This document shows positions 1 to 54,237 of a stretch of 54,237 nt of DNA, in pieces. The notes under the pieces are model-generated. The model worked only from the letters and a program-made list of their open reading frames with translations. It ran no database searches and was not told the DNA's origin. This DNA is from an uncultured Oscillospiraceae bacterium (lineage in GTDB: Bacteria; Bacillota; Clostridia; Oscillospirales; Oscillospiraceae). Within the stretch, counting starts at the first letter, position 1. Each line of letters begins with the position of its first letter. Location: assembly GCA_944387205.1 (NCBI GenBank), contig CALXDZ010000041.1:1-54237 (forward strand). Reading direction: 5' to 3'. The position numbers and the translations under genes are program-made.

Positions 1-22
1 GGACGGAAAGGTGCGTTGCAGT

Positions 23-541
23 ATGAAGGAAAGAGCCATGATCCGCTCCATGGTCACCACGGCCATGCTGGCGGCATTGACCTACGCGGCCACGGTGGTG
101 ATCCGCATCCCCACGCCGACCGGCGGTTATGTCAACTTAGGCGATGCGGTGGTGCTGCTCGCCGCCTTTTTGCTGGGGCCTGTGGGGGGTATGGTGGCCG
201 GCGGACTGGGCTCCGCCCTCAGCGATCTGATGGCGGGCTACATGGCCTGGGTCCCCGCCACACTGATCATCAAGGGGGCCATGGGCCTGACGGCAGGGCT
301 CTTGTACCGGCGCCTGGGCCATATTCGGGGCGGCATCGTCCTGGCGGCGGTGCCTGCCGAGTGCGTCATGGTGCTGGGCTACTTCGGCTTTGAGGCGGCG
401 CTGCTGGGCCAGGGCCTGGGGGCCGCCGTGGGCATCCCCGCCAACGTGGTCCAGGGGGTGTTTGGTCTGGCGGCGGGAACGCTGCTGACGCTGGCCCTGC
501 GCCGCAACGAATACATCCGCCGGGCCTATCCGGCTCTGTAA
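23..541 (+). CDS. ECF transporter S component (substrate-binding membrane subunit)
   Basis: A small integral membrane protein of about 172 residues, almost entirely hydrophobic with five to six predicted membrane segments. The N-terminal half reads TPTGGYVNLGDA followed by Gly/Ala-rich helices with GPVGGMVAGGLGSALSDL, a pattern typical of ECF-type vitamin transporter S components of the COG4720/PF07155 group. Such proteins bind a vitamin or precursor and dock on a shared EcfT-EcfA-EcfA' module. No ATPase or EcfT lies next to it here, so it probably uses a module encoded elsewhere. The ATG at 23 follows a GGAAAGG stretch; the ATG at 38 is an alternative. The substrate cannot be told from sequence. 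The upstream regulatory region lies outside the window. Confidence 0.8.
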   Translation: MKERAMIRSMVTTAMLAALTYAATVVIRIPTPTGGYVNLGDAVVLLAAFLLGPVGGMVAGGLGSALSDLMAGYMAWVPATLIIKGAMGLTAGLLYRRLGHIRGGIVLAAVPAECVMVLGYFGFEAALLGQGLGAAVGIPANVVQGVFGLAAGTLLTLALRRNEYIRRAYPAL

Positions 542-556
542 AAGAGACGGACGAAA

Positions 557-595
557 AAGCCGCCCTTCTCCCTTGGGAGAAGGGCGGCTTTTGTG
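557..595. terminator. Bidirectional intrinsic terminator
   Basis: A perfect GC-rich hairpin (AAGCCGCCCTTCTCCC paired with its complement) has A-tracts on the left and T-tracts on the right. It can stop the ECF S-component transcript on the plus strand and the MBL-hydrolase operon on the minus strand. Confidence 0.85.
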
Positions 596-618
596 GTTTT
601 TGAAAAATACAAAGGAAG

Positions 619-661
619 TTTTTTCCTCCCGTGCACAAAAGAGAGCACGGGGGAGGAAAAA
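619..661. other. Inverted repeat between convergent genes
   Basis: TTTTTTCCTCCCGTGC pairs with GCACGGGGGAGGAAAAA around a 10-nt loop. The runs of T and A are inside the stem and no T-tract follows, so it is not a standard terminator. It may protect the 3' end of the minus-strand operon mRNA. Confidence 0.45.
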
Positions 662-672
662 GAGGTGTATCA

Positions 673-1398
673 TCAGGGCAGTTCCAGATCAAAGCGCTGG
701 CCCGGGGACGGGGCGTCCTCCAGGGGAGCGGCCAGGTCCGGGTGGTCCCGGCGGAATTGCTCCGCCACCTCCGGGTGGTCCCAGAAGTGCATGGGCCACA
801 CCCGGTCCACCTGGGCGTGGGTGAGGAGCCAGGCGAGCCCCAGGTCGTAGGAGCCCTCTTGCCGGGGGTCCAGGGGGGCGAAGGCCAGGTCCAGGTGCCG
901 GCCTTCCAACGGGGCGGCAAAGCGGGGAAAGTGGAGGGCCATGCTGCGGTTCCACTCCTCCGACTCCCCGGGCCAGTCCCACCAGTTCAGGTCCCCGGCG
1001 TGGTACACCGTGGCGCCCTGGTAGGTCAGAAGGAAGGCCACGCCCTCGTCGGTGGAGGGCAGAGCCTCTACGTGGAGCGGCCCGCCGGGCAGAGTCAGGT
1101 CCAGGTTCCCGCGGCGGCGCAGATGGTGGATTTTGGCCTCCGGCGATGCCCCCCAGCGGCTCAGGTTCCGGGGCGTGGGGCGCAGGTCCGAGCCCAGCAG
1201 ATACTGGACGTCCGGGTGGTCCAGGGCAAAGATGGCGGGGTTGAAGTGGTCGTGGTGGCGGTGGCTCACAAAGACCAGCAGGGGCTTGGTCTTGTCCAGG
1301 GGCGGCAGCTCCCCGGTCCACCAGTCAAAGAGCCAGGCGCACTCCGGCCACTCCAGCAAAAACCCGGAGTGCCCCAGGTAGGTCAGATGGGCCTTCAC
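673..1398 (-). CDS. MBL-fold metallo-hydrolase
   Basis: A 241-residue metallo-beta-lactamase-fold protein. It opens with LTYLGHSGFLLE, the usual first strands of UlaG/UPF0173-like hydrolases, and carries the metal motif SHRHHDHFNP (HxHxDH) near residue 46. Later residues include YHAGDLNWW, matching the third metal-binding region. The start is GTG, inside the overlapping GTGA shared with the stop codon of the preceding YbjQ-like gene, so translation is probably coupled. It is the last gene of the MerR-led operon. The substrate is unknown; members of this group act on phosphodiesters, lactones or thioesters. Family assignment is secure, function is not. Confidence 0.85.
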   Translation of the reverse strand: MKAHLTYLGHSGFLLEWPECAWLFDWWTGELPPLDKTKPLLVFVSHRHHDHFNPAIFALDHPDVQYLLGSDLRPTPRNLSRWGASPEAKIHHLRRRGNLDLTLPGGPLHVEALPSTDEGVAFLLTYQGATVYHAGDLNWWDWPGESEEWNRSMALHFPRFAAPLEGRHLDLAFAPLDPRQEGSYDLGLAWLLTHAQVDRVWPMHFWDHPEVAEQFRRDHPDLAAPLEDAPSPGQRFDLELP

Positions 1399-1706
1399 AG
1401 GAAGCGGACGGCGGTGCCGTAGGCGATGACCTCGGCGGCGCCCTGCATCACCGACGAGGAGGCGTACCGCAGCCCCACCACGGCGTCGGCTCCCAGGGCC
1501 TCCGCCGCGTCCGCCATCCGCTTGGTGGCGATCTGCCGGGCCTCGTTGAGCATCTCGGTGTAGCCGGTGATCTCACCGCCCACCAGGGTCTTCATGCCGG
1601 CCATAAAGTCCCGGCCCAGGTTCTTGCTGTACACCACGGTGCCCTTGACCACGTCCAGGACCTCAAAGGCCTGGCCGGGAATGGTTTCAATACTGACGAG
1701 CTTCAT
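1395..1706 (-). CDS. YbjQ/UPF0145 family protein (PF01906)
   Basis: A 103-residue cytosolic protein matching the YbjQ family, recognised from the opening strand (VSIETIPGQAFEVLDVVKGTVV), the Gly-rich GGEITGYTEML segment and the terminal GADAVVGLRYASS..EVIAYGTAV. These proteins form pentamers of unknown function and have been called heavy-metal-binding because of distant similarity. The ATG lies inside the last codons of the upstream 85-residue membrane protein (20-nt overlap) and is preceded by GGAGGAGAAG, so that gene's C-terminal codons double as the ribosome binding site. It ends in a GTGA overlap with the MBL hydrolase. Confidence 0.88.
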   Translation of the reverse strand: MKLVSIETIPGQAFEVLDVVKGTVVYSKNLGRDFMAGMKTLVGGEITGYTEMLNEARQIATKRMADAAEALGADAVVGLRYASSSVMQGAAEVIAYGTAVRFL

Positions 1707-1944
1707 CTTCTTCTCCTCCTTGGATCTCTTTCAGTCTTCCCCGCAGGCACACCGCCAGGGGGAGCAGCAGCGCCGCCTGAGCGGCGGCCAGGATATAAAA
1801 AAGGGTGGACAGGAGGCCCGGGGAGAAATACCGCCCCAGGGCCGCCTCTGCAGCCGCGGTCAGCACCAGGCCCGCTCCGCTGACGAGGGCGGAGACCAGG
1901 GCCTGTCTGCGGCGTCGGCGGAGGGGATTAGTACTTTTTGGCAT
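1687..1944 (-). CDS. Small membrane protein, paralogous to the C-terminal part of the MerR protein
   Basis: An 85-residue protein with an Arg-rich N-terminus (LRRRRRQ) and two predicted membrane helices (about residues 15-33 and 42-66). Its end, RGRLKEIQGGEEDEARQY, resembles the end of the upstream MerR protein (LRIREIGRGEEDDAKKY), which suggests that it derives from the membrane part of that regulator. The ATG lies 17 nt inside the MerR gene and is preceded by GGAGGAGGAC, which encodes the GEED residues. No family was recognised; it may be a partner or modulator of the membrane-tethered regulator. Confidence 0.75.
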   Translation of the reverse strand: MPKSTNPLRRRRRQALVSALVSGAGLVLTAAAEAALGRYFSPGLLSTLFYILAAAQAALLLPLAVCLRGRLKEIQGGEEDEARQY

Positions 1945-2581
1945 CGTCCTCCTCCCCCCTTCCGATCTCCCGGATGCGCAGCACCAGGGCCACGGCCACC
2001 CCCAGGGCCACCGCTCCGGGAATGGCCACCAGCACCGCCAGCAGCGGCAGGGGCGGGGCGCCGTCCGGGTCCGTGGAAAAGGCCCACAGCAGCAGCCAGA
2101 TGCATCCGGCCATCAGCGCCACCATCAAAAGGGCCATCACCACCGGGGCAACATAGCGCCTCCGGCGGGTGTCCTCCTTGTGCTTATCCATGAATCGGGT
2201 CCCCTCGCTTTCCATCTCCTCCAGGCGGTCCAAAAGGGCGGCGGCGTCCAGGTCCTCCAAAGACGGGTCCTGGTCCCGCAGGGCGGCGCACACCTGCATG
2301 GCCGTCTCCAGGTCCCGCTGCTGCCGGGCCAGGGCGATGAGGTGCCGCCCCATGGCGCTGCCCAGGGTGCGGTCCCCCCGCTGCATCTTCCGGATCTCCT
2401 CCAAAGGCAGACCCAGCTTGCGCAGCAGCTTGATCCGCCGCAGCACCTTCACCTCCTCTGGGCCGTAGTCCCGGTAGCCGTTGGCGCTGTTGCGCCGGGG
2501 GCTCAGCAGCCCCTCGGACTCGTAAAAGCGGATGTTCTTCTTGGTGATGCCCACCAGGGCCTCCACTTCGTTGATCTTCAA
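1928..2581 (-). CDS. MerR-family regulator with C-terminal membrane helices
   Basis: An N-terminal MerR winged helix (KINEVEALVGITKKNIRFYESEGLLSP, then NGYRDYGPEEV) is followed by a coiled region and two hydrophobic helices (about residues 145-168 and 178-204), so the factor is probably membrane tethered. I place the start at the TTG at 2581: the AGGAGG abuts the upstream GTG at 2593 with no spacing, is 11 nt from the TTG, and family members begin near MKINEVE. The promoter has the 19-bp spacer and dyad expected of MerR autoregulation. It heads a coupled four-gene operon (MerR, small membrane protein, YbjQ, MBL hydrolase). The inducer is unknown; membrane anchoring suggests an envelope signal. 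Confidence 0.88.
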   Translation of the reverse strand: MKINEVEALVGITKKNIRFYESEGLLSPRRNSANGYRDYGPEEVKVLRRIKLLRKLGLPLEEIRKMQRGDRTLGSAMGRHLIALARQQRDLETAMQVCAALRDQDPSLEDLDAAALLDRLEEMESEGTRFMDKHKEDTRRRRYVAPVVMALLMVALMAGCIWLLLWAFSTDPDGAPPLPLLAVLVAIPGAVALGVAVALVLRIREIGRGEEDDAKKY

Positions 2582-2609
2582 AGACCGCTTCACCTCCTGT
2601 TGCAGGACT

Positions 2610-2640
2610 ATGATATACCCTCCATAAGGGGGAAGGTCAA
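2610..2640 (-). promoter_or_regulatory. MerR-type promoter with operator in a 19-bp spacer
   Basis: Reading the minus strand, the -35 TTGACC (2640-2635) and the -10 TATCAT (2615-2610) are 19 bp apart. That is too long for normal initiation and typical of MerR-distorted promoters. The interval contains the dyad ACCTTCC-N7-GGAGGGT (one mismatch in 7 bp), overlapping the -35. It drives the MerR operon. Confidence 0.8.
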
Positions 2641-2753
2641 GGGGAAATGGGAAAAAAGGCCGGGGAAAAGGTGGGAATGTGGAAAAGACAAAAAATTTTT
2701 TGCAAAAAAGGGCGAATATGCAGGAAATATGAATGGAAATGTGGAAAAGGATT

Positions 2754-2762
2754 TGATATAAT
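2754..2762 (+). promoter_or_regulatory. Extended -10 promoter for the radical SAM gene
   Basis: TGATATAAT is a perfect TATAAT preceded by the extended TGn element, 55 nt before the radical SAM start codon. No good -35 is seen, and the surrounding DNA is unusually AT-rich for this genome. Confidence 0.6.
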
Positions 2763-2816
2763 CATGTGCTGAATCCAATTGGGCCGCAGGCTGTGGAAAA
2801 AGGGAGGCAGAGCGGG

Positions 2817-3668
2817 ATGTTCAAACGGGCCTATGTGGAGATCACCAACCGCTGCAACCTCCGCTGCGCCTTTTGTCCCGGCACCCGGCGGCCCCTTCGG
2901 GATATGACGGCGGAGGAGTTCTCCCGCATCGCGGACCGGCTCCGGCCGGCGGCGGAGTACCTCTACTTCCACGTGATGGGCGAGCCCCTGTGCCACCCGG
3001 AGCTGCAAACGCTGTTGGCCCTGGCGGCGGAAAAGGGCTTTCGCAGCTGCCTGACCACCAACGGCACCCTTTTGCCCCGGCGGGCCCAGCCCCTCCTCCA
3101 GGCGGAGGGGCTCCACCGGCTCTCCGTCTCCCTCCACAGCTTCGAGGGAAACGAGGGCGCCGGGCAGATGGAGGACTATCTCCAGGGAGTGTGGGATGTG
3201 TGTCGCCCCCTGGCGGAGCGGAGCGTCATCTGCGTGCTGCGGCTGTGGAACGAGGGAGGCCTGGAGGCGCGCAACCGGGAGATCATCGCCTTTTTGGAGC
3301 GGTGCACCGGGCAGCGGGGGGACCAGTGGCCCGCCCCCCGGAAGAACGCTAAAAGGCTGGCTCCGGGGCTCTTTTTGGAGCACGCCGCCCGCTTTGACTG
3401 GCCGGACCTGACGGCCCCGGAGCGGGGAACGGAGTTCTGCCTGGGCTTGCGGGACCAGATCGCCGTGCTCAGCGACGGCACGGTGGTGCCCTGCTGCCTG
3501 GACCACGAGGGGGACCTGGCACTGGGCAACCTGCTGGAGCAGGAGCTGGAGGAGATTTTGGCCTCTCCCCGGGCCCGGGCGCTGTACGACGGGTTTTCCC
3601 GCCGCCGCCCCGCCGAGGAGCTGTGCCGCCGCTGCGGCTACGCCGCCCGGTTCAGCGCCGGGAAATGA
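2817..3668 (+). CDS. Radical SAM protein with SPASM-like C-terminal cysteines
   Basis: About 283 residues. The radical SAM cluster motif CNLRCAFC (CxxxCxxC) lies at about residues 12-19, followed by HVMGEPLCHPEL (the GGEP-like SAM-binding element) and TTNGTLL. The C-terminal part has FCLGLRDQIAVLSDGTVVPCCLDHEGDLALGNL and CRRCGYAARF, a SPASM/twitch-type set of cysteines for auxiliary iron-sulfur clusters. Such proteins modify peptides or act as sulfatase-maturation-like enzymes; no peptide substrate gene is visible here. The start chosen is ATG 2817, with GGGAGG 9 nt upstream; a GTG at 2766 has no ribosome binding site. Transcription probably starts at the extended -10 at 2754. Confidence 0.85.
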   Translation: MFKRAYVEITNRCNLRCAFCPGTRRPLRDMTAEEFSRIADRLRPAAEYLYFHVMGEPLCHPELQTLLALAAEKGFRSCLTTNGTLLPRRAQPLLQAEGLHRLSVSLHSFEGNEGAGQMEDYLQGVWDVCRPLAERSVICVLRLWNEGGLEARNREIIAFLERCTGQRGDQWPAPRKNAKRLAPGLFLEHAARFDWPDLTAPERGTEFCLGLRDQIAVLSDGTVVPCCLDHEGDLALGNLLEQELEEILASPRARALYDGFSRRRPAEELCRRCGYAARFSAGK

Positions 3669-3731
3669 GACGCTTTGTTTGCCTTCGGAACTGGAAAGAG
3701 GCCGGAGGGAGATTCTTGAGGAAGGAACATC

Positions 3732-4007
3732 ATGGACGTGTGTGAGAACTGGATCGAGAAATATGCCGACATTGACTTCAAGGGTGGCCTTCCGGAGGTC
3801 TGGACCGACCGGGGCGGAGGCGTGCTGGAGGTCTGGTACGAGAACGGATATCTCATCGACGTGGGCTATAACCGGGACCTGGAGACCTATTTCGTCAGTC
3901 TCATCAAGGACGACGACTGGGCTGTGCCCGTGCGGACCATCGCCATCCGCAGCGAGGGGGAGCTGCCCCAGGCCATCCGCACGGCGGTGGACATCGCCGC
4001 CGGCTGA
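3732..4007 (+). CDS. Small uncharacterised acidic protein
   Basis: A 91-residue soluble, acidic protein (WIEKYADIDFKGG, then LEVWYENGYLIDVGYNRDLETYFVSLIKDDDW). No signal peptide or membrane helix. An AGGAAGG precedes the ATG. It stops 9 nt before mutY and is probably cotranscribed with it. I recognise no family; the alternation of short strands suggests a compact alpha/beta fold. Confidence 0.7.
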   Translation: MDVCENWIEKYADIDFKGGLPEVWTDRGGGVLEVWYENGYLIDVGYNRDLETYFVSLIKDDDWAVPVRTIAIRSEGELPQAIRTAVDIAAG

Positions 4008-4016
4008 GGGCAGGCC

Positions 4017-5078
4017 ATGGAACCGCTCAAACAACTGACGGAGCCGCTGCTTTCCTGGTACGGGGCCAACGCCCGGGACCTGCCCTGGCGCCGCAGCCCC
4101 GACGCCTATCGGGTCTGGGTCTCGGAGATCATGCTCCAGCAGACCAGGGTGGCCGCGGTGCTGGGCTACTACGCCCGCTTCCTGGAGGCCTTCCCCACGG
4201 TGGAGGCCCTGGCAGCCGCCGACGAGGGGCAGCTGATGAAGCTCTGGGAGGGCCTGGGCTATTACAGCCGGGCCAGGAACCTCCAAAAGGCGGCCCGGGT
4301 GGTCACGGAGCAGCTGGGCGGCCGCTTTCCGGAGACCTATGAGGGCCTCATGGCCCTGCCGGGTATCGGGGACTACACCGCCGGGGCCATCCTCTCCATC
4401 GCCTTTGGTCAGCGTGTGCCGGCGGTGGACGGCAACGTGCTGCGCCTGGCCGCCCGGATCACCGGCAGCCGGGCGGACGTGACGGATATGAAGGTCCGCC
4501 GGGACTTCCGCGCCCAGGTGCTGGAGGCCATGCCGGAGGCGGCGCGCAGCGGCGCCTACAACCAGGCGCTGATGGACCTGGGGGCCACGGTGTGCCTGCC
4601 CAATGGCGAGCCCCTTTGTGAAAGCTGCCCGGCCAGGGACTTCTGCGTGGGCCATCTGACGGGCTGCGCCCGGGAGCTGCCCGTCCGGGCCCCCAAGCGC
4701 AAGCGCCGGGTGGAGGAGCGGACAGTGCTGGTGCTCCTCTCCCCCGACGGCGCGGCACTGCGCCGCCGGCCGGACACGGGGCTACTGGCGGGGCTGTGGG
4801 AGTTTCCCAATGTGGAGGGAAAGCTGGACGAGGCCGCCGCTGCCGCCCTGGCGGAGCAGTGGGGACTGGAGATCAAAAATTGGTGCCGGCGGGTCACCGC
4901 ACGGCACATTTTTACCCATGTGGCGTGGCATATGACCGGCTATGTGCTTCATGTTCAGGGCCGTGGGCCGGAGGACTTCGTCTGGGCCCGGGGAGAGGCA
5001 CTGGCGTCTCTGGCGGTGCCCTCGGCCTTTGCCCGCTTCCTGGCCGAGGCCCGGGAGGAGCTCCAGGGGCAGCAGTGA
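4017..5078 (+). CDS. mutY: A/G-specific adenine glycosylase MutY
   Basis: Removes adenine mispaired with 8-oxoguanine. The HhH-GPD core is clear: SEIMLQQTRV near residue 40 (catalytic Glu), the helix-hairpin-helix LPGIGDYTAGAIL, and AVDGNVLRLAAR with the catalytic Asp. The [4Fe-4S] cysteines follow as CLPNGEPLCESCPARDFC, with seven residues between the first two cysteines instead of the six of E. coli; I recall this spacing from other Firmicutes. The C-terminal MutT-like domain (GLLAGLWEFPNVEGK) recognises the oxidised base. At 353 residues it is a normal length. It lies between a small unknown gene and tdk with short gaps, so cotranscription is likely. Confidence 0.95.
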   Translation: MEPLKQLTEPLLSWYGANARDLPWRRSPDAYRVWVSEIMLQQTRVAAVLGYYARFLEAFPTVEALAAADEGQLMKLWEGLGYYSRARNLQKAARVVTEQLGGRFPETYEGLMALPGIGDYTAGAILSIAFGQRVPAVDGNVLRLAARITGSRADVTDMKVRRDFRAQVLEAMPEAARSGAYNQALMDLGATVCLPNGEPLCESCPARDFCVGHLTGCARELPVRAPKRKRRVEERTVLVLLSPDGAALRRRPDTGLLAGLWEFPNVEGKLDEAAAAALAEQWGLEIKNWCRRVTARHIFTHVAWHMTGYVLHVQGRGPEDFVWARGEALASLAVPSAFARFLAEAREELQGQQ

Positions 5079-5094
5079 GAACAGGAGAGAGAAG

Positions 5095-5697
5095 ATGGCA
5101 CAGCTTTATTTCAAATACGGAGCCATGGGCTCCAGCAAGACCGCCAATGCCCTGATGGCCCGCTTCAACTACGAGGAGCGGGGCCAGAGGGCCCTGATGG
5201 TCAAGCCCCAGGTGGACACCCGGGACGGGGACCACATGGTCCGCTCCCGCATCGGCCTGACCTATCCCTGCCTCTATTTCCACGAGATGCGGGCCCTGCC
5301 GGAGGCGGAGCTGGAGCAGTACGCCTGCGTCATCGTGGACGAGGCCCAGTTCCTCACCCGGGAGGAGGTCATGTTCCTGGTCCACCTGGTGGACGACTGG
5401 AACATCCCGGTCATGTGCTACGGCCTGCGGGCGGACTTCAAGGGGGACCTGTTCCCCGGCAGCGAGGCGCTGCTGATCATGGCCGACAAGATCGAAGAGG
5501 TTAAGACCGTGTGCTGGTGCGGCAAGAAGGCCACCTTCAACGCCCGGTTCGACGAAAACGGCAAGGTGCTCAAGGAGGGCAAGCAGGTGGAGCTGGGGGC
5601 CAACGACCGTTACACCAGCCTGTGCCGCAAGCACTGGATGGCCGGGGACCTGGGGCCGGACTTTGCCATTGAAAAGGGGCCCGGCCATGATCTGTGA
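5095..5697 (+). CDS. tdk: Thymidine kinase (type II, zinc-containing)
   Basis: Phosphorylates thymidine for salvage. About 200 residues, the normal length for tetrameric type II enzymes. The N-terminal P-loop region reads YGAMGSSKTANALM, with Ser in place of the usual Gly before the Lys. The catalytic acid is in VIVDEAQFL, the lasso-like GLRADFKGDLFPGS follows, and zinc cysteines appear in CWCGKKA and the late SLCRKHW. ATG 5095 is preceded by AGGAGAGA; the open frame extends upstream inside mutY, but that part is not family sequence. The downstream radical SAM gene overlaps its end by 11 nt. Confidence 0.93.
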   Translation: MAQLYFKYGAMGSSKTANALMARFNYEERGQRALMVKPQVDTRDGDHMVRSRIGLTYPCLYFHEMRALPEAELEQYACVIVDEAQFLTREEVMFLVHLVDDWNIPVMCYGLRADFKGDLFPGSEALLIMADKIEEVKTVCWCGKKATFNARFDENGKVLKEGKQVELGANDRYTSLCRKHWMAGDLGPDFAIEKGPGHDL

Positions 5698-6556
5698 TCT
5701 CTGCCCCCGCCGCTGCGGCGCGGAGCGGACGGAGGAGACGGGGGGCGGCGTGTGCGGCATGCCCGCCGGGCTGCGCCTGGCCCGGGCGGGGCTCCACTTC
5801 TGGGAGGAGCCCTGCATCAGCGGCACCCGTGGCTCCGGAGCGGTGTTCTTCTCCGGCTGCTGCCTGCGGTGCTCCTTCTGTCAGAACCGGACCATCAGCA
5901 CCGGGGGCTTCGGAAAGGCCGTATCCGTAGAGCGCCTGCGGGAGATCTTCCGGGAGCTCATCGCCCAGGGGGCCCACAACCTGAACCTGGTGACCCCCAC
6001 CCACTTCACCCCCTGGATTTTGAAGGCCCTGGACCCGGCGCCGCCGGTGCCGGTGGTGTGGAACTGCGGGGGCTATGAGCGGGTGGAGACATTGCGGACC
6101 CTGGAGGGAAAGGTGCAGATCTATCTGCCGGACCTGAAGTATGCCCTGGAGGGGCCGGCGGCGGCCCTCAGCGCCGCGCCGGACTACTTCCCCGTGGTCC
6201 GGGCGGCCATTTTGGAGATGTACCGCCAGACGGGGCCCTATGAGATGGAGGACGGGCTTTTGAAAAAGGGCGTGGTGATCCGGCACCTGGTGCTGCCGGG
6301 CCAGCTGGAGAACACCCGCCGGTGCATCGACTGGGTAGCGGAGACGTTTGGGCCCGGCCAGGTGCTCTTCTCCCTTATGGCCCAGTACACGCCCCAGCCC
6401 GGGGCTACCGGGCCCATGGCCCGGCACGTGACGGGGGCGGAGTATGCCGCGGCTGTTGCCTATATGGAAAACTGCGGCATCACCGACGGCTTCACCCAGG
6501 AGCGGACCTCCGCCCGGGAGGAGTACACCCCCGACTTCGACCTGACGGGGGTATGA
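5687..6556 (+). CDS. PflX-like radical SAM protein (COG1313)
   Basis: About 289 residues. It starts with CDLCPRRCG, a second cysteine motif typical of PflX/COG1313 proteins, then GAVFFSGCCLRCSFCQN with the radical SAM CxxxCxxC, and LVTPTHFTPWIL. These proteins resemble pyruvate formate-lyase activases and presumably install a glycyl radical or reduce a substrate, but their target is not established. ATG 5687 overlaps the end of tdk by 11 nt and is preceded by AAGGGG. A TTG at 5663 is a less likely start. The gene ends just before a strong terminator. Confidence 0.85.
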   Translation: MICDLCPRRCGAERTEETGGGVCGMPAGLRLARAGLHFWEEPCISGTRGSGAVFFSGCCLRCSFCQNRTISTGGFGKAVSVERLREIFRELIAQGAHNLNLVTPTHFTPWILKALDPAPPVPVVWNCGGYERVETLRTLEGKVQIYLPDLKYALEGPAAALSAAPDYFPVVRAAILEMYRQTGPYEMEDGLLKKGVVIRHLVLPGQLENTRRCIDWVAETFGPGQVLFSLMAQYTPQPGATGPMARHVTGAEYAAAVAYMENCGITDGFTQERTSAREEYTPDFDLTGV

Positions 6557-6563
6557 AAGAGAA

Positions 6564-6615
6564 AAAAGAGCCCGGTCCCTTTTGGGACCGGGCTCTTTTG
6601 GGACCGGGCTCTTTT
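6564..6615 (+). terminator. Terminator with duplicated 3' arm
   Basis: The left arm AAAAGAGCCCGGTCCC (6564-6579) can pair with either of two adjacent identical right arms, GGGACCGGGCTCTTTT at 6584-6599 and 6600-6615. Each right arm ends in a T-tract. It lies between convergent genes and can also act on the minus-strand symporter transcript. Confidence 0.85.
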
Positions 6616-6632
6616 TGCGGGATGGGGTGCCC

Positions 6633-7997
6633 TTACAGCAGGCCCTGGATCAGGATCACCAGGATGATGATGGGCAGGATGAACTGGAAGTAGGGCTTGA
6701 AGGCCCGGGACATTCTGAGCCCCCGGCCGGTGTTGGCCTCGGCCAGGTACTTGTCAAAGCCCCAGCCCCAGCGGCTGACGCAGAACAGCAGGTAGATGAG
6801 GGACCCGATGGGCAGCAGCAGGTTGGAGACCAGGAAGTCCTCGATGTCCAGAATCTGGCCGCCGCTGGGGGCGTTGGGCAGTACCACGGAGAAGTACCAC
6901 ACATTGTAGCCCAGGACGCAGGGGAGGCTGGCGATGAGGATGAAGAGACCGCAGGAGACGGTGGCCTTCTTCCGGGACCAGCCGAAGCTGTCCATGCAGT
7001 TGGCCATGATGTTTTCAAACACCGCCAGGACAGTGGTGAAGCTGGCGAAGGTCATGAACAGGAAGAACAGCGCACCCCACACCCGGCCGCCGGCCATGTG
7101 GAGGAACACCCGGGGCAGCGTCATGAAGATCAGGGACGGGCCGCTGCCCGCCTCCACGCCGAAGGAAAAGCAGGCGGGGAAGATGATCATGCCGGACATG
7201 AAGGCCACGAAGGTGTCCAGGGCGCAGATGCGCACGGCCTCACCGGTGAGGGTGTGGTCCTTGGACATATAGCTGCCGAAGATCTCCATGGCGGCGATGC
7301 CCAGGCTCAACGTAAAGAAGGACTGGTTCATGGCGGCGGTGATGACCTTGCCCAGGCCCGCCTGGGCGGCCCGCTGGAAGTCGGGCAGCAGGTAGAACTT
7401 CACACCCTCGGCAGCACCGTCCAGAGTCAGGCTGTGGCCTGCCAGCACCACGATCAGCACCAGCAGCGCCAGCATCATCCACTTGCTGATGCGCTCCAGG
7501 CCCTTCTGGAGGCCGAAGGAGCATACCAGGAAGCCCGCCAGGACGATGATGACCATAAAGACGGTCATCTCACCGGGGTTTGCCAGCATGGCGGAGAACA
7601 CGCCGTCCACCGCCTCATCGGTCACGCCGGTAAAGGCGCCGGAGGCGAACTTATAGAAGTAATCCAGCATCCAGCCGGCCACGGTGGTGTAGTACATCAT
7701 CAAAAGGCAGCAGCCGATGATACACACCCAGCCGTGGATGTGCCACTTGCTGCCCTTGGGCTGGAGTGCCTTGTAGCCCTCCACGGCGCTCTTGCCGCTG
7801 GCTCGGCCCACTGCCAGCTCCATGGTCAGCACCGGCACGCCCATGATGATCAAAAACAGCACATAGAACAGCACGAACACGCCACCGCCGTTTTCCCCGG
7901 TCACATAGGGGAACTTCCACACGTTGCCGATGCCGATGGCGCAGCCGGCACTGACCAACAGGAAGCCCAGCCGGGATTGAAAGTTTTCTCGCTTCAT
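6633..7997 (-). CDS. Sodium-dependent transporter, NSS (SNF) family
   Basis: A 454-residue membrane protein with about eleven helices, of the neurotransmitter:sodium symporter family (LeuT fold), which imports amino acids or related amines with Na+. The diagnostic first helix reads SAGCAIGIGNVWKFPYVTGENGGG, with the unwound GNVWKFP sodium and substrate site. ELAVGRASG and a Ser/Thr-rich later helix also fit. ATG 7997 has GGGGGAG 7 nt upstream. It is a single gene with its own promoter (8074-8102). Bacterial members have often been linked to Trp, Tyr, Leu or Ala, but the substrate cannot be read here. Confidence 0.93.
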   Translation of the reverse strand: MKRENFQSRLGFLLVSAGCAIGIGNVWKFPYVTGENGGGVFVLFYVLFLIIMGVPVLTMELAVGRASGKSAVEGYKALQPKGSKWHIHGWVCIIGCCLLMMYYTTVAGWMLDYFYKFASGAFTGVTDEAVDGVFSAMLANPGEMTVFMVIIVLAGFLVCSFGLQKGLERISKWMMLALLVLIVVLAGHSLTLDGAAEGVKFYLLPDFQRAAQAGLGKVITAAMNQSFFTLSLGIAAMEIFGSYMSKDHTLTGEAVRICALDTFVAFMSGMIIFPACFSFGVEAGSGPSLIFMTLPRVFLHMAGGRVWGALFFLFMTFASFTTVLAVFENIMANCMDSFGWSRKKATVSCGLFILIASLPCVLGYNVWYFSVVLPNAPSGGQILDIEDFLVSNLLLPIGSLIYLLFCVSRWGWGFDKYLAEANTGRGLRMSRAFKPYFQFILPIIILVILIQGLL

Positions 7998-8073
7998 ATG
8001 TTTTCTCCCCCTTTTGTTTCCCTTGCCCCTGGGAGGAGACACACTTTTTCCTATAAGAGCACAAGGTTTTCTC

Positions 8074-8102
8074 ATCATAGATGAATTTTGTGGAAAGGTC
8101 AA
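8074..8102 (-). promoter_or_regulatory. Promoter of the NSS transporter gene
   Basis: On the minus strand, TTGACC (8102-8097), a 17-bp spacer and TATGAT (8079-8074) form a near-consensus sigma-A promoter about 75 nt before the start codon. Confidence 0.75.
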
Positions 8103-8148
8103 CCATTTACTCCCGGAAGGTCCCGGCCTGAGAGCCTCTCAGACCAGC

Positions 8149-8184
8149 AAAAGGCCCCCTTTCCCAATGGGAAAGGGGCCTTTT
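8149..8184. terminator. Intrinsic terminator of the YibE/F gene
   Basis: AAAAGGCCCC(C)TTTCCC pairs with GGGAAAGGGGCCTTTT around a short loop. T-tracts are available on both strands. It ends the minus-strand gene that stops at 8205. Confidence 0.8.
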
Positions 8185-8204
8185 CAGACGCCGGGGCAAA
8201 GAGA

Positions 8205-9371
8205 TCAGAGGGTTTCGGGCGCAGGCACCCCAGCGGCGGAGGGGCGGCGGGCGGTGTAGAGGGCCGTGGCCAGCACCACTGTCACCGGCACGCTGAGCAC
8301 CACGCCGAAGCTGCCGGAGAGGCCCTGCATGACGGCGATGCCGATGTTGTTGGAGTTGATGATCTGGTAGTAGGGCAGGTCGTAGGCGTAGTCCATCAGC
8401 AGCATGGACACGCTGCCCCCGGCGAAGGCCAGGATCAGCGTGTTGGAGTCGGTGCCCATCATGTCCCTTCCCACGTGCATCCCCGCCCGGAACAGCTCCC
8501 GGCGGGTCATGGAGGGGTTCTGGGCGTAGATCTCGCCCATGGAGCTGGCGATGGACATGGTCACATCCATCACTGCACCCAGGGAGGAGATGAGCAGGCC
8601 GGAGAAGAGCAGTCCCCCCACCTGGATGTCGGAGGTGCTCCACAGGGTCAAAAGGCTCTCGATGTCGCTGACGTTCCAGCCGGTGATACCGGTGGCGGCG
8701 CTGAAGGCGGTGGCGGACAGCCCGGCGATCACCACGCCGGCCACGGTGCCGGCGGTGGCCACCGCAGTCTTGCGGGTGGGGCCGCCGATGAGATACATGG
8801 TCACCAGTGTCGTGACGGCGCACACCGCCACCGCAGACCAGAAGGGGGACCAGCCCCGATACACCATGGGAAGATATACCCACAAAACGCATCCAAAGGT
8901 GAATACCAGCCCTGAGGCGCCCTTGATGCCCTGCTTGCCGCCCACCAGGCACAGCACCAGCAGATACAGCGCCGCAAAGAGGTAGATGGCTGCCTCCCGG
9001 TCCTGGGCATAGACGCTGGAGACGGTGGTGTCCCCCGCCACGCTCTGCATCACCACCACCTTCATGCCCACGGTGCAGGGGGCGCCGAAGAGGTAGCCGG
9101 AGGAGGAGGTCATCTCCACCTCCTCCCCGGTGAGGACGCCGGTGGTCATTTTCACCCGGACCACCTGCTCCCCCACCCGGCTGCCGTCGGCCTGGAGGTT
9201 GTCCTGAAGGACTTCGGTGACCACGCCCTTTTCAAAGGCCTGCCCCTCACGGGACACCAGGGGCACCTTGTCCGCGCCGTTGAGGTACCAGACGAAGGCG
9301 AAAAACACCGCGGCCAGCACCAGAGGCGGCAGCCAGCGCAGGGACAGACGAAGCCAGCTTTTCTTGCTCAC
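8205..9371 (-). CDS. YibE/F family membrane protein
   Basis: A 388-residue protein matching the YibE/F family (PF07907). It has one N-terminal helix (about 12-30) and an extracytoplasmic beta-rich domain (about 32-120: GQAFEKGVVTEVL, VGMKVVVMQ). A bundle of about seven helices follows, with GLLISSLGAVMDVTMSIASSM, then GRDMMGTDSNTLILAFAG and a helix near the end. The function is unknown; the family resembles a permease. It starts at GTG 9371 with a GTGAGGA Shine-Dalgarno. It is probably monocistronic, between two terminators. Confidence 0.9.
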   Translation of the reverse strand: MSKKSWLRLSLRWLPPLVLAAVFFAFVWYLNGADKVPLVSREGQAFEKGVVTEVLQDNLQADGSRVGEQVVRVKMTTGVLTGEEVEMTSSSGYLFGAPCTVGMKVVVMQSVAGDTTVSSVYAQDREAAIYLFAALYLLVLCLVGGKQGIKGASGLVFTFGCVLWVYLPMVYRGWSPFWSAVAVCAVTTLVTMYLIGGPTRKTAVATAGTVAGVVIAGLSATAFSAATGITGWNVSDIESLLTLWSTSDIQVGGLLFSGLLISSLGAVMDVTMSIASSMGEIYAQNPSMTRRELFRAGMHVGRDMMGTDSNTLILAFAGGSVSMLLMDYAYDLPYYQIINSNNIGIAVMQGLSGSFGVVLSVPVTVVLATALYTARRPSAAGVPAPETL

Positions 9372-9442
9372 GAAGCATTCCTCACTTTACTCTATGACAG
9401 GATGGGCGCCCGGGGCCGTTGGCGGCGAAGGCGGGGAAAAAG

Positions 9443-9478
9443 GCGCTCCGCGGGCTTTTGCCCGCGGAGCGCTGCCGG
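9443..9478 (-). terminator. Intrinsic terminator of the metallophosphoesterase gene
   Basis: A perfect 13-bp stem, GCGCTCCGCGGGC, with a 4-nt loop is followed on the minus strand by CTTTTT (around 9441-9436). It lies 14 nt past the stop codon of the SLH metallophosphoesterase. Confidence 0.82.
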
Positions 9479-9485
9479 ACGAAGG

Positions 9486-11432
9486 TTACTTGCCCAGCTT
9501 GGTCAGGGCGTAGTCCACGGTGCCGGCGGTGACGGCGGTGCCGGTGAGCAGGCCCTGGGCCTTGGCGGTACTCAGCGCCTGGGAGAGGGTGGCGGAGGCG
9601 TTGTAGCCGGTGTGGCCGCTGGCGGCGGCGTAGCGCACCAGCATGGCGGCGAACTGGGCCTGGGTGATGGTATCGTTGGGCTGGAAGGTGGTGCCGGTGA
9701 CGCCCTTGACGATGCCCTTTTCTCTGGCCCAGGCCAGCGCCTTGGCATAGGAGGCATCGGAGGCGACGTCGGTGAAGCCGGTGTCAGAGGCGGCGGCGCT
9801 CTGGCCGGCATAGGTGTACAGGCGCTCCACGGCCTGGGCGCGGGTCAGAGGGGCGGCAGTGCTCTCGCCTTCGCCGGTCTTGCGGATGGTGAAGGTCTGG
9901 TCAATGGCCTCAGCCTGGCCCTTATCGGTGATCTGGTAGGTATCGATGGAGAAGGAGGTGGGGGTCATGGTGATGACGGAGTAGCTGGGCAGCCAGTTCT
10001 GGCTCCGCTGGGCGATGTAGTCCTGCTGGGCGGAGATCAGCTCATAGAACTTGGAGCCGGAGGCGGAGTTGGCGCTCATGTACAGCGTGCCGTTGGGGTT
10101 GGTGACGGTGTTGCCGCTGGTGGTCTCAATGGTGTAGCACTTGTTGTCGGCCTGGAAATTGTTCAGCAGGGTCTGACCGGCGGTGTCGCCCTCCTCGGGA
10201 TACAGGGGGATCTTGGAGCTGGTCTGGGTGTTGTAGGCGTTGTCCCAGTCGTAGTCGCTGCCGTCGGCGTTGAGCTGGAACTCATAGGTACCGTGGGTCT
10301 GGCCGTCGCCGTAGAGCAGCTTGGAGCGGCTGTAGGTGTGGTCGTGCCCCTGGAGCACCACGTCGATGTCATACTGATCGAAGATGGGGGTCAGCTGGGT
10401 CCGCAGGATCATGCCGTCGGTGTCGGAGTGGTCCAGACCGGTGCCGTAGATGTCCTGGTGGATGGTGACCACACGCCAGGCGGCGTCGGGATCGGAGGAC
10501 ACGGCCTCGGCGATGGCCTGCTTGTGCTCGGCGACGTTATAGTTATTGGTGTTGAGGACGATGAACAATCCCTCGCCGTAGGAGTAATAGTAGTCGCCGC
10601 CGGCCTCCGTGGTGCCGTAATCGGTGGCGTTGGGGTTATTGAAGTGGTACATATAGTCGGCGTTGAGGGAGTCGTGGTTGCCGATGGTGGTGGCCACGGG
10701 CAAAGAGGCCAGCAGGTCGGGGCTCAGATAGCCGGCGTACTCCTCCTCCTTGGCCTTGCCAGTTTTGTTGACCTGGTCGCCGGCGGAGATGATGAAGCTC
10801 AGGTCGGGGTTCTGCTCGGCGGCGATCTCCAAGGTGCGGTTCCAGCCGAAGGCGTCGTTGCGGGCGGCGGTGTTGGCTGCGCCGCTGTCAGCCACCAGAT
10901 CCTCGTCGCCCTGGGGCTGGCCCTTGGAGGCGCCGATCTGGGGGTCGCCCACATACAGCATCTTTACGGTGGAGAAGCTCCGGGTCTGATAGGTCTCCAC
11001 ATCCGTCTCCACGCCGTTTTTCTCCACGGTGTAGTAGTAGGTGGTGTTCTCCTTCAGTCCGGTGACGGTGACGTGGTTGTAGACGTACTTCTCCCCGTCA
11101 GTGAGAGAGGTGTCCACAGCGGCGGAGGTGCCGGTGAAGACCTTGAGGTTGCTGCGGTCCGTGCCGAAGTGGACCACGGGGGTGGCCTTGCCCTCATCCT
11201 TGCTGTACCAGGCGAAGTTCAGCTCCGTCTCATCGGCACCGGGGGTCAGGGAGACCTGGGTGTAATCGGTAGCCACACTCTCCCATTCCTTGGTCCAGGC
11301 CTGCCACTGGGCGCTGCCGCCCACGGTGGCGCCGTCGTTGTAGTGGACGGTGGCGGCCAGAGTGGGCACGCAGGTCCCCGCCAGCAGCACGCCGCTGAGG
11401 GCCAGGGTCAGGAGCCTTTTTTTGGTCTGCAT
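9486..11432 (-). CDS. Secreted purple-acid-phosphatase-like metallophosphoesterase with SLH domains
   Basis: A 648-residue secreted protein. A signal peptide (about 1-27, ending PTLAA) is followed by a fibronectin-III-like N-terminal domain as in purple acid phosphatases (TELNFAWYSKDEG, VTVTGLKENTTYYYTV). The calcineurin-like catalytic domain has metal motifs GDPQIG, SAGDQVN, GNHD, TIHQD and GHDHTYSR at about residues 160-400. The C-terminal ~140 residues are SLH-like repeats (FTDVASDASYAKALAWAREKGIVKG, FQPNDTITQAQFAAMLVRYA) that should anchor it to cell wall polymers. ATG 11432 has AAGGAAGGG 7 nt upstream. It is divergent from the cobalamin operon, whose proteins share the SLH anchor. It probably releases phosphate from external esters. 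Confidence 0.9.
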   Translation of the reverse strand: MQTKKRLLTLALSGVLLAGTCVPTLAATVHYNDGATVGGSAQWQAWTKEWESVATDYTQVSLTPGADETELNFAWYSKDEGKATPVVHFGTDRSNLKVFTGTSAAVDTSLTDGEKYVYNHVTVTGLKENTTYYYTVEKNGVETDVETYQTRSFSTVKMLYVGDPQIGASKGQPQGDEDLVADSGAANTAARNDAFGWNRTLEIAAEQNPDLSFIISAGDQVNKTGKAKEEEYAGYLSPDLLASLPVATTIGNHDSLNADYMYHFNNPNATDYGTTEAGGDYYYSYGEGLFIVLNTNNYNVAEHKQAIAEAVSSDPDAAWRVVTIHQDIYGTGLDHSDTDGMILRTQLTPIFDQYDIDVVLQGHDHTYSRSKLLYGDGQTHGTYEFQLNADGSDYDWDNAYNTQTSSKIPLYPEEGDTAGQTLLNNFQADNKCYTIETTSGNTVTNPNGTLYMSANSASGSKFYELISAQQDYIAQRSQNWLPSYSVITMTPTSFSIDTYQITDKGQAEAIDQTFTIRKTGEGESTAAPLTRAQAVERLYTYAGQSAAASDTGFTDVASDASYAKALAWAREKGIVKGVTGTTFQPNDTITQAQFAAMLVRYAAASGHTGYNASATLSQALSTAKAQGLLTGTAVTAGTVDYALTKLGK

Positions 11433-11470
11433 GCGCAATCCCTTCCTTTGTCTAATTTCTTCCTATTTCC

Positions 11471-11494
11471 ACCGGAAAAAGCTTGTTTTCCGGT
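11471..11494 (-). other. Perfect inverted repeat in the metallophosphoesterase leader
   Basis: ACCGGAAAA, a 6-nt loop and TTTTCCGGT form a 9-bp perfect inverted repeat in the 5' untranslated region of the minus-strand gene. No T-tract follows, so it is either an mRNA hairpin or a protein-binding site. Confidence 0.5.
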
Positions 11495-11504
11495 TGGCGA
11501 GGCA

Positions 11505-11534
11505 AGTATAGCACCCCGAAAAGCGGGGTTTCAA
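11505..11534 (-). promoter_or_regulatory. Promoter of the metallophosphoesterase gene with palindrome in the spacer
   Basis: On the minus strand, TTGAAA (11534-11529), an 18-bp spacer and TATACT (11510-11505). The spacer holds the palindrome CCCCG-N5-CGGGG (11514-11528), a plausible repressor or activator site. Confidence 0.65.
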
Positions 11535-11648
11535 GGGACCTTTCCAACTCTTAGGGAAGATTTGAACTGGCCTTAACATGGCGGGGAAAAGGCGGGGGAG
11601 ATTTAACAAAGGGCCGGGAAAAAGGAGGCGGGGGAGACAACTCCGGTA

Positions 11649-11676
11649 TTTACAAATCCGCGGGATATGATACAAT
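11649..11676 (+). promoter_or_regulatory. Promoter of the cobalamin uptake operon
   Basis: TTTACA (11649-11654), a 16-bp spacer and TACAAT (11671-11676), with an extended TG element at 11668-11669. It precedes the riboswitch by about 10 nt. Confidence 0.7.
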
Positions 11677-11682
11677 AGGCGT

Positions 11683-11878
11683 ACCTGTCGGGCCTTTCCA
11701 AAAAGTGCCGGACAAAAATTCCATAGAGGGATCGCTTCCGCCGCCCGCCCGGGCGGCAGGGGGAATGGGGTGCAAGGCCCCGCGAGTCGGTCACTGTGAA
11801 GCCGCCTTTGGCGGATAAGTCAGAATGCCTGAAGCGGTCCGAAGTTTCTGCCGGAACCGGAGACTGACGCGCATAGGT
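11683..11878 (+). ncRNA. Cobalamin riboswitch aptamer
   Basis: The conserved cobalamin-aptamer strings are present in order. They are a 5' stem region after the promoter, GGGGGAATGGGGTGCAAGG near 11760, the CCCCGCGAGTCGGTCACTGTGAA core at 11777-11799 (cf. the family CCCGCnaCTGTaA), and AAGTCAGAATGCCTGAAG at 11818-11835, the B12-box counterpart. Binding of cobalamin normally promotes downstream termination, so the operon should be expressed when B12 is scarce. Boundaries are approximate. Confidence 0.87.
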
Positions 11879-11879
11879 T

Positions 11880-11911
11880 CCGAACTGCCCATTTGGCGGT
11901 TCGGTCTTTTT
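11880..11911 (+). terminator. Riboswitch expression-platform terminator
   Basis: CCGAACTGCC pairs with GGCGGTTCGG (one G-U pair) and is followed by TCTTTTTG. It lies directly after the aptamer and is the expected OFF-state terminator. Confidence 0.82.
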
Positions 11912-11919
11912 GTGTTGTG

Positions 11920-11950
11920 CTGTCTGCCGGAAGCGGCAGGCAGATTTTTA
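11920..11950 (+). terminator. Second terminator-like hairpin before the ribosome binding site
   Basis: CTGTCTGCC, a 6-nt loop and GGCAGGCAG are followed by ATTTTTA. It ends 3 nt before the AGGAGG of the first operon gene, so it could reinforce termination or mask translation. Confidence 0.65.
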
Positions 11951-11964
11951 TAGGAGGAAGGACG

Positions 11965-14900
11965 ATGAAGAAGAGGATTTTGGCTCTGGTGCTGGCACTG
12001 ACGCTGGCCCTGGGCCTGCTGCCGGCCACGGCCCTGGCGGCGGAGCAGGAGATTACCATCCGCCTGTCCGTTTTCAACCAGGGTGTTCCCACGCAGGATA
12101 AAGAGGGGAACGCTATGCTGGCGCGGTCTGTTGTGGTCACCGACCGAAACGGCGACGGGGCATACAGCCTGGACGAAGCCCTTTTGGCGTCCCATGAGGC
12201 CTATGCGCCCAACGGAGGCGCTGATTACCAGAGCGGATATAACAATGACTGGGGGACCTATGCGGTCACCAGGCTCTGGGGAGAGGAGAGCTCCGCAGTC
12301 AGCTTCTATAAGGACCACGCCTATACGGGCGCGGTGGATGCAGAGATGCTCTCCGAAGGACAGCTGGTGGATGCCTTTATCTATAAGGACCAAGTTAACT
12401 GGACGGACCGCTACTGCTATTTCGTCCAAAATGGAACGCCGGTGGATGCTTTGTCGGTGTGTGTGGGAGAGGAATTTGCGCTGACGCTGCAGTATGACCA
12501 GTGGGGCGCTGCCAGCCCCCAGCCCACTGCGCCCCTGGGCGTATTTGACCAGAGCGGTGCGTATTCTGAATGTGAGGCTCTCCGGGGCGAGCAGGTGTAC
12601 GGCGAGATCTATGCAAAGCCTGCCACCGACGGAAAGGGCGAGGCAAAGATCAGCTTTACCGCCCAGGGCACCTATCTGCTGACGGCCCAGTATGATTCCA
12701 CCAACTATACGGACTACAATAATACGCCGCCTCAGTATTACCTGGTGCCACCTCTTTGCACCGTCACCGTGTATGACGACACCCCCCAGGGCCATGTGGA
12801 CGCCGCCCTGGATAACCTGACCGAGAGCACCCTCCTTGGCGGCAACGCCTCTCTGGACGCCCTGAGTCAGGACCTGACGCTGCCCGCCTCCACCTGCGGC
12901 GGCACCACCATCACCTGGTCCCTGGATACCCAGGACGACAGCGTCATCGGCTATTACGGCGGCAGCGTGGTCTACATCGGCGGCGCCAAGTCCGCGGCGG
13001 TCACCGCCGCCCTCACCGCCACGGTGAAGAGTGCGGACGAATCTGTACAAAAGTCCAAGACCTTTGCCCTGACTGTGCCCGCTGCCGCCTCTGACCCGGA
13101 CAAGACCGGCGTGGTGGACTACGGCAAGGTCATGAACGGCATCGCCTCCAGGTGGCAGGACGGCTCCGCCGCCACCTCCCCCATCGACGACACGGACCTG
13201 CCCTGGGCGGTGGCGGACATGGCCGCCTACGGCGCCGCTCTGGACAATGCCGAGCAGAGCCGGTATGAGATGCTCCTGAACAGCAGCGACAGCTACGGCA
13301 CCCCTAATAACACACTTGCCAAGTTCATCCTGGCCCAGCAGGCCCTGGGGGAGACCACCACTGCGCCGGAGGTCCCCGCCTCCCCGGACATCTGGTCCGC
13401 CCCCTCCATCCTGCTGGCCCGGTACGGAGCCGGCACCACGGCCCTTGCGGACAATCAGGCCCTGGTCAGCTTTATGACCGCCTATCTCTCCGGCACCGGG
13501 CTGGATGTGGACACGGCGGCGGCCATGCTGCCCGCCCTGGCCCCCTACTATAGCAGCGACAGCACTGTCAAGGCCGCCGTGGACAAGACGGTGGCCTGGC
13601 TCTCCGCCCAGCAGGGCACCGGCGGCACCTGGCGGAACAATGCCAATACCACCGCCCAGGTGGTGGTGGCTTTGGCGGCCCTGGGCATCGACGCCCACAC
13701 CGACACCCGCTTTATCAAGGGCGGCAAGAGCGCCGTGGAGGGTCTGCTGTCCTTCGCTTTGGCGGACGGCACCGGCTTTGGCTACGGCGGCAACGTGACC
13801 TACAACAACATGGCCACGGAGCAGGGCTTCCGGGCCCTGGTGGCCTATGCCCGGATGAAGGAGGGCGGCAAAGCCTATCACCTCTACCTCCAGGCCAAGG
13901 ACAGCACCGGCATGGTCACCGCTCCCAACATCACCGCCACCCATCCCGGCGGAGGCGAAGGGGGCGGCACCATCACCCCCTCCACCATCACCGTCACGTT
14001 CTCCCTCCGGGGAGACACGGTCCACGGGGAGGGTGGCCACACCGCCTATACCACCTGGATCTCCTCCACCGGCTATACCCTGCCCAGCGGCGCCACCGTG
14101 GCGGACCTGCTGGCCTCTGCCGCCGCAGACAAGGGCTTTACCTACGCCGGAAGCAGCTATGTGTCCAGCATCACCTGGAACGGCATCACCCTCTCTGAGC
14201 AGGCCAACGGCCCCTACTCCGGCTGGATGTTCACCGTCAACGGCAAGATCACCAACACCGGCATGACCACCACGGTTCTCCACAGCGGCGACAGCGTGGT
14301 GTGGCGGTATGTGGATAACTTCAACACGGAGATCGACTGGAGCGAGGACGGCACCGGCACCCCCTCCACCGGCGGCCAGACCAAGCCGGAGGAGAAACCT
14401 GAGGAGAAGCCGGAGGAAAATCCCCAGGAGATCACCTATACCGACGTGCCTGAGGACAGCTGGTGCGCCGAAGCCGTGGCGGCGGTCACCGAGGCCGGCC
14501 TCTTTACCGGCTACGCCGACGGCTCCTTTGGTGTCCATGACTCCATCACCCGGGGCCAGATGGCTCTGGTGCTCTACCGCCTGGCGGGCCAGCCGGAGAC
14601 GGAAGCTACCTCCGCCTTTTCCGACAGCGCCGACTGGTGCGCCGCGGCCCTGACCTGGGCGGCGGAAAGCGGCGTGGCCCTGGGCTACGGTGACGGCTCC
14701 TTCGGCGTGGGCCAGCGGCTCAAGCGGGAGCAGCTGGTGACCTTCCTGTACCGCTATGCGCTTCAGGCAGACTTGGACACCTCCGCCTCCGCGGACCTGA
14801 GCGCCTACACCGACAGCGGCGAGCTGCTGGATGCCGACGCCATGGCCTGGGCCGTGGGCGCGGGACTGATGAAGGGCCGCACGGAGACCATCCTGGCCCC

Positions 14901-14973
14901 CGGTGCTGCCATCACCCGGGCGGAGGCCGCTGTGATTTTCCAGCGCTTCCTCACCGCCTATCCCCAGAAGTAA
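11965..14973 (+). CDS. SLH-anchored surface protein with alpha/alpha-toroid and transcobalamin-like DUF4430 domain
   Basis: A 1002-residue secreted protein. It has a signal peptide (1-25, TALAA), an N-terminal beta-rich region I do not recognise (26-270) and a bacterial Ig-like segment (about 273-370). An alpha/alpha-toroid of the prenyltransferase/terpenoid-cyclase type follows (about 381-665, with AWLSAQQGTGGTWRNNANTTAQVVVALAALG-like repeats). Then come a DUF4430 domain (about 673-790, NGPYSGWMFTVNGKITNTG..LHSGDSVVWRYV), a Pro/Glu linker and three SLH repeats (823-1002). A toroid plus DUF4430 is the architecture of animal intrinsic factor and transcobalamin. Being first behind a cobalamin riboswitch, it is most simply a surface corrinoid-binding protein. 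ATG 11965 has AGGAGGAAGG. Binding itself is inferred. Confidence 0.88.
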   Translation: MKKRILALVLALTLALGLLPATALAAEQEITIRLSVFNQGVPTQDKEGNAMLARSVVVTDRNGDGAYSLDEALLASHEAYAPNGGADYQSGYNNDWGTYAVTRLWGEESSAVSFYKDHAYTGAVDAEMLSEGQLVDAFIYKDQVNWTDRYCYFVQNGTPVDALSVCVGEEFALTLQYDQWGAASPQPTAPLGVFDQSGAYSECEALRGEQVYGEIYAKPATDGKGEAKISFTAQGTYLLTAQYDSTNYTDYNNTPPQYYLVPPLCTVTVYDDTPQGHVDAALDNLTESTLLGGNASLDALSQDLTLPASTCGGTTITWSLDTQDDSVIGYYGGSVVYIGGAKSAAVTAALTATVKSADESVQKSKTFALTVPAAASDPDKTGVVDYGKVMNGIASRWQDGSAATSPIDDTDLPWAVADMAAYGAALDNAEQSRYEMLLNSSDSYGTPNNTLAKFILAQQALGETTTAPEVPASPDIWSAPSILLARYGAGTTALADNQALVSFMTAYLSGTGLDVDTAAAMLPALAPYYSSDSTVKAAVDKTVAWLSAQQGTGGTWRNNANTTAQVVVALAALGIDAHTDTRFIKGGKSAVEGLLSFALADGTGFGYGGNVTYNNMATEQGFRALVAYARMKEGGKAYHLYLQAKDSTGMVTAPNITATHPGGGEGGGTITPSTITVTFSLRGDTVHGEGGHTAYTTWISSTGYTLPSGATVADLLASAAADKGFTYAGSSYVSSITWNGITLSEQANGPYSGWMFTVNGKITNTGMTTTVLHSGDSVVWRYVDNFNTEIDWSEDGTGTPSTGGQTKPEEKPEEKPEENPQEITYTDVPEDSWCAEAVAAVTEAGLFTGYADGSFGVHDSITRGQMALVLYRLAGQPETEATSAFSDSADWCAAALTWAAESGVALGYGDGSFGVGQRLKREQLVTFLYRYALQADLDTSASADLSAYTDSGELLDADAMAWAVGAGLMKGRTETILAPGAAITRAEAAVIFQRFLTAYPQK

Positions 14974-15024
14974 TCGTCCCCCGCCTTTTGAGGCGGGATG
15001 GGCCTTGAAAGGATGTGGAGCTAT

Positions 15025-16569
15025 ATGAAAAAGATGATGCACCGGGCCGCGGCCCTGGCGCTGTGTCTTGTTCTGGCCCTCAGCGCCGCCCCGGCGGCGC
15101 TGGCGGCCGGGACGCCTTTGGAGCGCACCGCCGACTATGTGTGTCAAACTGTCACGGACCCCACCGTGGGCACTGCCGGCGGCGAGTGGGCCGTGCTGGC
15201 CCTGAAGCGGGCGGGACGGCTGACCGCAGACCAGGAGGCACGCTATCTGGAAAACCTGCAAAAGTGCCTGGAGGACTCTGACGGTGTCCTCTCGTCCACC
15301 AAGTACACCGAGTATGCCCGGGTGGTTCTGACCCTGACGGCCCTGGGAGATGACCCGGGAAATGTGGCGGGCTATGATCTGCTCGCCTCCCTGGCTGAGT
15401 GCGACAAGGTGGTGCGCCAGGGCATCAACGGGGCCATCTGGGCCCTTATCGCTCTCCGCTCCGCCGCCTGCACTGCCTGGGACGTGCAGGGCGGGGCGCT
15501 GGTGGAGGCCGGGGATGTGTACCTCAGCGCCATCCTTGCCGCTCAGCTCTCTGACGGCGGCTGGGCCCTCTCCGGCAAGACCCCGGCGGACCCGGACATC
15601 ACCGCCATGGCCCTGTGCGCCCTGGCGCCATATCAGGAGAATGACGCCGTGAAAACGGCGGTGGAGCGGGGCCTCGGGTGCCTCAGCGCCATCCAGAACG
15701 ACGACGGCACCTTTGGGGCCCCCACTGCCGAATCCTGCGCCCAGGTGGTGCTGGCCCTCCATGAGCTGGGGATCTCCCCCGGTGACGCCCGGTTCACCAA
15801 GGGCGGCGTCTCCGCCCGGGAGGCCCTGCTGACCTTCGCCCGCAGCGACGGCAGCTTCTCCCACGTCCCCGGCGGCATGGCCGACCAGATGGCCACGGAG
15901 CAGGCGCTGTGCGCCCTGGCGGCCCAGGAGGTGGAGGGCAGCTTCTTCCTGCCCGACACCGCCGGTGAGACGCCGGACCTTGCCATTCCCGCTCCGGGCG
16001 GCCAGGCCGTCACCTTCCCGGACATTCAGGGCCGGGCAGACCAGAGCGCCATCGAGGACCTGGCCCGCCGGGGGGTGCTGCTGGGCCGCAGTGACGGCAC
16101 CTTTGACCCGGATGCTTCCATGACCCGGGGGGAGTTCTGCGCCGTGGTGGTCCGGGCCCTGGGTCTGAAAAAGACCCAGGAGAGCCCCTTCGCCGACGTG
16201 CCGGCCTGGTGCGCCGACGCTGTGGCCGCGGCCTATGAGGCAGGCATCGTCCGGGGCACCACCGCCACCACCTTCACTCCCGGCGGCACCATCACCCGCC
16301 AGGAGGCGGCGGTGATGCTGGCCCGGGCGGCCCGGTATGCATCCGGCACCGCCGTCAGTTACAGTCAGGCGGCCTGTGAGTCGCTGCTGCGCAGCGGCGG
16401 CAGCGACTGGGCCCAATGCGGCGCCTGGGCGGCACGGGATGTGGCGCTGTGCCTCCAGAGCGGACTGCTGGGCGGCACCAACGGGACCATCCGGCCCCGG
16501 AGCCCCATCACCCGGGGTGAGGTGGCCCAGTCCGTGGCCGGGCTGCTCCACAGTGCATTTTTGGCCTGA
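15025..16569 (+). CDS. SLH-anchored alpha/alpha-toroid surface protein
   Basis: A 514-residue secreted protein with a signal peptide (1-28, ending ALAAG) and an alpha/alpha-toroid of prenyltransferase-like repeats (about 30-315; AAQLSDGGWALSGKTPADPDITAMALCAL, AIQNDDGTFGAPTAESCAQVVLAL). Three SLH repeats follow (329-514; FPDIQGRADQSAIEDLARRGVLLGRSDGTFDP). It resembles the toroid plus SLH parts of the preceding protein but has no DUF4430 domain. It could be a half-receptor that completes its ligand site with the next protein, which carries only DUF4430. The start is taken at 15025 after GGAG; ATG 15013 sits too close to AAAGG. It is second in the riboswitch-led operon. Confidence 0.85.
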   Translation: MKKMMHRAAALALCLVLALSAAPAALAAGTPLERTADYVCQTVTDPTVGTAGGEWAVLALKRAGRLTADQEARYLENLQKCLEDSDGVLSSTKYTEYARVVLTLTALGDDPGNVAGYDLLASLAECDKVVRQGINGAIWALIALRSAACTAWDVQGGALVEAGDVYLSAILAAQLSDGGWALSGKTPADPDITAMALCALAPYQENDAVKTAVERGLGCLSAIQNDDGTFGAPTAESCAQVVLALHELGISPGDARFTKGGVSAREALLTFARSDGSFSHVPGGMADQMATEQALCALAAQEVEGSFFLPDTAGETPDLAIPAPGGQAVTFPDIQGRADQSAIEDLARRGVLLGRSDGTFDPDASMTRGEFCAVVVRALGLKKTQESPFADVPAWCADAVAAAYEAGIVRGTTATTFTPGGTITRQEAAVMLARAARYASGTAVSYSQAACESLLRSGGSDWAQCGAWAARDVALCLQSGLLGGTNGTIRPRSPITRGEVAQSVAGLLHSAFLA

Positions 16570-16595
16570 GAGATGAGAGAACGGGAGGCGAGGAC

Positions 16596-17330
16596 ATGAA
16601 CAGAAAAAAGGGGATCCTGGCCGCGGTGGTGATCCTGGTCATTCTGGCGGGGGCCTGGTGGCTGGGAAGCCCCGGGGCACCGGAAACGGTGCCGGCCTCC
16701 TCTGGCCAGGAGGCCTCCCTCCCCATGCAGGAGGAACGTCAGGAGGAGAGCGCCGCTTCCGCCCAGAAGACAGAAACGGAAACTGCGCCGGAGACAGCCG
16801 AGCCGTCGGCAGAGGACGGGGCGGCAGATCAGGAGACCACTGACAAACCCCAGACGCAGCCCCAGACCACGGCGCCTGCCGACCCGGGGAAAAAGGAGCC
16901 TGTCAAAACACAGCCGGAGCAGTCCACCTGCACGCTGACCATCCGCTGCGACACCCTGGTGGGCAAGCCCGAGGAACTGGACAAATCCAAGGCAGAGCTA
17001 GTGCCTGCAGACGGGCTCCTCTACTCCGCCACGGTCTCCTTCACCGCCGGGGAGAGCGTCTTTGATGTGCTCCAGCGGGCCATGAAGGAGGCAGGCATCC
17101 CCATGGAGTTTACCAGTGTGCCGGTGTACGGCTCGGCCTACATCGAGGGCATCGCCAACCTCTATGAGTTTGACTGCGGAGCGCTGTCCGGGTGGGTCTA
17201 CTCGGTCAACGGCGTGTTCCCCAACTACGGCTGCTCCAAGTATACCCTGAAGGACGGGGATGAGGTGCTGTGGCAGTACACCTGCGACCTGGGAGCCGAT
17301 GTGGGCGGCGACAACGGGGCCTGGTCATGA
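16596..17330 (+). CDS. Membrane-anchored DUF4430 (transcobalamin-like C-terminal) protein
   Basis: A 244-residue protein with a Lys-rich start and one N-terminal membrane helix (about 6-24), with no lipobox Cys. A long Pro/Glu/Thr-rich linker (about 25-108) leads to a DUF4430 domain (about 110-235). It shows FTAGESVFDVLQRAMKEAG, GALSGWVYSVNGVFPNYG and LKDGDEVLWQYT, the signature loops of the cobalamin-facing beta domain of transcobalamin-type proteins. The linker would let it reach into the wall, so it may pass ligand from the SLH proteins to the ECF transporter. Its stop overlaps the EcfT start (ATGA). A GGGAGG-type ribosome binding site precedes ATG 16596. Confidence 0.87.
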   Translation: MNRKKGILAAVVILVILAGAWWLGSPGAPETVPASSGQEASLPMQEERQEESAASAQKTETETAPETAEPSAEDGAADQETTDKPQTQPQTTAPADPGKKEPVKTQPEQSTCTLTIRCDTLVGKPEELDKSKAELVPADGLLYSATVSFTAGESVFDVLQRAMKEAGIPMEFTSVPVYGSAYIEGIANLYEFDCGALSGWVYSVNGVFPNYGCSKYTLKDGDEVLWQYTCDLGADVGGDNGAWS

Positions 17331-18208
17331 GAAAGAGCACCTTTGCCGGATACCATCCGGCGGTAAACGCGGCCTATTTCCTCCTGGTGCTGACGGGAGC
17401 GGTGTGCTGGATGCACCCCCTGGCCCTGGGGGTTTCGGCGGTGTGCGCCGCCGGATATGCCGCCGTGGTGCTGACGCCCCGGGTGCTGGGGCGTCGGCTT
17501 TTGTGGCTCCTGCCGGTGATGGGTCTTGCGGCGGTCATTAACCCCGCCTTCAACCACCGGGGGGCCACCATCCTTGCCTACCTCCCCTCCGGCAATCCCC
17601 TGACCCTGGAGTCGTTGGCCTACGGCCTGGCGGCGGCGGGGATGCTGGCGGCGGTGCTTTTGTGGTGCGCTTGCCTCCACCAGGTGCTGGACACGGAGAA
17701 GATCCTCTACCTCCTGGGCCGGCCGCTGCCCACATTGAGTTTGGTGCTGGCCATGGCTCTGGGGTTCGTGCCCCGGTTCCGCCAGCAAGCCCAAAAGGTG
17801 GCCCAGGCCCGTAAGGCGGCGGGGTGGGAGGTTTCCCGCCGCCGGTTGCGGGAGGCGGTGACCCGGTTTTCCATCCTGGTGACCTGGGCCCTGGAGACGG
17901 CGGTGGAGACGGCGGACTCCCTGGCGGGCCGGGGCTGCGGACTGCCGGGCCGGACGGCCTTCTCCCCCTTCCGCCTGGAGCGCCGGGACCTGTGGGCCCT
18001 GGCCTTTTTGCTGTTGGGCGGCGGCTTTGTGCTCTGGCGTGTAGCCGGGGGCGGCCTTGCCTGGCAGTGGTTCCCCCGGATGGGGGGCCCGGCCCCGGGG
18101 CCGGGGGACTGGGCAGTGCTGGCGGTCTACGGGGCAGTGTGCGCCCTGCCGCTGATCTTAGAGGGAAAGGAGGCCTGGCTGTGGAGACGTTCCAGGTCCA
18201 GGATCTGA
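17327..18208 (+). CDS. ecfT: ECF transporter transmembrane coupling subunit EcfT
   Basis: A 293-residue membrane protein coupling ATP hydrolysis to the S component. It has five to six helices. The two cytoplasmic coupling-helix motifs are recognisable as QARKAAGWE (about 160) and ADSLAGRGCG (about 202), the equivalents of the two Ala-Arg-Gly motifs that contact the ATPases. The ATG is within the ATGA overlap with the DUF4430 gene. Its end overlaps the ATPase fusion gene by 28 nt. It is dedicated to this operon and so probably serves only the cobalamin system, unlike the shared housekeeping EcfT. The family call is firm; the ligand is inferred from the riboswitch. Confidence 0.9.
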   Translation: MRKSTFAGYHPAVNAAYFLLVLTGAVCWMHPLALGVSAVCAAGYAAVVLTPRVLGRRLLWLLPVMGLAAVINPAFNHRGATILAYLPSGNPLTLESLAYGLAAAGMLAAVLLWCACLHQVLDTEKILYLLGRPLPTLSLVLAMALGFVPRFRQQAQKVAQARKAAGWEVSRRRLREAVTRFSILVTWALETAVETADSLAGRGCGLPGRTAFSPFRLERRDLWALAFLLLGGGFVLWRVAGGGLAWQWFPRMGGPAPGPGDWAVLAVYGAVCALPLILEGKEAWLWRRSRSRI

Positions 18209-20625
18209 CCTTTTACTACCCCGGCGAGGCCCGCCCTGCCCTCTCGGAGGTGTCGCTGACGGTGGAGCGGGGGGAGTTTCTGGCCCTCTGCGGCCCCAGC
18301 GGAGGCGGAAAGACCACCTTGCTGCGGCTTCTCAAGCCCGCCGTGGCTCCCCATGGCCGCCGCAGCGGCACCATCCTCTTCCGGGGGGAGCCCCTGGAGT
18401 CCCTGGATCGCCGCGCCGCTGCTGGGGCCATCGGCTTCGTGGGCCAGCACCCCGAGCGCCAGTGCGCCACGGACAAGGTCTGGCACGAGCTGGCCCTGGG
18501 GCTGGAGTCCCTGGGCTACGGAGACGGGGAGATCCGGGCCCGGGTGGCGGAGATGGCCGCCTTTTTCGGCATCCAGGACTGGTTCCACCGGGACATCGCC
18601 TCCCTCTCCGGCGGCCAGCGCCAGCTGCTGAGCCTGGCGTCGGTGCTGGTGATGCGGCCGGAGGTGCTGGTGCTGGACGAGCCCACCGCCCAGCTGGACC
18701 CTATCGCCGCGGGCCAGTTCCTGGAGGCGCTGGGCCGGGTGAACCGGGAGCTGGGCACCGCCGTGGTCCTCTCGGAGCACCGGCTGGAGGAGGTGTTCCC
18801 CCTGGCCCGGCGGGCGGCGGTGCTGTCTGGCGGCCGGGTGCTGGACTGGGGCCCACCGGAGGAAATGGCCCCTGCCCTGGTCCGCTGCGGCCTGGGGCCC
18901 TCGGTCCCCGCCCCCATGCGGGTGTGGCGGGCGTCGGGGGAGGCGCCTCCCTGTCCGGTCACCGTGGGCCAGGGCCGGCGGTGGCTGGAGGACCTGTCCC
19001 ACCGCCGTCCCCTGGACCCCTCCGCCGTGCCGGAGGATGGAGATGTCCCCTCCGGCGAGCCGGTGGTGGAGGTCCGGGAGGCCTGGATGCGGTACGAACG
19101 GGACCTGCCCGACGTGCTCCGGGGCATCAGTCTGACGGTGCGCCGGGGGGAGCTGCTGGCCATCCTGGGCGGCAACGGAGCGGGCAAGTCCACCCTCCTT
19201 TCGGTGCTTGCAGGGCTTCGCCGGCCCTGGCGGGGAGCCGTGAAGGTGCTGGGCAAGGCCCCGGAGCGGTGCCCGGCGGGCACCGTGGCTCTGCTGCCCC
19301 AGGACGTGCAGGTGCTCTTTGCCCGTACCACGGTCCGGCAGGATCTGGAGGAGATGCTCCAGGGGACCGCTTTTTCTCCGGAGGAGCGGCAGGAGCGGCT
19401 TTCGGAGGTGACGGCCCTGTGCGGCCTTACCGGGCTTTTGGAGCGCCACCCCTATGACCTCTCCGGCGGCGAGCAGCAGCGGCTGGGCCTGGGAAAGCTG
19501 CTGCTGACAAGGCCCCAGGTGCTGCTGCTGGACGAGCCCACCCGGGGTCTGGACGGCTGCTTCAAGGAGCAACTGGCGGCCATTCTGCATGCGCTCTGCC
19601 GCCAGGGGGTGACGGTGGTGCTGGTGTCCCACGATGTGGAGTTCTGCGCCCGCCACGCCGGGCGCTGCGCCCTGTTCTTCGACGGCGCTCTGGTCCGGGA
19701 GGACACCCCCCGGCGGTTTTTCGGGGCCAACACCTTTTACACCACCGCCGCCCGGCGGATGGCGGACACGGTGCTGCCCCAGGCGGTGCTGCCGGAGGAC
19801 CTGATTGCCGCCCTGGGCGGGGAGGAGCCGCCTCTGGAGACGCCGCCGGAGGAGCCACCCGCGCCGCCCCCTCCCCCGCCCTCTGAGGACGGCTCCGGCC
19901 CGGCGGGAAAGGGGACTGAACGGCCTCCTCTGCCCCGGCGGACCAGGGCGGGCATCGTCACCTCCCTTTTGGCGGTGCCGGTGACCATCCTGGCTGGCAT
20001 CTTTCTTCTGGACGACCGGCGGTATTGGTTCATCAGCCTGCTGGTGCTGCTGGAGACCATGGCCCCCTTTTTCCTGGCCTTTGAGGGGCGGCGGCCCCGG
20101 CCCCGGGAGGCGCTGCTCATCGCTGTGCTCTGCGCCCTGGCGGTGGCGGGGCGGCTGGTCTTTTACATGCTCCCCCAGGTCAAGCCGGTGGTGGCCCTGG
20201 TCACCGTGGCCGGGGCGGCCCTGGGGGCGGAGACGGGCTTTCTGACCGGGGCGGTCACCGCCTTTGTCTCCAACCTCTTCTTCGGTCAGGGACCATGGAC
20301 CCCCTGGCAGATGTTCGCTTTCGGCATGGCCGGGCTCCTGGCGGGACTGGTGTTCCGCCGCCTGGGGCCCACCCGGGGGCGGCTGTGCGTCTGCGGGGCC
20401 CTGACGGCCTTCTTCCTCTGCGGCACGCTGCTGGACACCGGCTCGGCCCTCATGTGGCAGGCCTACCCCTCCCTGGGGGCCTTTTTGAGCTACTATGTGA
20501 CGGGCCTGCCCTTCAATCTGGTCCACGCCGGAGCCACGGCGGTGTTCTTGTGGCTGCTGGGGGAGCCCATGCTGGAAAAGCTGGAGCGGGTCAAGTCCAA
20601 ATACGGCCTGCTGGAGACCCCGTAA
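18181..20625 (+). CDS. ECF ATPase A - ATPase A' - S-component triple fusion
   Basis: An 814-residue protein. ATPase 1 (about 1-270) has Walker A GPSGGGKTT (38), signature LSGGQRQ (142) and Walker B VLVLDEPTAQLDP (162). ATPase 2 (about 295-545) has Walker A GGNGAGKST (331), LSGGEQQ and VLLLDEPTRGLDG. A Pro/Glu-rich linker leads to a hydrophobic domain (about 588-814) with at least six helices and the Gly-rich GAALGAETGFLTGAVTAFVSNLFFGQGPWTPWQMF, typical of ECF S components. GTG 18181 has AAAGGAGG 7 nt upstream. With EcfT this forms a complete group I-like ECF importer; its position behind a cobalamin riboswitch points to corrinoid uptake, as for CbrT systems. The three-way fusion is unusual. 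Confidence 0.9.
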   Translation: METFQVQDLTFYYPGEARPALSEVSLTVERGEFLALCGPSGGGKTTLLRLLKPAVAPHGRRSGTILFRGEPLESLDRRAAAGAIGFVGQHPERQCATDKVWHELALGLESLGYGDGEIRARVAEMAAFFGIQDWFHRDIASLSGGQRQLLSLASVLVMRPEVLVLDEPTAQLDPIAAGQFLEALGRVNRELGTAVVLSEHRLEEVFPLARRAAVLSGGRVLDWGPPEEMAPALVRCGLGPSVPAPMRVWRASGEAPPCPVTVGQGRRWLEDLSHRRPLDPSAVPEDGDVPSGEPVVEVREAWMRYERDLPDVLRGISLTVRRGELLAILGGNGAGKSTLLSVLAGLRRPWRGAVKVLGKAPERCPAGTVALLPQDVQVLFARTTVRQDLEEMLQGTAFSPEERQERLSEVTALCGLTGLLERHPYDLSGGEQQRLGLGKLLLTRPQVLLLDEPTRGLDGCFKEQLAAILHALCRQGVTVVLVSHDVEFCARHAGRCALFFDGALVREDTPRRFFGANTFYTTAARRMADTVLPQAVLPEDLIAALGGEEPPLETPPEEPPAPPPPPPSEDGSGPAGKGTERPPLPRRTRAGIVTSLLAVPVTILAGIFLLDDRRYWFISLLVLLETMAPFFLAFEGRRPRPREALLIAVLCALAVAGRLVFYMLPQVKPVVALVTVAGAALGAETGFLTGAVTAFVSNLFFGQGPWTPWQMFAFGMAGLLAGLVFRRLGPTRGRLCVCGALTAFFLCGTLLDTGSALMWQAYPSLGAFLSYYVTGLPFNLVHAGATAVFLWLLGEPMLEKLERVKSKYGLLETP

Positions 20626-20635
20626 AAAGCAAAAA

Positions 20636-20671
20636 GAGTCCCCGGTCCGCATCTAAGCGGACCGGGGACTC
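20636..20671. terminator. Bidirectional terminator after the cobalamin operon
   Basis: GAGTCCCCGGTCCGC, loop ATCTAA and its perfect complement form a 15-bp stem between the converging ECF fusion and galM genes. The left flank is A-rich and so serves the minus strand; on the right only CTCGTTTATAT follows, a weak T-tract. Confidence 0.78.
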
Positions 20672-20708
20672 CTCGTTTATATAATAGGTATCCTATGGGA
20701 GATGTATC

Positions 20709-21731
20709 TCAGGCCAGGGTGAAGGAGAATACCGTCTCGCTGTGCATCTTCTGCCCCGCCCGCAGAATGGGACTGGGGAAGCCGTAGTGATGGATACCGT
20801 CGGGGAACAGCTGGGTCTCCAGGCACACGGCGTCCCGGGGGCCCATGGTGGTGCCGCCCTTGCCGGGGCGCTGCGTCAGGGAGTTGGCGGTGTAGAGCTG
20901 CATCCCCGGCTGATCCGTGTCCACGGTCAGCACGATGCCGCTTTGATCGCCCCGGAGCACCACCGCCCGAGGGCCGGCGAGGACGTAGTTGTGGTCATAG
21001 CCGCCGCCCCGGCGGAGCTGCTCGTCGTCCCGGCCGATGTCGGCGCCGATGGTCTTGGGAGTGCGGAAGTCAAAGGGCGTGCCCTCCACCGGCAGAAGCC
21101 GCCCGGTGGGCAGGCAGCCATCGTCGTTTTCCGCAAACCGGTGGGCAAAGACCTGGAGGGTGTGGTTCAGGACCGTGCCGCCGCCGTTGAGGTTGAAGTA
21201 GCTGTGGTTGGTCAGGTTCACCAGCGTATCCTGACTGGCCACGGCGTCGTAGGCGATGCGGAGGGCGTTGTCCTCGGTGAGGGTGAAAGTCACCTCCACC
21301 TGCAGATCGCCGGGATAGCTCTCCTCCCCATCGGGGGACAGGCGGGAGAACACCAGGGAGTCATCCCGCAGCTCCGCCTCCCACATCCGCCGGTCAAAGC
21401 CCCGACGGCCGCCGTGGAGGTGGTTGGGGCCGTCGTTCCGGGCCAGGGCGTAGGTCCGGCCCCCCAGCTGGAAGGAGGCTCCGCCGATGCGGTTGCCCAC
21501 CCGGCCGATGGTGGCCCCCAGGAAGCCGCCGTTGTCCTCGTACTCCGTCACGGTGTCATAGCCCAGCACCACGTCGGTCAGGCCCCCGGCGGCGTTGGGC
21601 ACAGACAGGGACTGGATGGTGGCGCCGTAGTCCAGCACGGTGACGGAGGCGCCGGCGGCGTTTTCCAGCCGGTAGGCGGTGACGGCGGCGCCGTCCCGGG
21701 TCCGACCGAAGGGAATGGTGGTGACAGTCAT
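20709..21731 (-). CDS. galM: Aldose 1-epimerase (mutarotase)
   Basis: Interconverts alpha and beta anomers of aldoses. At 340 residues it has normal length. Diagnostic elements are LDYGATIQSLSVP, GATIGRVGNRI, NHLHGGRRGFDRRMWE, LTNHSYFNL (catalytic His), YDHNYVL and CLETQLFPDG (catalytic Glu). ATG 21731 has GGAGGGACC upstream. It starts 13 nt after the ROK repressor gene and should be cotranscribed with it. It fits the sugar regulon on the other side of that repressor by supplying the right anomer for isomerase or transport. Confidence 0.95.
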   Translation of the reverse strand: MTVTTIPFGRTRDGAAVTAYRLENAAGASVTVLDYGATIQSLSVPNAAGGLTDVVLGYDTVTEYEDNGGFLGATIGRVGNRIGGASFQLGGRTYALARNDGPNHLHGGRRGFDRRMWEAELRDDSLVFSRLSPDGEESYPGDLQVEVTFTLTEDNALRIAYDAVASQDTLVNLTNHSYFNLNGGGTVLNHTLQVFAHRFAENDDGCLPTGRLLPVEGTPFDFRTPKTIGADIGRDDEQLRRGGGYDHNYVLAGPRAVVLRGDQSGIVLTVDTDQPGMQLYTANSLTQRPGKGGTTMGPRDAVCLETQLFPDGIHHYGFPSPILRAGQKMHSETVFSFTLA

Positions 21732-21744
21732 GAAAGGTCCCTCC

Positions 21745-22872
21745 TCAGATGGTCTCGATAAATTCCTGGATGAAGTGCAGCGCCACGCCCAGAGGCACCG
21801 TGTGCCGGCGCATGACGCTCAGGTGCAGGTAGTCGGCACTTGGCTCAAAGGGGTTGCCCGCCGCCACGTACTCCTTCAAAAGGGGCATGTAGGGGGGCAG
21901 ATACTGGGTCAGGAAGCCGCCCAGCACCACGTCGCAGTCCAGCACCATGCGGATATTGTTGACGCCGATGGCCAGGTGGCGCAGCAGGTCGTGCCACATG
22001 GTCTCATACTCCGGCACGTGCCGCTCCACCCCGGCGAAGAATTCGCTCAGGGGGATGCCCAGGTCGTCGCTGATGCGCCAGGCGGAGCAGTAGGCCTCCA
22101 GACAGCCCCGCTTGCCGCACTTGCAGGGCAGGCCGCCGGGCTCCACGCACATGTGGCCGAATTCGCCGCTGCGGCGGTTGACGCCGTGGTACTGCCCGTC
22201 GCCCACCAGCACTGCACCGCCTACGCCGGTTTCCAGCAGAAGATAGGCCATGTCACGGTGCCAGTAGAGGAACCACTCGGCATATCCGCCGCTGGTGGCG
22301 TCGTTTTCAATGTAGGTGGGATAGGGGATCTCCTTAGCCAGGAACTGCAGGGTGATGTCCCGCAGATGGAGAGTGGGCGCCAGGGTGATGCGGCTGTTGT
22401 CCGTGGCGATGACTGCGGGCAGGGCAATGCCCACCCCAAGCATCCGGCTCCGGTCCAGGTGGGTCTCGTCAATAAACCGCTCCAGCTCTCCCGCCAGGAA
22501 GATGCCGAAGTCCTTCATCTCTGCAATGGGCGGATGATGGACCTTCCGGTAGGCCATCTCCTCCAGCTGGAGATCCGCCGCCACAAAGCGCAGCCGGGTC
22601 TCTGTAATGGACACGCCGATGGCATACCGGGCATCAGGCACGATCTGCAATCCCATGGCCCGCCGTCCGCCGGTGGAGCGCTGCTCCCCGGAGTTGCGCA
22701 CCAGCCCCGCGTGCATCAGCTCCGTCAGGTTCTGATACACCGTGGGCAGGCTCAGCCCCAGGTCCCGGGCCAGAGACTGTTTGGAGCAAAAGTCCCTGGA
22801 CTCATAGAGGTGCCGGTAGATGCTGTTGCGCGTCTGGCGGCGGCGCTCAGTGATGGTCGCTTCCAATTCCAT
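21745..22872 (-). CDS. ROK-family transcriptional repressor (XylR/NagC-like)
   Basis: A 375-residue regulator. The N-terminal winged helix (about 1-70; SKQSLARDLGLSLPTVYQNLTELMHAGLV) is followed by a ROK sugar-binding domain with GVGIALPAVI, ENDATSGGYAEW, GVGGAVLVGDGQYHGVNRRSGEFGHM and the structural zinc motif CKCGKRGCLEAYCS. The start is ATG 22872 with GGGGATC; a GTG 15 nt upstream lacks a ribosome binding site. It is divergent from the sugar ABC operon and cotranscribed with galM. The ACTTTT-N2-AAAAGT palindrome at its own transcription start, with relatives at the divergent promoter, suggests autoregulation and control of the sugar operon. Confidence 0.92.
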   Translation of the reverse strand: MELEATITERRRQTRNSIYRHLYESRDFCSKQSLARDLGLSLPTVYQNLTELMHAGLVRNSGEQRSTGGRRAMGLQIVPDARYAIGVSITETRLRFVAADLQLEEMAYRKVHHPPIAEMKDFGIFLAGELERFIDETHLDRSRMLGVGIALPAVIATDNSRITLAPTLHLRDITLQFLAKEIPYPTYIENDATSGGYAEWFLYWHRDMAYLLLETGVGGAVLVGDGQYHGVNRRSGEFGHMCVEPGGLPCKCGKRGCLEAYCSAWRISDDLGIPLSEFFAGVERHVPEYETMWHDLLRHLAIGVNNIRMVLDCDVVLGGFLTQYLPPYMPLLKEYVAAGNPFEPSADYLHLSVMRRHTVPLGVALHFIQEFIETI

Positions 22873-22885
22873 GATAGATCCCCGC

Positions 22886-22899
22886 ACTTTTACAAAAGT
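22886..22899. promoter_or_regulatory. Candidate ROK repressor operator at its own start site
   Basis: A perfect palindrome, ACTTTTACAAAAGT, lies just downstream of the ROK gene -10, covering the expected transcription start. Related shorter palindromes are ACTTTCAAAAGT at 23010-23021 and ACTTTTATAAAGC at 23112-23124. Confidence 0.55.
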
Positions 22900-22901
22900 A
22901 G

Positions 22902-22929
22902 TTTATATATCCGGTACCACCATTGTAAC
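22902..22929 (-). promoter_or_regulatory. Promoter of the ROK-galM operon
   Basis: On the minus strand, GTTACA (22929-22924), a 16-bp spacer and TATAAA (22907-22902). Confidence 0.55.
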
Positions 22930-23051
22930 ATGCCTTTGGCCGCAGTCAACCTGTTTTTTCCTAAAAAAATCGAAAGAAAGAGACGAAAAAAAGGGGGTTT
23001 TGGAAGGTAACTTTCAAAAGTAAAAAGCATGTACCGGGAAAGTGCACAATA

Positions 23052-23064
23052 GTAAATCGATTAC
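23052..23064. promoter_or_regulatory. LacI-type palindrome upstream of the sugar operon
   Basis: GTAAATCGATTAC is a near-perfect palindrome with a central CG, the form of many LacI-family operators. It sits 45 nt upstream of the -35. No LacI-type gene is in the window. Confidence 0.4.
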
Positions 23065-23108
23065 CACAGACAGGTTTAACAAATCGCTGGAAAATGCGCG
23101 GGAAATCA

Positions 23109-23137
23109 TTGACTTTTATAAAGCTTGTTTATAAAAT
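23109..23137 (+). promoter_or_regulatory. Promoter of the sugar ABC operon with overlapping operator candidate
   Basis: TTGACT (23109-23114), a 17-bp spacer and TAAAAT (23132-23137). The palindrome-like ACTTTTATAAAGC (23112-23124) overlaps the -35 and spacer, and GGAAAC-N5-GTTTCC (23146-23162) lies in the early transcript. The rest of the 320-bp divergent region contains no gene. Confidence 0.7.
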
Positions 23138-23196
23138 AAAGCCACGGAAACGATGAGTTTCCTAAATTTCCCTCACATGAGGGGCCAAGGAGAAGA

Positions 23197-24354
23197 ATGA
23201 GTATGAAAAAGTTTCTTGCACTGATTCTCGCATTGGTCATGGCTCTGTCTCTGGTGGCCTGCGGCAGCGAAAGCTCCGGCGGCTCCACCGCTGAGAGTGC
23301 CGGCGGCGAAGGCGGCGGCCAGAAGATCGGTATCTCCATGCCGACCCAGTCTCTGGAGCGCTGGAACCGTGATGGTTCTTATCTGGATGAGCAGTTTAAG
23401 AGCGCCGGCTATGAGACCATCCTGACCTATTCCGACAACGACACCAACCGTCAGGTCAGCGACATCCAGAACATGATCGCCGACGGCGTGGACCTGCTGG
23501 TGGTGGCCGCCATCGACGGTGAGGCTCTGAACACCGTTATGAATGAGGCCGGTGAAGCCGGCATCCCCGTCATCGCTTATGACCGTCTGATCATGAACGA
23601 CAACGTGTCCTACTACGTGTCCTTCGACAACTACACTGTTGGTACCCTGCAGGGCCAGTATGTTGTGGACACCCTGGATCTGGACAATGCTGCCGGTCCC
23701 TTCAACATCGAGTTCACCGCTGGTGACCCCGCCGACAACAACGCCGGTTACTTCTTCCAGGGCGCTGTTGACGTGCTGCAGCCCTACATCGACTCCGGCA
23801 AGCTGAACGTGGTTTCCGGCCAGACTGATTTCGACACCGTTGCCACCGCTGCCTGGGATTCCCAGACCGCTATGGAGCGTGCTCAGAACGTCCTGGCTTC
23901 CTACTATGCCGACGGCACTCAGGTCGACGTGTGGCTGTGCTCCAACGACTCCACCGCTCTGGGCGTGGCCCAGGCCATTGAGTCCGACTATGCTGGCTTC
24001 AATCAGCCCATCATCACCGGTCAGGACGGCGACGAGGCCAACCTGAAGAACCTGGTGGATGGCAAGCAGTCCATGACCGTTTACAAGGCCGTTGCCAACG
24101 AGGCCGTTGTCACCCTGGATCTGGCTATCGCCATCCTGGAAGGCACCACCGTGGACGAGGCCTTCATCGAGGCCGCTGGCTGGGGCTTCGACTGCGCCTA
24201 TGATACCGAGTCCTATGCTACCTCCGAGGGCCACAACTGCCCGTCCCTGCTGCTGGTGCCTGACGTGGTCACCACCGACAACATGGTGGAGAAGCTGGTT
24301 GACACCGGTTACTACACCCAGGATGCTGACGGTTATCTGCATCCTGCCAACTGA
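23197..24354 (+). CDS. ChvE/XylF-type sugar-binding lipoprotein of an ABC importer
   Basis: A 385-residue lipoprotein with lipobox LVACGS near residue 22 and a Ser/Gly-rich linker. The type I periplasmic-binding fold is close to Agrobacterium ChvE: MPTQSLERWNRDG, ENMV-like IQNMIADGVDLLVVAAIDG, IPVIAYDRLI, YYVSFDNYTVGTLQG, GPFNIEFTAGDPADNNA, YIDSGKLNVVSGQ. ChvE-type receptors bind several aldoses, such as arabinose, xylose, galactose and glucose. ATG 23197 has AAGGAG only 4 nt away; ATG 23203, two codons in, is an alternative. It is first in a nine-gene operon and reads in relaxed codon use compared with its neighbours, as expected for a highly expressed receptor. Confidence 0.93.
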   Translation: MSMKKFLALILALVMALSLVACGSESSGGSTAESAGGEGGGQKIGISMPTQSLERWNRDGSYLDEQFKSAGYETILTYSDNDTNRQVSDIQNMIADGVDLLVVAAIDGEALNTVMNEAGEAGIPVIAYDRLIMNDNVSYYVSFDNYTVGTLQGQYVVDTLDLDNAAGPFNIEFTAGDPADNNAGYFFQGAVDVLQPYIDSGKLNVVSGQTDFDTVATAAWDSQTAMERAQNVLASYYADGTQVDVWLCSNDSTALGVAQAIESDYAGFNQPIITGQDGDEANLKNLVDGKQSMTVYKAVANEAVVTLDLAIAILEGTTVDEAFIEAAGWGFDCAYDTESYATSEGHNCPSLLLVPDVVTTDNMVEKLVDTGYYTQDADGYLHPAN

Positions 24355-24446
24355 TCCATACCGCATATCATCGACCGGATGGGCGGGGCATCTGCCCCGC
24401 CCATCCTGCCTGTCAAGGGATAAGAGGCTGAGAGGAGGAAGCTTGT

Positions 24447-25991
24447 TTGGCTAATACCATTTTGGAAATGCGATCCATCACCAAGGAGTTCCCGGGCGTC
24501 AAAGCGCTGGACAATGTGAATCTGAAGGTGGAGCAGGGAGAGATCCACGCGCTGATCGGCGAAAACGGCGCGGGCAAATCCACGCTGATGAACGTGCTGT
24601 CCGGCACTTATCCCGCGGGAAGCTACTCCGGTGAGATCTACTATGAGGGAAAGCTCTGCCAGTTCAAGAATCAGCGCGACAGCGAGGCGCTGGGCATCGT
24701 CATCATCCACCAGGAGCTGGCGCTGATCCCCCTGCTCTCCATTGGAGAGAACATGTTCCTGGGCAATGAGATCCGGAACAAATTCGGTTACATCGATTGG
24801 AACAAGACCTTTCATGAGGCCGAGCGCCACATGAAGCAGGTGGGCCTCAATGAGTCCGCCCAGACCCTCATCAAGGACATCGGTACCGGCAAGCAGCAGC
24901 TGGTGGAGATCGCCAAGGCCTTCTCCAAGGACGTGAAGCTGCTGATTTTGGATGAACCCACTTCGTCCCTCAACGATGAGGACGCCAAGATGCTGTTGGA
25001 CCTGCTCATCGAGTTCAAGAAGAACGGTCTGACATCCATTATCATCACCCACAAGCTCAACGAAATTATCTACTGTGCCGATAAGGCCACCATCATCCGG
25101 GACGGTTCCACCATCGAGACCTTGGTCAAGGGCGTGGACGAGTTCAGTGAGGACCGGATCATCAAGGGCATGGTGGGCCGGTCCATGGAGGACCGCTACC
25201 CCGCCCGTGAGCACAAGGTCCAGGATGAGATCAGCATGGAGGTCCGCAACTGGACCGTCCATCATCCCCTCTACCACGAGAAAGTGGTGGACGACAACGT
25301 CTCCTTCCATGTCAAGAAGGGCGAGGTCGTTGGCTTCTCCGGCCTGCAGGGTGCCGGCCGTACGGAGCTGGCCATGTCCATCTTCGGCCGCAGCTATGGC
25401 TCAGGCATCTCCGGCGAGGTCTACATCAACGGAGAAAAGGTCAATTTGCGCACTCCGGAGGAGGCCATTCATCACGGCCTGGCCTACGTCACCGAGGACC
25501 GCAAGACCAACGGACTGATCCTGGATGAATCCATCCGCTTCAACACCACCCTGGCCCGGATGGACAAGGTCTGCCGGGGCGGCATCATCGATGTGGACAA
25601 GGAGATCCAGGTGGCAGAGGAAATGAAGGAGGAAATGGGCACCAAGGCCCCCTCCATTGAACAGCGCATCGGCAACCTGTCCGGCGGCAACCAGCAGAAA
25701 GCACTGCTGGGCAAGTGGCTGTTTACCGAGCCGGACATTTTGATTATGGATGAACCCACCCGCGGCATCGACGTGGGTGCAAAATATGAGATCTACTGCC
25801 TGATCAATAAAATGGTCAGCGAGGGCAAGTCGGTGGTCATGATCTCCTCCGAGCTGCCTGAGCTGCTGGGCATGTGCGACCGCATTTATGTGATGAATGA
25901 GGGCCGCCTGCTGGCGGAGGTCAACGCCGCCGACGCCACCCAGGAGAGTATCATGGGTTATATCATCCACGATACGGCCGCCGTATCTTAA
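24447..25991 (+). CDS. Sugar ABC importer ATPase, two-domain (GguA/MmsA/XylG type)
   Basis: A 514-residue protein with two fused nucleotide-binding domains. Domain 1 has Walker [10 protein letters not shown] (about 37), [12 protein letters not shown] in place of a standard LSGGQ, and Walker [12 protein letters not shown]. Domain 2 has a degenerate Walker A ([10 protein letters not shown]), [15 protein letters not shown] and [14 protein letters not shown]. This pattern is typical of the monosaccharide (CUT2) importers. The start is TTG 24447, 8 nt after AGGAGG. It supplies energy to the ChvE-like receptor and the following permease. A single gene replaces both ATPases of the pair. Confidence 0.94.
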
Positions 25992-26024
25992 CGCGCGGGA
26001 TAGGAAAAAGGAGAGTGCAAAGTA

Positions 26025-27221
26025 ATGAACGAAACTCTGCAGAAAAAAAGCGCGGGAGCCCAGCTGGTCGGCTTCCTAACCAAATACGCCATGGTCATCG
26101 CCCTGGTAGTGGTGTTTGCCCTGTTCGCCTTCCTGACGGACGGACGTCTGCTGTATGCTCAGAACATGTCCAACCTGATGCTGCAAAACGGCTATGTGCT
26201 GGTCATGGCCTGTGGTATGCTGCTGTGCATCCTCACCGGTGGTAACATCGACCTGTCCATCGGCTCCGTCATCTGCCTGGTGGGCGGCCTGGCCGCTACC
26301 ATGATCACCGGCAACGGCATGAATGCGGTGCTGACCATCGTGATCTGCCTGCTGGTGGGCCTGCTGGTTGGCATTTGGCAGGGCTACTGGATCGGCTATG
26401 TCCGCATCCCCCCCTTCATCACCACCCTGGGCGGTATGTTCATCTTCCGCGGCCTGGGCCGTCTGGTGCTGGACAACAAGACTGTTGCTGTTCAGGATTC
26501 CACCTTCCTGAACATCTTCACCGCCTACATCAAGATCCCCGGCCTGGACGACGGGGACGTGGCCGTGTCTGCCCTGGTGGTGGGCGTGATAGCCGCTATC
26601 TATGTGATCTTCCGCACCGTCCGCAACCGGGCCTCCCGGGCCAAGATGGGCTACCGGCAGAACAGCGCCGCCAGCGATTACATCAAGGCCGGCCTCATCG
26701 CCGCCATCATCCTGTACTACTGCTTCCTCCTGAGCCAGTATCGCGGCATCTCCGTCATGCTGGTGTGGGTGCTGGCCATCTGCCTGATCTACAACTTCAT
26801 CACCGCCAAGACCGCTTTTGGCCGGTACTTCTACGCCGTGGGCGGCAATGAGAAGGCCACCCAGCTCTCCGGTATCAACACCAACAAGATCTACTTCGTG
26901 GCTTATGCCAACATGGGTCTGCTGGCTGGCCTGTGCGGCCTGCTGAACGTAGCCCGCGTGGGTTCCGTCAACGGCTCCACTGGTACCTCCTTCGAGATGG
27001 ACGCCATCGGCGCCTGCTTCATCGGCGGTGCTTCCGCTTACGGCGGCAGTGGCACTGTGGGCGGCGTGGTCATCGGCGCTCTGCTGCTGGGCGTCATCAA
27101 CATGGGCATGTCCATCATGGGCATCGGCGACTCCTGGCAGTATGTGGTCAAGGGCGGCGTGCTGCTGGTTGCCGTTATCTTCGACGTGGTCACCAGCCGC
27201 AAGTCCGGCAAGGGCAACTAA
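26025..27221 (+). CDS. Sugar ABC importer permease (GguB/MmsB/XylH type)
   Basis: A 398-residue membrane permease of the CUT2 monosaccharide family with about ten helices. Recognisable stretches are GGNIDLSIGSVICLVGGLAA, GYVRIPPFITTLGGMFIFRGL, FGRYFYAVGGNEKATQLSGIN, which includes the cytoplasmic coupling loop, and IGACFIGGASAYGGSGTVGGVVIGALLLGV near the end. ATG 26025 follows AAAGGAG. It presumably works as a homodimer with the preceding ATPase and the ChvE-like receptor. The kinase gene follows after 10 nt with its ribosome binding site next to the stop codon. Confidence 0.94.
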   Translation: MNETLQKKSAGAQLVGFLTKYAMVIALVVVFALFAFLTDGRLLYAQNMSNLMLQNGYVLVMACGMLLCILTGGNIDLSIGSVICLVGGLAATMITGNGMNAVLTIVICLLVGLLVGIWQGYWIGYVRIPPFITTLGGMFIFRGLGRLVLDNKTVAVQDSTFLNIFTAYIKIPGLDDGDVAVSALVVGVIAAIYVIFRTVRNRASRAKMGYRQNSAASDYIKAGLIAAIILYYCFLLSQYRGISVMLVWVLAICLIYNFITAKTAFGRYFYAVGGNEKATQLSGINTNKIYFVAYANMGLLAGLCGLLNVARVGSVNGSTGTSFEMDAIGACFIGGASAYGGSGTVGGVVIGALLLGVINMGMSIMGIGDSWQYVVKGGVLLVAVIFDVVTSRKSGKGN

Positions 27222-27231
27222 GGAGGAGCGC

Positions 27232-28710
27232 ATGCTTTACATTGGTGTGGATCTTGGCACCTCTGCCGTCAAGCTGCTGTTGATGGATGAAAAGGGTGCC
27301 ATCCAAAAGATCGTCTCCCGGGAATATCCCCTGGCCTTCCCCAACCCCGGCTGGTCCGAGCAGAACCCTGAGGACTGGCTCAAGGAGACCGTAGCAGGCA
27401 TCCGGGAGCTGACCGCAGAGTGCGATCGGTCCCAGATCGCCGGCATCGGCTGCGGCGGTCAGATGCACGGACTGGTGGTGCTGGACAAGGATGACAAGGT
27501 CCTGCGTCCCGCTATCCTCTGGAACGACGGGCGCACTGCCGAGGAGACGGAGTATCTCAACACCGTGGTGGGTAAGGAGACCCTCTCCCGCTATACCGCC
27601 AACATCGCCTTCGCCGGCTTCACTGCGCCCAAACTTCTCTGGATGCGCAAGCACGAGCCGGAGCTCTTCGGCCGCATCGAGAAGATCATGCTGCCCAAGG
27701 ACTACCTCAACTATATGCTCACCGGCGTTCACTGCACCGACGTGTCCGATGCCTCGGGCATGCTGCTCTTCGACGTGGCCCACAAGTGCTGGAGCCGGGA
27801 GATGCTGGACATCTGCGGGGTAAAGGAATCCCAGATGGCCAAGATCTTCGAAAGCTATGAAGTGGTGGGCACCCTCAAGCCCGACATGGCCCAGGCCCTG
27901 GGCCTGCCGGAGACGGTGAAGGTCTGCGCCGGCGCTGGCGACAACGCCGCTGCGGCAGTGGGCACTGCCACCGTAGGCGACGGCCGGTGCAACATTTCTC
28001 TTGGCACCTCCGGCACCATCTTCATCTCCAGCGAGCACTTCGGTGTGGACCCCCACAACGCGCTCCACGCCTTCGCCCACGCTGACGGCCACTATCACCT
28101 TATGGGCTGTATGCTTTCCGCCGCCTCCTGCAACAAGTGGTGGATGGATGAGATCATCGGCACCAAGGACTATGCCGCGGAGCAATCCCCCATCACCGAC
28201 GACAAGCTGGGCCGGAACCATGTGTTCTTCCTGCCCTACCTGATGGGTGAGCGCTCTCCCCACAACGATCCCTCCGCCCGTGGCACCTTTATCGGACTGA
28301 CCATGGACGCCTCCCGGGCGGACATGACCCAGGCGGTGCTGGAGGGCGTGGCCTTCGGCATGCGGGACTCCCTGGAAGTGGCCCGGGCCCTGGGCCTGCA
28401 CATTCCCCGCAGCAAGATCTGCGGCGGCGGAGCCAGGAGCCCTCTGTGGCGTAAGATCTTTGCCAACGTGCTGAACCTGGATATCGACGTGCTGGAGACC
28501 GAAGAGGGGCCCGGCTACGGCGGCGCCATTCTGGCGGCTGTGGCCTGCGGCGAATACCCCTCGGTGGAGGCTGCGGCGGACGCCCTGGTCCATGTGACCG
28601 ACACCGTCCACCCCGACCCGGAGATCGCTGCCCGGTATGAGGCTCAGTACCAGAAGTTCCGCGCCATCTACCCCACGGTAAAGGACTTGTTTCCCCTGCT
28701 GCAGGGCTGA
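27232..28710 (+). CDS. xylB: Xylulokinase-like FGGY kinase
   Basis: A 492-residue FGGY-family sugar kinase. The N-terminal phosphate loop YIGVDLGTSAVKLLLMD, GIGCGGQMHGLVVLD (the GQMHG substrate motif typical of xylulokinases), ILWNDGRT, NISLGTSGTIF and the late GGGARSPLWRKIFANVL are all present. It would phosphorylate a ketopentose at C5. ATG 27232 is preceded by AGGAGG; an open reading extension upstream overlaps the permease in another frame and is not real. No xylose isomerase (xylA) lies nearby. The isomerase of the operon is FucI-like, so the ketose could be D-xylulose, L-ribulose or another pentulose. Confidence 0.9.
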   Translation: MLYIGVDLGTSAVKLLLMDEKGAIQKIVSREYPLAFPNPGWSEQNPEDWLKETVAGIRELTAECDRSQIAGIGCGGQMHGLVVLDKDDKVLRPAILWNDGRTAEETEYLNTVVGKETLSRYTANIAFAGFTAPKLLWMRKHEPELFGRIEKIMLPKDYLNYMLTGVHCTDVSDASGMLLFDVAHKCWSREMLDICGVKESQMAKIFESYEVVGTLKPDMAQALGLPETVKVCAGAGDNAAAAVGTATVGDGRCNISLGTSGTIFISSEHFGVDPHNALHAFAHADGHYHLMGCMLSAASCNKWWMDEIIGTKDYAAEQSPITDDKLGRNHVFFLPYLMGERSPHNDPSARGTFIGLTMDASRADMTQAVLEGVAFGMRDSLEVARALGLHIPRSKICGGGARSPLWRKIFANVLNLDIDVLETEEGPGYGGAILAAVACGEYPSVEAAADALVHVTDTVHPDPEIAARYEAQYQKFRAIYPTVKDLFPLLQG

Positions 28711-28722
28711 GGTGAGGAGATC

Positions 28723-29025
28723 GTGAGCAATAAATCCAAGGAATACAATGTGATCCGGAAAAACCGGGCCAACGTGTCCGCCGTACTGCGGGGGGCCGTG
28801 GCCTGCTACCTGCTGTATCTGGGCGTCCAGATCGCCATGAGCGCCGGGAAGGATCCCTCCTTCCCGGTGTGGGCGTCCTGGCTGCTGGGCGGCTTTTTCT
28901 GTGTGGCGGCGGTGGCCTTCGGCGCCTATACCTGGCGCCGCTACCGTGCTGACCTCAAGGCCGCGGAGCTCACCGAGGAGGAGCGGCTGGAGGCCCGGCG
29001 CCAGGCGGAAGAGGAGGAGCAATGA
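28723..29025 (+). CDS. Small two-helix membrane protein
   Basis: A 100-residue protein with a charged N-terminus, two predicted helices (about residues 20-40 and 49-68) and a highly charged Glu/Arg-rich cytoplasmic tail (LTEEERLEARRQAEEEEQ). The start is GTG 28723, 12 nt after the kinase stop, with GTGAGGAG. Its stop codon overlaps the next start (ATGA). No family recognised; its position suggests a partner of the YczE-like membrane protein. Confidence 0.75.
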   Translation: MSNKSKEYNVIRKNRANVSAVLRGAVACYLLYLGVQIAMSAGKDPSFPVWASWLLGGFFCVAAVAFGAYTWRRYRADLKAAELTEEERLEARRQAEEEEQ

Positions 29026-29696
29026 GAGGACGATCCCTGCGGGAGACGGCGGTCCGGGTGGTCCTTTTGCTGCTGGGACTGTGCATCGCCCACCTGGGAG
29101 TGACGCTGTTCCTCCAGTCCGATCTGGGGTCCGACCCCTTCAACGTGTTCATTCAGGGTCTGTACCGGGGCCTGCCCTGGTACGGCTGGGAGTGGATGAC
29201 CCACGGCCGGGTCCACCTGCTGGTGTCTCTGCTCATCATGCTGGTGCTGCTGGTGGTGGACCGTCACTATGTGGGCATCGGCACCGTGCTGTGCATGGCC
29301 CTGGGAGGCCCCATCATCGACGTGTACACCGTGGTGCTGGGCCCAGTGATCAACGGGAGCCTGCCCCTGCCCGTGCGGCTGGGCCTTCTGGTGGCGGGCT
29401 GCGTGATCCTGGCCTTCGGCATGACCATCGTCATCCGCTCGGAGGCGGGCACCGGCCCCAACGATCTGGTGGCCGTGGTCATCAGCGACAAATCCAAAAA
29501 GCCCTTCGGTCCCGTGCGGGTGGCGGTGGACGTGTGCTTCGCTGCCATCGGCTTTGCCCTGGGGGGCGTGCTGGGTCTGGGCACCGTCATCTGCGCCTTT
29601 GTGGTGGGACCGGCGGCCCAGATCTTTCTCCCGGTCAGCCGGCGCATCTGCGACGGCTGCATCCGGAGATTCGCAGGCGTGGAAGTCCTGCGCTGA
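29022..29696 (+). CDS. YczE/YyaS-type membrane protein (COG2364)
   Basis: A 224-residue integral membrane protein with about five helices, recognised as the YczE/YitT-like group. It has HLGVTLFLQSDLGSDPFNVFIQGL at the start, GIGTVLCMALGGPIIDVYTVVLG, and VIRSEAGTGPNDLVAVVI, an internal repeat of the G-x-DP/GPND motif. Function is not established. The ATG is inside the ATGA overlap with the previous gene, and DUF4867 follows after 11 nt. Its place inside a sugar catabolic operon is unexplained; a secondary carrier for the sugar or an end product is one guess. Confidence 0.82.
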   Translation: MRGRSLRETAVRVVLLLLGLCIAHLGVTLFLQSDLGSDPFNVFIQGLYRGLPWYGWEWMTHGRVHLLVSLLIMLVLLVVDRHYVGIGTVLCMALGGPIIDVYTVVLGPVINGSLPLPVRLGLLVAGCVILAFGMTIVIRSEAGTGPNDLVAVVISDKSKKPFGPVRVAVDVCFAAIGFALGGVLGLGTVICAFVVGPAAQIFLPVSRRICDGCIRRFAGVEVLR

Positions 29697-29707
29697 GGTG
29701 AAACGAT

Positions 29708-30343
29708 ATGAAGATTCTCTCTGTGACCGATCCGGCCTTTGCCCCCTATGGCAAGGTGCTGGACGGCTATGACACCAAGGAGCTGCTCGGGACGCTGGAG
29801 GCGGTGACGCCTCTGCCTGAGGGCGTGGAGTATGTGCCCTCCCAGCCGGAGCTGGAGGCCCTGCCCATTGCTAAGCAGCTCTCGGACAACGCCTACGGCG
29901 GCATGCCCATCCAGCTGGGCTGGTGCAACGGGCACAACACCAAGCTCAACTGCCTGGAGTATCACCGGGACAGTGAGTTCAACTGCGGCACGGAGGATTT
30001 CATCCTGCTGCTGGCCCGGGAGGACGAGGCGGTGGACGGCAAGCTGGACACCGCCAAGGTCAAGGCCTTCCGGGTGCCCGCCGGCGCGCTGGTGGAGGTC
30101 TATGCCACCACGCTGCACTACGCTCCCTGCTCCGCCGCCAACGGCGCGGGCTTCCGGGTGCTGGTGGCCCTGCCCCGGGGCACCAATGGCCCCAAGCCGG
30201 CCATCACCGCCCTCAATGACGAGGACAAGACCCTCTGGGCCTGCAACAAGTGGCTGCTGGCCCATCCGGAAAGCGCGGAAGCCGCCCAGGGCGCCGTCCA
30301 GGCCCTGACGGGCGTCAACATCGACATCGCCGCCGACCTGTGA
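29708..30343 (+). CDS. DUF4867 family protein, cupin-like
   Basis: A 211-residue soluble protein. I recognise it as DUF4867 from GGMPIQLGWCNGHNTKLNCLEYHRDSEFNCGTEDFILLLA, followed by VPAGALVEVYATTLHYAPC. The EYH plus later TLHYAPC spacing resembles a cupin metal or sugar site, so a sugar epimerase, mutarotase or lyase role is conceivable. From memory, the family is found beside FucI-like isomerases and sugar ABC transporters, as here: the isomerase follows after 32 nt. Function is unproven. A GAGGTGAAACG ribosome binding site precedes the ATG. Confidence 0.8.
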   Translation: MKILSVTDPAFAPYGKVLDGYDTKELLGTLEAVTPLPEGVEYVPSQPELEALPIAKQLSDNAYGGMPIQLGWCNGHNTKLNCLEYHRDSEFNCGTEDFILLLAREDEAVDGKLDTAKVKAFRVPAGALVEVYATTLHYAPCSAANGAGFRVLVALPRGTNGPKPAITALNDEDKTLWACNKWLLAHPESAEAAQGAVQALTGVNIDIAADL

Positions 30344-30375
30344 GCGGCAAATCTGAAAAGTGAGGTCTGATCGCT

Positions 30376-31848
30376 ATGTTTACCAATCTTCCCGAGGTCA
30401 AGCTGGGCATCATCGCCGTGTCCCGCGACTGCTTCCCCATCGCCCTGTCCACCCAGCGCCGCCAGAACATCGTGGCCGCCTACGGCGAGGGCCTGTATGA
30501 GTGCCCCGTCACCGTGGAGAATGAGGCCGACGCTCTCAAGGCTCTGGAGGATGTGAAGGCCCACGGCGTCAACGCCCTGGTGGTGTTCCTGGGCAACTTC
30601 GGCCCCGAGACCCCCGAGACCATCCTGTGCCAGAAGTTTGACGGCCCCACCATGTACGTGGCTGCCGCCGAGGGCGACGGCGACCTGATCAACGGCCGGG
30701 GCGACGCCTACTGCGGCGTGCTCAACTGCTCCTACAATCTGGGTATGCGCCACCTGAAGGCCTATCTGCCGGAGTACCCCGTGGGCACCGACGAGGACTG
30801 CGCCAAGATGATCCGGGAGTTCGTTCCCATCGCCCGTGCCATCATCGGCGTGAAGAATCTGAAGATCATCACCTTCGGCCCCCGTCCCCAGGACTTCTTC
30901 GCCTGCAACGCCCCCATCAAGGGCCTCTATGAGCTGGGCGTCGAGGTGGAGGAAAACTCCGAGCTCGACCTGCTGGTGGCCTACAAGGCCCACGCCGGCG
31001 ACAAGCGCATCCCCGAGGTGGCCGCCGATATGCAGAAGGAGATGGGCGGAACGGTCTATCCCGACCTGGTGGAGCGCATGGCCCAGTTCGAGCTGACGCT
31101 GCTGGATTGGGCCGAGGCCCACAAGGGCGCCCGGCAGTATGTGGCCTTTGCCGACAAGTGCTGGCCCGCCTTCCCCGAGCAGTTCGGCTTTGAGCCCTGC
31201 TATGTGAACTCCCGCCTGGCCTCCCGGGGCATCCCCGTGGCCTGCGAGGTGGACATCTACGGTGCCCTCAGCGAGTACATCGGCGCCTGCATCACCGGCG
31301 ACGCCATCACCCTGCTGGATATCAACAACTCCGTGCCCCAGTACCTCTATGACGAGGACATCGCCGGCAAGTTCGACTACAAGCTCACCGACACCTTCAT
31401 GGGCTTCCACTGCGGCAACACCCCCAGCTGCAAGATGTGCGGCGGCTGCGCGGTGAAGTATCAGCTGATCCAGAACCGCCTGCTGGAAAACGGCGGCACC
31501 CCCGACTTCACCCGCGGCACTCTGGAGGGCGACATCGCCCCCGGCGCCATCACCTTCTATCGCCTCCAGTGCGACAGCGAGGGCAACCTCCGCTCCTACA
31601 TCGCCCAGGGCGAGGTGCTGCCTGTGGCCACCCGCTCCTTCGGCGGCATCGGCGTGTTCGCCATCCCCGAGATGGGCCGGTTCTACCGCCATGTGCTGGT
31701 GCAGAAGCGCTATCCCCACCACGGCGCCGTGGCCTTCGCCCACTGCGGCAAGGCCCTCTTCGAGGTGCTCAAGTACTTCGGCGTGGCGGACATCGCCTAT
31801 AACCAGCCCAAGTCCCTGCCCTATCCCACGGAGAACCCCTTCGCCTAA
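30376..31848 (+). CDS. L-fucose/L-arabinose isomerase-like protein (COG2407)
   Basis: A 490-residue sugar isomerase-like protein. The expected acidic/His metal set is visible: CEVDIYGALSEY (Glu), LLDINNSVP (Asp) and MGFHCGNTPSC (His), plus FGPRPQDFF in the Rossmann-like N-terminal part. These are features of the COG2407 FucI/AraA superfamily rather than of canonical FucI or XylA. It would convert an aldose to a ketose for the downstream FGGY kinase. Cysteine-rich CKMCGGCAVKYQ after the His motif is notable. ATG 30376 has a GTGAGG upstream. Substrate uncertain: L-arabinose, D-arabinose, L-fucose or xylose. Confidence 0.87.
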   Translation: MFTNLPEVKLGIIAVSRDCFPIALSTQRRQNIVAAYGEGLYECPVTVENEADALKALEDVKAHGVNALVVFLGNFGPETPETILCQKFDGPTMYVAAAEGDGDLINGRGDAYCGVLNCSYNLGMRHLKAYLPEYPVGTDEDCAKMIREFVPIARAIIGVKNLKIITFGPRPQDFFACNAPIKGLYELGVEVEENSELDLLVAYKAHAGDKRIPEVAADMQKEMGGTVYPDLVERMAQFELTLLDWAEAHKGARQYVAFADKCWPAFPEQFGFEPCYVNSRLASRGIPVACEVDIYGALSEYIGACITGDAITLLDINNSVPQYLYDEDIAGKFDYKLTDTFMGFHCGNTPSCKMCGGCAVKYQLIQNRLLENGGTPDFTRGTLEGDIAPGAITFYRLQCDSEGNLRSYIAQGEVLPVATRSFGGIGVFAIPEMGRFYRHVLVQKRYPHHGAVAFAHCGKALFEVLKYFGVADIAYNQPKSLPYPTENPFA

Positions 31849-31853
31849 GCCCT

Positions 31854-32291
31854 ATGGCAGGCCTGGAGGAAGTCCGCCGGGTGTATGAGACCTACCTGGG
31901 CCGGATGGAGGAGCTGCAGCGCAACCGGAAGCCCGCCGAGGGCCTCTTCGGCGTGGGCGGAGGCCCGGCCGCCGACCCCTGTCAGGAGGAATTCCCCCGA
32001 CAGCTGGAGGCGGTGCTGAAGGCCCTGGAGCGGACAGAGCCCGCCTCCCCGGAGGCCCGGCAGGTGCTGGAGTACCTTTACCAGGCCCCCCTGCCCTACC
32101 GGCAGGAAGATCAGACGGTGTACTGGATGCTTACAGCAGTCCATGGAGCCAGCCTGGATCTGATCCCCCGCCTGACGCCGGAGGACGCCGGTGCCATGTG
32201 GGAGCGCTACCGCCAGGACTATCCCCGGTGGGAGCGGCTGCCGGCCCAGAAAAAGGTGCTTGCCGCCCTAAAAGCCCGGCGCAAGGGCTGA
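31854..32291 (+). CDS. Uncharacterised small helical protein
   Basis: A 145-residue soluble, charged, mainly helical protein (VRRVYETYLGRMEELQRNRKPAEG; MWERYRQDYPRWERLPAQKKVLAALKARRKG). It begins 5 nt after the isomerase stop without a clear ribosome binding site, so translation is probably coupled. It is the last gene of the sugar operon, directly before a terminator. No family recognised. Confidence 0.65.
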   Translation: MAGLEEVRRVYETYLGRMEELQRNRKPAEGLFGVGGGPAADPCQEEFPRQLEAVLKALERTEPASPEARQVLEYLYQAPLPYRQEDQTVYWMLTAVHGASLDLIPRLTPEDAGAMWERYRQDYPRWERLPAQKKVLAALKARRKG

Positions 32292-32344
32292 AAAAAGGAG
32301 AAGGACCCGTCGCAAAACAGAATTCCCTGAAAATTACATCATCT

Positions 32345-32390
32345 AAAAAGCATCCCGGATTGCCCTTTCGGCAATCCGGGATGCTTTTTT
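32345..32390 (+). terminator. Terminator of the sugar operon
   Basis: A 20-bp perfect stem (AAAAAGCATCCCGGATTGCC), a 5-nt loop and a T-tract. It is also usable on the minus strand. The remaining bases to 32593 hold no gene that I can support. Confidence 0.9.
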
Positions 32391-32529
32391 AACTACTGTA
32401 TTTGGCCACAGACGCTTTTGTGTTCCATGCGGTCTTGTTCCGGAGCCTTTGGGCGTGCGCCGGAGGCGGGAGCCGATGGACCTTGGGCGGAGAAAGAAGC
32501 CGCGGCCAAGGAAAAGGGAGCGCCGGGAA

Positions 32530-32566
32530 AAAGGATCGCCCCTCCGGCCGGGGGGACCGGAGGGGC
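32530..32566 (-). terminator. Terminator of the MsmX-type ATPase gene
   Basis: GCCCCTCCGG pairs with CCGGAGGGGC (32538-32566). On the minus strand the stem is followed by GATCCTTTTTCCC. Confidence 0.7.
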
Positions 32567-32593
32567 ACAGGAGGAAGAGGGAACACCTGGGGA

Positions 32594-33730
32594 TCAGGCG
32601 TTCTCCTTCAGAGGAAGCAGGTTTTTCTCACTCTCGGGGTCAAAGAGATGGATCAGGTCACTGCGGAACGTGAAGTGGACGGGGGTACCGAAGGGGATGC
32701 CGGCCTTTTGCTCCTTGGGCAGCACGGTGGTGGGCACACGCAGCACCACGTTCTTGTCCCCCACAGTGACATGGAGGTAGAGCTCGCTGCCCATCATTTC
32801 GCTGACATCTACCTTACCGGTGAGGCAGTCGGGGCCCGCCTCGGCGGAGAAGGCGATGTGCTCGGGCCGGATGCCCACGGTCACCTTTCCGGGAGTCACG
32901 TTCCGGGCGGTGAGATGCTCCTGGATCTCCTGGGCCAGAGGCATCACCGCGTCCATGCAGCGGATGGAGTAGGTCTCCCCTTCCTTCACCAGCTCGCCGT
33001 CGAAGAAATTCATCTGGGGCGTGCCGATGAAGCCGGCCACGAAGATGTTGGCGGGGTGGTCAAAGACCTGCTGGGGGGTGCCGATCTGCTGGATGAAGCC
33101 GTCCTTCATGATGACGATCCGGTCGCCCAGGGTCATGGCCTCGGTCTGGTCGTGGGTGACGTAGATGAAGGTGGTGTCGATGCGCTGGCGCAGCTTGATG
33201 ATCTCCGCGCGCATCTGATTGCGCAGCTTGGCGTCCAGGTTGCTCAAAGGCTCATCCATGAGGAACACCTGGGGATTGCGGACGATGGCACGGCCGATGG
33301 CCACACGCTGGCGCTGGCCGCCGGACAGGGCCTTGGGCTTGCGCTCTAAGTACTGGGTGATGTCCAGGATGTCCGCGGCCTCCCGCACCTTCTTGTCGAT
33401 CTCCTCGGCGGGGGTCTTGCGCAGCTTCAGAGCGAAGGCCATGTTCTCATACACGGTCATGTGGGGATAGAGAGCGTAGTTCTGGAACACCATGGCAATG
33501 TCCCGGTCCTTGGGCTCCACGTCGTTCATGCGCTTGCCGTTGATGAGCAGATCGCCCTCGGAGATCTCCTCCAGGCCGGCCACCATCCGCAGCGTGGTGG
33601 ACTTGCCGCAGCCGGAGGGGCCTACCAGCACGATAAACTCCTTGTCCGCGATCTCTAGATTGAAGTCGTGGACCGCAGTGACTTTGTTGTCGTAGATTTT
33701 CTTGATGCCTTTGAGAGAAACAGTAGCCAT
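32594..33730 (-). CDS. msmX: Carbohydrate ABC importer ATPase, MsmX/UgpC type
   Basis: A 378-residue CUT1 ATPase. Walker A GPSGCGKST, Q-loop FQNYALYPHMTV, LSGGQRQRVAIGRA, Walker B VFLMDEPLSNLD and switch VTHDQTEAMTL are all canonical. A C-terminal TOBE region follows (VTVGIRPEHIAF, RSDLIHLFDPESEKNLLP). The two permeases of this cluster have no ATPase of their own, so this protein should energise them; MsmX-type ATPases often serve several importers. I start at ATG 33730, where family sequence begins (MATVSLKGI), although no ribosome binding site precedes it. ATG 33757, with GAGGGG 11 nt upstream, would add nine residues. Confidence 0.93.
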   Translation of the reverse strand: MATVSLKGIKKIYDNKVTAVHDFNLEIADKEFIVLVGPSGCGKSTTLRMVAGLEEISEGDLLINGKRMNDVEPKDRDIAMVFQNYALYPHMTVYENMAFALKLRKTPAEEIDKKVREAADILDITQYLERKPKALSGGQRQRVAIGRAIVRNPQVFLMDEPLSNLDAKLRNQMRAEIIKLRQRIDTTFIYVTHDQTEAMTLGDRIVIMKDGFIQQIGTPQQVFDHPANIFVAGFIGTPQMNFFDGELVKEGETYSIRCMDAVMPLAQEIQEHLTARNVTPGKVTVGIRPEHIAFSAEAGPDCLTGKVDVSEMMGSELYLHVTVGDKNVVLRVPTTVLPKEQKAGIPFGTPVHFTFRSDLIHLFDPESEKNLLPLKENA

Positions 33731-33932
33731 AAATGAAGAGCCGCAGGGACAGAGCATCCGCTTGCTGTCCCCTCACCGCCGGGAGAGCGAAACTTCCGGG
33801 GCTTTACGACAGGTCTCCACACTGCCGCACCGCCGGCTCGGCGGATTTTTCCTCCTTTTTGACAGCTGCCGTCCGCTATGGGAATGGAGTAGCGGTCCGG
33901 CGCCTAAATGAGCGGGGAAAGGGAAAGTGCGC

Positions 33933-35066
33933 TCAGCGCTCCACAGGTGCGCCGTGGAACAGAATCGTCTTGATTTCCAGGGTCTCCCGGTCCAGCAGCA
34001 CCGCATTGGCGGCCTTGCCCGGGTCCAGGGTGCCCACCCGGTCCTGAATGCCCAGGGCGCAGGCGGGGTTGTAGGCGGCGGCCCGGACGGCGTCCGCCAG
34101 AGGGATGCCGAAGGCGGCGGCCTGCTTCACGCAGCCCATCAGGTCGGTGACAGAACCAGCCAGGGTGTTTTCGTCGAAGGACATGGTAGCCCGGTTGCCC
34201 CGGACGATGATCTCCTGTCCGCCGAAGGGATAGCGGCCGTCGGGCATGCCCGTGGCCCGCAGGGAGTCGGAGATCAGCACCACGCGCTCGGCCCCGAAGA
34301 GGGCGAAGGTGGCCCGGACCACGCTGGGGTGGATGTGGATGCCGTCGCAGATCAGTTCCACCCGGGTGCCGGGATGGTCAAAGGCGGCGCCGATGACCCC
34401 GGGAGCCCGGTGGGTGAAGGGGGGCATGGCGTTGAAAAGGTGCGTGCAGTGGTTGGCGCCGGCGTCCATGGCGGCGCAGGCGGTATCATAGTCTGCCTCG
34501 GTGTGGCCCAGGGAGACGGTGATGCCGTCGGCCACAGCGCCCCGGATAAACTCCATGGCGCCGGGCCGCTCCGCGGCCACAGTTACCAGCCGCACCAGCC
34601 CGTTGGCCGCCTTCTGCAGCCGGCGGAGCATGGCCAGGTCCGGGTCGTGGAGGAAGGCGCCGTTCTGGGCGCCCTTTTTGGCCATGCACAGGAAGGGTCC
34701 CTCCAGGTGGAGGCCCACCAGATCCGCGCCAGACTTGGCAGAAGCGGCGTGGGAAGCGGCGTTTTCGCAGATCTTCATCAGCTGGTCCTCCCCCAGGGTC
34801 ATGCCCGCGGGGCAGATCTGGGTGATGCCGCGGCTGAGCTCATAGTCAGCCATTTTCTGCAGGCCGTCGGGGGTGGCGTCGCTGAAGTCCTCCCCCAGGC
34901 AGCCGTGGAAGTGCAGGTCCGTCAATCCGGGGATGGCGTAGCAGCCGGAGGCGTCCAGCACCTCTCCGTCGCCGCTGGCGGCGGAGAGGACAGCGCCGTC
35001 GGTGCACACGTCCCGGTCCACGAAGCCCTCACGCAGGTCAAAGACCTTTGCGCCGGTTATCCGCAT
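33933..35066 (-). CDS. nagA: N-acetylglucosamine-6-phosphate deacetylase
   Basis: Removes acetate from GlcNAc-6-phosphate. A 377-residue amidohydrolase-fold enzyme with HFHG (metal), HLEGPF, GHTEADYDTA, HLFNAMPPFTHRAPG, DGIHIHP and the catalytic Asp in ISDSLRATGMPDG. ATG 35066 overlaps the end of nagB by 10 nt; the open frame continues upstream through nagB, but that is not NagA sequence. With NanA, the epimerase, the kinase and NagB it completes conversion of sialic acid to fructose-6-phosphate. A 200-nt gap without a recognisable gene separates it from the ATPase gene downstream. Confidence 0.95.
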   Translation of the reverse strand: MRITGAKVFDLREGFVDRDVCTDGAVLSAASGDGEVLDASGCYAIPGLTDLHFHGCLGEDFSDATPDGLQKMADYELSRGITQICPAGMTLGEDQLMKICENAASHAASAKSGADLVGLHLEGPFLCMAKKGAQNGAFLHDPDLAMLRRLQKAANGLVRLVTVAAERPGAMEFIRGAVADGITVSLGHTEADYDTACAAMDAGANHCTHLFNAMPPFTHRAPGVIGAAFDHPGTRVELICDGIHIHPSVVRATFALFGAERVVLISDSLRATGMPDGRYPFGGQEIIVRGNRATMSFDENTLAGSVTDLMGCVKQAAAFGIPLADAVRAAAYNPACALGIQDRVGTLDPGKAANAVLLDRETLEIKTILFHGAPVER

Positions 35067-35809
35067 ACAGACACCCCGGCTTCCACCAGCTTGTGCAGCG
35101 CGGCCTTGTCGCCCACCAGGACCACGTCGGGGTGGAGCTGGAGGATGGAGGCGGGGCACTTGGGATCGATGGGGCCGCAGAAGGCGTCATAGATGGCCTG
35201 GGCCTTGTCCTCGCCGCTGACCACCATCAGGATCCGCCGGGCAGCCATGATGCAGCCGATGCCCATGGTCATGGCCTGACGGGGCACATCGTCGGCGCTG
35301 GCGAAGAAGCGGGAGTTGGCCTCGATGGTCCGCTCGGTCAGGTCCACCACATGGGTGGGTGCCACGAAGGCGGAGCCGGGCTCGTTGAAGCCGATGTGGC
35401 CATTGTGGCCGATGCCCAGCAGCTGGAGATCGGCGTAGCCCAGGGAGCGGATCAGCTCGTCATAGCGCTTGCACTCGGCGTCGGCGTCGGCGGCCATTCC
35501 GTTGGGCACATGGGTATTCTCCCGCAGAATGTCCAGGTGATCGAAGAAGTTCACCTGCATGAAGTAGCGGTAGCTCTGGTCGTGGGTGGGCTCCAGGCCC
35601 TTGTACTCGTCCAGGTTGACGGTGCGGACCTCCCGGAAGCTCAGATGACCCTCCTGGTTCCACTGGGAGAGCTGGCGGTAGGCGCCCACGGGGGTGGATC
35701 CGGTGGCCAGGCCCAGCACGCAGTCGGGCTTGCGGACCACCTCGGCGGCCATAATACGGGCAGCGCGGAGGCTCATGGCCTCGTAATCAGCTTCCTGATA
35801 GATTCTCAT
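35057..35809 (-). CDS. nagB: Glucosamine-6-phosphate deaminase
   Basis: Converts glucosamine-6-phosphate to fructose-6-phosphate and ammonia. A 250-residue protein with LGLATGSTPVGAYRQL (phosphate loop), VNLDEYKGL (catalytic Asp), GIGHNGHIGFNEPGSAF (catalytic His) and GIGCIMAARRILMVVSGEDKA. Length matches the shorter Gram-positive type. ATG 35809 is preceded by AGGAGGAA. It sits 24 nt after the NanA-type gene and overlaps nagA, so it lies inside one operon. Confidence 0.95.
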   Translation of the reverse strand: MRIYQEADYEAMSLRAARIMAAEVVRKPDCVLGLATGSTPVGAYRQLSQWNQEGHLSFREVRTVNLDEYKGLEPTHDQSYRYFMQVNFFDHLDILRENTHVPNGMAADADAECKRYDELIRSLGYADLQLLGIGHNGHIGFNEPGSAFVAPTHVVDLTERTIEANSRFFASADDVPRQAMTMGIGCIMAARRILMVVSGEDKAQAIYDAFCGPIDPKCPASILQLHPDVVLVGDKAALHKLVEAGVSVCG

Positions 35810-35833
35810 GACGGTATTCCTCCTAAAAACAGC

Positions 35834-36745
35834 TTAGCAGTATTTGGCGATGGCCGCGTCGATCTGAGCGGCCGCCTGGTCCACGATGGCCAAGTCCGCC
35901 TCCGCCAGAGCGGGCAGGGGCTTGCGCACGGAGCCGCACACCACGCCCCGCTTGGCCAGAATGGCCTTGAGCACGGCATAGAGGTTGCCATGGGCGGCGC
36001 ACATGGCGTAGATGATGCGGCAGATCTCATTCTGCACCGCGGCGGCCTCGTCCACCTTGCCGGCGTGATAGTCGTCATAGACCTTCCGGAACAGCTCGGG
36101 CATCACGGCGTAGGTGCCGCCGATGCCGCCGGTGGCGCCCATGGCCAGACCGGAGACGAACTCCTCGTCGGGACCATTCATGACCACGAAGCTGGGGCCG
36201 CCGGCGTCCTTCCACAGCTGGATGTCCTGGGAGGGCATGGAGGAGTTCTTCACGCCGATGACCCGGGGGTTCTTCCGCATGGTCTCCAGCAGGGACATGG
36301 TCAGGGCCACGCCGGCCAGCTGGGGGATGTTGTAGATGATGAAGTCGGTGTTGGGAGCGGCGGCGGAGATGTCGTTCCAGTACTGGGCGATGCCGTGCTC
36401 GGGCAGGTGGAAGTAGATGGGGGGGATGGCGGCGATGGCGTCCACGCCCAGGCTCTCGGCATGGCGGGCCAGCTCGCAGCTGTCCGCGGTGTTGTTGCAG
36501 GCCACATGGGCGATGATGGTCAGCTTGCCGCCCACCTCGGCCATGACGTTCTCCAGCACGATCTTGCGCTCTTCCACGCTCTGGTAGATGCACTCGCCGG
36601 AGGAGCCGCCCACATACAGGCCCCGGACGCCCTTATCCAGCAGATACCGGGCCAGGGCACGGGTGCGGGCGGGGCTGACGGAGCCGTCGTCCTCATAGCA
36701 GGCATAAAAGGCGGGGATGACGCCCTGATATTTGGAAATATCCAT
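35834..36745 (-). CDS. nanA: N-acetylneuraminate lyase (DapA/NanA family)
   Basis: A 303-residue class I aldolase. It has GSSGECIYQSVEER (the GSTGE-like carboxylate site), YNIPQLAGV with the catalytic Tyr and IGVKNSSMPSQDIQL with the Schiff-base Lys. The YNIP context and neighbours nagA, nagB and the epimerase point to NanA, which splits sialic acid into ManNAc and pyruvate, rather than to dihydrodipicolinate synthase. ATG 36745 has AAGGATG upstream; codons before it are not family sequence. It follows the importer permease after about 60 nt. Confidence 0.9.
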   Translation of the reverse strand: MDISKYQGVIPAFYACYEDDGSVSPARTRALARYLLDKGVRGLYVGGSSGECIYQSVEERKIVLENVMAEVGGKLTIIAHVACNNTADSCELARHAESLGVDAIAAIPPIYFHLPEHGIAQYWNDISAAAPNTDFIIYNIPQLAGVALTMSLLETMRKNPRVIGVKNSSMPSQDIQLWKDAGGPSFVVMNGPDEEFVSGLAMGATGGIGGTYAVMPELFRKVYDDYHAGKVDEAAAVQNEICRIIYAMCAAHGNLYAVLKAILAKRGVVCGSVRKPLPALAEADLAIVDQAAAQIDAAIAKYC

Positions 36746-36806
36746 AGGAAATACACATCCTTTCTGCCCTGCAAAGGGCAAAGTCGAATCTGATAATTGA
36801 CAGGGA

Positions 36807-37691
36807 TCAGCCCTTCACGGCGCCCATGGTGATGCCCTGGGTGAAGTACTTCTGGAAGGCCAGGAACACGATGATGATGGGCACAGCGGCCAGGGCGGCA
36901 CCGGCCATGATGAGGCCGTAGTCATTGGACATTTCGCTTTGGAGTCCGGCGATGCCCAGGGCAATGGTCTTGGCCTCGCTCTGAGACAGCATGACCAACT
37001 GCATGGGGTACTCGTTCCAGGCGCTGATGAAGGTGAAGATGGCCAGAGCGCCGATGCCCGGCTTGATGATGGGCAGGGCCACATTGAAGAAGGTCTTGAG
37101 CTCGCCGGCGCCGTCGATGCGGGCGGCTTCCAGCAGCGATGAGGGAATTCCCTCGGAGAACTGCTTCATCAAGAACACGCCGAAGGGCCAGCCCACCACC
37201 GGGAAGATCACGGCGAAGAGGGAGCCCCACACGGTCTTGACCAGGCCCAGGGTGGACATCTCGGTGAGCAGGGGGATGAGGATGACCTGCTTGGGCAGCG
37301 CCATGGCGCACACAAACAGGGTGAACACCACGCCCCGGCCCCAGAACCGCTTCTTGGCCAGGGCATAGCCCGCCAGAGAGGAGGTGATGCAGGTCAGCGC
37401 CATGGCCACCACGGAGATGAACACGCTGTTGAACAGCCAGCGGACGGCCAAAGGCATCTCAATGCCGAAGAGGTTGGTCTGGCTCTTGAAGAGGCGGGCG
37501 AAGTTGTCCCAAGAGATGGTGGTGGGGATCCACTTCACAGACTCGCCGGCCTTGATGATGATGTCGGTCTTTTCCTTGACGGAGCCGGTGACGATCCAGT
37601 ACAGCGGGAAGAGGAAGAAGATCGCCAACAGGATCAGCAGGATCACCGTGATGACAAAATAGGGGGTAATGCGTTGTTTCTTTCCAGTCAT
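36807..37691 (-). CDS. Carbohydrate ABC importer permease (AraQ/MalG type)
   Basis: A 294-residue six-helix permease of the CUT1 family. The EAA coupling loop reads EAARIDGAGELKTFFNVALPIIKPG at about residues 195-220. It starts with a Lys-rich cytoplasmic N-terminus and ends in QKYFTQGITMGAVKG, the usual MalG/AraQ tail. It pairs with the permease gene 12 nt upstream, the lipoprotein receptor and the MsmX-type ATPase. The cluster context implies uptake of sialic acid or a related amino sugar. Confidence 0.94.
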   Translation of the reverse strand: MTGKKQRITPYFVITVILLILLAIFFLFPLYWIVTGSVKEKTDIIIKAGESVKWIPTTISWDNFARLFKSQTNLFGIEMPLAVRWLFNSVFISVVAMALTCITSSLAGYALAKKRFWGRGVVFTLFVCAMALPKQVILIPLLTEMSTLGLVKTVWGSLFAVIFPVVGWPFGVFLMKQFSEGIPSSLLEAARIDGAGELKTFFNVALPIIKPGIGALAIFTFISAWNEYPMQLVMLSQSEAKTIALGIAGLQSEMSNDYGLIMAGAALAAVPIIIVFLAFQKYFTQGITMGAVKG

Positions 37692-37703
37692 GTTCCCGCC
37701 TCC

Positions 37704-38621
37704 TTATTCCGTGGTGCCGCCGTTCATGACCTTGAACTGCAAGGCGCTGAACAGGGCGATGACCAGTGCCAGGATGACACCCATGGCGTCGGCGTAGCCG
37801 AACTCCTTGGTGGTCCGGAACGCGATCTCGTATAGGTAGTACATGATGGTACTGGTACTGTAGTTGGGGCCGCCGGAGGTCAGCAGCTGGATCAGGGCAA
37901 AGCACTGGAAGCTGTTGATGGTGGTGATGACGGCAACGTACAGCGTGGTGGGCATGATGGAGGGCCACTTGATCTTCCAGAACACCTGGAGGTCCGTGGC
38001 GCCGTCCACCTGGGCAGCCTCCACCAGGGAGGAGTCCACGTTGCCCAGAGCGGAGACGTACAGCACGATGGGCTGGCCGATGGAGGTGGTGAACAGAATG
38101 AGGATGATGCACCACAGAGCCATGGTCTGGCTCTCGGTCCAGGGCAGTCCCTCGCCGCCGAAGGCGCGGATGACATAGTTGAACAGGCCGTTGTATTTGT
38201 CGAACATCCACTTCCACACCACCACCACGGCCACGGAGCCGGTGACCACCGGCAGATAGAACACGCAGCGGAAGAAGGAGCGGACACCTGATTTCATTTT
38301 ATAGATGGCAGAACCTACCCACAGGGAAAAGGCGGTTACGGCAGGCACCGAGACCACCACGATCACCAGGGTGTTCCACGCGGATTTCCGAAAGATAGGG
38401 TCCTTGAAAAGGCGGATGTAGTTGTCCAAAAAGACGAATTTGGAACCGGTTGCGGCATTGGCGAAGCTGGAGTCGGTGAAGCTGGTGACCAGGCCCATGA
38501 ACATGGGCGTGAGTACGAATCCAACAAAGAAAAACAGCGCCGGCAATAAAAAGAGATAGGAGACCAGCGTTTCTCTCCGTTGGAGGATTTGGCTGCGCGC
38601 TGGAGCTTTTGATGTTGCCAT
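37704..38621 (-). CDS. Carbohydrate ABC importer permease (UgpA/MalF type)
   Basis: A 305-residue six-helix CUT1 permease. N-terminal LVSYLFLLPALFFFVGFVLTPM is the family's first helix and the EAA loop is EAAQVDGATDLQVFWKIKWPSIMPT at about residues 200-225. It follows the receptor gene after 120 nt that contain a strong hairpin, which may lower permease expression relative to receptor. It is a partner of the AraQ-type permease. Confidence 0.94.
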   Translation of the reverse strand: MATSKAPARSQILQRRETLVSYLFLLPALFFFVGFVLTPMFMGLVTSFTDSSFANAATGSKFVFLDNYIRLFKDPIFRKSAWNTLVIVVVSVPAVTAFSLWVGSAIYKMKSGVRSFFRCVFYLPVVTGSVAVVVVWKWMFDKYNGLFNYVIRAFGGEGLPWTESQTMALWCIILILFTTSIGQPIVLYVSALGNVDSSLVEAAQVDGATDLQVFWKIKWPSIMPTTLYVAVITTINSFQCFALIQLLTSGGPNYSTSTIMYYLYEIAFRTTKEFGYADAMGVILALVIALFSALQFKVMNGGTTE

Positions 38622-38690
38622 GATTCTCCCCCGTTCTTGAATATTCCTCTAAGATCCTTTTGAAGTTCCTCTTTTCTGTTTGCTTATGGG

Positions 38691-38725
38691 GATTCCCCCT
38701 CCCGGCCGGGCCGGGAGAGGGAATC
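38691..38725 (-). other. Intercistronic hairpin between receptor and permease genes
   Basis: GATTCCC(CC)TCCCGGC pairs imperfectly with GCCGGGAGAGGGAATC. No T-tract follows on the minus strand, so it is better explained as an mRNA-stabilising or attenuating hairpin than as a full terminator. Confidence 0.6.
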
Positions 38726-38741
38726 AGAATGGCTGTTTCGA

Positions 38742-40016
38742 TCAGGCGTTGGCGCCGGTGTTGAAGGCATCGGCAGCCTCCTGAGCGGGCGTGCCGTTGA
38801 AGACCTGCTGCAGCATGTTGAACCACAGAGGACGCATGGCGGCGAAGCCTTCCTTGGTGTTGTAGTAGGGACCATAGTACTGGGTCCAGGAGGCCAGCAG
38901 GCTCATCTCCTCATTGCCCTCATACAGGTTGCCGTAGGAGGCGCGGACGGGGAAGGCACCGGTCTGAACCACGCTCTTGGGACCCCACTCGGCGTCGTCG
39001 CAGATGAACTTGATGAACTCCTTGGAGGCAGCGGTCTTGGCGTCGTCGCCGTTGTCAAACACGCAGAAGCCGTTGACCAGGTACTCCAGCTCGGGCACGC
39101 CGTCGTCGGAGGGGAAGGGCACGGAGATCTGGGTGTAGTCCTCGGAGGCGTAGGAGTTGGCGTTGGAGGTGCCCCAGCAGAAGGTCATGGCGCAGGTCTC
39201 CTGCTGGAACTGCTGGAGCTCGTCGGCGGCGGCCATGGAGAAGCCGGCGTCCAGAGCCTTGCTGTCATACATGGTCTTGAGCAGCTCCAGAGCCTTCACG
39301 CCGTTGGCGTCCACAGTCCAGGAGCCGTCCTCGCCCACGATGGAGGAGGAGTAGAGGTTGTTCACCAGAGCGCGGGTGCCCTGGTCGCCGCCCTGACCGC
39401 CGCAGTAGACGATGCCGGGGGTCTGGCACACGCCGGCGTCACGCAGAGCCTCACACATCTTCACGAAGTTCTCGGTGGTCCAGATGCGGTCGCCCTCCAG
39501 GTTCACATACTGCAGAGCGTCAGCCTCTTCCAGCATCTCCTTGTTCAGGCCCATGTAGAAGGGAGAAGAAGAGATGGGATACATGTAATAGCTGCCGTCG
39601 GCGCCCATGCAGGTCTCCAGCAGGCTCTCGCTGGCCAGATCGCTCTTGAGCTCCTCGATCATGTCGTCCAGAGCCACCAGGTTGCCGGCGTTGCCGTACT
39701 CAATGATGCGGCCCGGGGCGTCAAACAGGATGTCGGGAGCGGTGCCGGCGGTGATGGCGGAGGTCAGGGCGTCGGCGCCGGAGGTGAAGTCGATGATCTC
39801 CACGTTCACCTTGATGTCGTTGTGCTGGGCCATGAAGGCATCGGCCAGCTCCTGCTCGTAGCCGGAGTCCACACCGAAGGTGGGGAAGGCCCACCAGGTG
39901 ATCTCGGTAACACCGTCGGTGGACTCGCCGCTGGAAGCAGGAGTGCTGGTGCTGCCGCAGGCGGCCAGTGCAAAAGTCATGCAAAGGGCGAGTGCAAGGG
40001 CAAAAAATCTTTTCAT
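38742..40016 (-). CDS. Extracellular solute-binding lipoprotein (amino sugar/sialic acid ABC importer)
   Basis: A 424-residue CUT1 receptor with a signal peptide and lipobox LAACGS near residue 19. A family 1 solute-binding fold follows (TEITWWAFPTFG, GTAPDILFDAPGRIIEYGNAGNLVALDDM, MAAADELQQFQQETCAMTFCWG). ATG 40016 has GGAGG 9 nt upstream. It is first in the operon with two permeases, nanA, nagB and nagA. The ligand is inferred from the neighbours to be sialic acid or a sialic-acid-containing compound. The promoter is a near-consensus sigma-A site with flanking AT-rich palindromes. Confidence 0.92.
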   Translation of the reverse strand: MKRFFALALALCMTFALAACGSTSTPASSGESTDGVTEITWWAFPTFGVDSGYEQELADAFMAQHNDIKVNVEIIDFTSGADALTSAITAGTAPDILFDAPGRIIEYGNAGNLVALDDMIEELKSDLASESLLETCMGADGSYYMYPISSSPFYMGLNKEMLEEADALQYVNLEGDRIWTTENFVKMCEALRDAGVCQTPGIVYCGGQGGDQGTRALVNNLYSSSIVGEDGSWTVDANGVKALELLKTMYDSKALDAGFSMAAADELQQFQQETCAMTFCWGTSNANSYASEDYTQISVPFPSDDGVPELEYLVNGFCVFDNGDDAKTAASKEFIKFICDDAEWGPKSVVQTGAFPVRASYGNLYEGNEEMSLLASWTQYYGPYYNTKEGFAAMRPLWFNMLQQVFNGTPAQEAADAFNTGANA

Positions 40017-40080
40017 GTCGCATTTCCTCCTCGAAATTTTGATAAAAAACGCAGTTTGATCCGGGAACTGCTCTGTGCAA

Positions 40081-40109
40081 ATTGTATAGGCCCGGTTCCG
40101 CTTTGTCAA
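40081..40109 (-). promoter_or_regulatory. Promoter of the sialic acid importer operon
   Basis: On the minus strand, TTGACA (40109-40104), a 17-bp spacer and TACAAT (40086-40081). Confidence 0.85.
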
Positions 40110-40110
40110 G

Positions 40111-40165
40111 GAAATTTTAAAAAAATTTTCAAAACTGTCAATATATGAAAAAATTTTGAAAATTC
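40111..40165. promoter_or_regulatory. Candidate RpiR operators upstream of the importer promoter
   Basis: Two AT-rich inverted repeats adjoin the -35: GAAATTTT-N4-AAATTTTC-like (40111-40130) and GAAAAAATTTTGAAAATTC (40147-40165). The first shares 12 of 13 bases, read on the complementary strand, with GAAAATTTTTTTC between the divergent promoters at 42428. Confidence 0.55.
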
Positions 40166-40205
40166 TTGTGGGATATCCCCGGAAAATGCGGAAAAATCAA
40201 GGGGT

Positions 40206-41063
40206 TCAGACGTGCTTTTCCGACAGATAATCCGCCACCAGCTCCCGCTGACGTTTGCAGTGGTCCAGGTCGCGGCGACACATTTCGGAGAAGAGTACGT
40301 CTACCAGATACAATTGTGCGATACGGGCGGCAATGGAGCCCAGCTGCAGGGGACCCTCGGTGGAGCCGCACTGGAGTACCAGATCCGCCTGGGCGGCGCC
40401 GGGAGAGCCGCAGTAGCGGGTCACCAGCAGCGTGGGCACCTTCTGGGCCTTGGCCACCCGGAGGATGTCCAGCAGCTCCTTGGTGGCGCCGGAGTAGGAG
40501 AAGGCCAGAATGGCGTCCCGCTCCGTCAGCTTGGAGGTGGTGATGACCTGCATGTGGGAGTCAGACACAGGGAAAAAGCCGGAGAATACCGTGGTGAACA
40601 GATGGGCAGCCTCCTCAGCCATGAGCATGGAGGCGCCCTGGCCCATGCACATCACCCGGTCCGCCGACAGCAGCAGGTCTGCGGCGGCCTGGATGCGCTC
40701 GGGCTGAATGAGAGCCTGGGTCTCGGTGATGGCGTCAATCTCCGCGCCTGCCAGCTTGCGGCACAGAATGGGCACGGTGTCGTCGGCGTGGATCTCGCCG
40801 GAGAGCAGATCCGCGTCGGAGGGACGGGTAACGGCGGAGGCGGCGATGGCCAGACGGAAGGCGCTGTAGCCCTGATAGCCCATGCGGCGGCAGAAGCGGG
40901 TGATGGTGGCCTCTGCCACAGCGCACTCCCCTGCCAGCTCGGAGATGGACATGGACTGGGTCCGCTGGCCGTTGGCCACCACATAGTTGGCCAGCTTTTT
41001 TTCCGACGCGGTCAGCTGATAGTACTCCTGGGTGATGCGCTGGAACACATTATCTTCGGGCAT
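40206..41063 (-). CDS. RpiR-family (HTH + SIS) regulator of amino sugar genes
   Basis: A 285-residue regulator. The N-terminal RpiR helix-turn-helix (about 1-75) shows LTASEKKLANYVVANG, SISELAGECAVAEATITRFCRRMGYQGYSAFRLAI. The SIS sugar-phosphate domain (about 110-260) has RVMCMGQGASMLMAEEAAHLF, FSYSGATKELLDILRVAK and TLLVTRY. ATG 41063 has AAAGGAGG; the open frame upstream is not family sequence. It is cotranscribed after the epimerase (83-nt gap) and followed by the importer promoter. It is the probable NanR-type repressor, sensing ManNAc-6P or GlcNAc/GlcN-6P. Confidence 0.93.
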   Translation of the reverse strand: MPEDNVFQRITQEYYQLTASEKKLANYVVANGQRTQSMSISELAGECAVAEATITRFCRRMGYQGYSAFRLAIAASAVTRPSDADLLSGEIHADDTVPILCRKLAGAEIDAITETQALIQPERIQAAADLLLSADRVMCMGQGASMLMAEEAAHLFTTVFSGFFPVSDSHMQVITTSKLTERDAILAFSYSGATKELLDILRVAKAQKVPTLLVTRYCGSPGAAQADLVLQCGSTEGPLQLGSIAARIAQLYLVDVLFSEMCRRDLDHCKRQRELVADYLSEKHV

Positions 41064-41146
41064 GGCGCAGCCTCCTTTGAGCCCCTTGTCCGGGGCGCCC
41101 GCGGGGGTGTGGGGCCCTCCTCCCCGGGGCGCGCTCTGGCGGGCCA

Positions 41147-42352
41147 TCAGCCTTCCAGCAGCTGCCCCAGCATAACGTCGCACTGGATCAGTGCCCGGGG
41201 CAGGTGGAAGGGACCTTTGAAGGTGGAACCCTTGGTGGAGGGCTCGGTGGGCTTGCCGTCCCGGCGGAGATAGCCGTACCACTCGCCGTACTCGGGGTCG
41301 GCAAAGTGTTCCTTGCAGTAGGCCACGGTCTTTTCAAACCACTCCAGGTACTTCTCATCCCGGGTGTCCCGGTAGAGCATCAGGGAGGAGATCATGATCT
41401 CGTTGTGGGGCCACCACAGCTTCATGTCGTGCTCATAGGCCTCCGGGGGCTTGCCCAGGCAGTCGATGAAGTAGAGAAGTCCGCCGTACTCCTTGTCCCA
41501 GCCGGCCTCGATGGCCCAGTTGAAGACCTGCTCGGCCTTTTTGTGCAGTTCCTGGTTGCCGGTGCGGTTGGCATACTCCAGCAAAAACCACACGCACTCG
41601 ATGTCGTGGCCGGGGTTGACGGTGCGGCCCTCGGTGTAGTACAGCCGGGGATTGCCCTCCGGGTCCACGCTCTCCAGGGTGCACTTGAGATCGGGCTTGA
41701 CGTGATAGCGGAAGATGTCGTCGGCGCACTTGGCCGCCCGCTCATCGTACAGCGCCGCCTGCTCCGGGTCCACCCGGTGCATGACAGAGGTGATGTTGAG
41801 ATAGATCATGGGGTCCGCCAGAGCCCGGCCGGTGCGGGTCTCGGGAATGGTCTTGGGGCCCAGGCCCGTGGGGTCCTTGATGAGGCCGTTGTTCAGCTGC
41901 CAGATCAGCTCATAGGCCCGGCGGGCCCGCTCCAGGTGCTCCCGCTCGCCGGTGACGCCGTAGTACTCGGCGTTGGCCAGGACATAGAAGCCCTCGGAGA
42001 AGCAGTAGCGCCGCTGGCGCAGGGGCTTGCCCTCAGCGGTGACGGTGAAGTACATCCGTCCGCCGGCCTCATGGTTGATGCAGTGGTCCTCCAGGAAATC
42101 GATGCAGCTCTTGGCCGCCTCCAGCCACTCCGACCGGACGCCGTAGACGTGGCACAGATAGGAGAAGGTCCAGCCGCAGCGGCCCTGCATCCAAACGCTC
42201 TTGTCGGTGGAGTAGATCTCCCCCTTCCGGTCCAGACAGGTGTAAACGCCGCCGTTGACGCGGTCCATGCCCTTTTCCAGCCAGAAGTTCGCGCAGGTGT
42301 TCAGCTCGCTTTGTACCCAGTCCCGGTACGCCTGCAATTTCGCCTTATCCAT
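41147..42352 (-). CDS. N-acylglucosamine 2-epimerase (AGE)
   Basis: A 401-residue alpha/alpha-barrel enzyme that interconverts ManNAc and GlcNAc. Catalytic His contexts are VNPGHDIECVWFLLEYA and KGPFHLPRALIQCD; other family stretches are WMQGRCGWTFSYLC, FSEGFYVLANAEYY and WWPHNEIMISSLM. ATG 42352 has AAAGGATGG upstream. It lies on the minus strand under its own promoter, divergent from the ROK-like kinase. This gives the NanA-AGE-GlcNAc kinase route instead of the ManNAc kinase/NanE route. Confidence 0.94.
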   Translation of the reverse strand: MDKAKLQAYRDWVQSELNTCANFWLEKGMDRVNGGVYTCLDRKGEIYSTDKSVWMQGRCGWTFSYLCHVYGVRSEWLEAAKSCIDFLEDHCINHEAGGRMYFTVTAEGKPLRQRRYCFSEGFYVLANAEYYGVTGEREHLERARRAYELIWQLNNGLIKDPTGLGPKTIPETRTGRALADPMIYLNITSVMHRVDPEQAALYDERAAKCADDIFRYHVKPDLKCTLESVDPEGNPRLYYTEGRTVNPGHDIECVWFLLEYANRTGNQELHKKAEQVFNWAIEAGWDKEYGGLLYFIDCLGKPPEAYEHDMKLWWPHNEIMISSLMLYRDTRDEKYLEWFEKTVAYCKEHFADPEYGEWYGYLRRDGKPTEPSTKGSTFKGPFHLPRALIQCDVMLGQLLEG

Positions 42353-42389
42353 TAGGAAACCATCCTTTCCTCTATTTGGTGATGGCACC

Positions 42390-42418
42390 ATGATATTTCC
42401 TTTCCCGCCGCCCGTCAA
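42390..42418 (-). promoter_or_regulatory. Promoter of the epimerase-rpiR operon
   Basis: On the minus strand, TTGACG (42418-42413), a 17-bp spacer and TATCAT (42395-42390). Confidence 0.8.
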
Positions 42419-42427
42419 GGTAAAAAA

Positions 42428-42440
42428 GAAAATTTTTTTC
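42428..42440. promoter_or_regulatory. Central operator candidate between divergent promoters
   Basis: GAAAATTTTTTTC lies between the two opposing -35 elements (42413-42418 and 42447-42452), so a single bound repressor could block both. It is related to the repeats at 40111-40165. Confidence 0.55.
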
Positions 42441-42446
42441 AAAGTA

Positions 42447-42474
42447 TTGACAAAATGAAAAAAACTGCTAGCCT
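42447..42474 (+). promoter_or_regulatory. Promoter of the ROK-like kinase gene
   Basis: A perfect -35 TTGACA (42447-42452), a 16-bp spacer and a weak -10 TAGCCT (42469-42474). Confidence 0.5.
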
Positions 42475-42499
42475 AAAAGCAACAGCGGGAACTGTATGT

Positions 42500-42532
42500 C
42501 CCCCGCGCGGCGGGGAGAATTTGTTTTTTAGG
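42500..42532 (+). other. GC hairpin with following T-tract in the kinase leader
   Basis: CCCCGC-GCG-GCGGGG (42502-42516) followed about 6 nt later by TTTGTTTTTT, just before the AGGAATGAGGAGG ribosome binding region. It is a possible attenuator, but the gap before the T-tract weakens that reading. Confidence 0.35.
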
Positions 42533-42550
42533 AATGAGGAGGACCTTGTC

Positions 42551-43936
42551 ATGAAGCATCTTGGCATTGACGTCACCGTAAAGCATCTTCCGCCCCTGGA
42601 CCCGGCCTTTATCCCCCTGGGCCGCTTTTACGAGGCGTTTTTGAAGGACGCGAAGGAGCCTTTTGAGGTGGCGGTGGAGCGCTCCGGCGGCCAGGTGGCC
42701 GTATACCGCACCCGTGTCCACGGTACCGAGGCGCTGCGCCAGGCGGACATTTACTATATCGACCGCATCATCAAGACCCTTTTGTGGATGAAGGGCGGCT
42801 TCCGGGTGTATCTCCACGGCAACGAGGCCGTGTGCGCCGCCATGGCCGAGCATTACTCTGCCCATGGCTCCCGGGCCTTTGACTTTGACTATATGGCCAA
42901 CATCTATGAGCATCCCTTTGAGGTGCTGCGGGTGGACCAGGTGCCGGAGGAGAAGAGTGTTTCCAAGGCCATCGGCCGGCATCTGGACGGCTGCCGCATC
43001 GGCTTTGACGCCGGCGGGTCCGACCGGAAGGTCTCCGCGGTCATCGACGGCGAGAGTGTCTACAGCGAGGAGGTAGTGTGGTTCCCCAAGACCAACTCCG
43101 ACCCCGACTACCACTATGACGGCATCGTCTCCGCCCTCAAGTCCGCGGCGGAGCATCTGCCCCGGGTGGACGCGGTGGGCGTCAGCTCCGCCGGCATCTA
43201 TATCGACAACCGGACCATGAACGCCTCGCTGTTCCTGAAGGTGCCCAAGGAGGCCTATGACGCCAAGGTCAAGGACATCTATATCCGGGCCATCACCGAC
43301 ACCTTCGGCGACGTGCCCTATGCCGTGGTCAACGACGGCGACGTCTCCGCCCTGGCCGGCGCCATGAGCCTGGAGGACAACAACGTCCTGGGCATCGCCA
43401 TGGGCACCAGCGAGGCTGTGGGCTATGTGGATGAGGAGGGCAACATCACCGGCTGGCTCAACGAGCTGGCCTTCGTGCCCGTGGACGCGGCCCCCACCGC
43501 CATGGAAGACGAGTGGAGCGGCGACATCGGCTGCGGCGTGAAGTACTTCTCCCAGGACTCCGTCATCAAGCTCGCCCCCGCCGCCGGCATCCAGCTGGAC
43601 CCCGCCCTCTCCCCCGCCGAGAAGCTGAAGGTGGTCCAGGGCCTCATGGAGCAGGGCGATCCCCGAGCCGCCAAGATCTATGAGAGCATCGGCGTGTACC
43701 TGGCCCATACCCTGGCCCTGTATCACCACCTCTACGGCTACCGCCATGTGCTGCTGCTGGGCCGTGTCATGTCCGGCAAGGGCGGCGATCTGCTGCTGGA
43801 GACCTGCCGCAAGGTCCTCGCCGACGAGTACAAAGAGGTCAACGAGAAGATCCATCTGGCCCTGCCGGACGAGAAGTTCCGCCGGGTGGGCCAGTCCGCC
43901 GCCGCCGCCAGCCTGCCCGAGCTGCGCAAGGCGTGA
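42551..43936 (+). CDS. ROK-like sugar kinase with long N-terminal extension
   Basis: A 461-residue protein. The C-terminal ~310 residues have an ASKHA/ROK nucleotide fold: IGFDAGGSDRKVSAVIDG (phosphate loop), AVGVSSAGIYIDN, VVNDGDVSALAGAMS (NDG element with putative catalytic Asp) and LGIAMGTSEAVGYVDEEGNITGW. The usual ROK zinc motif CxCGxxGC is absent. The first ~140 residues (YYIDRIIKTLLWMKGGFRVYLHGNEAVCAAMAEHY) are not DNA-binding and I do not recognise them. In this cluster the missing step is phosphorylation of GlcNAc, so that is the likely reaction. ATG 42551 has GAGGAGGACC. The stop overlaps the esterase start (GTGA). Confidence 0.82.
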   Translation: MKHLGIDVTVKHLPPLDPAFIPLGRFYEAFLKDAKEPFEVAVERSGGQVAVYRTRVHGTEALRQADIYYIDRIIKTLLWMKGGFRVYLHGNEAVCAAMAEHYSAHGSRAFDFDYMANIYEHPFEVLRVDQVPEEKSVSKAIGRHLDGCRIGFDAGGSDRKVSAVIDGESVYSEEVVWFPKTNSDPDYHYDGIVSALKSAAEHLPRVDAVGVSSAGIYIDNRTMNASLFLKVPKEAYDAKVKDIYIRAITDTFGDVPYAVVNDGDVSALAGAMSLEDNNVLGIAMGTSEAVGYVDEEGNITGWLNELAFVPVDAAPTAMEDEWSGDIGCGVKYFSQDSVIKLAPAAGIQLDPALSPAEKLKVVQGLMEQGDPRAAKIYESIGVYLAHTLALYHHLYGYRHVLLLGRVMSGKGGDLLLETCRKVLADEYKEVNEKIHLALPDEKFRRVGQSAAAASLPELRKA

Positions 43937-44586
43937 GAAAGCACATCGTCTGCCTGGGCGATTCCAACACCCACGGCTACTGTGCTGATCCCCGCGACTG
44001 CGCCGATGGGGAACTTCTGCGCTTCAATGAGGAGGAGCGCTGGACCTGTCTGCTGCAAAAGCACCTGGGAGATGGGTACCTGGTGACGGAGGAGGGCCTC
44101 AGCGGCCGGACCACCGTGTTCCGGGACCCGCTGGAGGAGGGGCTGGCCACCATCGACTATCTGGTGCCCTGCCTCAAGAGCCATGAACCGGTGGATCTGC
44201 TGGTGGTGATGCTGGGCACCAACGACACCAAGGACCGCTTTGCCGCCAGTGCTCCCTGTATCGCGCTGGGAATGGAGCGGCTGGTGAAAAAGGCCGCCGC
44301 CACAGAGTGCTGGGGCAGCGGCGGACCCAGGATCTTGATCGTGGCGCCGCCGGCCATCGATGAGCGGATGCCCGATTCCCCGGTGGGCGGCATCATGGGC
44401 ACGGGCTGTGTGGAAAAGTCCAGGCAGCTGGGGCCGCTGTATGCACAGCTTGCCGAGCGGCTGGAGCTTTCGTTCCTGGACGCGGCGGGATGTGAGCTCA
44501 ACCAGGTGGACTATATGCACCTGACAAGAAAGGGCCATGCCCGGCTGGCAAAGCTGCTGGCCGCGGCTGTGCCGACACTGATTTGA
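43933..44586 (+). CDS. SGNH/GDSL hydrolase
   Basis: A 217-residue cytosolic esterase with all SGNH blocks: IVCLGDSNTHGY (nucleophile Ser), GLSGRTT (Gly), MLGTNDTKDRF (Asn) and DYMHLTRKGH (Asp and His). No signal peptide. The start is GTG 43933 within the GTGA overlap with the kinase gene, so it is translationally coupled. In an amino sugar regulon a likely role is removal of O-acetyl groups from imported sialic acids or sugars; this is inference from context. A strong terminator follows 5 nt after the stop. Confidence 0.9.
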   Translation: MRKHIVCLGDSNTHGYCADPRDCADGELLRFNEEERWTCLLQKHLGDGYLVTEEGLSGRTTVFRDPLEEGLATIDYLVPCLKSHEPVDLLVVMLGTNDTKDRFAASAPCIALGMERLVKKAAATECWGSGGPRILIVAPPAIDERMPDSPVGGIMGTGCVEKSRQLGPLYAQLAERLELSFLDAAGCELNQVDYMHLTRKGHARLAKLLAAAVPTLI

Positions 44587-44591
44587 AGGCA

Positions 44592-44623
44592 AAAAAAGAG
44601 ACGGCGGAAGCCGTCTCTTTTTT
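44592..44623. terminator. Bidirectional terminator
   Basis: AAAAAAGAGACGGC, loop GGAA and GCCGTCTCTTTTTT, between the converging esterase and YesL-like genes. Confidence 0.9.
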
Positions 44624-44631
44624 GCTTTTTC

Positions 44632-45294
44632 TCAGCGCAGGTACCAGGGCCTGTATCCGCCGTCCCCGCCGTCCTCCTTTGGGGTGTAGCGCCGGAACAC
44701 CGGCTCCAGCAAAAGGGAGGACACCAGGGCGCACACCGCGGGAGTGAGCAGGATGACGCCCCAGTATAAAAACCGCAGAGTCAAAATCACACTGCCCGCC
44801 AGGAGCACCGCCGCGCCCAAAGCGGCGGGCAGATGCCGCAGCGTCACCCGCAGCGCGGTGGACAGCAGCCCTCCGGCGGTAAAGGTGAACCGGGAGAGCA
44901 GCGGGAAAGTCACGGCAAGATAGGAAAGGGGCAAAAGCAGCAGCACACAGTACACCACCCGCACCAGGGGCCATATGTCTCCCGCTGCCTGAGCGGCCAT
45001 GGTGAAAAAGAGAAAGCCCGCATCCAGGGCCAGGCCCAGGAGCAAAAACACCACCGTGGCTGGGATACCGGCCCGGAGGTTGTCCCGGAAGGCGTGGAAA
45101 AAGCCTCGGTAGGCGCCGCTTTCGCCCCGGCGAATGTACTTGACGCAGCTGTAGTAGAGGGCGGAGGCTGCGGGGCCGATGGTCACCACCGGCAAACAGC
45201 ACAGCAGAAACAGCACGCTGAGCACTACCGCGTCCAGCACCCGGCCGGTGAAGCGGAAAAAGGTGCTGTCAGGATTGAAAAGACTCTGAAACAT
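44632..45294 (-). CDS. YesL/DUF624 family membrane protein
   Basis: A 220-residue membrane protein with about five helices. The N-terminal pattern (MFQSLFNPDSTFFRFTGRVLDAVVLSVLFLLCCLPVVTIGPAASALYYSCVK) is the hallmark of DUF624/YesL proteins. These often lie near carbohydrate ABC transporters in Firmicutes; their function is unknown. ATG 45294 has CAGGAGGACC. Codons upstream in the same frame are not family sequence. It is monocistronic, divergent from ktrB. Confidence 0.88.
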   Translation of the reverse strand: MFQSLFNPDSTFFRFTGRVLDAVVLSVLFLLCCLPVVTIGPAASALYYSCVKYIRRGESGAYRGFFHAFRDNLRAGIPATVVFLLLGLALDAGFLFFTMAAQAAGDIWPLVRVVYCVLLLLPLSYLAVTFPLLSRFTFTAGGLLSTALRVTLRHLPAALGAAVLLAGSVILTLRFLYWGVILLTPAVCALVSSLLLEPVFRRYTPKEDGGDGGYRPWYLR

Positions 45295-45502
45295 GGCGGG
45301 TCCTCCTGGATAATGGGCTGACGCCGGGGTAACCTGAACAGGAGAAAAAAGCAGGCGCCCGGCCGCCGAATGGGCGGTCAAAGGGCTTGAAAATCGTCTT
45401 TATTGTACCCTATCCGGGCAAAAAGGTCAAACCCTGCCGGTGTCCTGGGGGGAGAGACATTGTTCTTGACGCAAATTTAACGCCTCCGGCACCGCTTTTG
45501 AA

Positions 45503-45531
45503 TTGCAAGCGGCGGCGTAGTGTGCTATATT
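45503..45531 (+). promoter_or_regulatory. Promoter of the ktrB-ktrA operon
   Basis: TTGCAA (45503-45508), a 17-bp spacer and TATATT (45526-45531), about 55 nt before the GTG start. The leader is too short for a c-di-AMP riboswitch. Confidence 0.7.
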
Positions 45532-45585
45532 GAGCGGGAATGTAAGCCCTGGCGCTATCCGCCGGGCGGAGAGGGAGGGACACGC

Positions 45586-46932
45586 GTGTCCATTTGGAAA
45601 ATCAGAAGGACTTCGCCGGCCCAGGTGATCATTCTGGGCTTCATGGCGCTGATCCTGGGCGGAACGGCGCTTTTGATGCTGCCTCCGGCCACCCGGGGAC
45701 CGGGAGGCGCGCCCTTTCTGGACGCCCTTTTCACCGCCACCTCTGCCACCTGCGTTACAGGCCTGGTGGTGGAGAACACGGTGACCTATTGGAGCACCTT
45801 CGGTCAGGTGGTGATCCTGGCCCTGATCCAGATCGGCGGTATGGGCGTCATCACCATGGCCGTGGCAGTGGCCATTTTCACCGGCCGGCGCATCGGATTG
45901 CGTCAGCGCTATATCATGCAGGAGTCCATCTCCGCACCCCAGATGGGCGGCATTGTCCGCATGACCGGCTTTATCCTCCGGGCCACCGTGTGCATGGAGG
46001 CTGCCGGCGCGGCACTGCTGGCCCTGCGCTTTTGTCCGCAGCTGGGGCTGTGGAAGGGCCTTTGGTATGCGGTGTTCCACGCGGTGTCCGCCTTCTGCAA
46101 TGCGGGCTTTGACCTGCTGGGAGACCCGGTGCCCTACGCCTCTCTCACGGGCTATGTGGCCGACCCACTGGTCAACTGCGTCATCATGGCCCTGATCGTT
46201 CTGGGCGGCATTGGCTTTTTGACCTGGAGCGACGTGGTGACCCACGGCATCCACCTGCGGCGCTACCGTCTCCAGAGCAAGCTGATTTTGACGGTCACTG
46301 CGGTACTGCTGGCGCTGCCGGCCCTGTTTTTCTTCTTCTATGAGTTCTCCCTGCCCCAGTGGCAGGGGCTGAGCGGCGCGGAGCGGTTCTGGAGCGCCTG
46401 CTTCCAGTCTGTCTCCCCCCGCACCGCCGGATTCAATACCATTGATCTGGGGGCTCTCAGTGAGCCCAGCCAGCTGCTCACCACCGCCCTCATGCTTATC
46501 GGCGGCGCTCCGGGCTCCACCGCCGGTGGCTTTAAAAACACCACACTGGTGGTGCTGCTTTTGACCATGCTGTCGGTGTTCCGGCGGAAGGAGAGCGCCC
46601 AGGCCTTCGGCCGGCGGATCCCGGCGGAGGTGCTGCGCAGTGCAGCGGCCATCTTCATGCTGTATCTGACGCTGTTTCTTGCCGGCGGGATGCTCCTTTG
46701 CTGCATTGACGGCGTGCCCCTCCAGGCGGCGCTGTTCGAGGCGGCCTCCGCCCTGGGTACCGTGGGTCTGACCCTGGGGGTGACACCGGACCTGAGCGCA
46801 CCCTGCCAGCTGGTGCTGGTGTTTTTGATGTACTGCGGCCGGGTGGGCGGCCTGACGCTGATCTATGCCGTCCTGGCGGGCAGCGCGCCCATTGCCTCCC
46901 AGCTGCCCCAGGAAAAAGTGACGGTGGGTTAA
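45586..46932 (+). CDS. ktrB: Potassium uptake protein, TrkH/KtrB family
   Basis: A 448-residue K+ channel-like membrane subunit with four pore repeats. The first filter is TATSATCVTGLVVENT, and later ones are SAFCNAGFDLLG, SVSPRTAGFNTID and SALGTVGLTLGV, each with the selectivity-filter Gly. GGAPGSTAGGFKNTTL is the usual loop in repeat three. Start GTG 45586 has GGGAGGGA 6 nt upstream; the open frame before it is unrelated. It forms an operon with the RCK regulator 28 nt downstream. Length fits KtrB. Confidence 0.95.
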   Translation: MSIWKIRRTSPAQVIILGFMALILGGTALLMLPPATRGPGGAPFLDALFTATSATCVTGLVVENTVTYWSTFGQVVILALIQIGGMGVITMAVAVAIFTGRRIGLRQRYIMQESISAPQMGGIVRMTGFILRATVCMEAAGAALLALRFCPQLGLWKGLWYAVFHAVSAFCNAGFDLLGDPVPYASLTGYVADPLVNCVIMALIVLGGIGFLTWSDVVTHGIHLRRYRLQSKLILTVTAVLLALPALFFFFYEFSLPQWQGLSGAERFWSACFQSVSPRTAGFNTIDLGALSEPSQLLTTALMLIGGAPGSTAGGFKNTTLVVLLLTMLSVFRRKESAQAFGRRIPAEVLRSAAAIFMLYLTLFLAGGMLLCCIDGVPLQAALFEAASALGTVGLTLGVTPDLSAPCQLVLVFLMYCGRVGGLTLIYAVLAGSAPIASQLPQEKVTVG

Positions 46933-46960
46933 AACCCGCAAAAAGAAGGAGGAAAGGGAT

Positions 46961-47608
46961 ATGAAATCCATTTTGATCATCGGTATGGGCCGCTTTGGCC
47001 GGCACATGGCCCGCAAGCTCCGGGAGCTCAACCACGAGGTCATGGCTGTGGACCGAAATGAAGAGCGCATCAACGATGTACTGGACCTGGTCACCAGCGC
47101 CCAGATCGGCGACAGCACCAGCGAGGCCTTCATCGCCTCTCTGGGCGTGCGGAACTTCGACGTGTGCATGGTGGCCATTGGCGACGATTTCCAGAGCTCC
47201 CTGGAGACCACGGCCCTGCTCAAGGAGCAGGGAGCGCCCTTTGTGGTCTCCCGGGCGGCCCGGGACGTTCACGCAAAGTTCCTGCTGCGCAACGGCGCAG
47301 ACGAGGTGGTCTACCCCGAGCGGCAGATGGCCGGCTGGGCCGCAGTGCGCTACAGCTCGGACCATATCTTCGACTACATCCAGCTGACCCCGGACCACTC
47401 CATCTATGAGGTGGCGGTGCCGGAGAGCTGGGAGGGCAAGACCATCGTCCAGCTGGGCGTGCGGCAGAAGTACCACATCAGCATCCTGGCCATGAAGCGG
47501 GAGGGGCAGTTGGAGCCGCTGCCCAAGCCGGACCGGTGCTTCCAGTCCGGGGAGACCATGCTGATCCTGGGCGCTGACCGGGACGTACAGAAGTTTTTGC
47601 GGGGATGA
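46961..47608 (+). CDS. ktrA: Potassium uptake regulatory subunit (RCK), KtrA family
   Basis: A 215-residue cytosolic gating subunit. The RCK_N Rossmann fold carries IIGMGRFGRHMARKLRELNHEVMAVDRNEERI (GxGxxG and the acidic residue that binds the ribose), followed by AQIGDSTSEAF. RCK_C covers the last ~80 residues (SIYEVAVPESWEGKTIVQLGVRQKY), the domain that binds c-di-AMP in several relatives. AAGGAGGAAAGGG precedes the ATG. It works as an octameric ring on KtrB. Confidence 0.95.
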   Translation: MKSILIIGMGRFGRHMARKLRELNHEVMAVDRNEERINDVLDLVTSAQIGDSTSEAFIASLGVRNFDVCMVAIGDDFQSSLETTALLKEQGAPFVVSRAARDVHAKFLLRNGADEVVYPERQMAGWAAVRYSSDHIFDYIQLTPDHSIYEVAVPESWEGKTIVQLGVRQKYHISILAMKREGQLEPLPKPDRCFQSGETMLILGADRDVQKFLRG

Positions 47609-47614
47609 AAGAGG

Positions 47615-47652
47615 AAAAGTGCCTGGGAGCAAGGCTCCCAGGCACTTTTTTT
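47615..47652. terminator. Bidirectional terminator
   Basis: AAAAGTGCCTGGGAGC, loop AAG and its perfect complement followed by TTTTTTT, between converging ktrA and the FliB-like gene. Confidence 0.9.
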
Positions 47653-48726
47653 CTATGACAGGAGCCCCGGCAGGGACAGCGCCGCCTGAAAGGTGTCCAG
47701 GCCGATAGAGCCCCAGAAGGCCTCCTGCAGGGCGTCCAGGTTCTCCTGGCAGTGCTCCATCTCCCGACAGAAGAGCCGCAGGGCCTCCGGAAATGGGGTG
47801 AGGTTTCCCAGCAGCGCTGCGGCGGCGGTGCCCAGCACCGCCAGCTCCGCCTGGGACAGCACGTCCCCGTCCCACACGCCGTGGAGCCAGTGGCGCAGGA
47901 GGAAGTACTCCGCCGTCCGCCGGGTCTGCGTCTCTTGGGGAGGGTGCAGGGAAAGCGAGCCCTGTGGAAGACCTTCCCGGGCGGCGGCGAGCAGCGCGCG
48001 CCAGTCTTCCCCCAGGATCTCCAAAGAGGAGAGCTGTGCCACAAGGGTTTCCCAAGCCTCCCGGGCTGCCATTTCGTTCTCTGCCGGAGCCTCCGGCAGA
48101 GGCGCTGTGGCCCAGGCGCCGCACACATCGGCGCTCCGGCCCTCCTCCCCCTGATCGATCAGAGTCTGGAGGTCGTTGGCCAGCAGCGCCACGCCCCACA
48201 GCCGACCGGCCATGGGACCCGGGCGGCGGAGCAGGCCCAGGGCCGTCTTGCGGCCCAGCAGCAGCGGGGTTAACAGCTCCGGCGTATCCCCCAACGGTTC
48301 CCCCGGCTCCTGCCAGAGAGCCTCCGGCTGGGACAGCAGTTCCCCATCCTCCGCCAGCACCAGCCGGACCACCTCAGGACAGGAGGCCCCGAGAGTCAGC
48401 TCCCGCCGGGGGCCGTAGTCATCCAGGAACCGGGGATGGGTGCGGCAGATGAAGCTGGTGTGCTCCTCCCCCAGCCGGCGGTGGATCTCACACAGGCCGC
48501 TGGGCTCCCAGAAGGGGCACCGGCCCCCCTGAAGGGGGAAGCACAGCTCCTCCCCGTCCCGGCGCAGGGCGGCCCGGAGCCGCTGGCCCAGCTCTCCGGG
48601 CACAGCGGCGTAAAAGTCGGCGGTATTTTGGTCGATCAGTACCTCCCAGCCCTCACAGCAGCTGTGGGGACACCCGGGACCCAGACAGCGGAACCGGGGC
48701 ACATAGGAGGGAGCATAGAGAGACAT
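47653..48726 (-). CDS. FliB-like flagellin lysine N-methylase family protein
   Basis: A 357-residue protein opening with YAPSYVPRFRCLGPGCPHSCCEGWEVLID, the signature of the FliB family, and further cysteines in GGRCPFWEPSGLCEIHRRLG and FICRTHPR. The CxxxC-type cysteines resemble the YkgJ metal-cluster domain. FliB methylates flagellin lysines in Salmonella, but no flagellar gene is in the window. Clostridia often carry FliB-like paralogues whose substrate is unknown. ATG 48726 follows AAAGGAGC and lies only 21 nt after the PucR stop, so the two are probably cotranscribed. Confidence 0.87.
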   Translation of the reverse strand: MSLYAPSYVPRFRCLGPGCPHSCCEGWEVLIDQNTADFYAAVPGELGQRLRAALRRDGEELCFPLQGGRCPFWEPSGLCEIHRRLGEEHTSFICRTHPRFLDDYGPRRELTLGASCPEVVRLVLAEDGELLSQPEALWQEPGEPLGDTPELLTPLLLGRKTALGLLRRPGPMAGRLWGVALLANDLQTLIDQGEEGRSADVCGAWATAPLPEAPAENEMAAREAWETLVAQLSSLEILGEDWRALLAAAREGLPQGSLSLHPPQETQTRRTAEYFLLRHWLHGVWDGDVLSQAELAVLGTAAAALLGNLTPFPEALRLFCREMEHCQENLDALQEAFWGSIGLDTFQAALSLPGLLS

Positions 48727-48747
48727 AGGAGCTCCTTTCCGGCGGCT

Positions 48748-50367
48748 TTACAGCCAGCGGCGGCTGTCCACCATGTGCATCTTCAGGGCGATCTCCACGG
48801 CCAGCTGGTTTTCATGCTCCCGCAGGTCCAGGCCCAGGATCTCGCAGATTTTGTGGAAACGGTACTTGACGGAGTTATAGTGGATGAAGAGGGCGTCACT
48901 GGCGCTCTTGAGGTTCCAGCCGCACTTCACCACCGCCCGCAGGGTCTCTACCAGACTGGTGTGGTTTTTGGCGTCATAGGCCTCCAGGGGCTGAATGTAG
49001 CGCATACAAAAATCCGCAAATTCCGTGGTGTGGTCCATAGAGGCCAGCAGCCGGTAGATGCCCAGCTGGCTGTAAAAAAGCACACAGTCGAACAGCTCCA
49101 GCTGATAGCCCAGGTTGATGGCGGTGCGTGCCTGGGTGTAGCTCTGGTGGATATCCCGGATGTTGCTGCAGTACTCTCCCACGCCCATGGTGATGGTGAA
49201 GGAGACCCGGCTGGCGATGCGCTGGCGGATCTGCTGGAAGATCTCCTCCAGGGGACGGTGCAGGGCCGTGGGATCGGTGCTGGAAGTGGAGACGATGAAC
49301 ACGATCAGGTCGCTTTGCTTGTAGTATTTGGCATCGGGAAAGATGCTGAGCATAGCTTGGATGGAGGTCTCAAAGATGCTGCGGGTGAAAGTCTCCAGCC
49401 GTTCATTGGTCCGGGGATCCAGACTCTTGAGGTAATATTTTTTGATATTGTTGATGTCGATGACCACCACCTGGCCTCCGTGGTCAAAGCGCCAGCCATA
49501 GAGCTGGGCCCGGTTGTGGATCTCTGTCTCGGCTTTGACGTTGTTCAGCAGCAGATCCTCCAGGAAGGTCTCCCGGTACTTCTCCTCAATATGCTGGTTG
49601 GAGATGCGCACCTGCATCCGTAAAATCAGCACGATGCTGGCATATTCCAGCGCCGTTTGGGAGACGTAGAGATCCGGCTCCGCCCCCTCCCCCTCGTCCA
49701 GCAGGATGTAGCCGAAGGTTTCCGTCTTGTTGGCCACGTCGTGGCGCTCGTACCGGGCCACCACCTCCGGGGTCAGGTCCTCAAACCGCAGCTCCCCCAG
49801 AGCCCGGGCCGGAACGCTGTTGGGATCAGAGAAATAGAGCTTGCGGAAATGGATGTCCACGAACACCGCCGGACGCCCCAGCAGGCCGCTGAGAGTCCGC
49901 AGAATTTCCGTGACGCTGGCGTTGTCCACCGCCAGCTCCAGGAACTTCCGGTGGATCTGAGACGAGCGCATGAGCTGAGTGGACTGGCGGTTGACAATCA
50001 TGGACAGAGCAGGGTTGATGATATCGCAGAAGGCGTACTCATCGGGGATGGACACCAGGGGAAAGTCCAGATGATCCGCCAGGGCAATGGCCTCATCGGG
50101 GATGCGCTTGATGAAGCGGCCGGTCTTGATGCCCAGGCCCGAGGCTTTTCGGCTCACCAGCTGCTGGATCAGCTCGGTCATCAGACAGCTGTCATCCTTG
50201 ATGGCATAGGCGGTGGTGATGACGAACTCGCTGCCCTTGAGCCAGATGGAGCCGTCGGGAGTGTCAATAACGGTGACGGTGGAGATCCGCCGGTGGATGC
50301 CGGCATTGCCGGCGATCAGCTGCAGTCCCCGCAGGGAGGGCATATGCAAAAGTTCTTCCACAGTCAT
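48748..50367 (-). CDS. PucR-family transcriptional regulator
   Basis: A 539-residue regulator. The N-terminal PucR domain (about 1-125; VEELLHMPSLRGLQLIAGNAGIHRRISTVTVIDTPD, LVSRKASGLGIKTGRFIKRIPDEAIALAD) is followed by a central GGDEF-like/CdaR region (about 280-410). The C-terminal helix-turn-helix (about 465-535) reads TLRAVVKCGWNLKSASDALFIHYNSVKYRFHKICEILGLDL. PucR proteins regulate purine, amino acid or amine use. It is divergent from the DUF5058 module, and TGTCCCA motifs occur at both promoters. ATG 50367 follows AAGGAGG. Confidence 0.93.
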   Translation of the reverse strand: MTVEELLHMPSLRGLQLIAGNAGIHRRISTVTVIDTPDGSIWLKGSEFVITTAYAIKDDSCLMTELIQQLVSRKASGLGIKTGRFIKRIPDEAIALADHLDFPLVSIPDEYAFCDIINPALSMIVNRQSTQLMRSSQIHRKFLELAVDNASVTEILRTLSGLLGRPAVFVDIHFRKLYFSDPNSVPARALGELRFEDLTPEVVARYERHDVANKTETFGYILLDEGEGAEPDLYVSQTALEYASIVLILRMQVRISNQHIEEKYRETFLEDLLLNNVKAETEIHNRAQLYGWRFDHGGQVVVIDINNIKKYYLKSLDPRTNERLETFTRSIFETSIQAMLSIFPDAKYYKQSDLIVFIVSTSSTDPTALHRPLEEIFQQIRQRIASRVSFTITMGVGEYCSNIRDIHQSYTQARTAINLGYQLELFDCVLFYSQLGIYRLLASMDHTTEFADFCMRYIQPLEAYDAKNHTSLVETLRAVVKCGWNLKSASDALFIHYNSVKYRFHKICEILGLDLREHENQLAVEIALKMHMVDSRRWL

Positions 50368-50400
50368 GGCATGGTGCCTCCTTATATCGCTTGAGAGCTT

Positions 50401-50435
50401 TGTCCCACTATACCATAAAAAACCGGGTTTGTCTT
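50401..50435 (-). promoter_or_regulatory. pucR promoter with TGTCCCA element
   Basis: On the minus strand, -35 AAGACA (50435-50430), a 16-bp spacer and extended -10 TGGTATAGT ending at 50408. It is followed at once by TGGGACA (TGTCCCA at 50401-50407 on the plus strand) at the likely transcription start. Confidence 0.6.
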
Positions 50436-50527
50436 ATGTGATAAATACAAAAAGCAAGGAGGAGAATTGTTAAAGTAGTCAAAAAGATAGGGCGATACGG
50501 CGGAAAAAGAGAAAGGAAATTGGCGGT

Positions 50528-50537
50528 CTTGTACAAG
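50528..50537. promoter_or_regulatory. Palindrome CTTGTACAAG in the pucR-DUF5058 intergenic region
   Basis: A perfect 10-bp palindrome. A related perfect inverted repeat, TGTAC-N5-GTACA, lies at 50606-50620. Both are in the AT-rich 440-bp divergent region, which otherwise contains no convincing gene. They may be binding sites for PucR or a second factor. Confidence 0.4.
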
Positions 50538-50726
50538 CGGAACATTGTCTTTGAAGGAGAGACAGACCGGCTTTCCTGCTCTTTGGCAGAAAATTTTAGA
50601 TAAACTGTACGATTAGTACAAAAAATAATCCAAAATTTTATGTCTAAAGAACAAAAAAGAGTAGCTGAGGACAAAGAGGAGGAAAAAATCTCATCCAATG
50701 AGTACCATTCCACTTGGCCGACGACA

Positions 50727-50766
50727 TGGTACAATAGGTCATGGGACAATCCGACGGGATGTCCCA
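50727..50766 (+). promoter_or_regulatory. Promoter and inverted TGGGACA/TGTCCCA pair of the DUF5058 operon
   Basis: Extended -10 TGGTACAAT (50727-50735) has only a weak -35 (TTCCAC). Six nt downstream comes TGGGACA (50742-50748), 11 nt, then TGTCCCA (50760-50766), a perfect inverted repeat covering the transcription start. The same heptamer sits at the pucR start site. A weak -35 is compatible with activator dependence. Confidence 0.6.
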
Positions 50767-50809
50767 GGTGCTTCCCCTAATTTTTGTGTGAGAAGGAGAG
50801 ACGTACCCT

Positions 50810-51520
50810 ATGGATGACTATTTGAAAGTAGCAAACTCAGCAATCGTATGGGTCCTGTGCGGCATTACCGTGGCCATTGCTCTGGGCCAGGCAATCCTCT
50901 ACATGCGCATGGCCAAGAAGACCGCCGCCAAGGTCCAGATGCCCAGCGAGATCCCCAACAAGGCCTTCCGTATCGGCCTTATTTCTGCCATCGGCCCTGC
51001 TCTGGGCGTGTTCATCGTCATGGTTGGCCTGATGGCCTCCATCGGCGGCCCCATGGCCTGGCTGCGTCTTTCCATCATCGGTGCCGCCGCCACCGAGCTG
51101 ACTGCCGCCTCCCTGGGTGCCCAGGCCTGCGGTGTGGAGCTGGGCGGCGAGGGCTACACTCTGACGGTCATGGCCGTGTCCTGGTTCGTCATGGCCCTCA
51201 ACGGTGCCGGCTGGCTGGTGGTCACCGGCGTGGCGACCCCCGCTCTGGAGAAGCTGCGTGAAAAGATGAGCGGCGGCGACACGGTGTGGCTGGCTGTGCT
51301 CTCCGGCGCCTGCTCCCTGGGTATCTTCGGCTACCTGAATGTCAATGAGATCATCAAGGGCTGGGGCAATGCCATCGCTTCCATTGCCGGTGCCTTCTGC
51401 ATGGTGCTCCTGGTAAAGTTCATCGTGCCCAAGTGCCCCAAGCTGCTGGAGTACAGCCTGGGTATCGCCATGCTCTTCGGCATGTTCTGCGCCATCATGT
51501 ACGACATTGCGGTCGCCTGA
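50810..51520 (+). CDS. DUF5058 family membrane protein
   Basis: A 236-residue integral membrane protein with about six helices. I recognise it as DUF5058 (MPSEIPNKAFRIGLISAIGPALGVFIVMVGLMASIGGPMAWLRLSIIGAAATELTAASLGAQACG). The Gly/Ala-rich helices with conserved Gly-Pro and acidic residues suggest a carrier or channel. It is followed after 25 nt by a second membrane protein of similar size and then an M20 amidohydrolase. The likely role is import of an N-acylated amino acid or peptide that the amidohydrolase then cleaves; this is inferred from context only. GAAGGAGAG precedes the ATG. Confidence 0.8.
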   Translation: MDDYLKVANSAIVWVLCGITVAIALGQAILYMRMAKKTAAKVQMPSEIPNKAFRIGLISAIGPALGVFIVMVGLMASIGGPMAWLRLSIIGAAATELTAASLGAQACGVELGGEGYTLTVMAVSWFVMALNGAGWLVVTGVATPALEKLREKMSGGDTVWLAVLSGACSLGIFGYLNVNEIIKGWGNAIASIAGAFCMVLLVKFIVPKCPKLLEYSLGIAMLFGMFCAIMYDIAVA

Positions 51521-51545
51521 GGACCGGACGGGAGGAAAATGAACT

Positions 51546-52220
51546 ATGGACAATAACTATATGTCTGAATGGAAAAAGGGAAGTATCCGCATCGGCGCGC
51601 CTACCAACCTGCTGGCCGCCGCCACGGCGTTCATTCCGGTCATCTGGCTGTGCATGACCTATGACTGCTGGCCCGACATCAATCTGGTGCTCTCCGGCTG
51701 GGCCATGGTGGCTCTGTCCTTCGGTGCGTTCTATGTAGTAGAACCCATCTCTTACTACGCCGCCCTGGGTCTTACCGGTACTTACCTGAGCTTCCTGTCC
51801 GGCAACATCGGCAATATGCGTGTGCCCGTGGCGGCCCTGGCCCTGGAGGCCACGGACAGCAAGCCCGGTACCCTGCAGGCTGAGGTGGCCTCCACCATGG
51901 CCATCTGCGGTTCCATCATCACCAACCTGGCCTTCACCACCCTGGCTGCCCTGGTGGGCGCTGCCGTGGTGGCAGTTCTGCCGGTGTTCATCTCCGATGC
52001 CCTGACCAAGTATGCTGCAGGCGCCATCTTCGGCGGCACCTTCGGCAACTTCGCCGTCAAGTATCCCAAGGTGGCCGTGTTCTCCCTGTTCGCCACCCTG
52101 GCGGTGAAGCTACTCATCAATCCCCCGGCCTGGGTGCTCATCGTCTTTGCCGTGTTCGGCAGCCTGGCCGTGGCCCGTCTCTTCTATCAGATGGATAAGA
52201 AGAAGGCCGCTGCTAAGTAA
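51546..52220 (+). CDS. Uncharacterised membrane protein, partner of DUF5058
   Basis: A 224-residue protein with about six helices, similar in size to its DUF5058 neighbour. The stretches LTGTYLSFLSGNIGNMRVPVAALALEAT and AGAIFGGTFGNFAVKYPKVAVFSLFATLAVKLLINPPAWVL contain paired Gly-Asn motifs (SGNIGN, GGTFGNF). The two copies suggest an internal inverted repeat as in secondary carriers. It ends in a Lys-rich cytoplasmic tail. GGGAGGAAAATGAACT precedes ATG 51546. No family name recognised; it probably forms a two-subunit transporter with DUF5058. Confidence 0.75.
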   Translation: MDNNYMSEWKKGSIRIGAPTNLLAAATAFIPVIWLCMTYDCWPDINLVLSGWAMVALSFGAFYVVEPISYYAALGLTGTYLSFLSGNIGNMRVPVAALALEATDSKPGTLQAEVASTMAICGSIITNLAFTTLAALVGAAVVAVLPVFISDALTKYAAGAIFGGTFGNFAVKYPKVAVFSLFATLAVKLLINPPAWVLIVFAVFGSLAVARLFYQMDKKKAAAK

Positions 52221-52264
52221 AAACCATCCGTTTATTCCGCAAATCATATAGGAGGAATCAAATC

Positions 52265-53443
52265 ATGTGGGAAAAATGTAAGGAACTCCAGGATTACATC
52301 GTCTCTCTTCGCCGGGACCTGCACAAGATCCCCGAGGTAGGCTTTGATCTGCCTGAGACCCAGGCCTATATCGCCGCCGAGCTGGACCGGCTGGGCATCT
52401 CCTATAAGAAGAATCAAAAGGACTCCGGCATCATTGGCGAGATCCAGGGCGGACAGCCCGGCAAGACGGTGTTGCTGCGTGCGGACATCGACGCGCTGCC
52501 TATTCAGGAGGATACCGGCGTTCCCTACGCCTCCCAGCATGAGGGCTGCATGCATGCCTGCGGCCACGACACCCATGCGGCCATGCTGCTGGGTGCCCTG
52601 CGGGTGCTCCAGGAGAACCGCCAGGAGCTCAAGGGCAACGTCCGCTTTGTGTTCCAGACCGCTGAGGAGCTGAGCAAGGGCGCCCCCATCGCCATTGAAG
52701 AGGGAGTCGTGGACGGCGTGGATGCCGTGTTCGGCTGCCACATCGGCTCCATCCTGGATCCCAAGATCTCTTCCGGCACTCTGGTAGTGGTTCCCGGCTG
52801 CTGCATGGCCTCCTTCGACCGCTTCGTGCTGAAGGTCAAGGGCGTGGGCTGCCACGGCTCCACTCCGGAAAAGGGCGTGGACCCCATCAACATTGCCTCT
52901 CACATTGTGGTTTCCCTGCAGGAGGTCATTGCCCGTGAGATCACCACACTGCATCCTGCGGTGTTGACCATCGGCAAGATCAACGGCGGTTTTGCCTACA
53001 ATGTCATTCCCAACGAAGTGGTCATCGAGGGCACCATCCGCGCCCTGCAGGAGGATGTGCGCCAGTATCTGGCCAAGCGCATCGAGGAGATCTCCAAGAG
53101 CGTGGCCGCCACTTTCCGGGGCAGCTGCGAGTATGAGATGGACTGGGGCGCTCCCCCGGTGGTCAACGACGCCGCCATGGCCGCTCTGGCCGGCGACGCC
53201 GCCAAGAAGGCCCTGGGCGAGGACTGGGTTATCACCAGCCTGCCCGCCCCCAACATGGGCGGCGAGGACTTCGCCTACTACCTGGAGAAGGTGCCCGGCG
53301 CCTTCATGTTCCTCAGCTCTTCCAATCCCGACAAAAAGACCGACGTGCCCCACCACAATCCCAAGTTCAACGTGGATGAGGATGTGTTCTATCGCGGCAG
53401 CGCTGTGTTTGTCTCCATCGTGGAGGAGCTCCTGAACAAGTAA
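52265..53443 (+). CDS. M20 family amidohydrolase (N-acyl amino acid/peptide hydrolase)
   Basis: A 392-residue cytosolic dinuclear-metal hydrolase. Diagnostic strings are LRRDLHKIPEVGFDLPET, LLRADIDALPIQED, MHACGHDTHAAMLLGAL with the metal His and Asp, and FQTAEELSKGA with the Glu-Glu pair. A lid-domain His lies in VKGVGCHGSTPEKGVDPI and the last metal His in VPHHNPKFNVDEDV. It matches the IAA-amino acid hydrolase/hippurate hydrolase/AbgB group, which cleaves N-acyl amino acids or small conjugates. It is the third gene of the DUF5058 operon, with AGGAGG upstream of the ATG. A terminator follows. Confidence 0.94.
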   Translation: MWEKCKELQDYIVSLRRDLHKIPEVGFDLPETQAYIAAELDRLGISYKKNQKDSGIIGEIQGGQPGKTVLLRADIDALPIQEDTGVPYASQHEGCMHACGHDTHAAMLLGALRVLQENRQELKGNVRFVFQTAEELSKGAPIAIEEGVVDGVDAVFGCHIGSILDPKISSGTLVVVPGCCMASFDRFVLKVKGVGCHGSTPEKGVDPINIASHIVVSLQEVIAREITTLHPAVLTIGKINGGFAYNVIPNEVVIEGTIRALQEDVRQYLAKRIEEISKSVAATFRGSCEYEMDWGAPPVVNDAAMAALAGDAAKKALGEDWVITSLPAPNMGGEDFAYYLEKVPGAFMFLSSSNPDKKTDVPHHNPKFNVDEDVFYRGSAVFVSIVEELLNK

Positions 53444-53482
53444 TCTTAATCTCCCCACACCACAAAAGAGACCTCTCAGACT

Positions 53483-53527
53483 GGCTCCGGGCCTGTACCA
53501 TGGGTGGCCCGGAGCCGCCCCTCTTTT
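53483..53527 (+). terminator. Terminator of the DUF5058-M20 operon
   Basis: GGCTCCGGGCC, a 12-nt loop and GGCCCGGAGCC (53506-53516) followed by CCCCTCTTTT. The T-tract is modest. Confidence 0.65.
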
Positions 53528-53559
53528 CCGGTGGGGCCCGGTGAAAGGAAAATGGACCT

Positions 53560-53868
53560 ATGCCTAACATTTTGACCATTATACTGCTGTATGCCCTGGG
53601 GATGTTTGTCCTCATCTATGTCTTTACCGTCATCCCCGGCAAGAAAAAGAACAAGCAGGTCCGGGCCATGCACGACGCGGTGAAGCCGGGGGACGAGGTG
53701 GTGACCATCGGCGGCATTGTGGGAACCGTGGTCTCCCGGGAGGGGGACGAGCTGGTGATCGGACTGGACGACAAGGGCGGCACGCTGCGGCTGCTGGTGT
53801 TTGCGGTGCAGTCCGTGCGCAAGCCGGCGGAGGAAGCCTCTGCAGAGGTCCCCTCGGTGGAGGAGTGA
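53560..53868 (+). CDS. yajC: Preprotein translocase subunit YajC
   Basis: A 102-residue protein with one N-terminal membrane helix (about 5-24), then PGKKKNKQVRAMHDAVKPGDEVVTIGGIVGTVVSREGDELVI, the invariant YajC core. An acidic tail ends the protein. It associates with SecDF. An AAAGGAAAATGG stretch precedes ATG 53560. It stands alone, between two terminators, without secD or secF next to it. Confidence 0.95.
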   Translation: MPNILTIILLYALGMFVLIYVFTVIPGKKKNKQVRAMHDAVKPGDEVVTIGGIVGTVVSREGDELVIGLDDKGGTLRLLVFAVQSVRKPAEEASAEVPSVEE

Positions 53869-53891
53869 GGCTCTGCCTTCCCAAATCAGAC

Positions 53892-53930
53892 AAAACGCCC
53901 CGGCGGAATTTCTTCCGCCGGGGCGTTTTT
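53892..53930. terminator. Bidirectional terminator
   Basis: AAAACGCCCCGGCGGAA, loop TTTC and TTCCGCCGGGGCGTTTTT, between converging yajC and the AraC-type gene. Confidence 0.9.
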
Positions 53931-54237
53931 CATGGGGCGCAGCGCTGGGCGGCCAGTTGGTCCCGAAGGGCGCGGACCAGCTGCAGGTTCCGCTCCCGGG
54001 TGTAGTAGGTCTGCCGGGAGTGCATGCTGTGATGGACCCGGGCGGCATGGGGCGGCGGGCCGGCGTAGGTCCGGCGGTACTTCTCCGGGGTCATGCCGGT
54101 GTTTTGCAGGAAGAGGCGGTTGAGATACCGGGGATCGGAAAAGCCCGACTCATAGCAGATGTCGATGATCCGTTTGCCGCTGGTCAGCAGCAGGCGGCAG
54201 GCCTGGTGGAACCGCAGCGTGGCCACGTAGTTCTGAA
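53930..54237 (-). CDS. AraC-family regulator, C-terminal part (5' end outside window)
   Basis: The C-terminal ~102 residues of an AraC/XylS regulator. The second helix-turn-helix is clear: ACRLLLTSGKRIIDICYESGFSDPRYLNRLFLQNTGMTPEKYRRTY, preceded by QNYVATLRFHQ. A basic tail follows. The N-terminal effector domain and start lie beyond the right edge, so the target and ligand cannot be assessed. Confidence 0.88.
   Translation of the reverse strand, partial: QNYVATLRFHQACRLLLTSGKRIIDICYESGFSDPRYLNRLFLQNTGMTPEKYRRTYAGPPPHAARVHHSMHSRQTYYTRERNLQLVRALRDQLAAQRCAP

Follow-up and report, generated by a model that had tools for sequence, protein, structure and literature searches.

Predicted corrinoid-scavenging operon combining a CbrT-type ECF importer with intrinsic-factor-like surface proteins in an uncultured Oscillospiraceae bacterium

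The window, i.e., the whole stretch of 54,237 nucleotides that was analyzed, harbors five close-set genes, all on the forward strand, which lie directly downstream of an aptamer and two terminators and which specify, in order, a toroid-DUF4430-SLH protein, a toroid-SLH protein, a tethered DUF4430 protein, EcfT, and an ATPase-ATPase-S fusion. The first gene (positions 11965 to 14973; AGGAGG ribosome site at 11952) encodes protein 1, in which Pfam identifies aBig_2, DUF4430, and three SLH domains; an N-terminal region precedes aBig_2 (approximately 12838 to 13083), which is followed by the toroid (approximately 13117 to 13880) and DUF4430 (14089 to 14310). Protein 2 (14998 to 16569, with an alternative start possible at 15025) consists of a toroid only (approximately 15106 to 15978), followed by three SLH domains, while protein 3 (16596 to 17330) comprises a single N-terminal membrane helix, a long linker rich in Glu, Thr, Gln, and Pro, and a DUF4430 domain (Pfam; 17049 to 17282). 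The gene for EcfT, the transmembrane coupling subunit recognized by similarity to relatives (17327 to 18208), overlaps both of its neighbors, its start overlapping the protein 3 stop. The last open reading frame (17824 to 20625) has a probable true GTG start at 18181, from which it specifies an 814-amino-acid fusion of two ABC_tran domains and an ECF S component (Pfam), the latter encoded at 19921 to 20616. A terminator-like hairpin at 20636 to 20671 on the forward strand closes the operon; an overlapping hairpin also scores on the reverse strand. The operon parts reported in the initial annotation of this DNA are, in this respect, confirmed.

Upstream of the first gene, a sigma-70-like promoter candidate (11649 to 11676, forward strand; TTTACA, 16 nucleotides, TACAAT, with TG preceding the second hexamer) was recognized by consensus match only, such matches occurring three times in 9.5 kb against 0.8 expected. 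It is followed by a compact and divergent aptamer (11710 to 11850, forward strand), for which two covariance searches provide evidence. At its gathering score, the cobalamin riboswitch model RF00174 has no match in the window, while by E-value threshold it has one, at 11718 to 11850 on the forward strand (23.3 bits against a cut-off of 31.5; E 7.3e-4). The aptamer is also the sole RF00174 match at E <= 0.001 in its own assembly (E 6.3e-4, with 150 of 187 candidates scored); it was missed by two multi-genome searches that scored fewer candidates, one of them run with stricter filters and the other covering 76 of 187 candidates. A second model, R1, built with the window left out from 20 switches of related loci, hand-picked from 35 RF00174 matches in the family loci, yields a single match at E <= 5 in the window, at 11710 to 11850 on the forward strand (19.3 bits; E 1.4e-4, the calibration of E-values being rough). 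Between the aptamer and the first gene lies an expression platform of two intrinsic terminators, at 11880 to 11904 and 11920 to 11943 on the forward strand, both of which fold far better than shuffled sequences (z -4.6 and -4.1, respectively). It is, as judged from sequence, probable that a divergent cobalamin riboswitch precedes the operon and places it under the control of vitamin B12. The absence of an RF00174 hit, which the initial annotation had named as refuting its reading, applies only when the gathering score is used as the threshold.

The importer encoded by the last two genes belongs to an already known kind. A profile of the S component has one significant match in the PDB, the cobalamin S component CbrT (6fnp_A; E 4.3e-15, the next match standing at 0.022), and the fusion carries the two ABC ATPase domains of such importers, each matching ABC_tran. 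The window copy of EcfT is not itself matched by any Pfam family; it is 43 to 49% identical to 12 relatives and possesses seven hydrophobic segments, and 7 of 10 EcfT proteins scanned (the window copy and nine relatives) reach the cut-off of CbiQ (PF02361). These sequence comparisons support assignment to the CbrT-type ECF systems, as had been proposed, and cobalamin transport is predicted. As in the ECF-CbrT system of Lactobacillus delbrueckii (6fnp), an EcfT and two ATPases are present, and the S components are homologous over 174 profile positions. In contrast to that system, the S component described here is fused behind the two ATPases, has a dedicated EcfT, is accompanied by wall proteins, and is longer at its N terminus by approximately 57 positions, in which two additional hydrophobic stretches lie.

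CbrT has been reported to transport both cobalamin and cobinamide (PMC5997447), which lends some weight to the suggestion that the system serves not complete B12 but a corrinoid precursor, a corrinoid degradation product, or a different tetrapyrrole. Genome content bears on this suggestion from both sides. B12-binding_2 (PF02607) is not enriched with the S component, being present in 84 of 111 genomes with S and 113 of 139 without (P = 0.35), a point against the corrinoid-scavenging reading proposed below. PF02310 and NrdJ were sought in the 27 S genomes lacking it, 19 of which also lack both over the cut-off, such that in 19 of 111 S genomes no member of these three B12-user families reaches the cut-off. 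Against this, the assembly to which the window belongs (86% complete) encodes one B12-binding protein, read as MetH-like, with no CbiC found in it, and a cobalamin riboswitch match is present at 26 of 40 family loci. A substrate other than complete B12 is, in our estimate, very unlikely.

Proteins 1 and 2 both carry N-terminal hydrophobic segments, read by eye and from hydropathy as signal peptides, and three SLH domains each (Pfam). Their toroids are divergent in sequence: that of protein 2 gives a weak Pfam match to SQHop_cyclase_C (25.4 bits, just below the cut-off of 26.1), and that of protein 1, too weak for Pfam, was recovered by iterated profile and by structure. A Pfam scan of 35 toroids and proteins 1 to 3 (E <= 1) returned no match to Cobalamin_bind, which we take to be the family of intrinsic factor and transcobalamin, and single-sequence PDB searches with proteins 1 and 3 returned SLH and chance matches only. 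For the model of protein 1 (13117 to 14364), each of the 13 PDB matches below E 1e-3 belongs to intrinsic factor, transcobalamin, or haptocorrin, with E-values from 1.4e-9 to 4.3e-8; the noncarrier that comes next, a polysaccharide lyase, stands at E 2.4e-3. For the toroid in the model of protein 2 (pLDDT 93.4), the top eight matches are all transcobalamin chains (E 2e-5 to 8e-5), a thin lead given that prenyltransferases follow closely at E 1e-4 and, by TM-score, equal transcobalamin (up to 0.66 versus 0.58 to 0.65). Identity to the animal B12 carriers is 12 to 17% in these structural matches. The models thereby support, in line with what the initial annotation had claimed, that the toroid and DUF4430 of protein 1 share the fold pair of intrinsic factor and transcobalamin. 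This applies to fold kinship and not to how the domains are placed: both were found in the protein 1 model, but with a low-confidence linker, and because of a pTM of 0.64 and an rmsd of 12 to 14 Å across both domains, their arrangement is not trustworthy.

The same data bear on a possible enzymatic role of the toroid proteins, which might resemble class II terpene cyclases or act on polysaccharides and so release or alter corrinoids or polymers of the wall. By sequence, the toroid profile favors squalene cyclases, matching squalene-hopene cyclase and drimenyl diphosphate synthase, and the polysaccharide lyase is the first noncarrier match of the protein 1 model; the top structural matches, however, are nonenzymatic transcobalamins, and DXDD, the motif of class II terpene cyclases, is not kept in any of the 35 aligned toroids, in which the residue after the invariant Asp164 is I, V, L, M, or E and never Asp. 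A terpene cyclase assignment was rejected on this basis, and an enzymatic role in general appears extremely improbable. Conservation within the toroid, with inner and outer helices assigned from their alternation, peaks where the inner helices begin, at their N-terminal ends; since 8 of 261 circular shifts (the unshifted arrangement included) score equally well or better, and since the C-terminal ends of these helices also show conservation (P = 0.003), a functional toroid mouth is supported only moderately.

The DUF4430 domain provides the second half of the fold pair. TCN proteins are reported to contain a DUF4430 domain (PMC4350170); sequence searches with DUF4430 profiles, A2 and A4 among them, gave no significant match to an animal B12 carrier, with transcobalamin-2 appearing only at E 1.3 in one of them. 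The two DUF4430 domains of this assembly both reside in the operon (proteins 1 and 3), and the tethered copy shows 76% mean column identity. At the genome level, the S component goes together with DUF4430, which is present in 108 of 111 S genomes and in 60 of 139 others (P = 1e-22). Because the domain is found in these 60 S-free genomes and also in the control genomes of Lactococcus lactis and Methanosarcina acetivorans, it is not corrinoid specific.

The layout recurs in Clostridia and in a Paenibacillus. A set of 40 family loci was drawn from 38 of the 111 S genomes, chosen by rank and flanking DNA, and a set of named loci, the best 80 of 525, was obtained by an alignment search with DUF4430 profile A2; L118, L123, L131, and L137 lie on the same contigs as L038, L071, L059, and L047, such that four loci are common to the named and unnamed sets. 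A single-sequence search of the genome contigs with protein 2 gave no match. The order toroid, DUF4430, EcfT is kept in 35 of 41 family loci, DUF4430 directly precedes EcfT in 36 of 41 (and in 56 of 59 scorable loci among the best 80 of 525 named), and S is fused behind two ATPases in 39 of 41 family copies.

Riboswitch matches accompany this layout. A co-oriented RF00174 match (E <= 0.05) lies upstream of S in the 26 family loci mentioned above, 21 of them over the cut-off, against a chance expectation of 0.44 for 40 loci under uniform placement. No such match was found in the other 14 loci, some of whose contigs end nearby; a gathering-score search of seven loci without an upstream match found no cobalamin switch, and R1, applied to all 14, added an upstream co-oriented match in L045 only (the 27th locus). 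In L055, R1 matched one of its training sequences, which lies on the opposite strand before a divergent toroid-DUF4430-SLH gene, and in L054 it matched downstream of S. Among the best 80 of 525 named loci, R1 gave 52 matches in 46 loci, 51 of the 52 on the operon strand, and a match upstream of the DUF4430 tether in 44 loci; both matches in L118 are training sequences. Together with the matches in the window, those upstream of relatives uphold the earlier claim of B12 riboswitch control. In L079 and L082, a riboswitch precedes a toroid-SLH protein and a tethered DUF4430 with no ECF gene within approximately 9 and 2.7 kb downstream, respectively, and because these pairs are riboswitch-led without nearby ECF genes, the toroid/DUF4430 pair itself appears to be under B12 control.

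These loci weigh on the chief alternative, namely that corrinoid uptake is a function of CbrT alone and that the proteins with SLH and DUF4430 domains act in the wall or in adhesion, employ their folds for other ligands, such as glycans or peptides, and are carried along in the operon. Such an arrangement would accord with ECF-CbrT of L. delbrueckii, reported to transport without such partners (PMC5997447), with L035, L066, L067, and L073, in which EcfT and S occur with no toroid or DUF4430 in the locus DNA examined, with the S-free genomes that carry DUF4430, and with the cyclase preference of the toroid profile and the nearly equal fit of prenyltransferases to the toroid model. We nevertheless regard it as unlikely in view of the toroid-DUF4430-EcfT adjacency, the strong structural match of protein 1, which is confined to B12 carriers, the riboswitch-led pairs of L079 and L082, and the conservation of the tethered DUF4430.

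We propose, with a probability of roughly 0.7, that the locus is a B12-repressed operon for corrinoid scavenging, in which a CbrT-type importer is combined with an intrinsic-factor-like capture layer outside the membrane; the interpretation given in the initial annotation is, overall, partly supported. When corrinoids are plentiful, the riboswitch would, judging from its anatomy, let both terminators form and so switch the operon off. When they are scarce, the importer, with its own EcfT and fused ATPase-ATPase-S chain, would be produced along with the capture layer, in which proteins 1 and 2 would be held on the cell wall via their SLH domains and protein 3 would present DUF4430 on a long, flexible membrane tether. 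In the most likely mode of working, the wall proteins would bind corrinoids where toroid and DUF4430 meet, as the animal B12 carriers do, and we infer that the tethered DUF4430 would carry the ligand to CbrT at the membrane, either alone or clamped against the protein 2 toroid.

The last of these options corresponds to the split site suggested earlier, on which the evidence is less favorable: the two halves adjoin in most family loci, but their evolutionary distances do not covary beyond the operon background. A mirror-tree test across 35 loci revealed no special toroid-DUF4430 coupling (correlation, 0.67; partial, 0.14), the partial correlations for DUF4430-EcfT, S-EcfT, and toroid-S being 0.56, 0.63, and 0.41, respectively. 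It is only tentatively, and as a rather doubtful extension, that we consider an in-trans wall clamp in Gram-positive bacteria, in which the protein 2 toroid and the protein 3 DUF4430 would close over a corrinoid in the manner of the two intrinsic factor domains, protein 1 would represent the fused form, and the animal carriers would have descended from such proteins.

B12 capture outside the membrane is poorly known in Gram-positive gut bacteria; according to a review, many of them possess homologs of btuFCD but lack btuB, and so may rely on modified versions of the known machinery (PMC6977713). The importer is of a known kind; no description of an intrinsic-factor-like wall layer was found among the open-licence papers that were searched. 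The proteins resemble intrinsic factor, transcobalamin, and haptocorrin, their best structural matches, in the succession of an alpha/alpha toroid and a DUF4430-like beta domain, and differ from them in being bacterial, in their SLH wall anchor and extra Ig-like domain, and in the occurrence of toroid and DUF4430 also on separate proteins. In Bacteroides, BtuG and BtuH capture B12 at the surface and are genetically linked to B12 transport genes (PMC6143338), BtuG being a lipoprotein of the cell surface that has a beta-propeller and acts together with BtuB (PMC6143338, PMC6977713). B12-binding DUF4465 proteins are also reported. The proteins described here are likewise predicted surface B12 capture proteins encoded with B12 transport genes, but with a toroid/DUF4430 fold in place of the BtuG beta-propeller. 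If the proposal is correct, Clostridia and a Paenibacillus would possess their own counterpart to surface capture in Bacteroides, a function could be assigned to many DUF4430 and toroid-SLH proteins, and the origin of the animal B12 carriers would become testable; it suggests that some bacteria catch B12 at their surface with relatives of the human B12 carriers. Among bacterial structures, RUMGNA_00854 (PDB 3u7z) matches the protein 1 model over 114 columns (TMt 0.63; E 0.01), presumably through the beta domain; unlike protein 1, it is a single 97-residue domain, deposited as a putative metal-binding protein.

A wall-anchored, intrinsic-factor-like candidate capture layer, which would represent a new form of B12 uptake, is well supported by the anatomy of the operon and the predicted folds of its products. 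The operon is a single compact unit on the + strand (positions 11649 to 20671), whose five genes overlap or lie 24 to 51 bases apart. It opens with a promoter-like site (11649 to 11676, + strand) and a cobalamin aptamer (11710 to 11850, + strand), the latter matched by the cobalamin riboswitch family RF00174 and by R1, a model built from the riboswitches of relatives. Two strong terminators separate the aptamer from gene 1, and a closing hairpin follows gene 5 on the + strand at the operon end (20671). Protein 1 (gene 1) comprises a signal peptide, an aBig_2 domain, a toroid, DUF4430 and three SLH domains, while protein 2 (gene 2) comprises a signal peptide, a toroid and three SLH domains, both signal peptides being assigned by eye and hydropathy. 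Gene 3 encodes protein 3, in which a membrane helix and a long linker carry DUF4430, gene 4 encodes EcfT, and gene 5 encodes an ATPase-ATPase-S fusion (S being the C-terminal ECF S component), which probably starts at 18181 rather than 17824. The divergent neighbor of the operon (9486 to 11438, − strand) encodes a metallophosphoesterase that resembles purple acid phosphatases and carries a single SLH domain.

Modeling of the toroid-DUF4430 portion of protein 1 (25 sequences) was weaker than that of the protein 2 toroid, with a pLDDT of 78.6 and a pTM of 0.64. Because all 13 matches with E < 1e-3 are B12 carriers, namely, intrinsic factor, transcobalamin or haptocorrin (1.4e-9 to 4.3e-8), the fold pair of protein 1 is of the intrinsic factor/transcobalamin type, as the initial annotation had proposed; further down, another intrinsic-factor chain appears at 1.0e-3 and the first non-carrier protein at 2.4e-3. 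At the level of the model, the toroid-DUF4430 pair is thus established, but the cleft between the domains is not: over both domains, TM-scores of 0.41 to 0.48 and an rmsd of 12 to 14 Å indicate that domain placement in the model differs or is wrong. The protein 2 toroid (35 sequences, pLDDT 93.4) was compared with 350,542 PDB chains, among which the eight best matches were all transcobalamin; this lead, though consistent, is narrow, since prenyltransferases and cyclases rank just behind and match transcobalamin in TM-score. Toroid conservation peaks at the inner-helix N-termini (inner and outer helices assigned from alternation; 8 of 261 circular shifts equal or better, the unshifted one counted), the end at which toroids of this kind hold ligands. 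The C-termini of the inner helices are conserved as well (p 0.003), so that the pattern gives a functional mouth moderate support. A coevolution test gave no support for the split toroid/DUF4430 site formerly suggested for proteins 2 and 3.

A profile of 35 S parts, searched against the whole PDB, returned one significant family, 6fnp_A (E 4.3e-15; next match, 0.022), which bears out the predicted CbrT-type ECF importer. The 6fnp structure is ECF-CbrT, for which import of cobalamin and cobinamide has been demonstrated (PMC5997447). Unlike CbrT, the S part here has additional residues ahead of the CbrT-like stretch. The NCBIfam names matched by the S part (FolT, riboflavin) score far under their cut-offs. 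In 39 of 41 family copies, the S part and the ATPases form one fused chain; this count sets aside an unrelated S gene at the window's left edge (11 to 541, + strand), which encodes a second, stand-alone S component of the riboflavin-transporter type (PF07155, 118 bits).

Riboswitch control by B12 had also been claimed, and the RF00174 check supports it below the gathering score: no match in the window reached that score, but an E-value search identified 11718 to 11850 (23.3 bits, E 7e-4), the sole RF00174 match at E ≤ 0.001 in the assembly carrying the window (150 of 187 candidates scored). Searches scoring fewer candidates missed this site. R1, for which 35 RF00174 matches from 40 related importer loci yielded 20 aligned sequences, with the window excluded, gave one match across the 54 kb at E ≤ 5, coinciding with the RF00174 site (E 1.4e-4). 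The switch is compact, sharing the core words GGGAA, GGTG and AGTCAGAA with its relatives, whose long peripheral arms it lacks. From these sequence matches, we take the element to be a genuine but divergent cobalamin riboswitch.

Homologs of S occur in 111 of the 250 genomes of the family, own genome counted, and in none of three congeners. DUF4430 lies immediately 5′ of EcfT in 36 of 41 family importer loci, and a toroid-bearing gene precedes this pair in 35 (window counted in both). A co-oriented upstream RF00174 match is present in 26 of the 40 family loci other than the window (21 over the cut-off; 0.44 expected by uniform placement), and R1 contributes one more such locus. In a second set of 80 named loci, the best of 525 retrieved via the DUF4430 tether, R1 produced 52 matches in 46 loci, 51 of the 52 on the operon strand, with a match upstream of the tether in 44 loci. 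Twenty of these 80 lacked S and one lacked EcfT in the flanking DNA examined; among the 59 scored, DUF4430 directly precedes EcfT in 56, with a toroid gene before it in 49. Flavonifractor plautii, Sporobacter termitidis, Papillibacter cinnamivorans, Cellulosilyticum ruminicola and Paenibacillus plantarum are represented among the 80. Two related loci, L079 (6190 to 9408) and L082 (6417 to 9429), combine a riboswitch, a toroid-SLH gene and a DUF4430 tether, with no ECF genes in the locus DNA examined. Opposite-strand neighbors in L079 encode URO-D and pterin-binding domains, which occur in corrinoid methyltransferase systems. In six related loci (L037, L041, L045, L048, L059 and L060), the first operon gene encodes a very large DUF4430-SLH protein (from at least 1447 to at least 2388 aa) and, being upstream of the toroid-SLH gene, occupies the place of protein 1. 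An FMN riboswitch (L065, 19008 to 19122) lies near a related importer locus.

CbrTUV was reportedly predicted in a 2009 ECF survey, and annotation pipelines assign to a predicted cobalamin ECF transporter a further lipoprotein component, possibly the DUF4430 tether. Both the riboswitch and the importer are additional members of kinds already known. In Negativicutes, Clostridium and Ruminococcus, cbrT and cbrV are described as common (PMC9306216), and CbrV, CbrU and CbrT are listed on a Lactobacillus plantarum plasmid (PMC6722938). No account of intrinsic-factor-like wall capture with a CbrT-type importer was found in the open-licence literature searched.

The assembly carrying the window (86% complete) has a single B12-binding domain, in a protein that we read as MetH-like, and CbiC was not found in it. 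In the operon-free congener G155, a cobalamin riboswitch (locus L155, 6938 to 7115) lies ahead of CbiM, CbiQ and an ABC ATPase (4137 to 6890), a cobalt uptake set, and a second congener, G210, also has a cobalamin riboswitch. The contrast between the assembly carrying the window and G155 would fit a scavenger/producer split within the genus, with one genome on each side. Some results count against the B12-scavenging reading. Across the family, S was not associated with PF02607 (84 of 111 S genomes versus 113 of 139 others). Among the 27 S genomes without PF02607, PF02310 or NrdJ exceeded the cut-off in 8 and neither did so in 19, ten of which are listed as 95 to 99% complete. DUF4430 is also common in genomes that lack this S component. 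Elsewhere in the window, a malK-I RNA motif (33725 to 33907, − strand, 127.9 bits) lies immediately 5′ of a MalK-like ABC ATPase (32594 to 33757).
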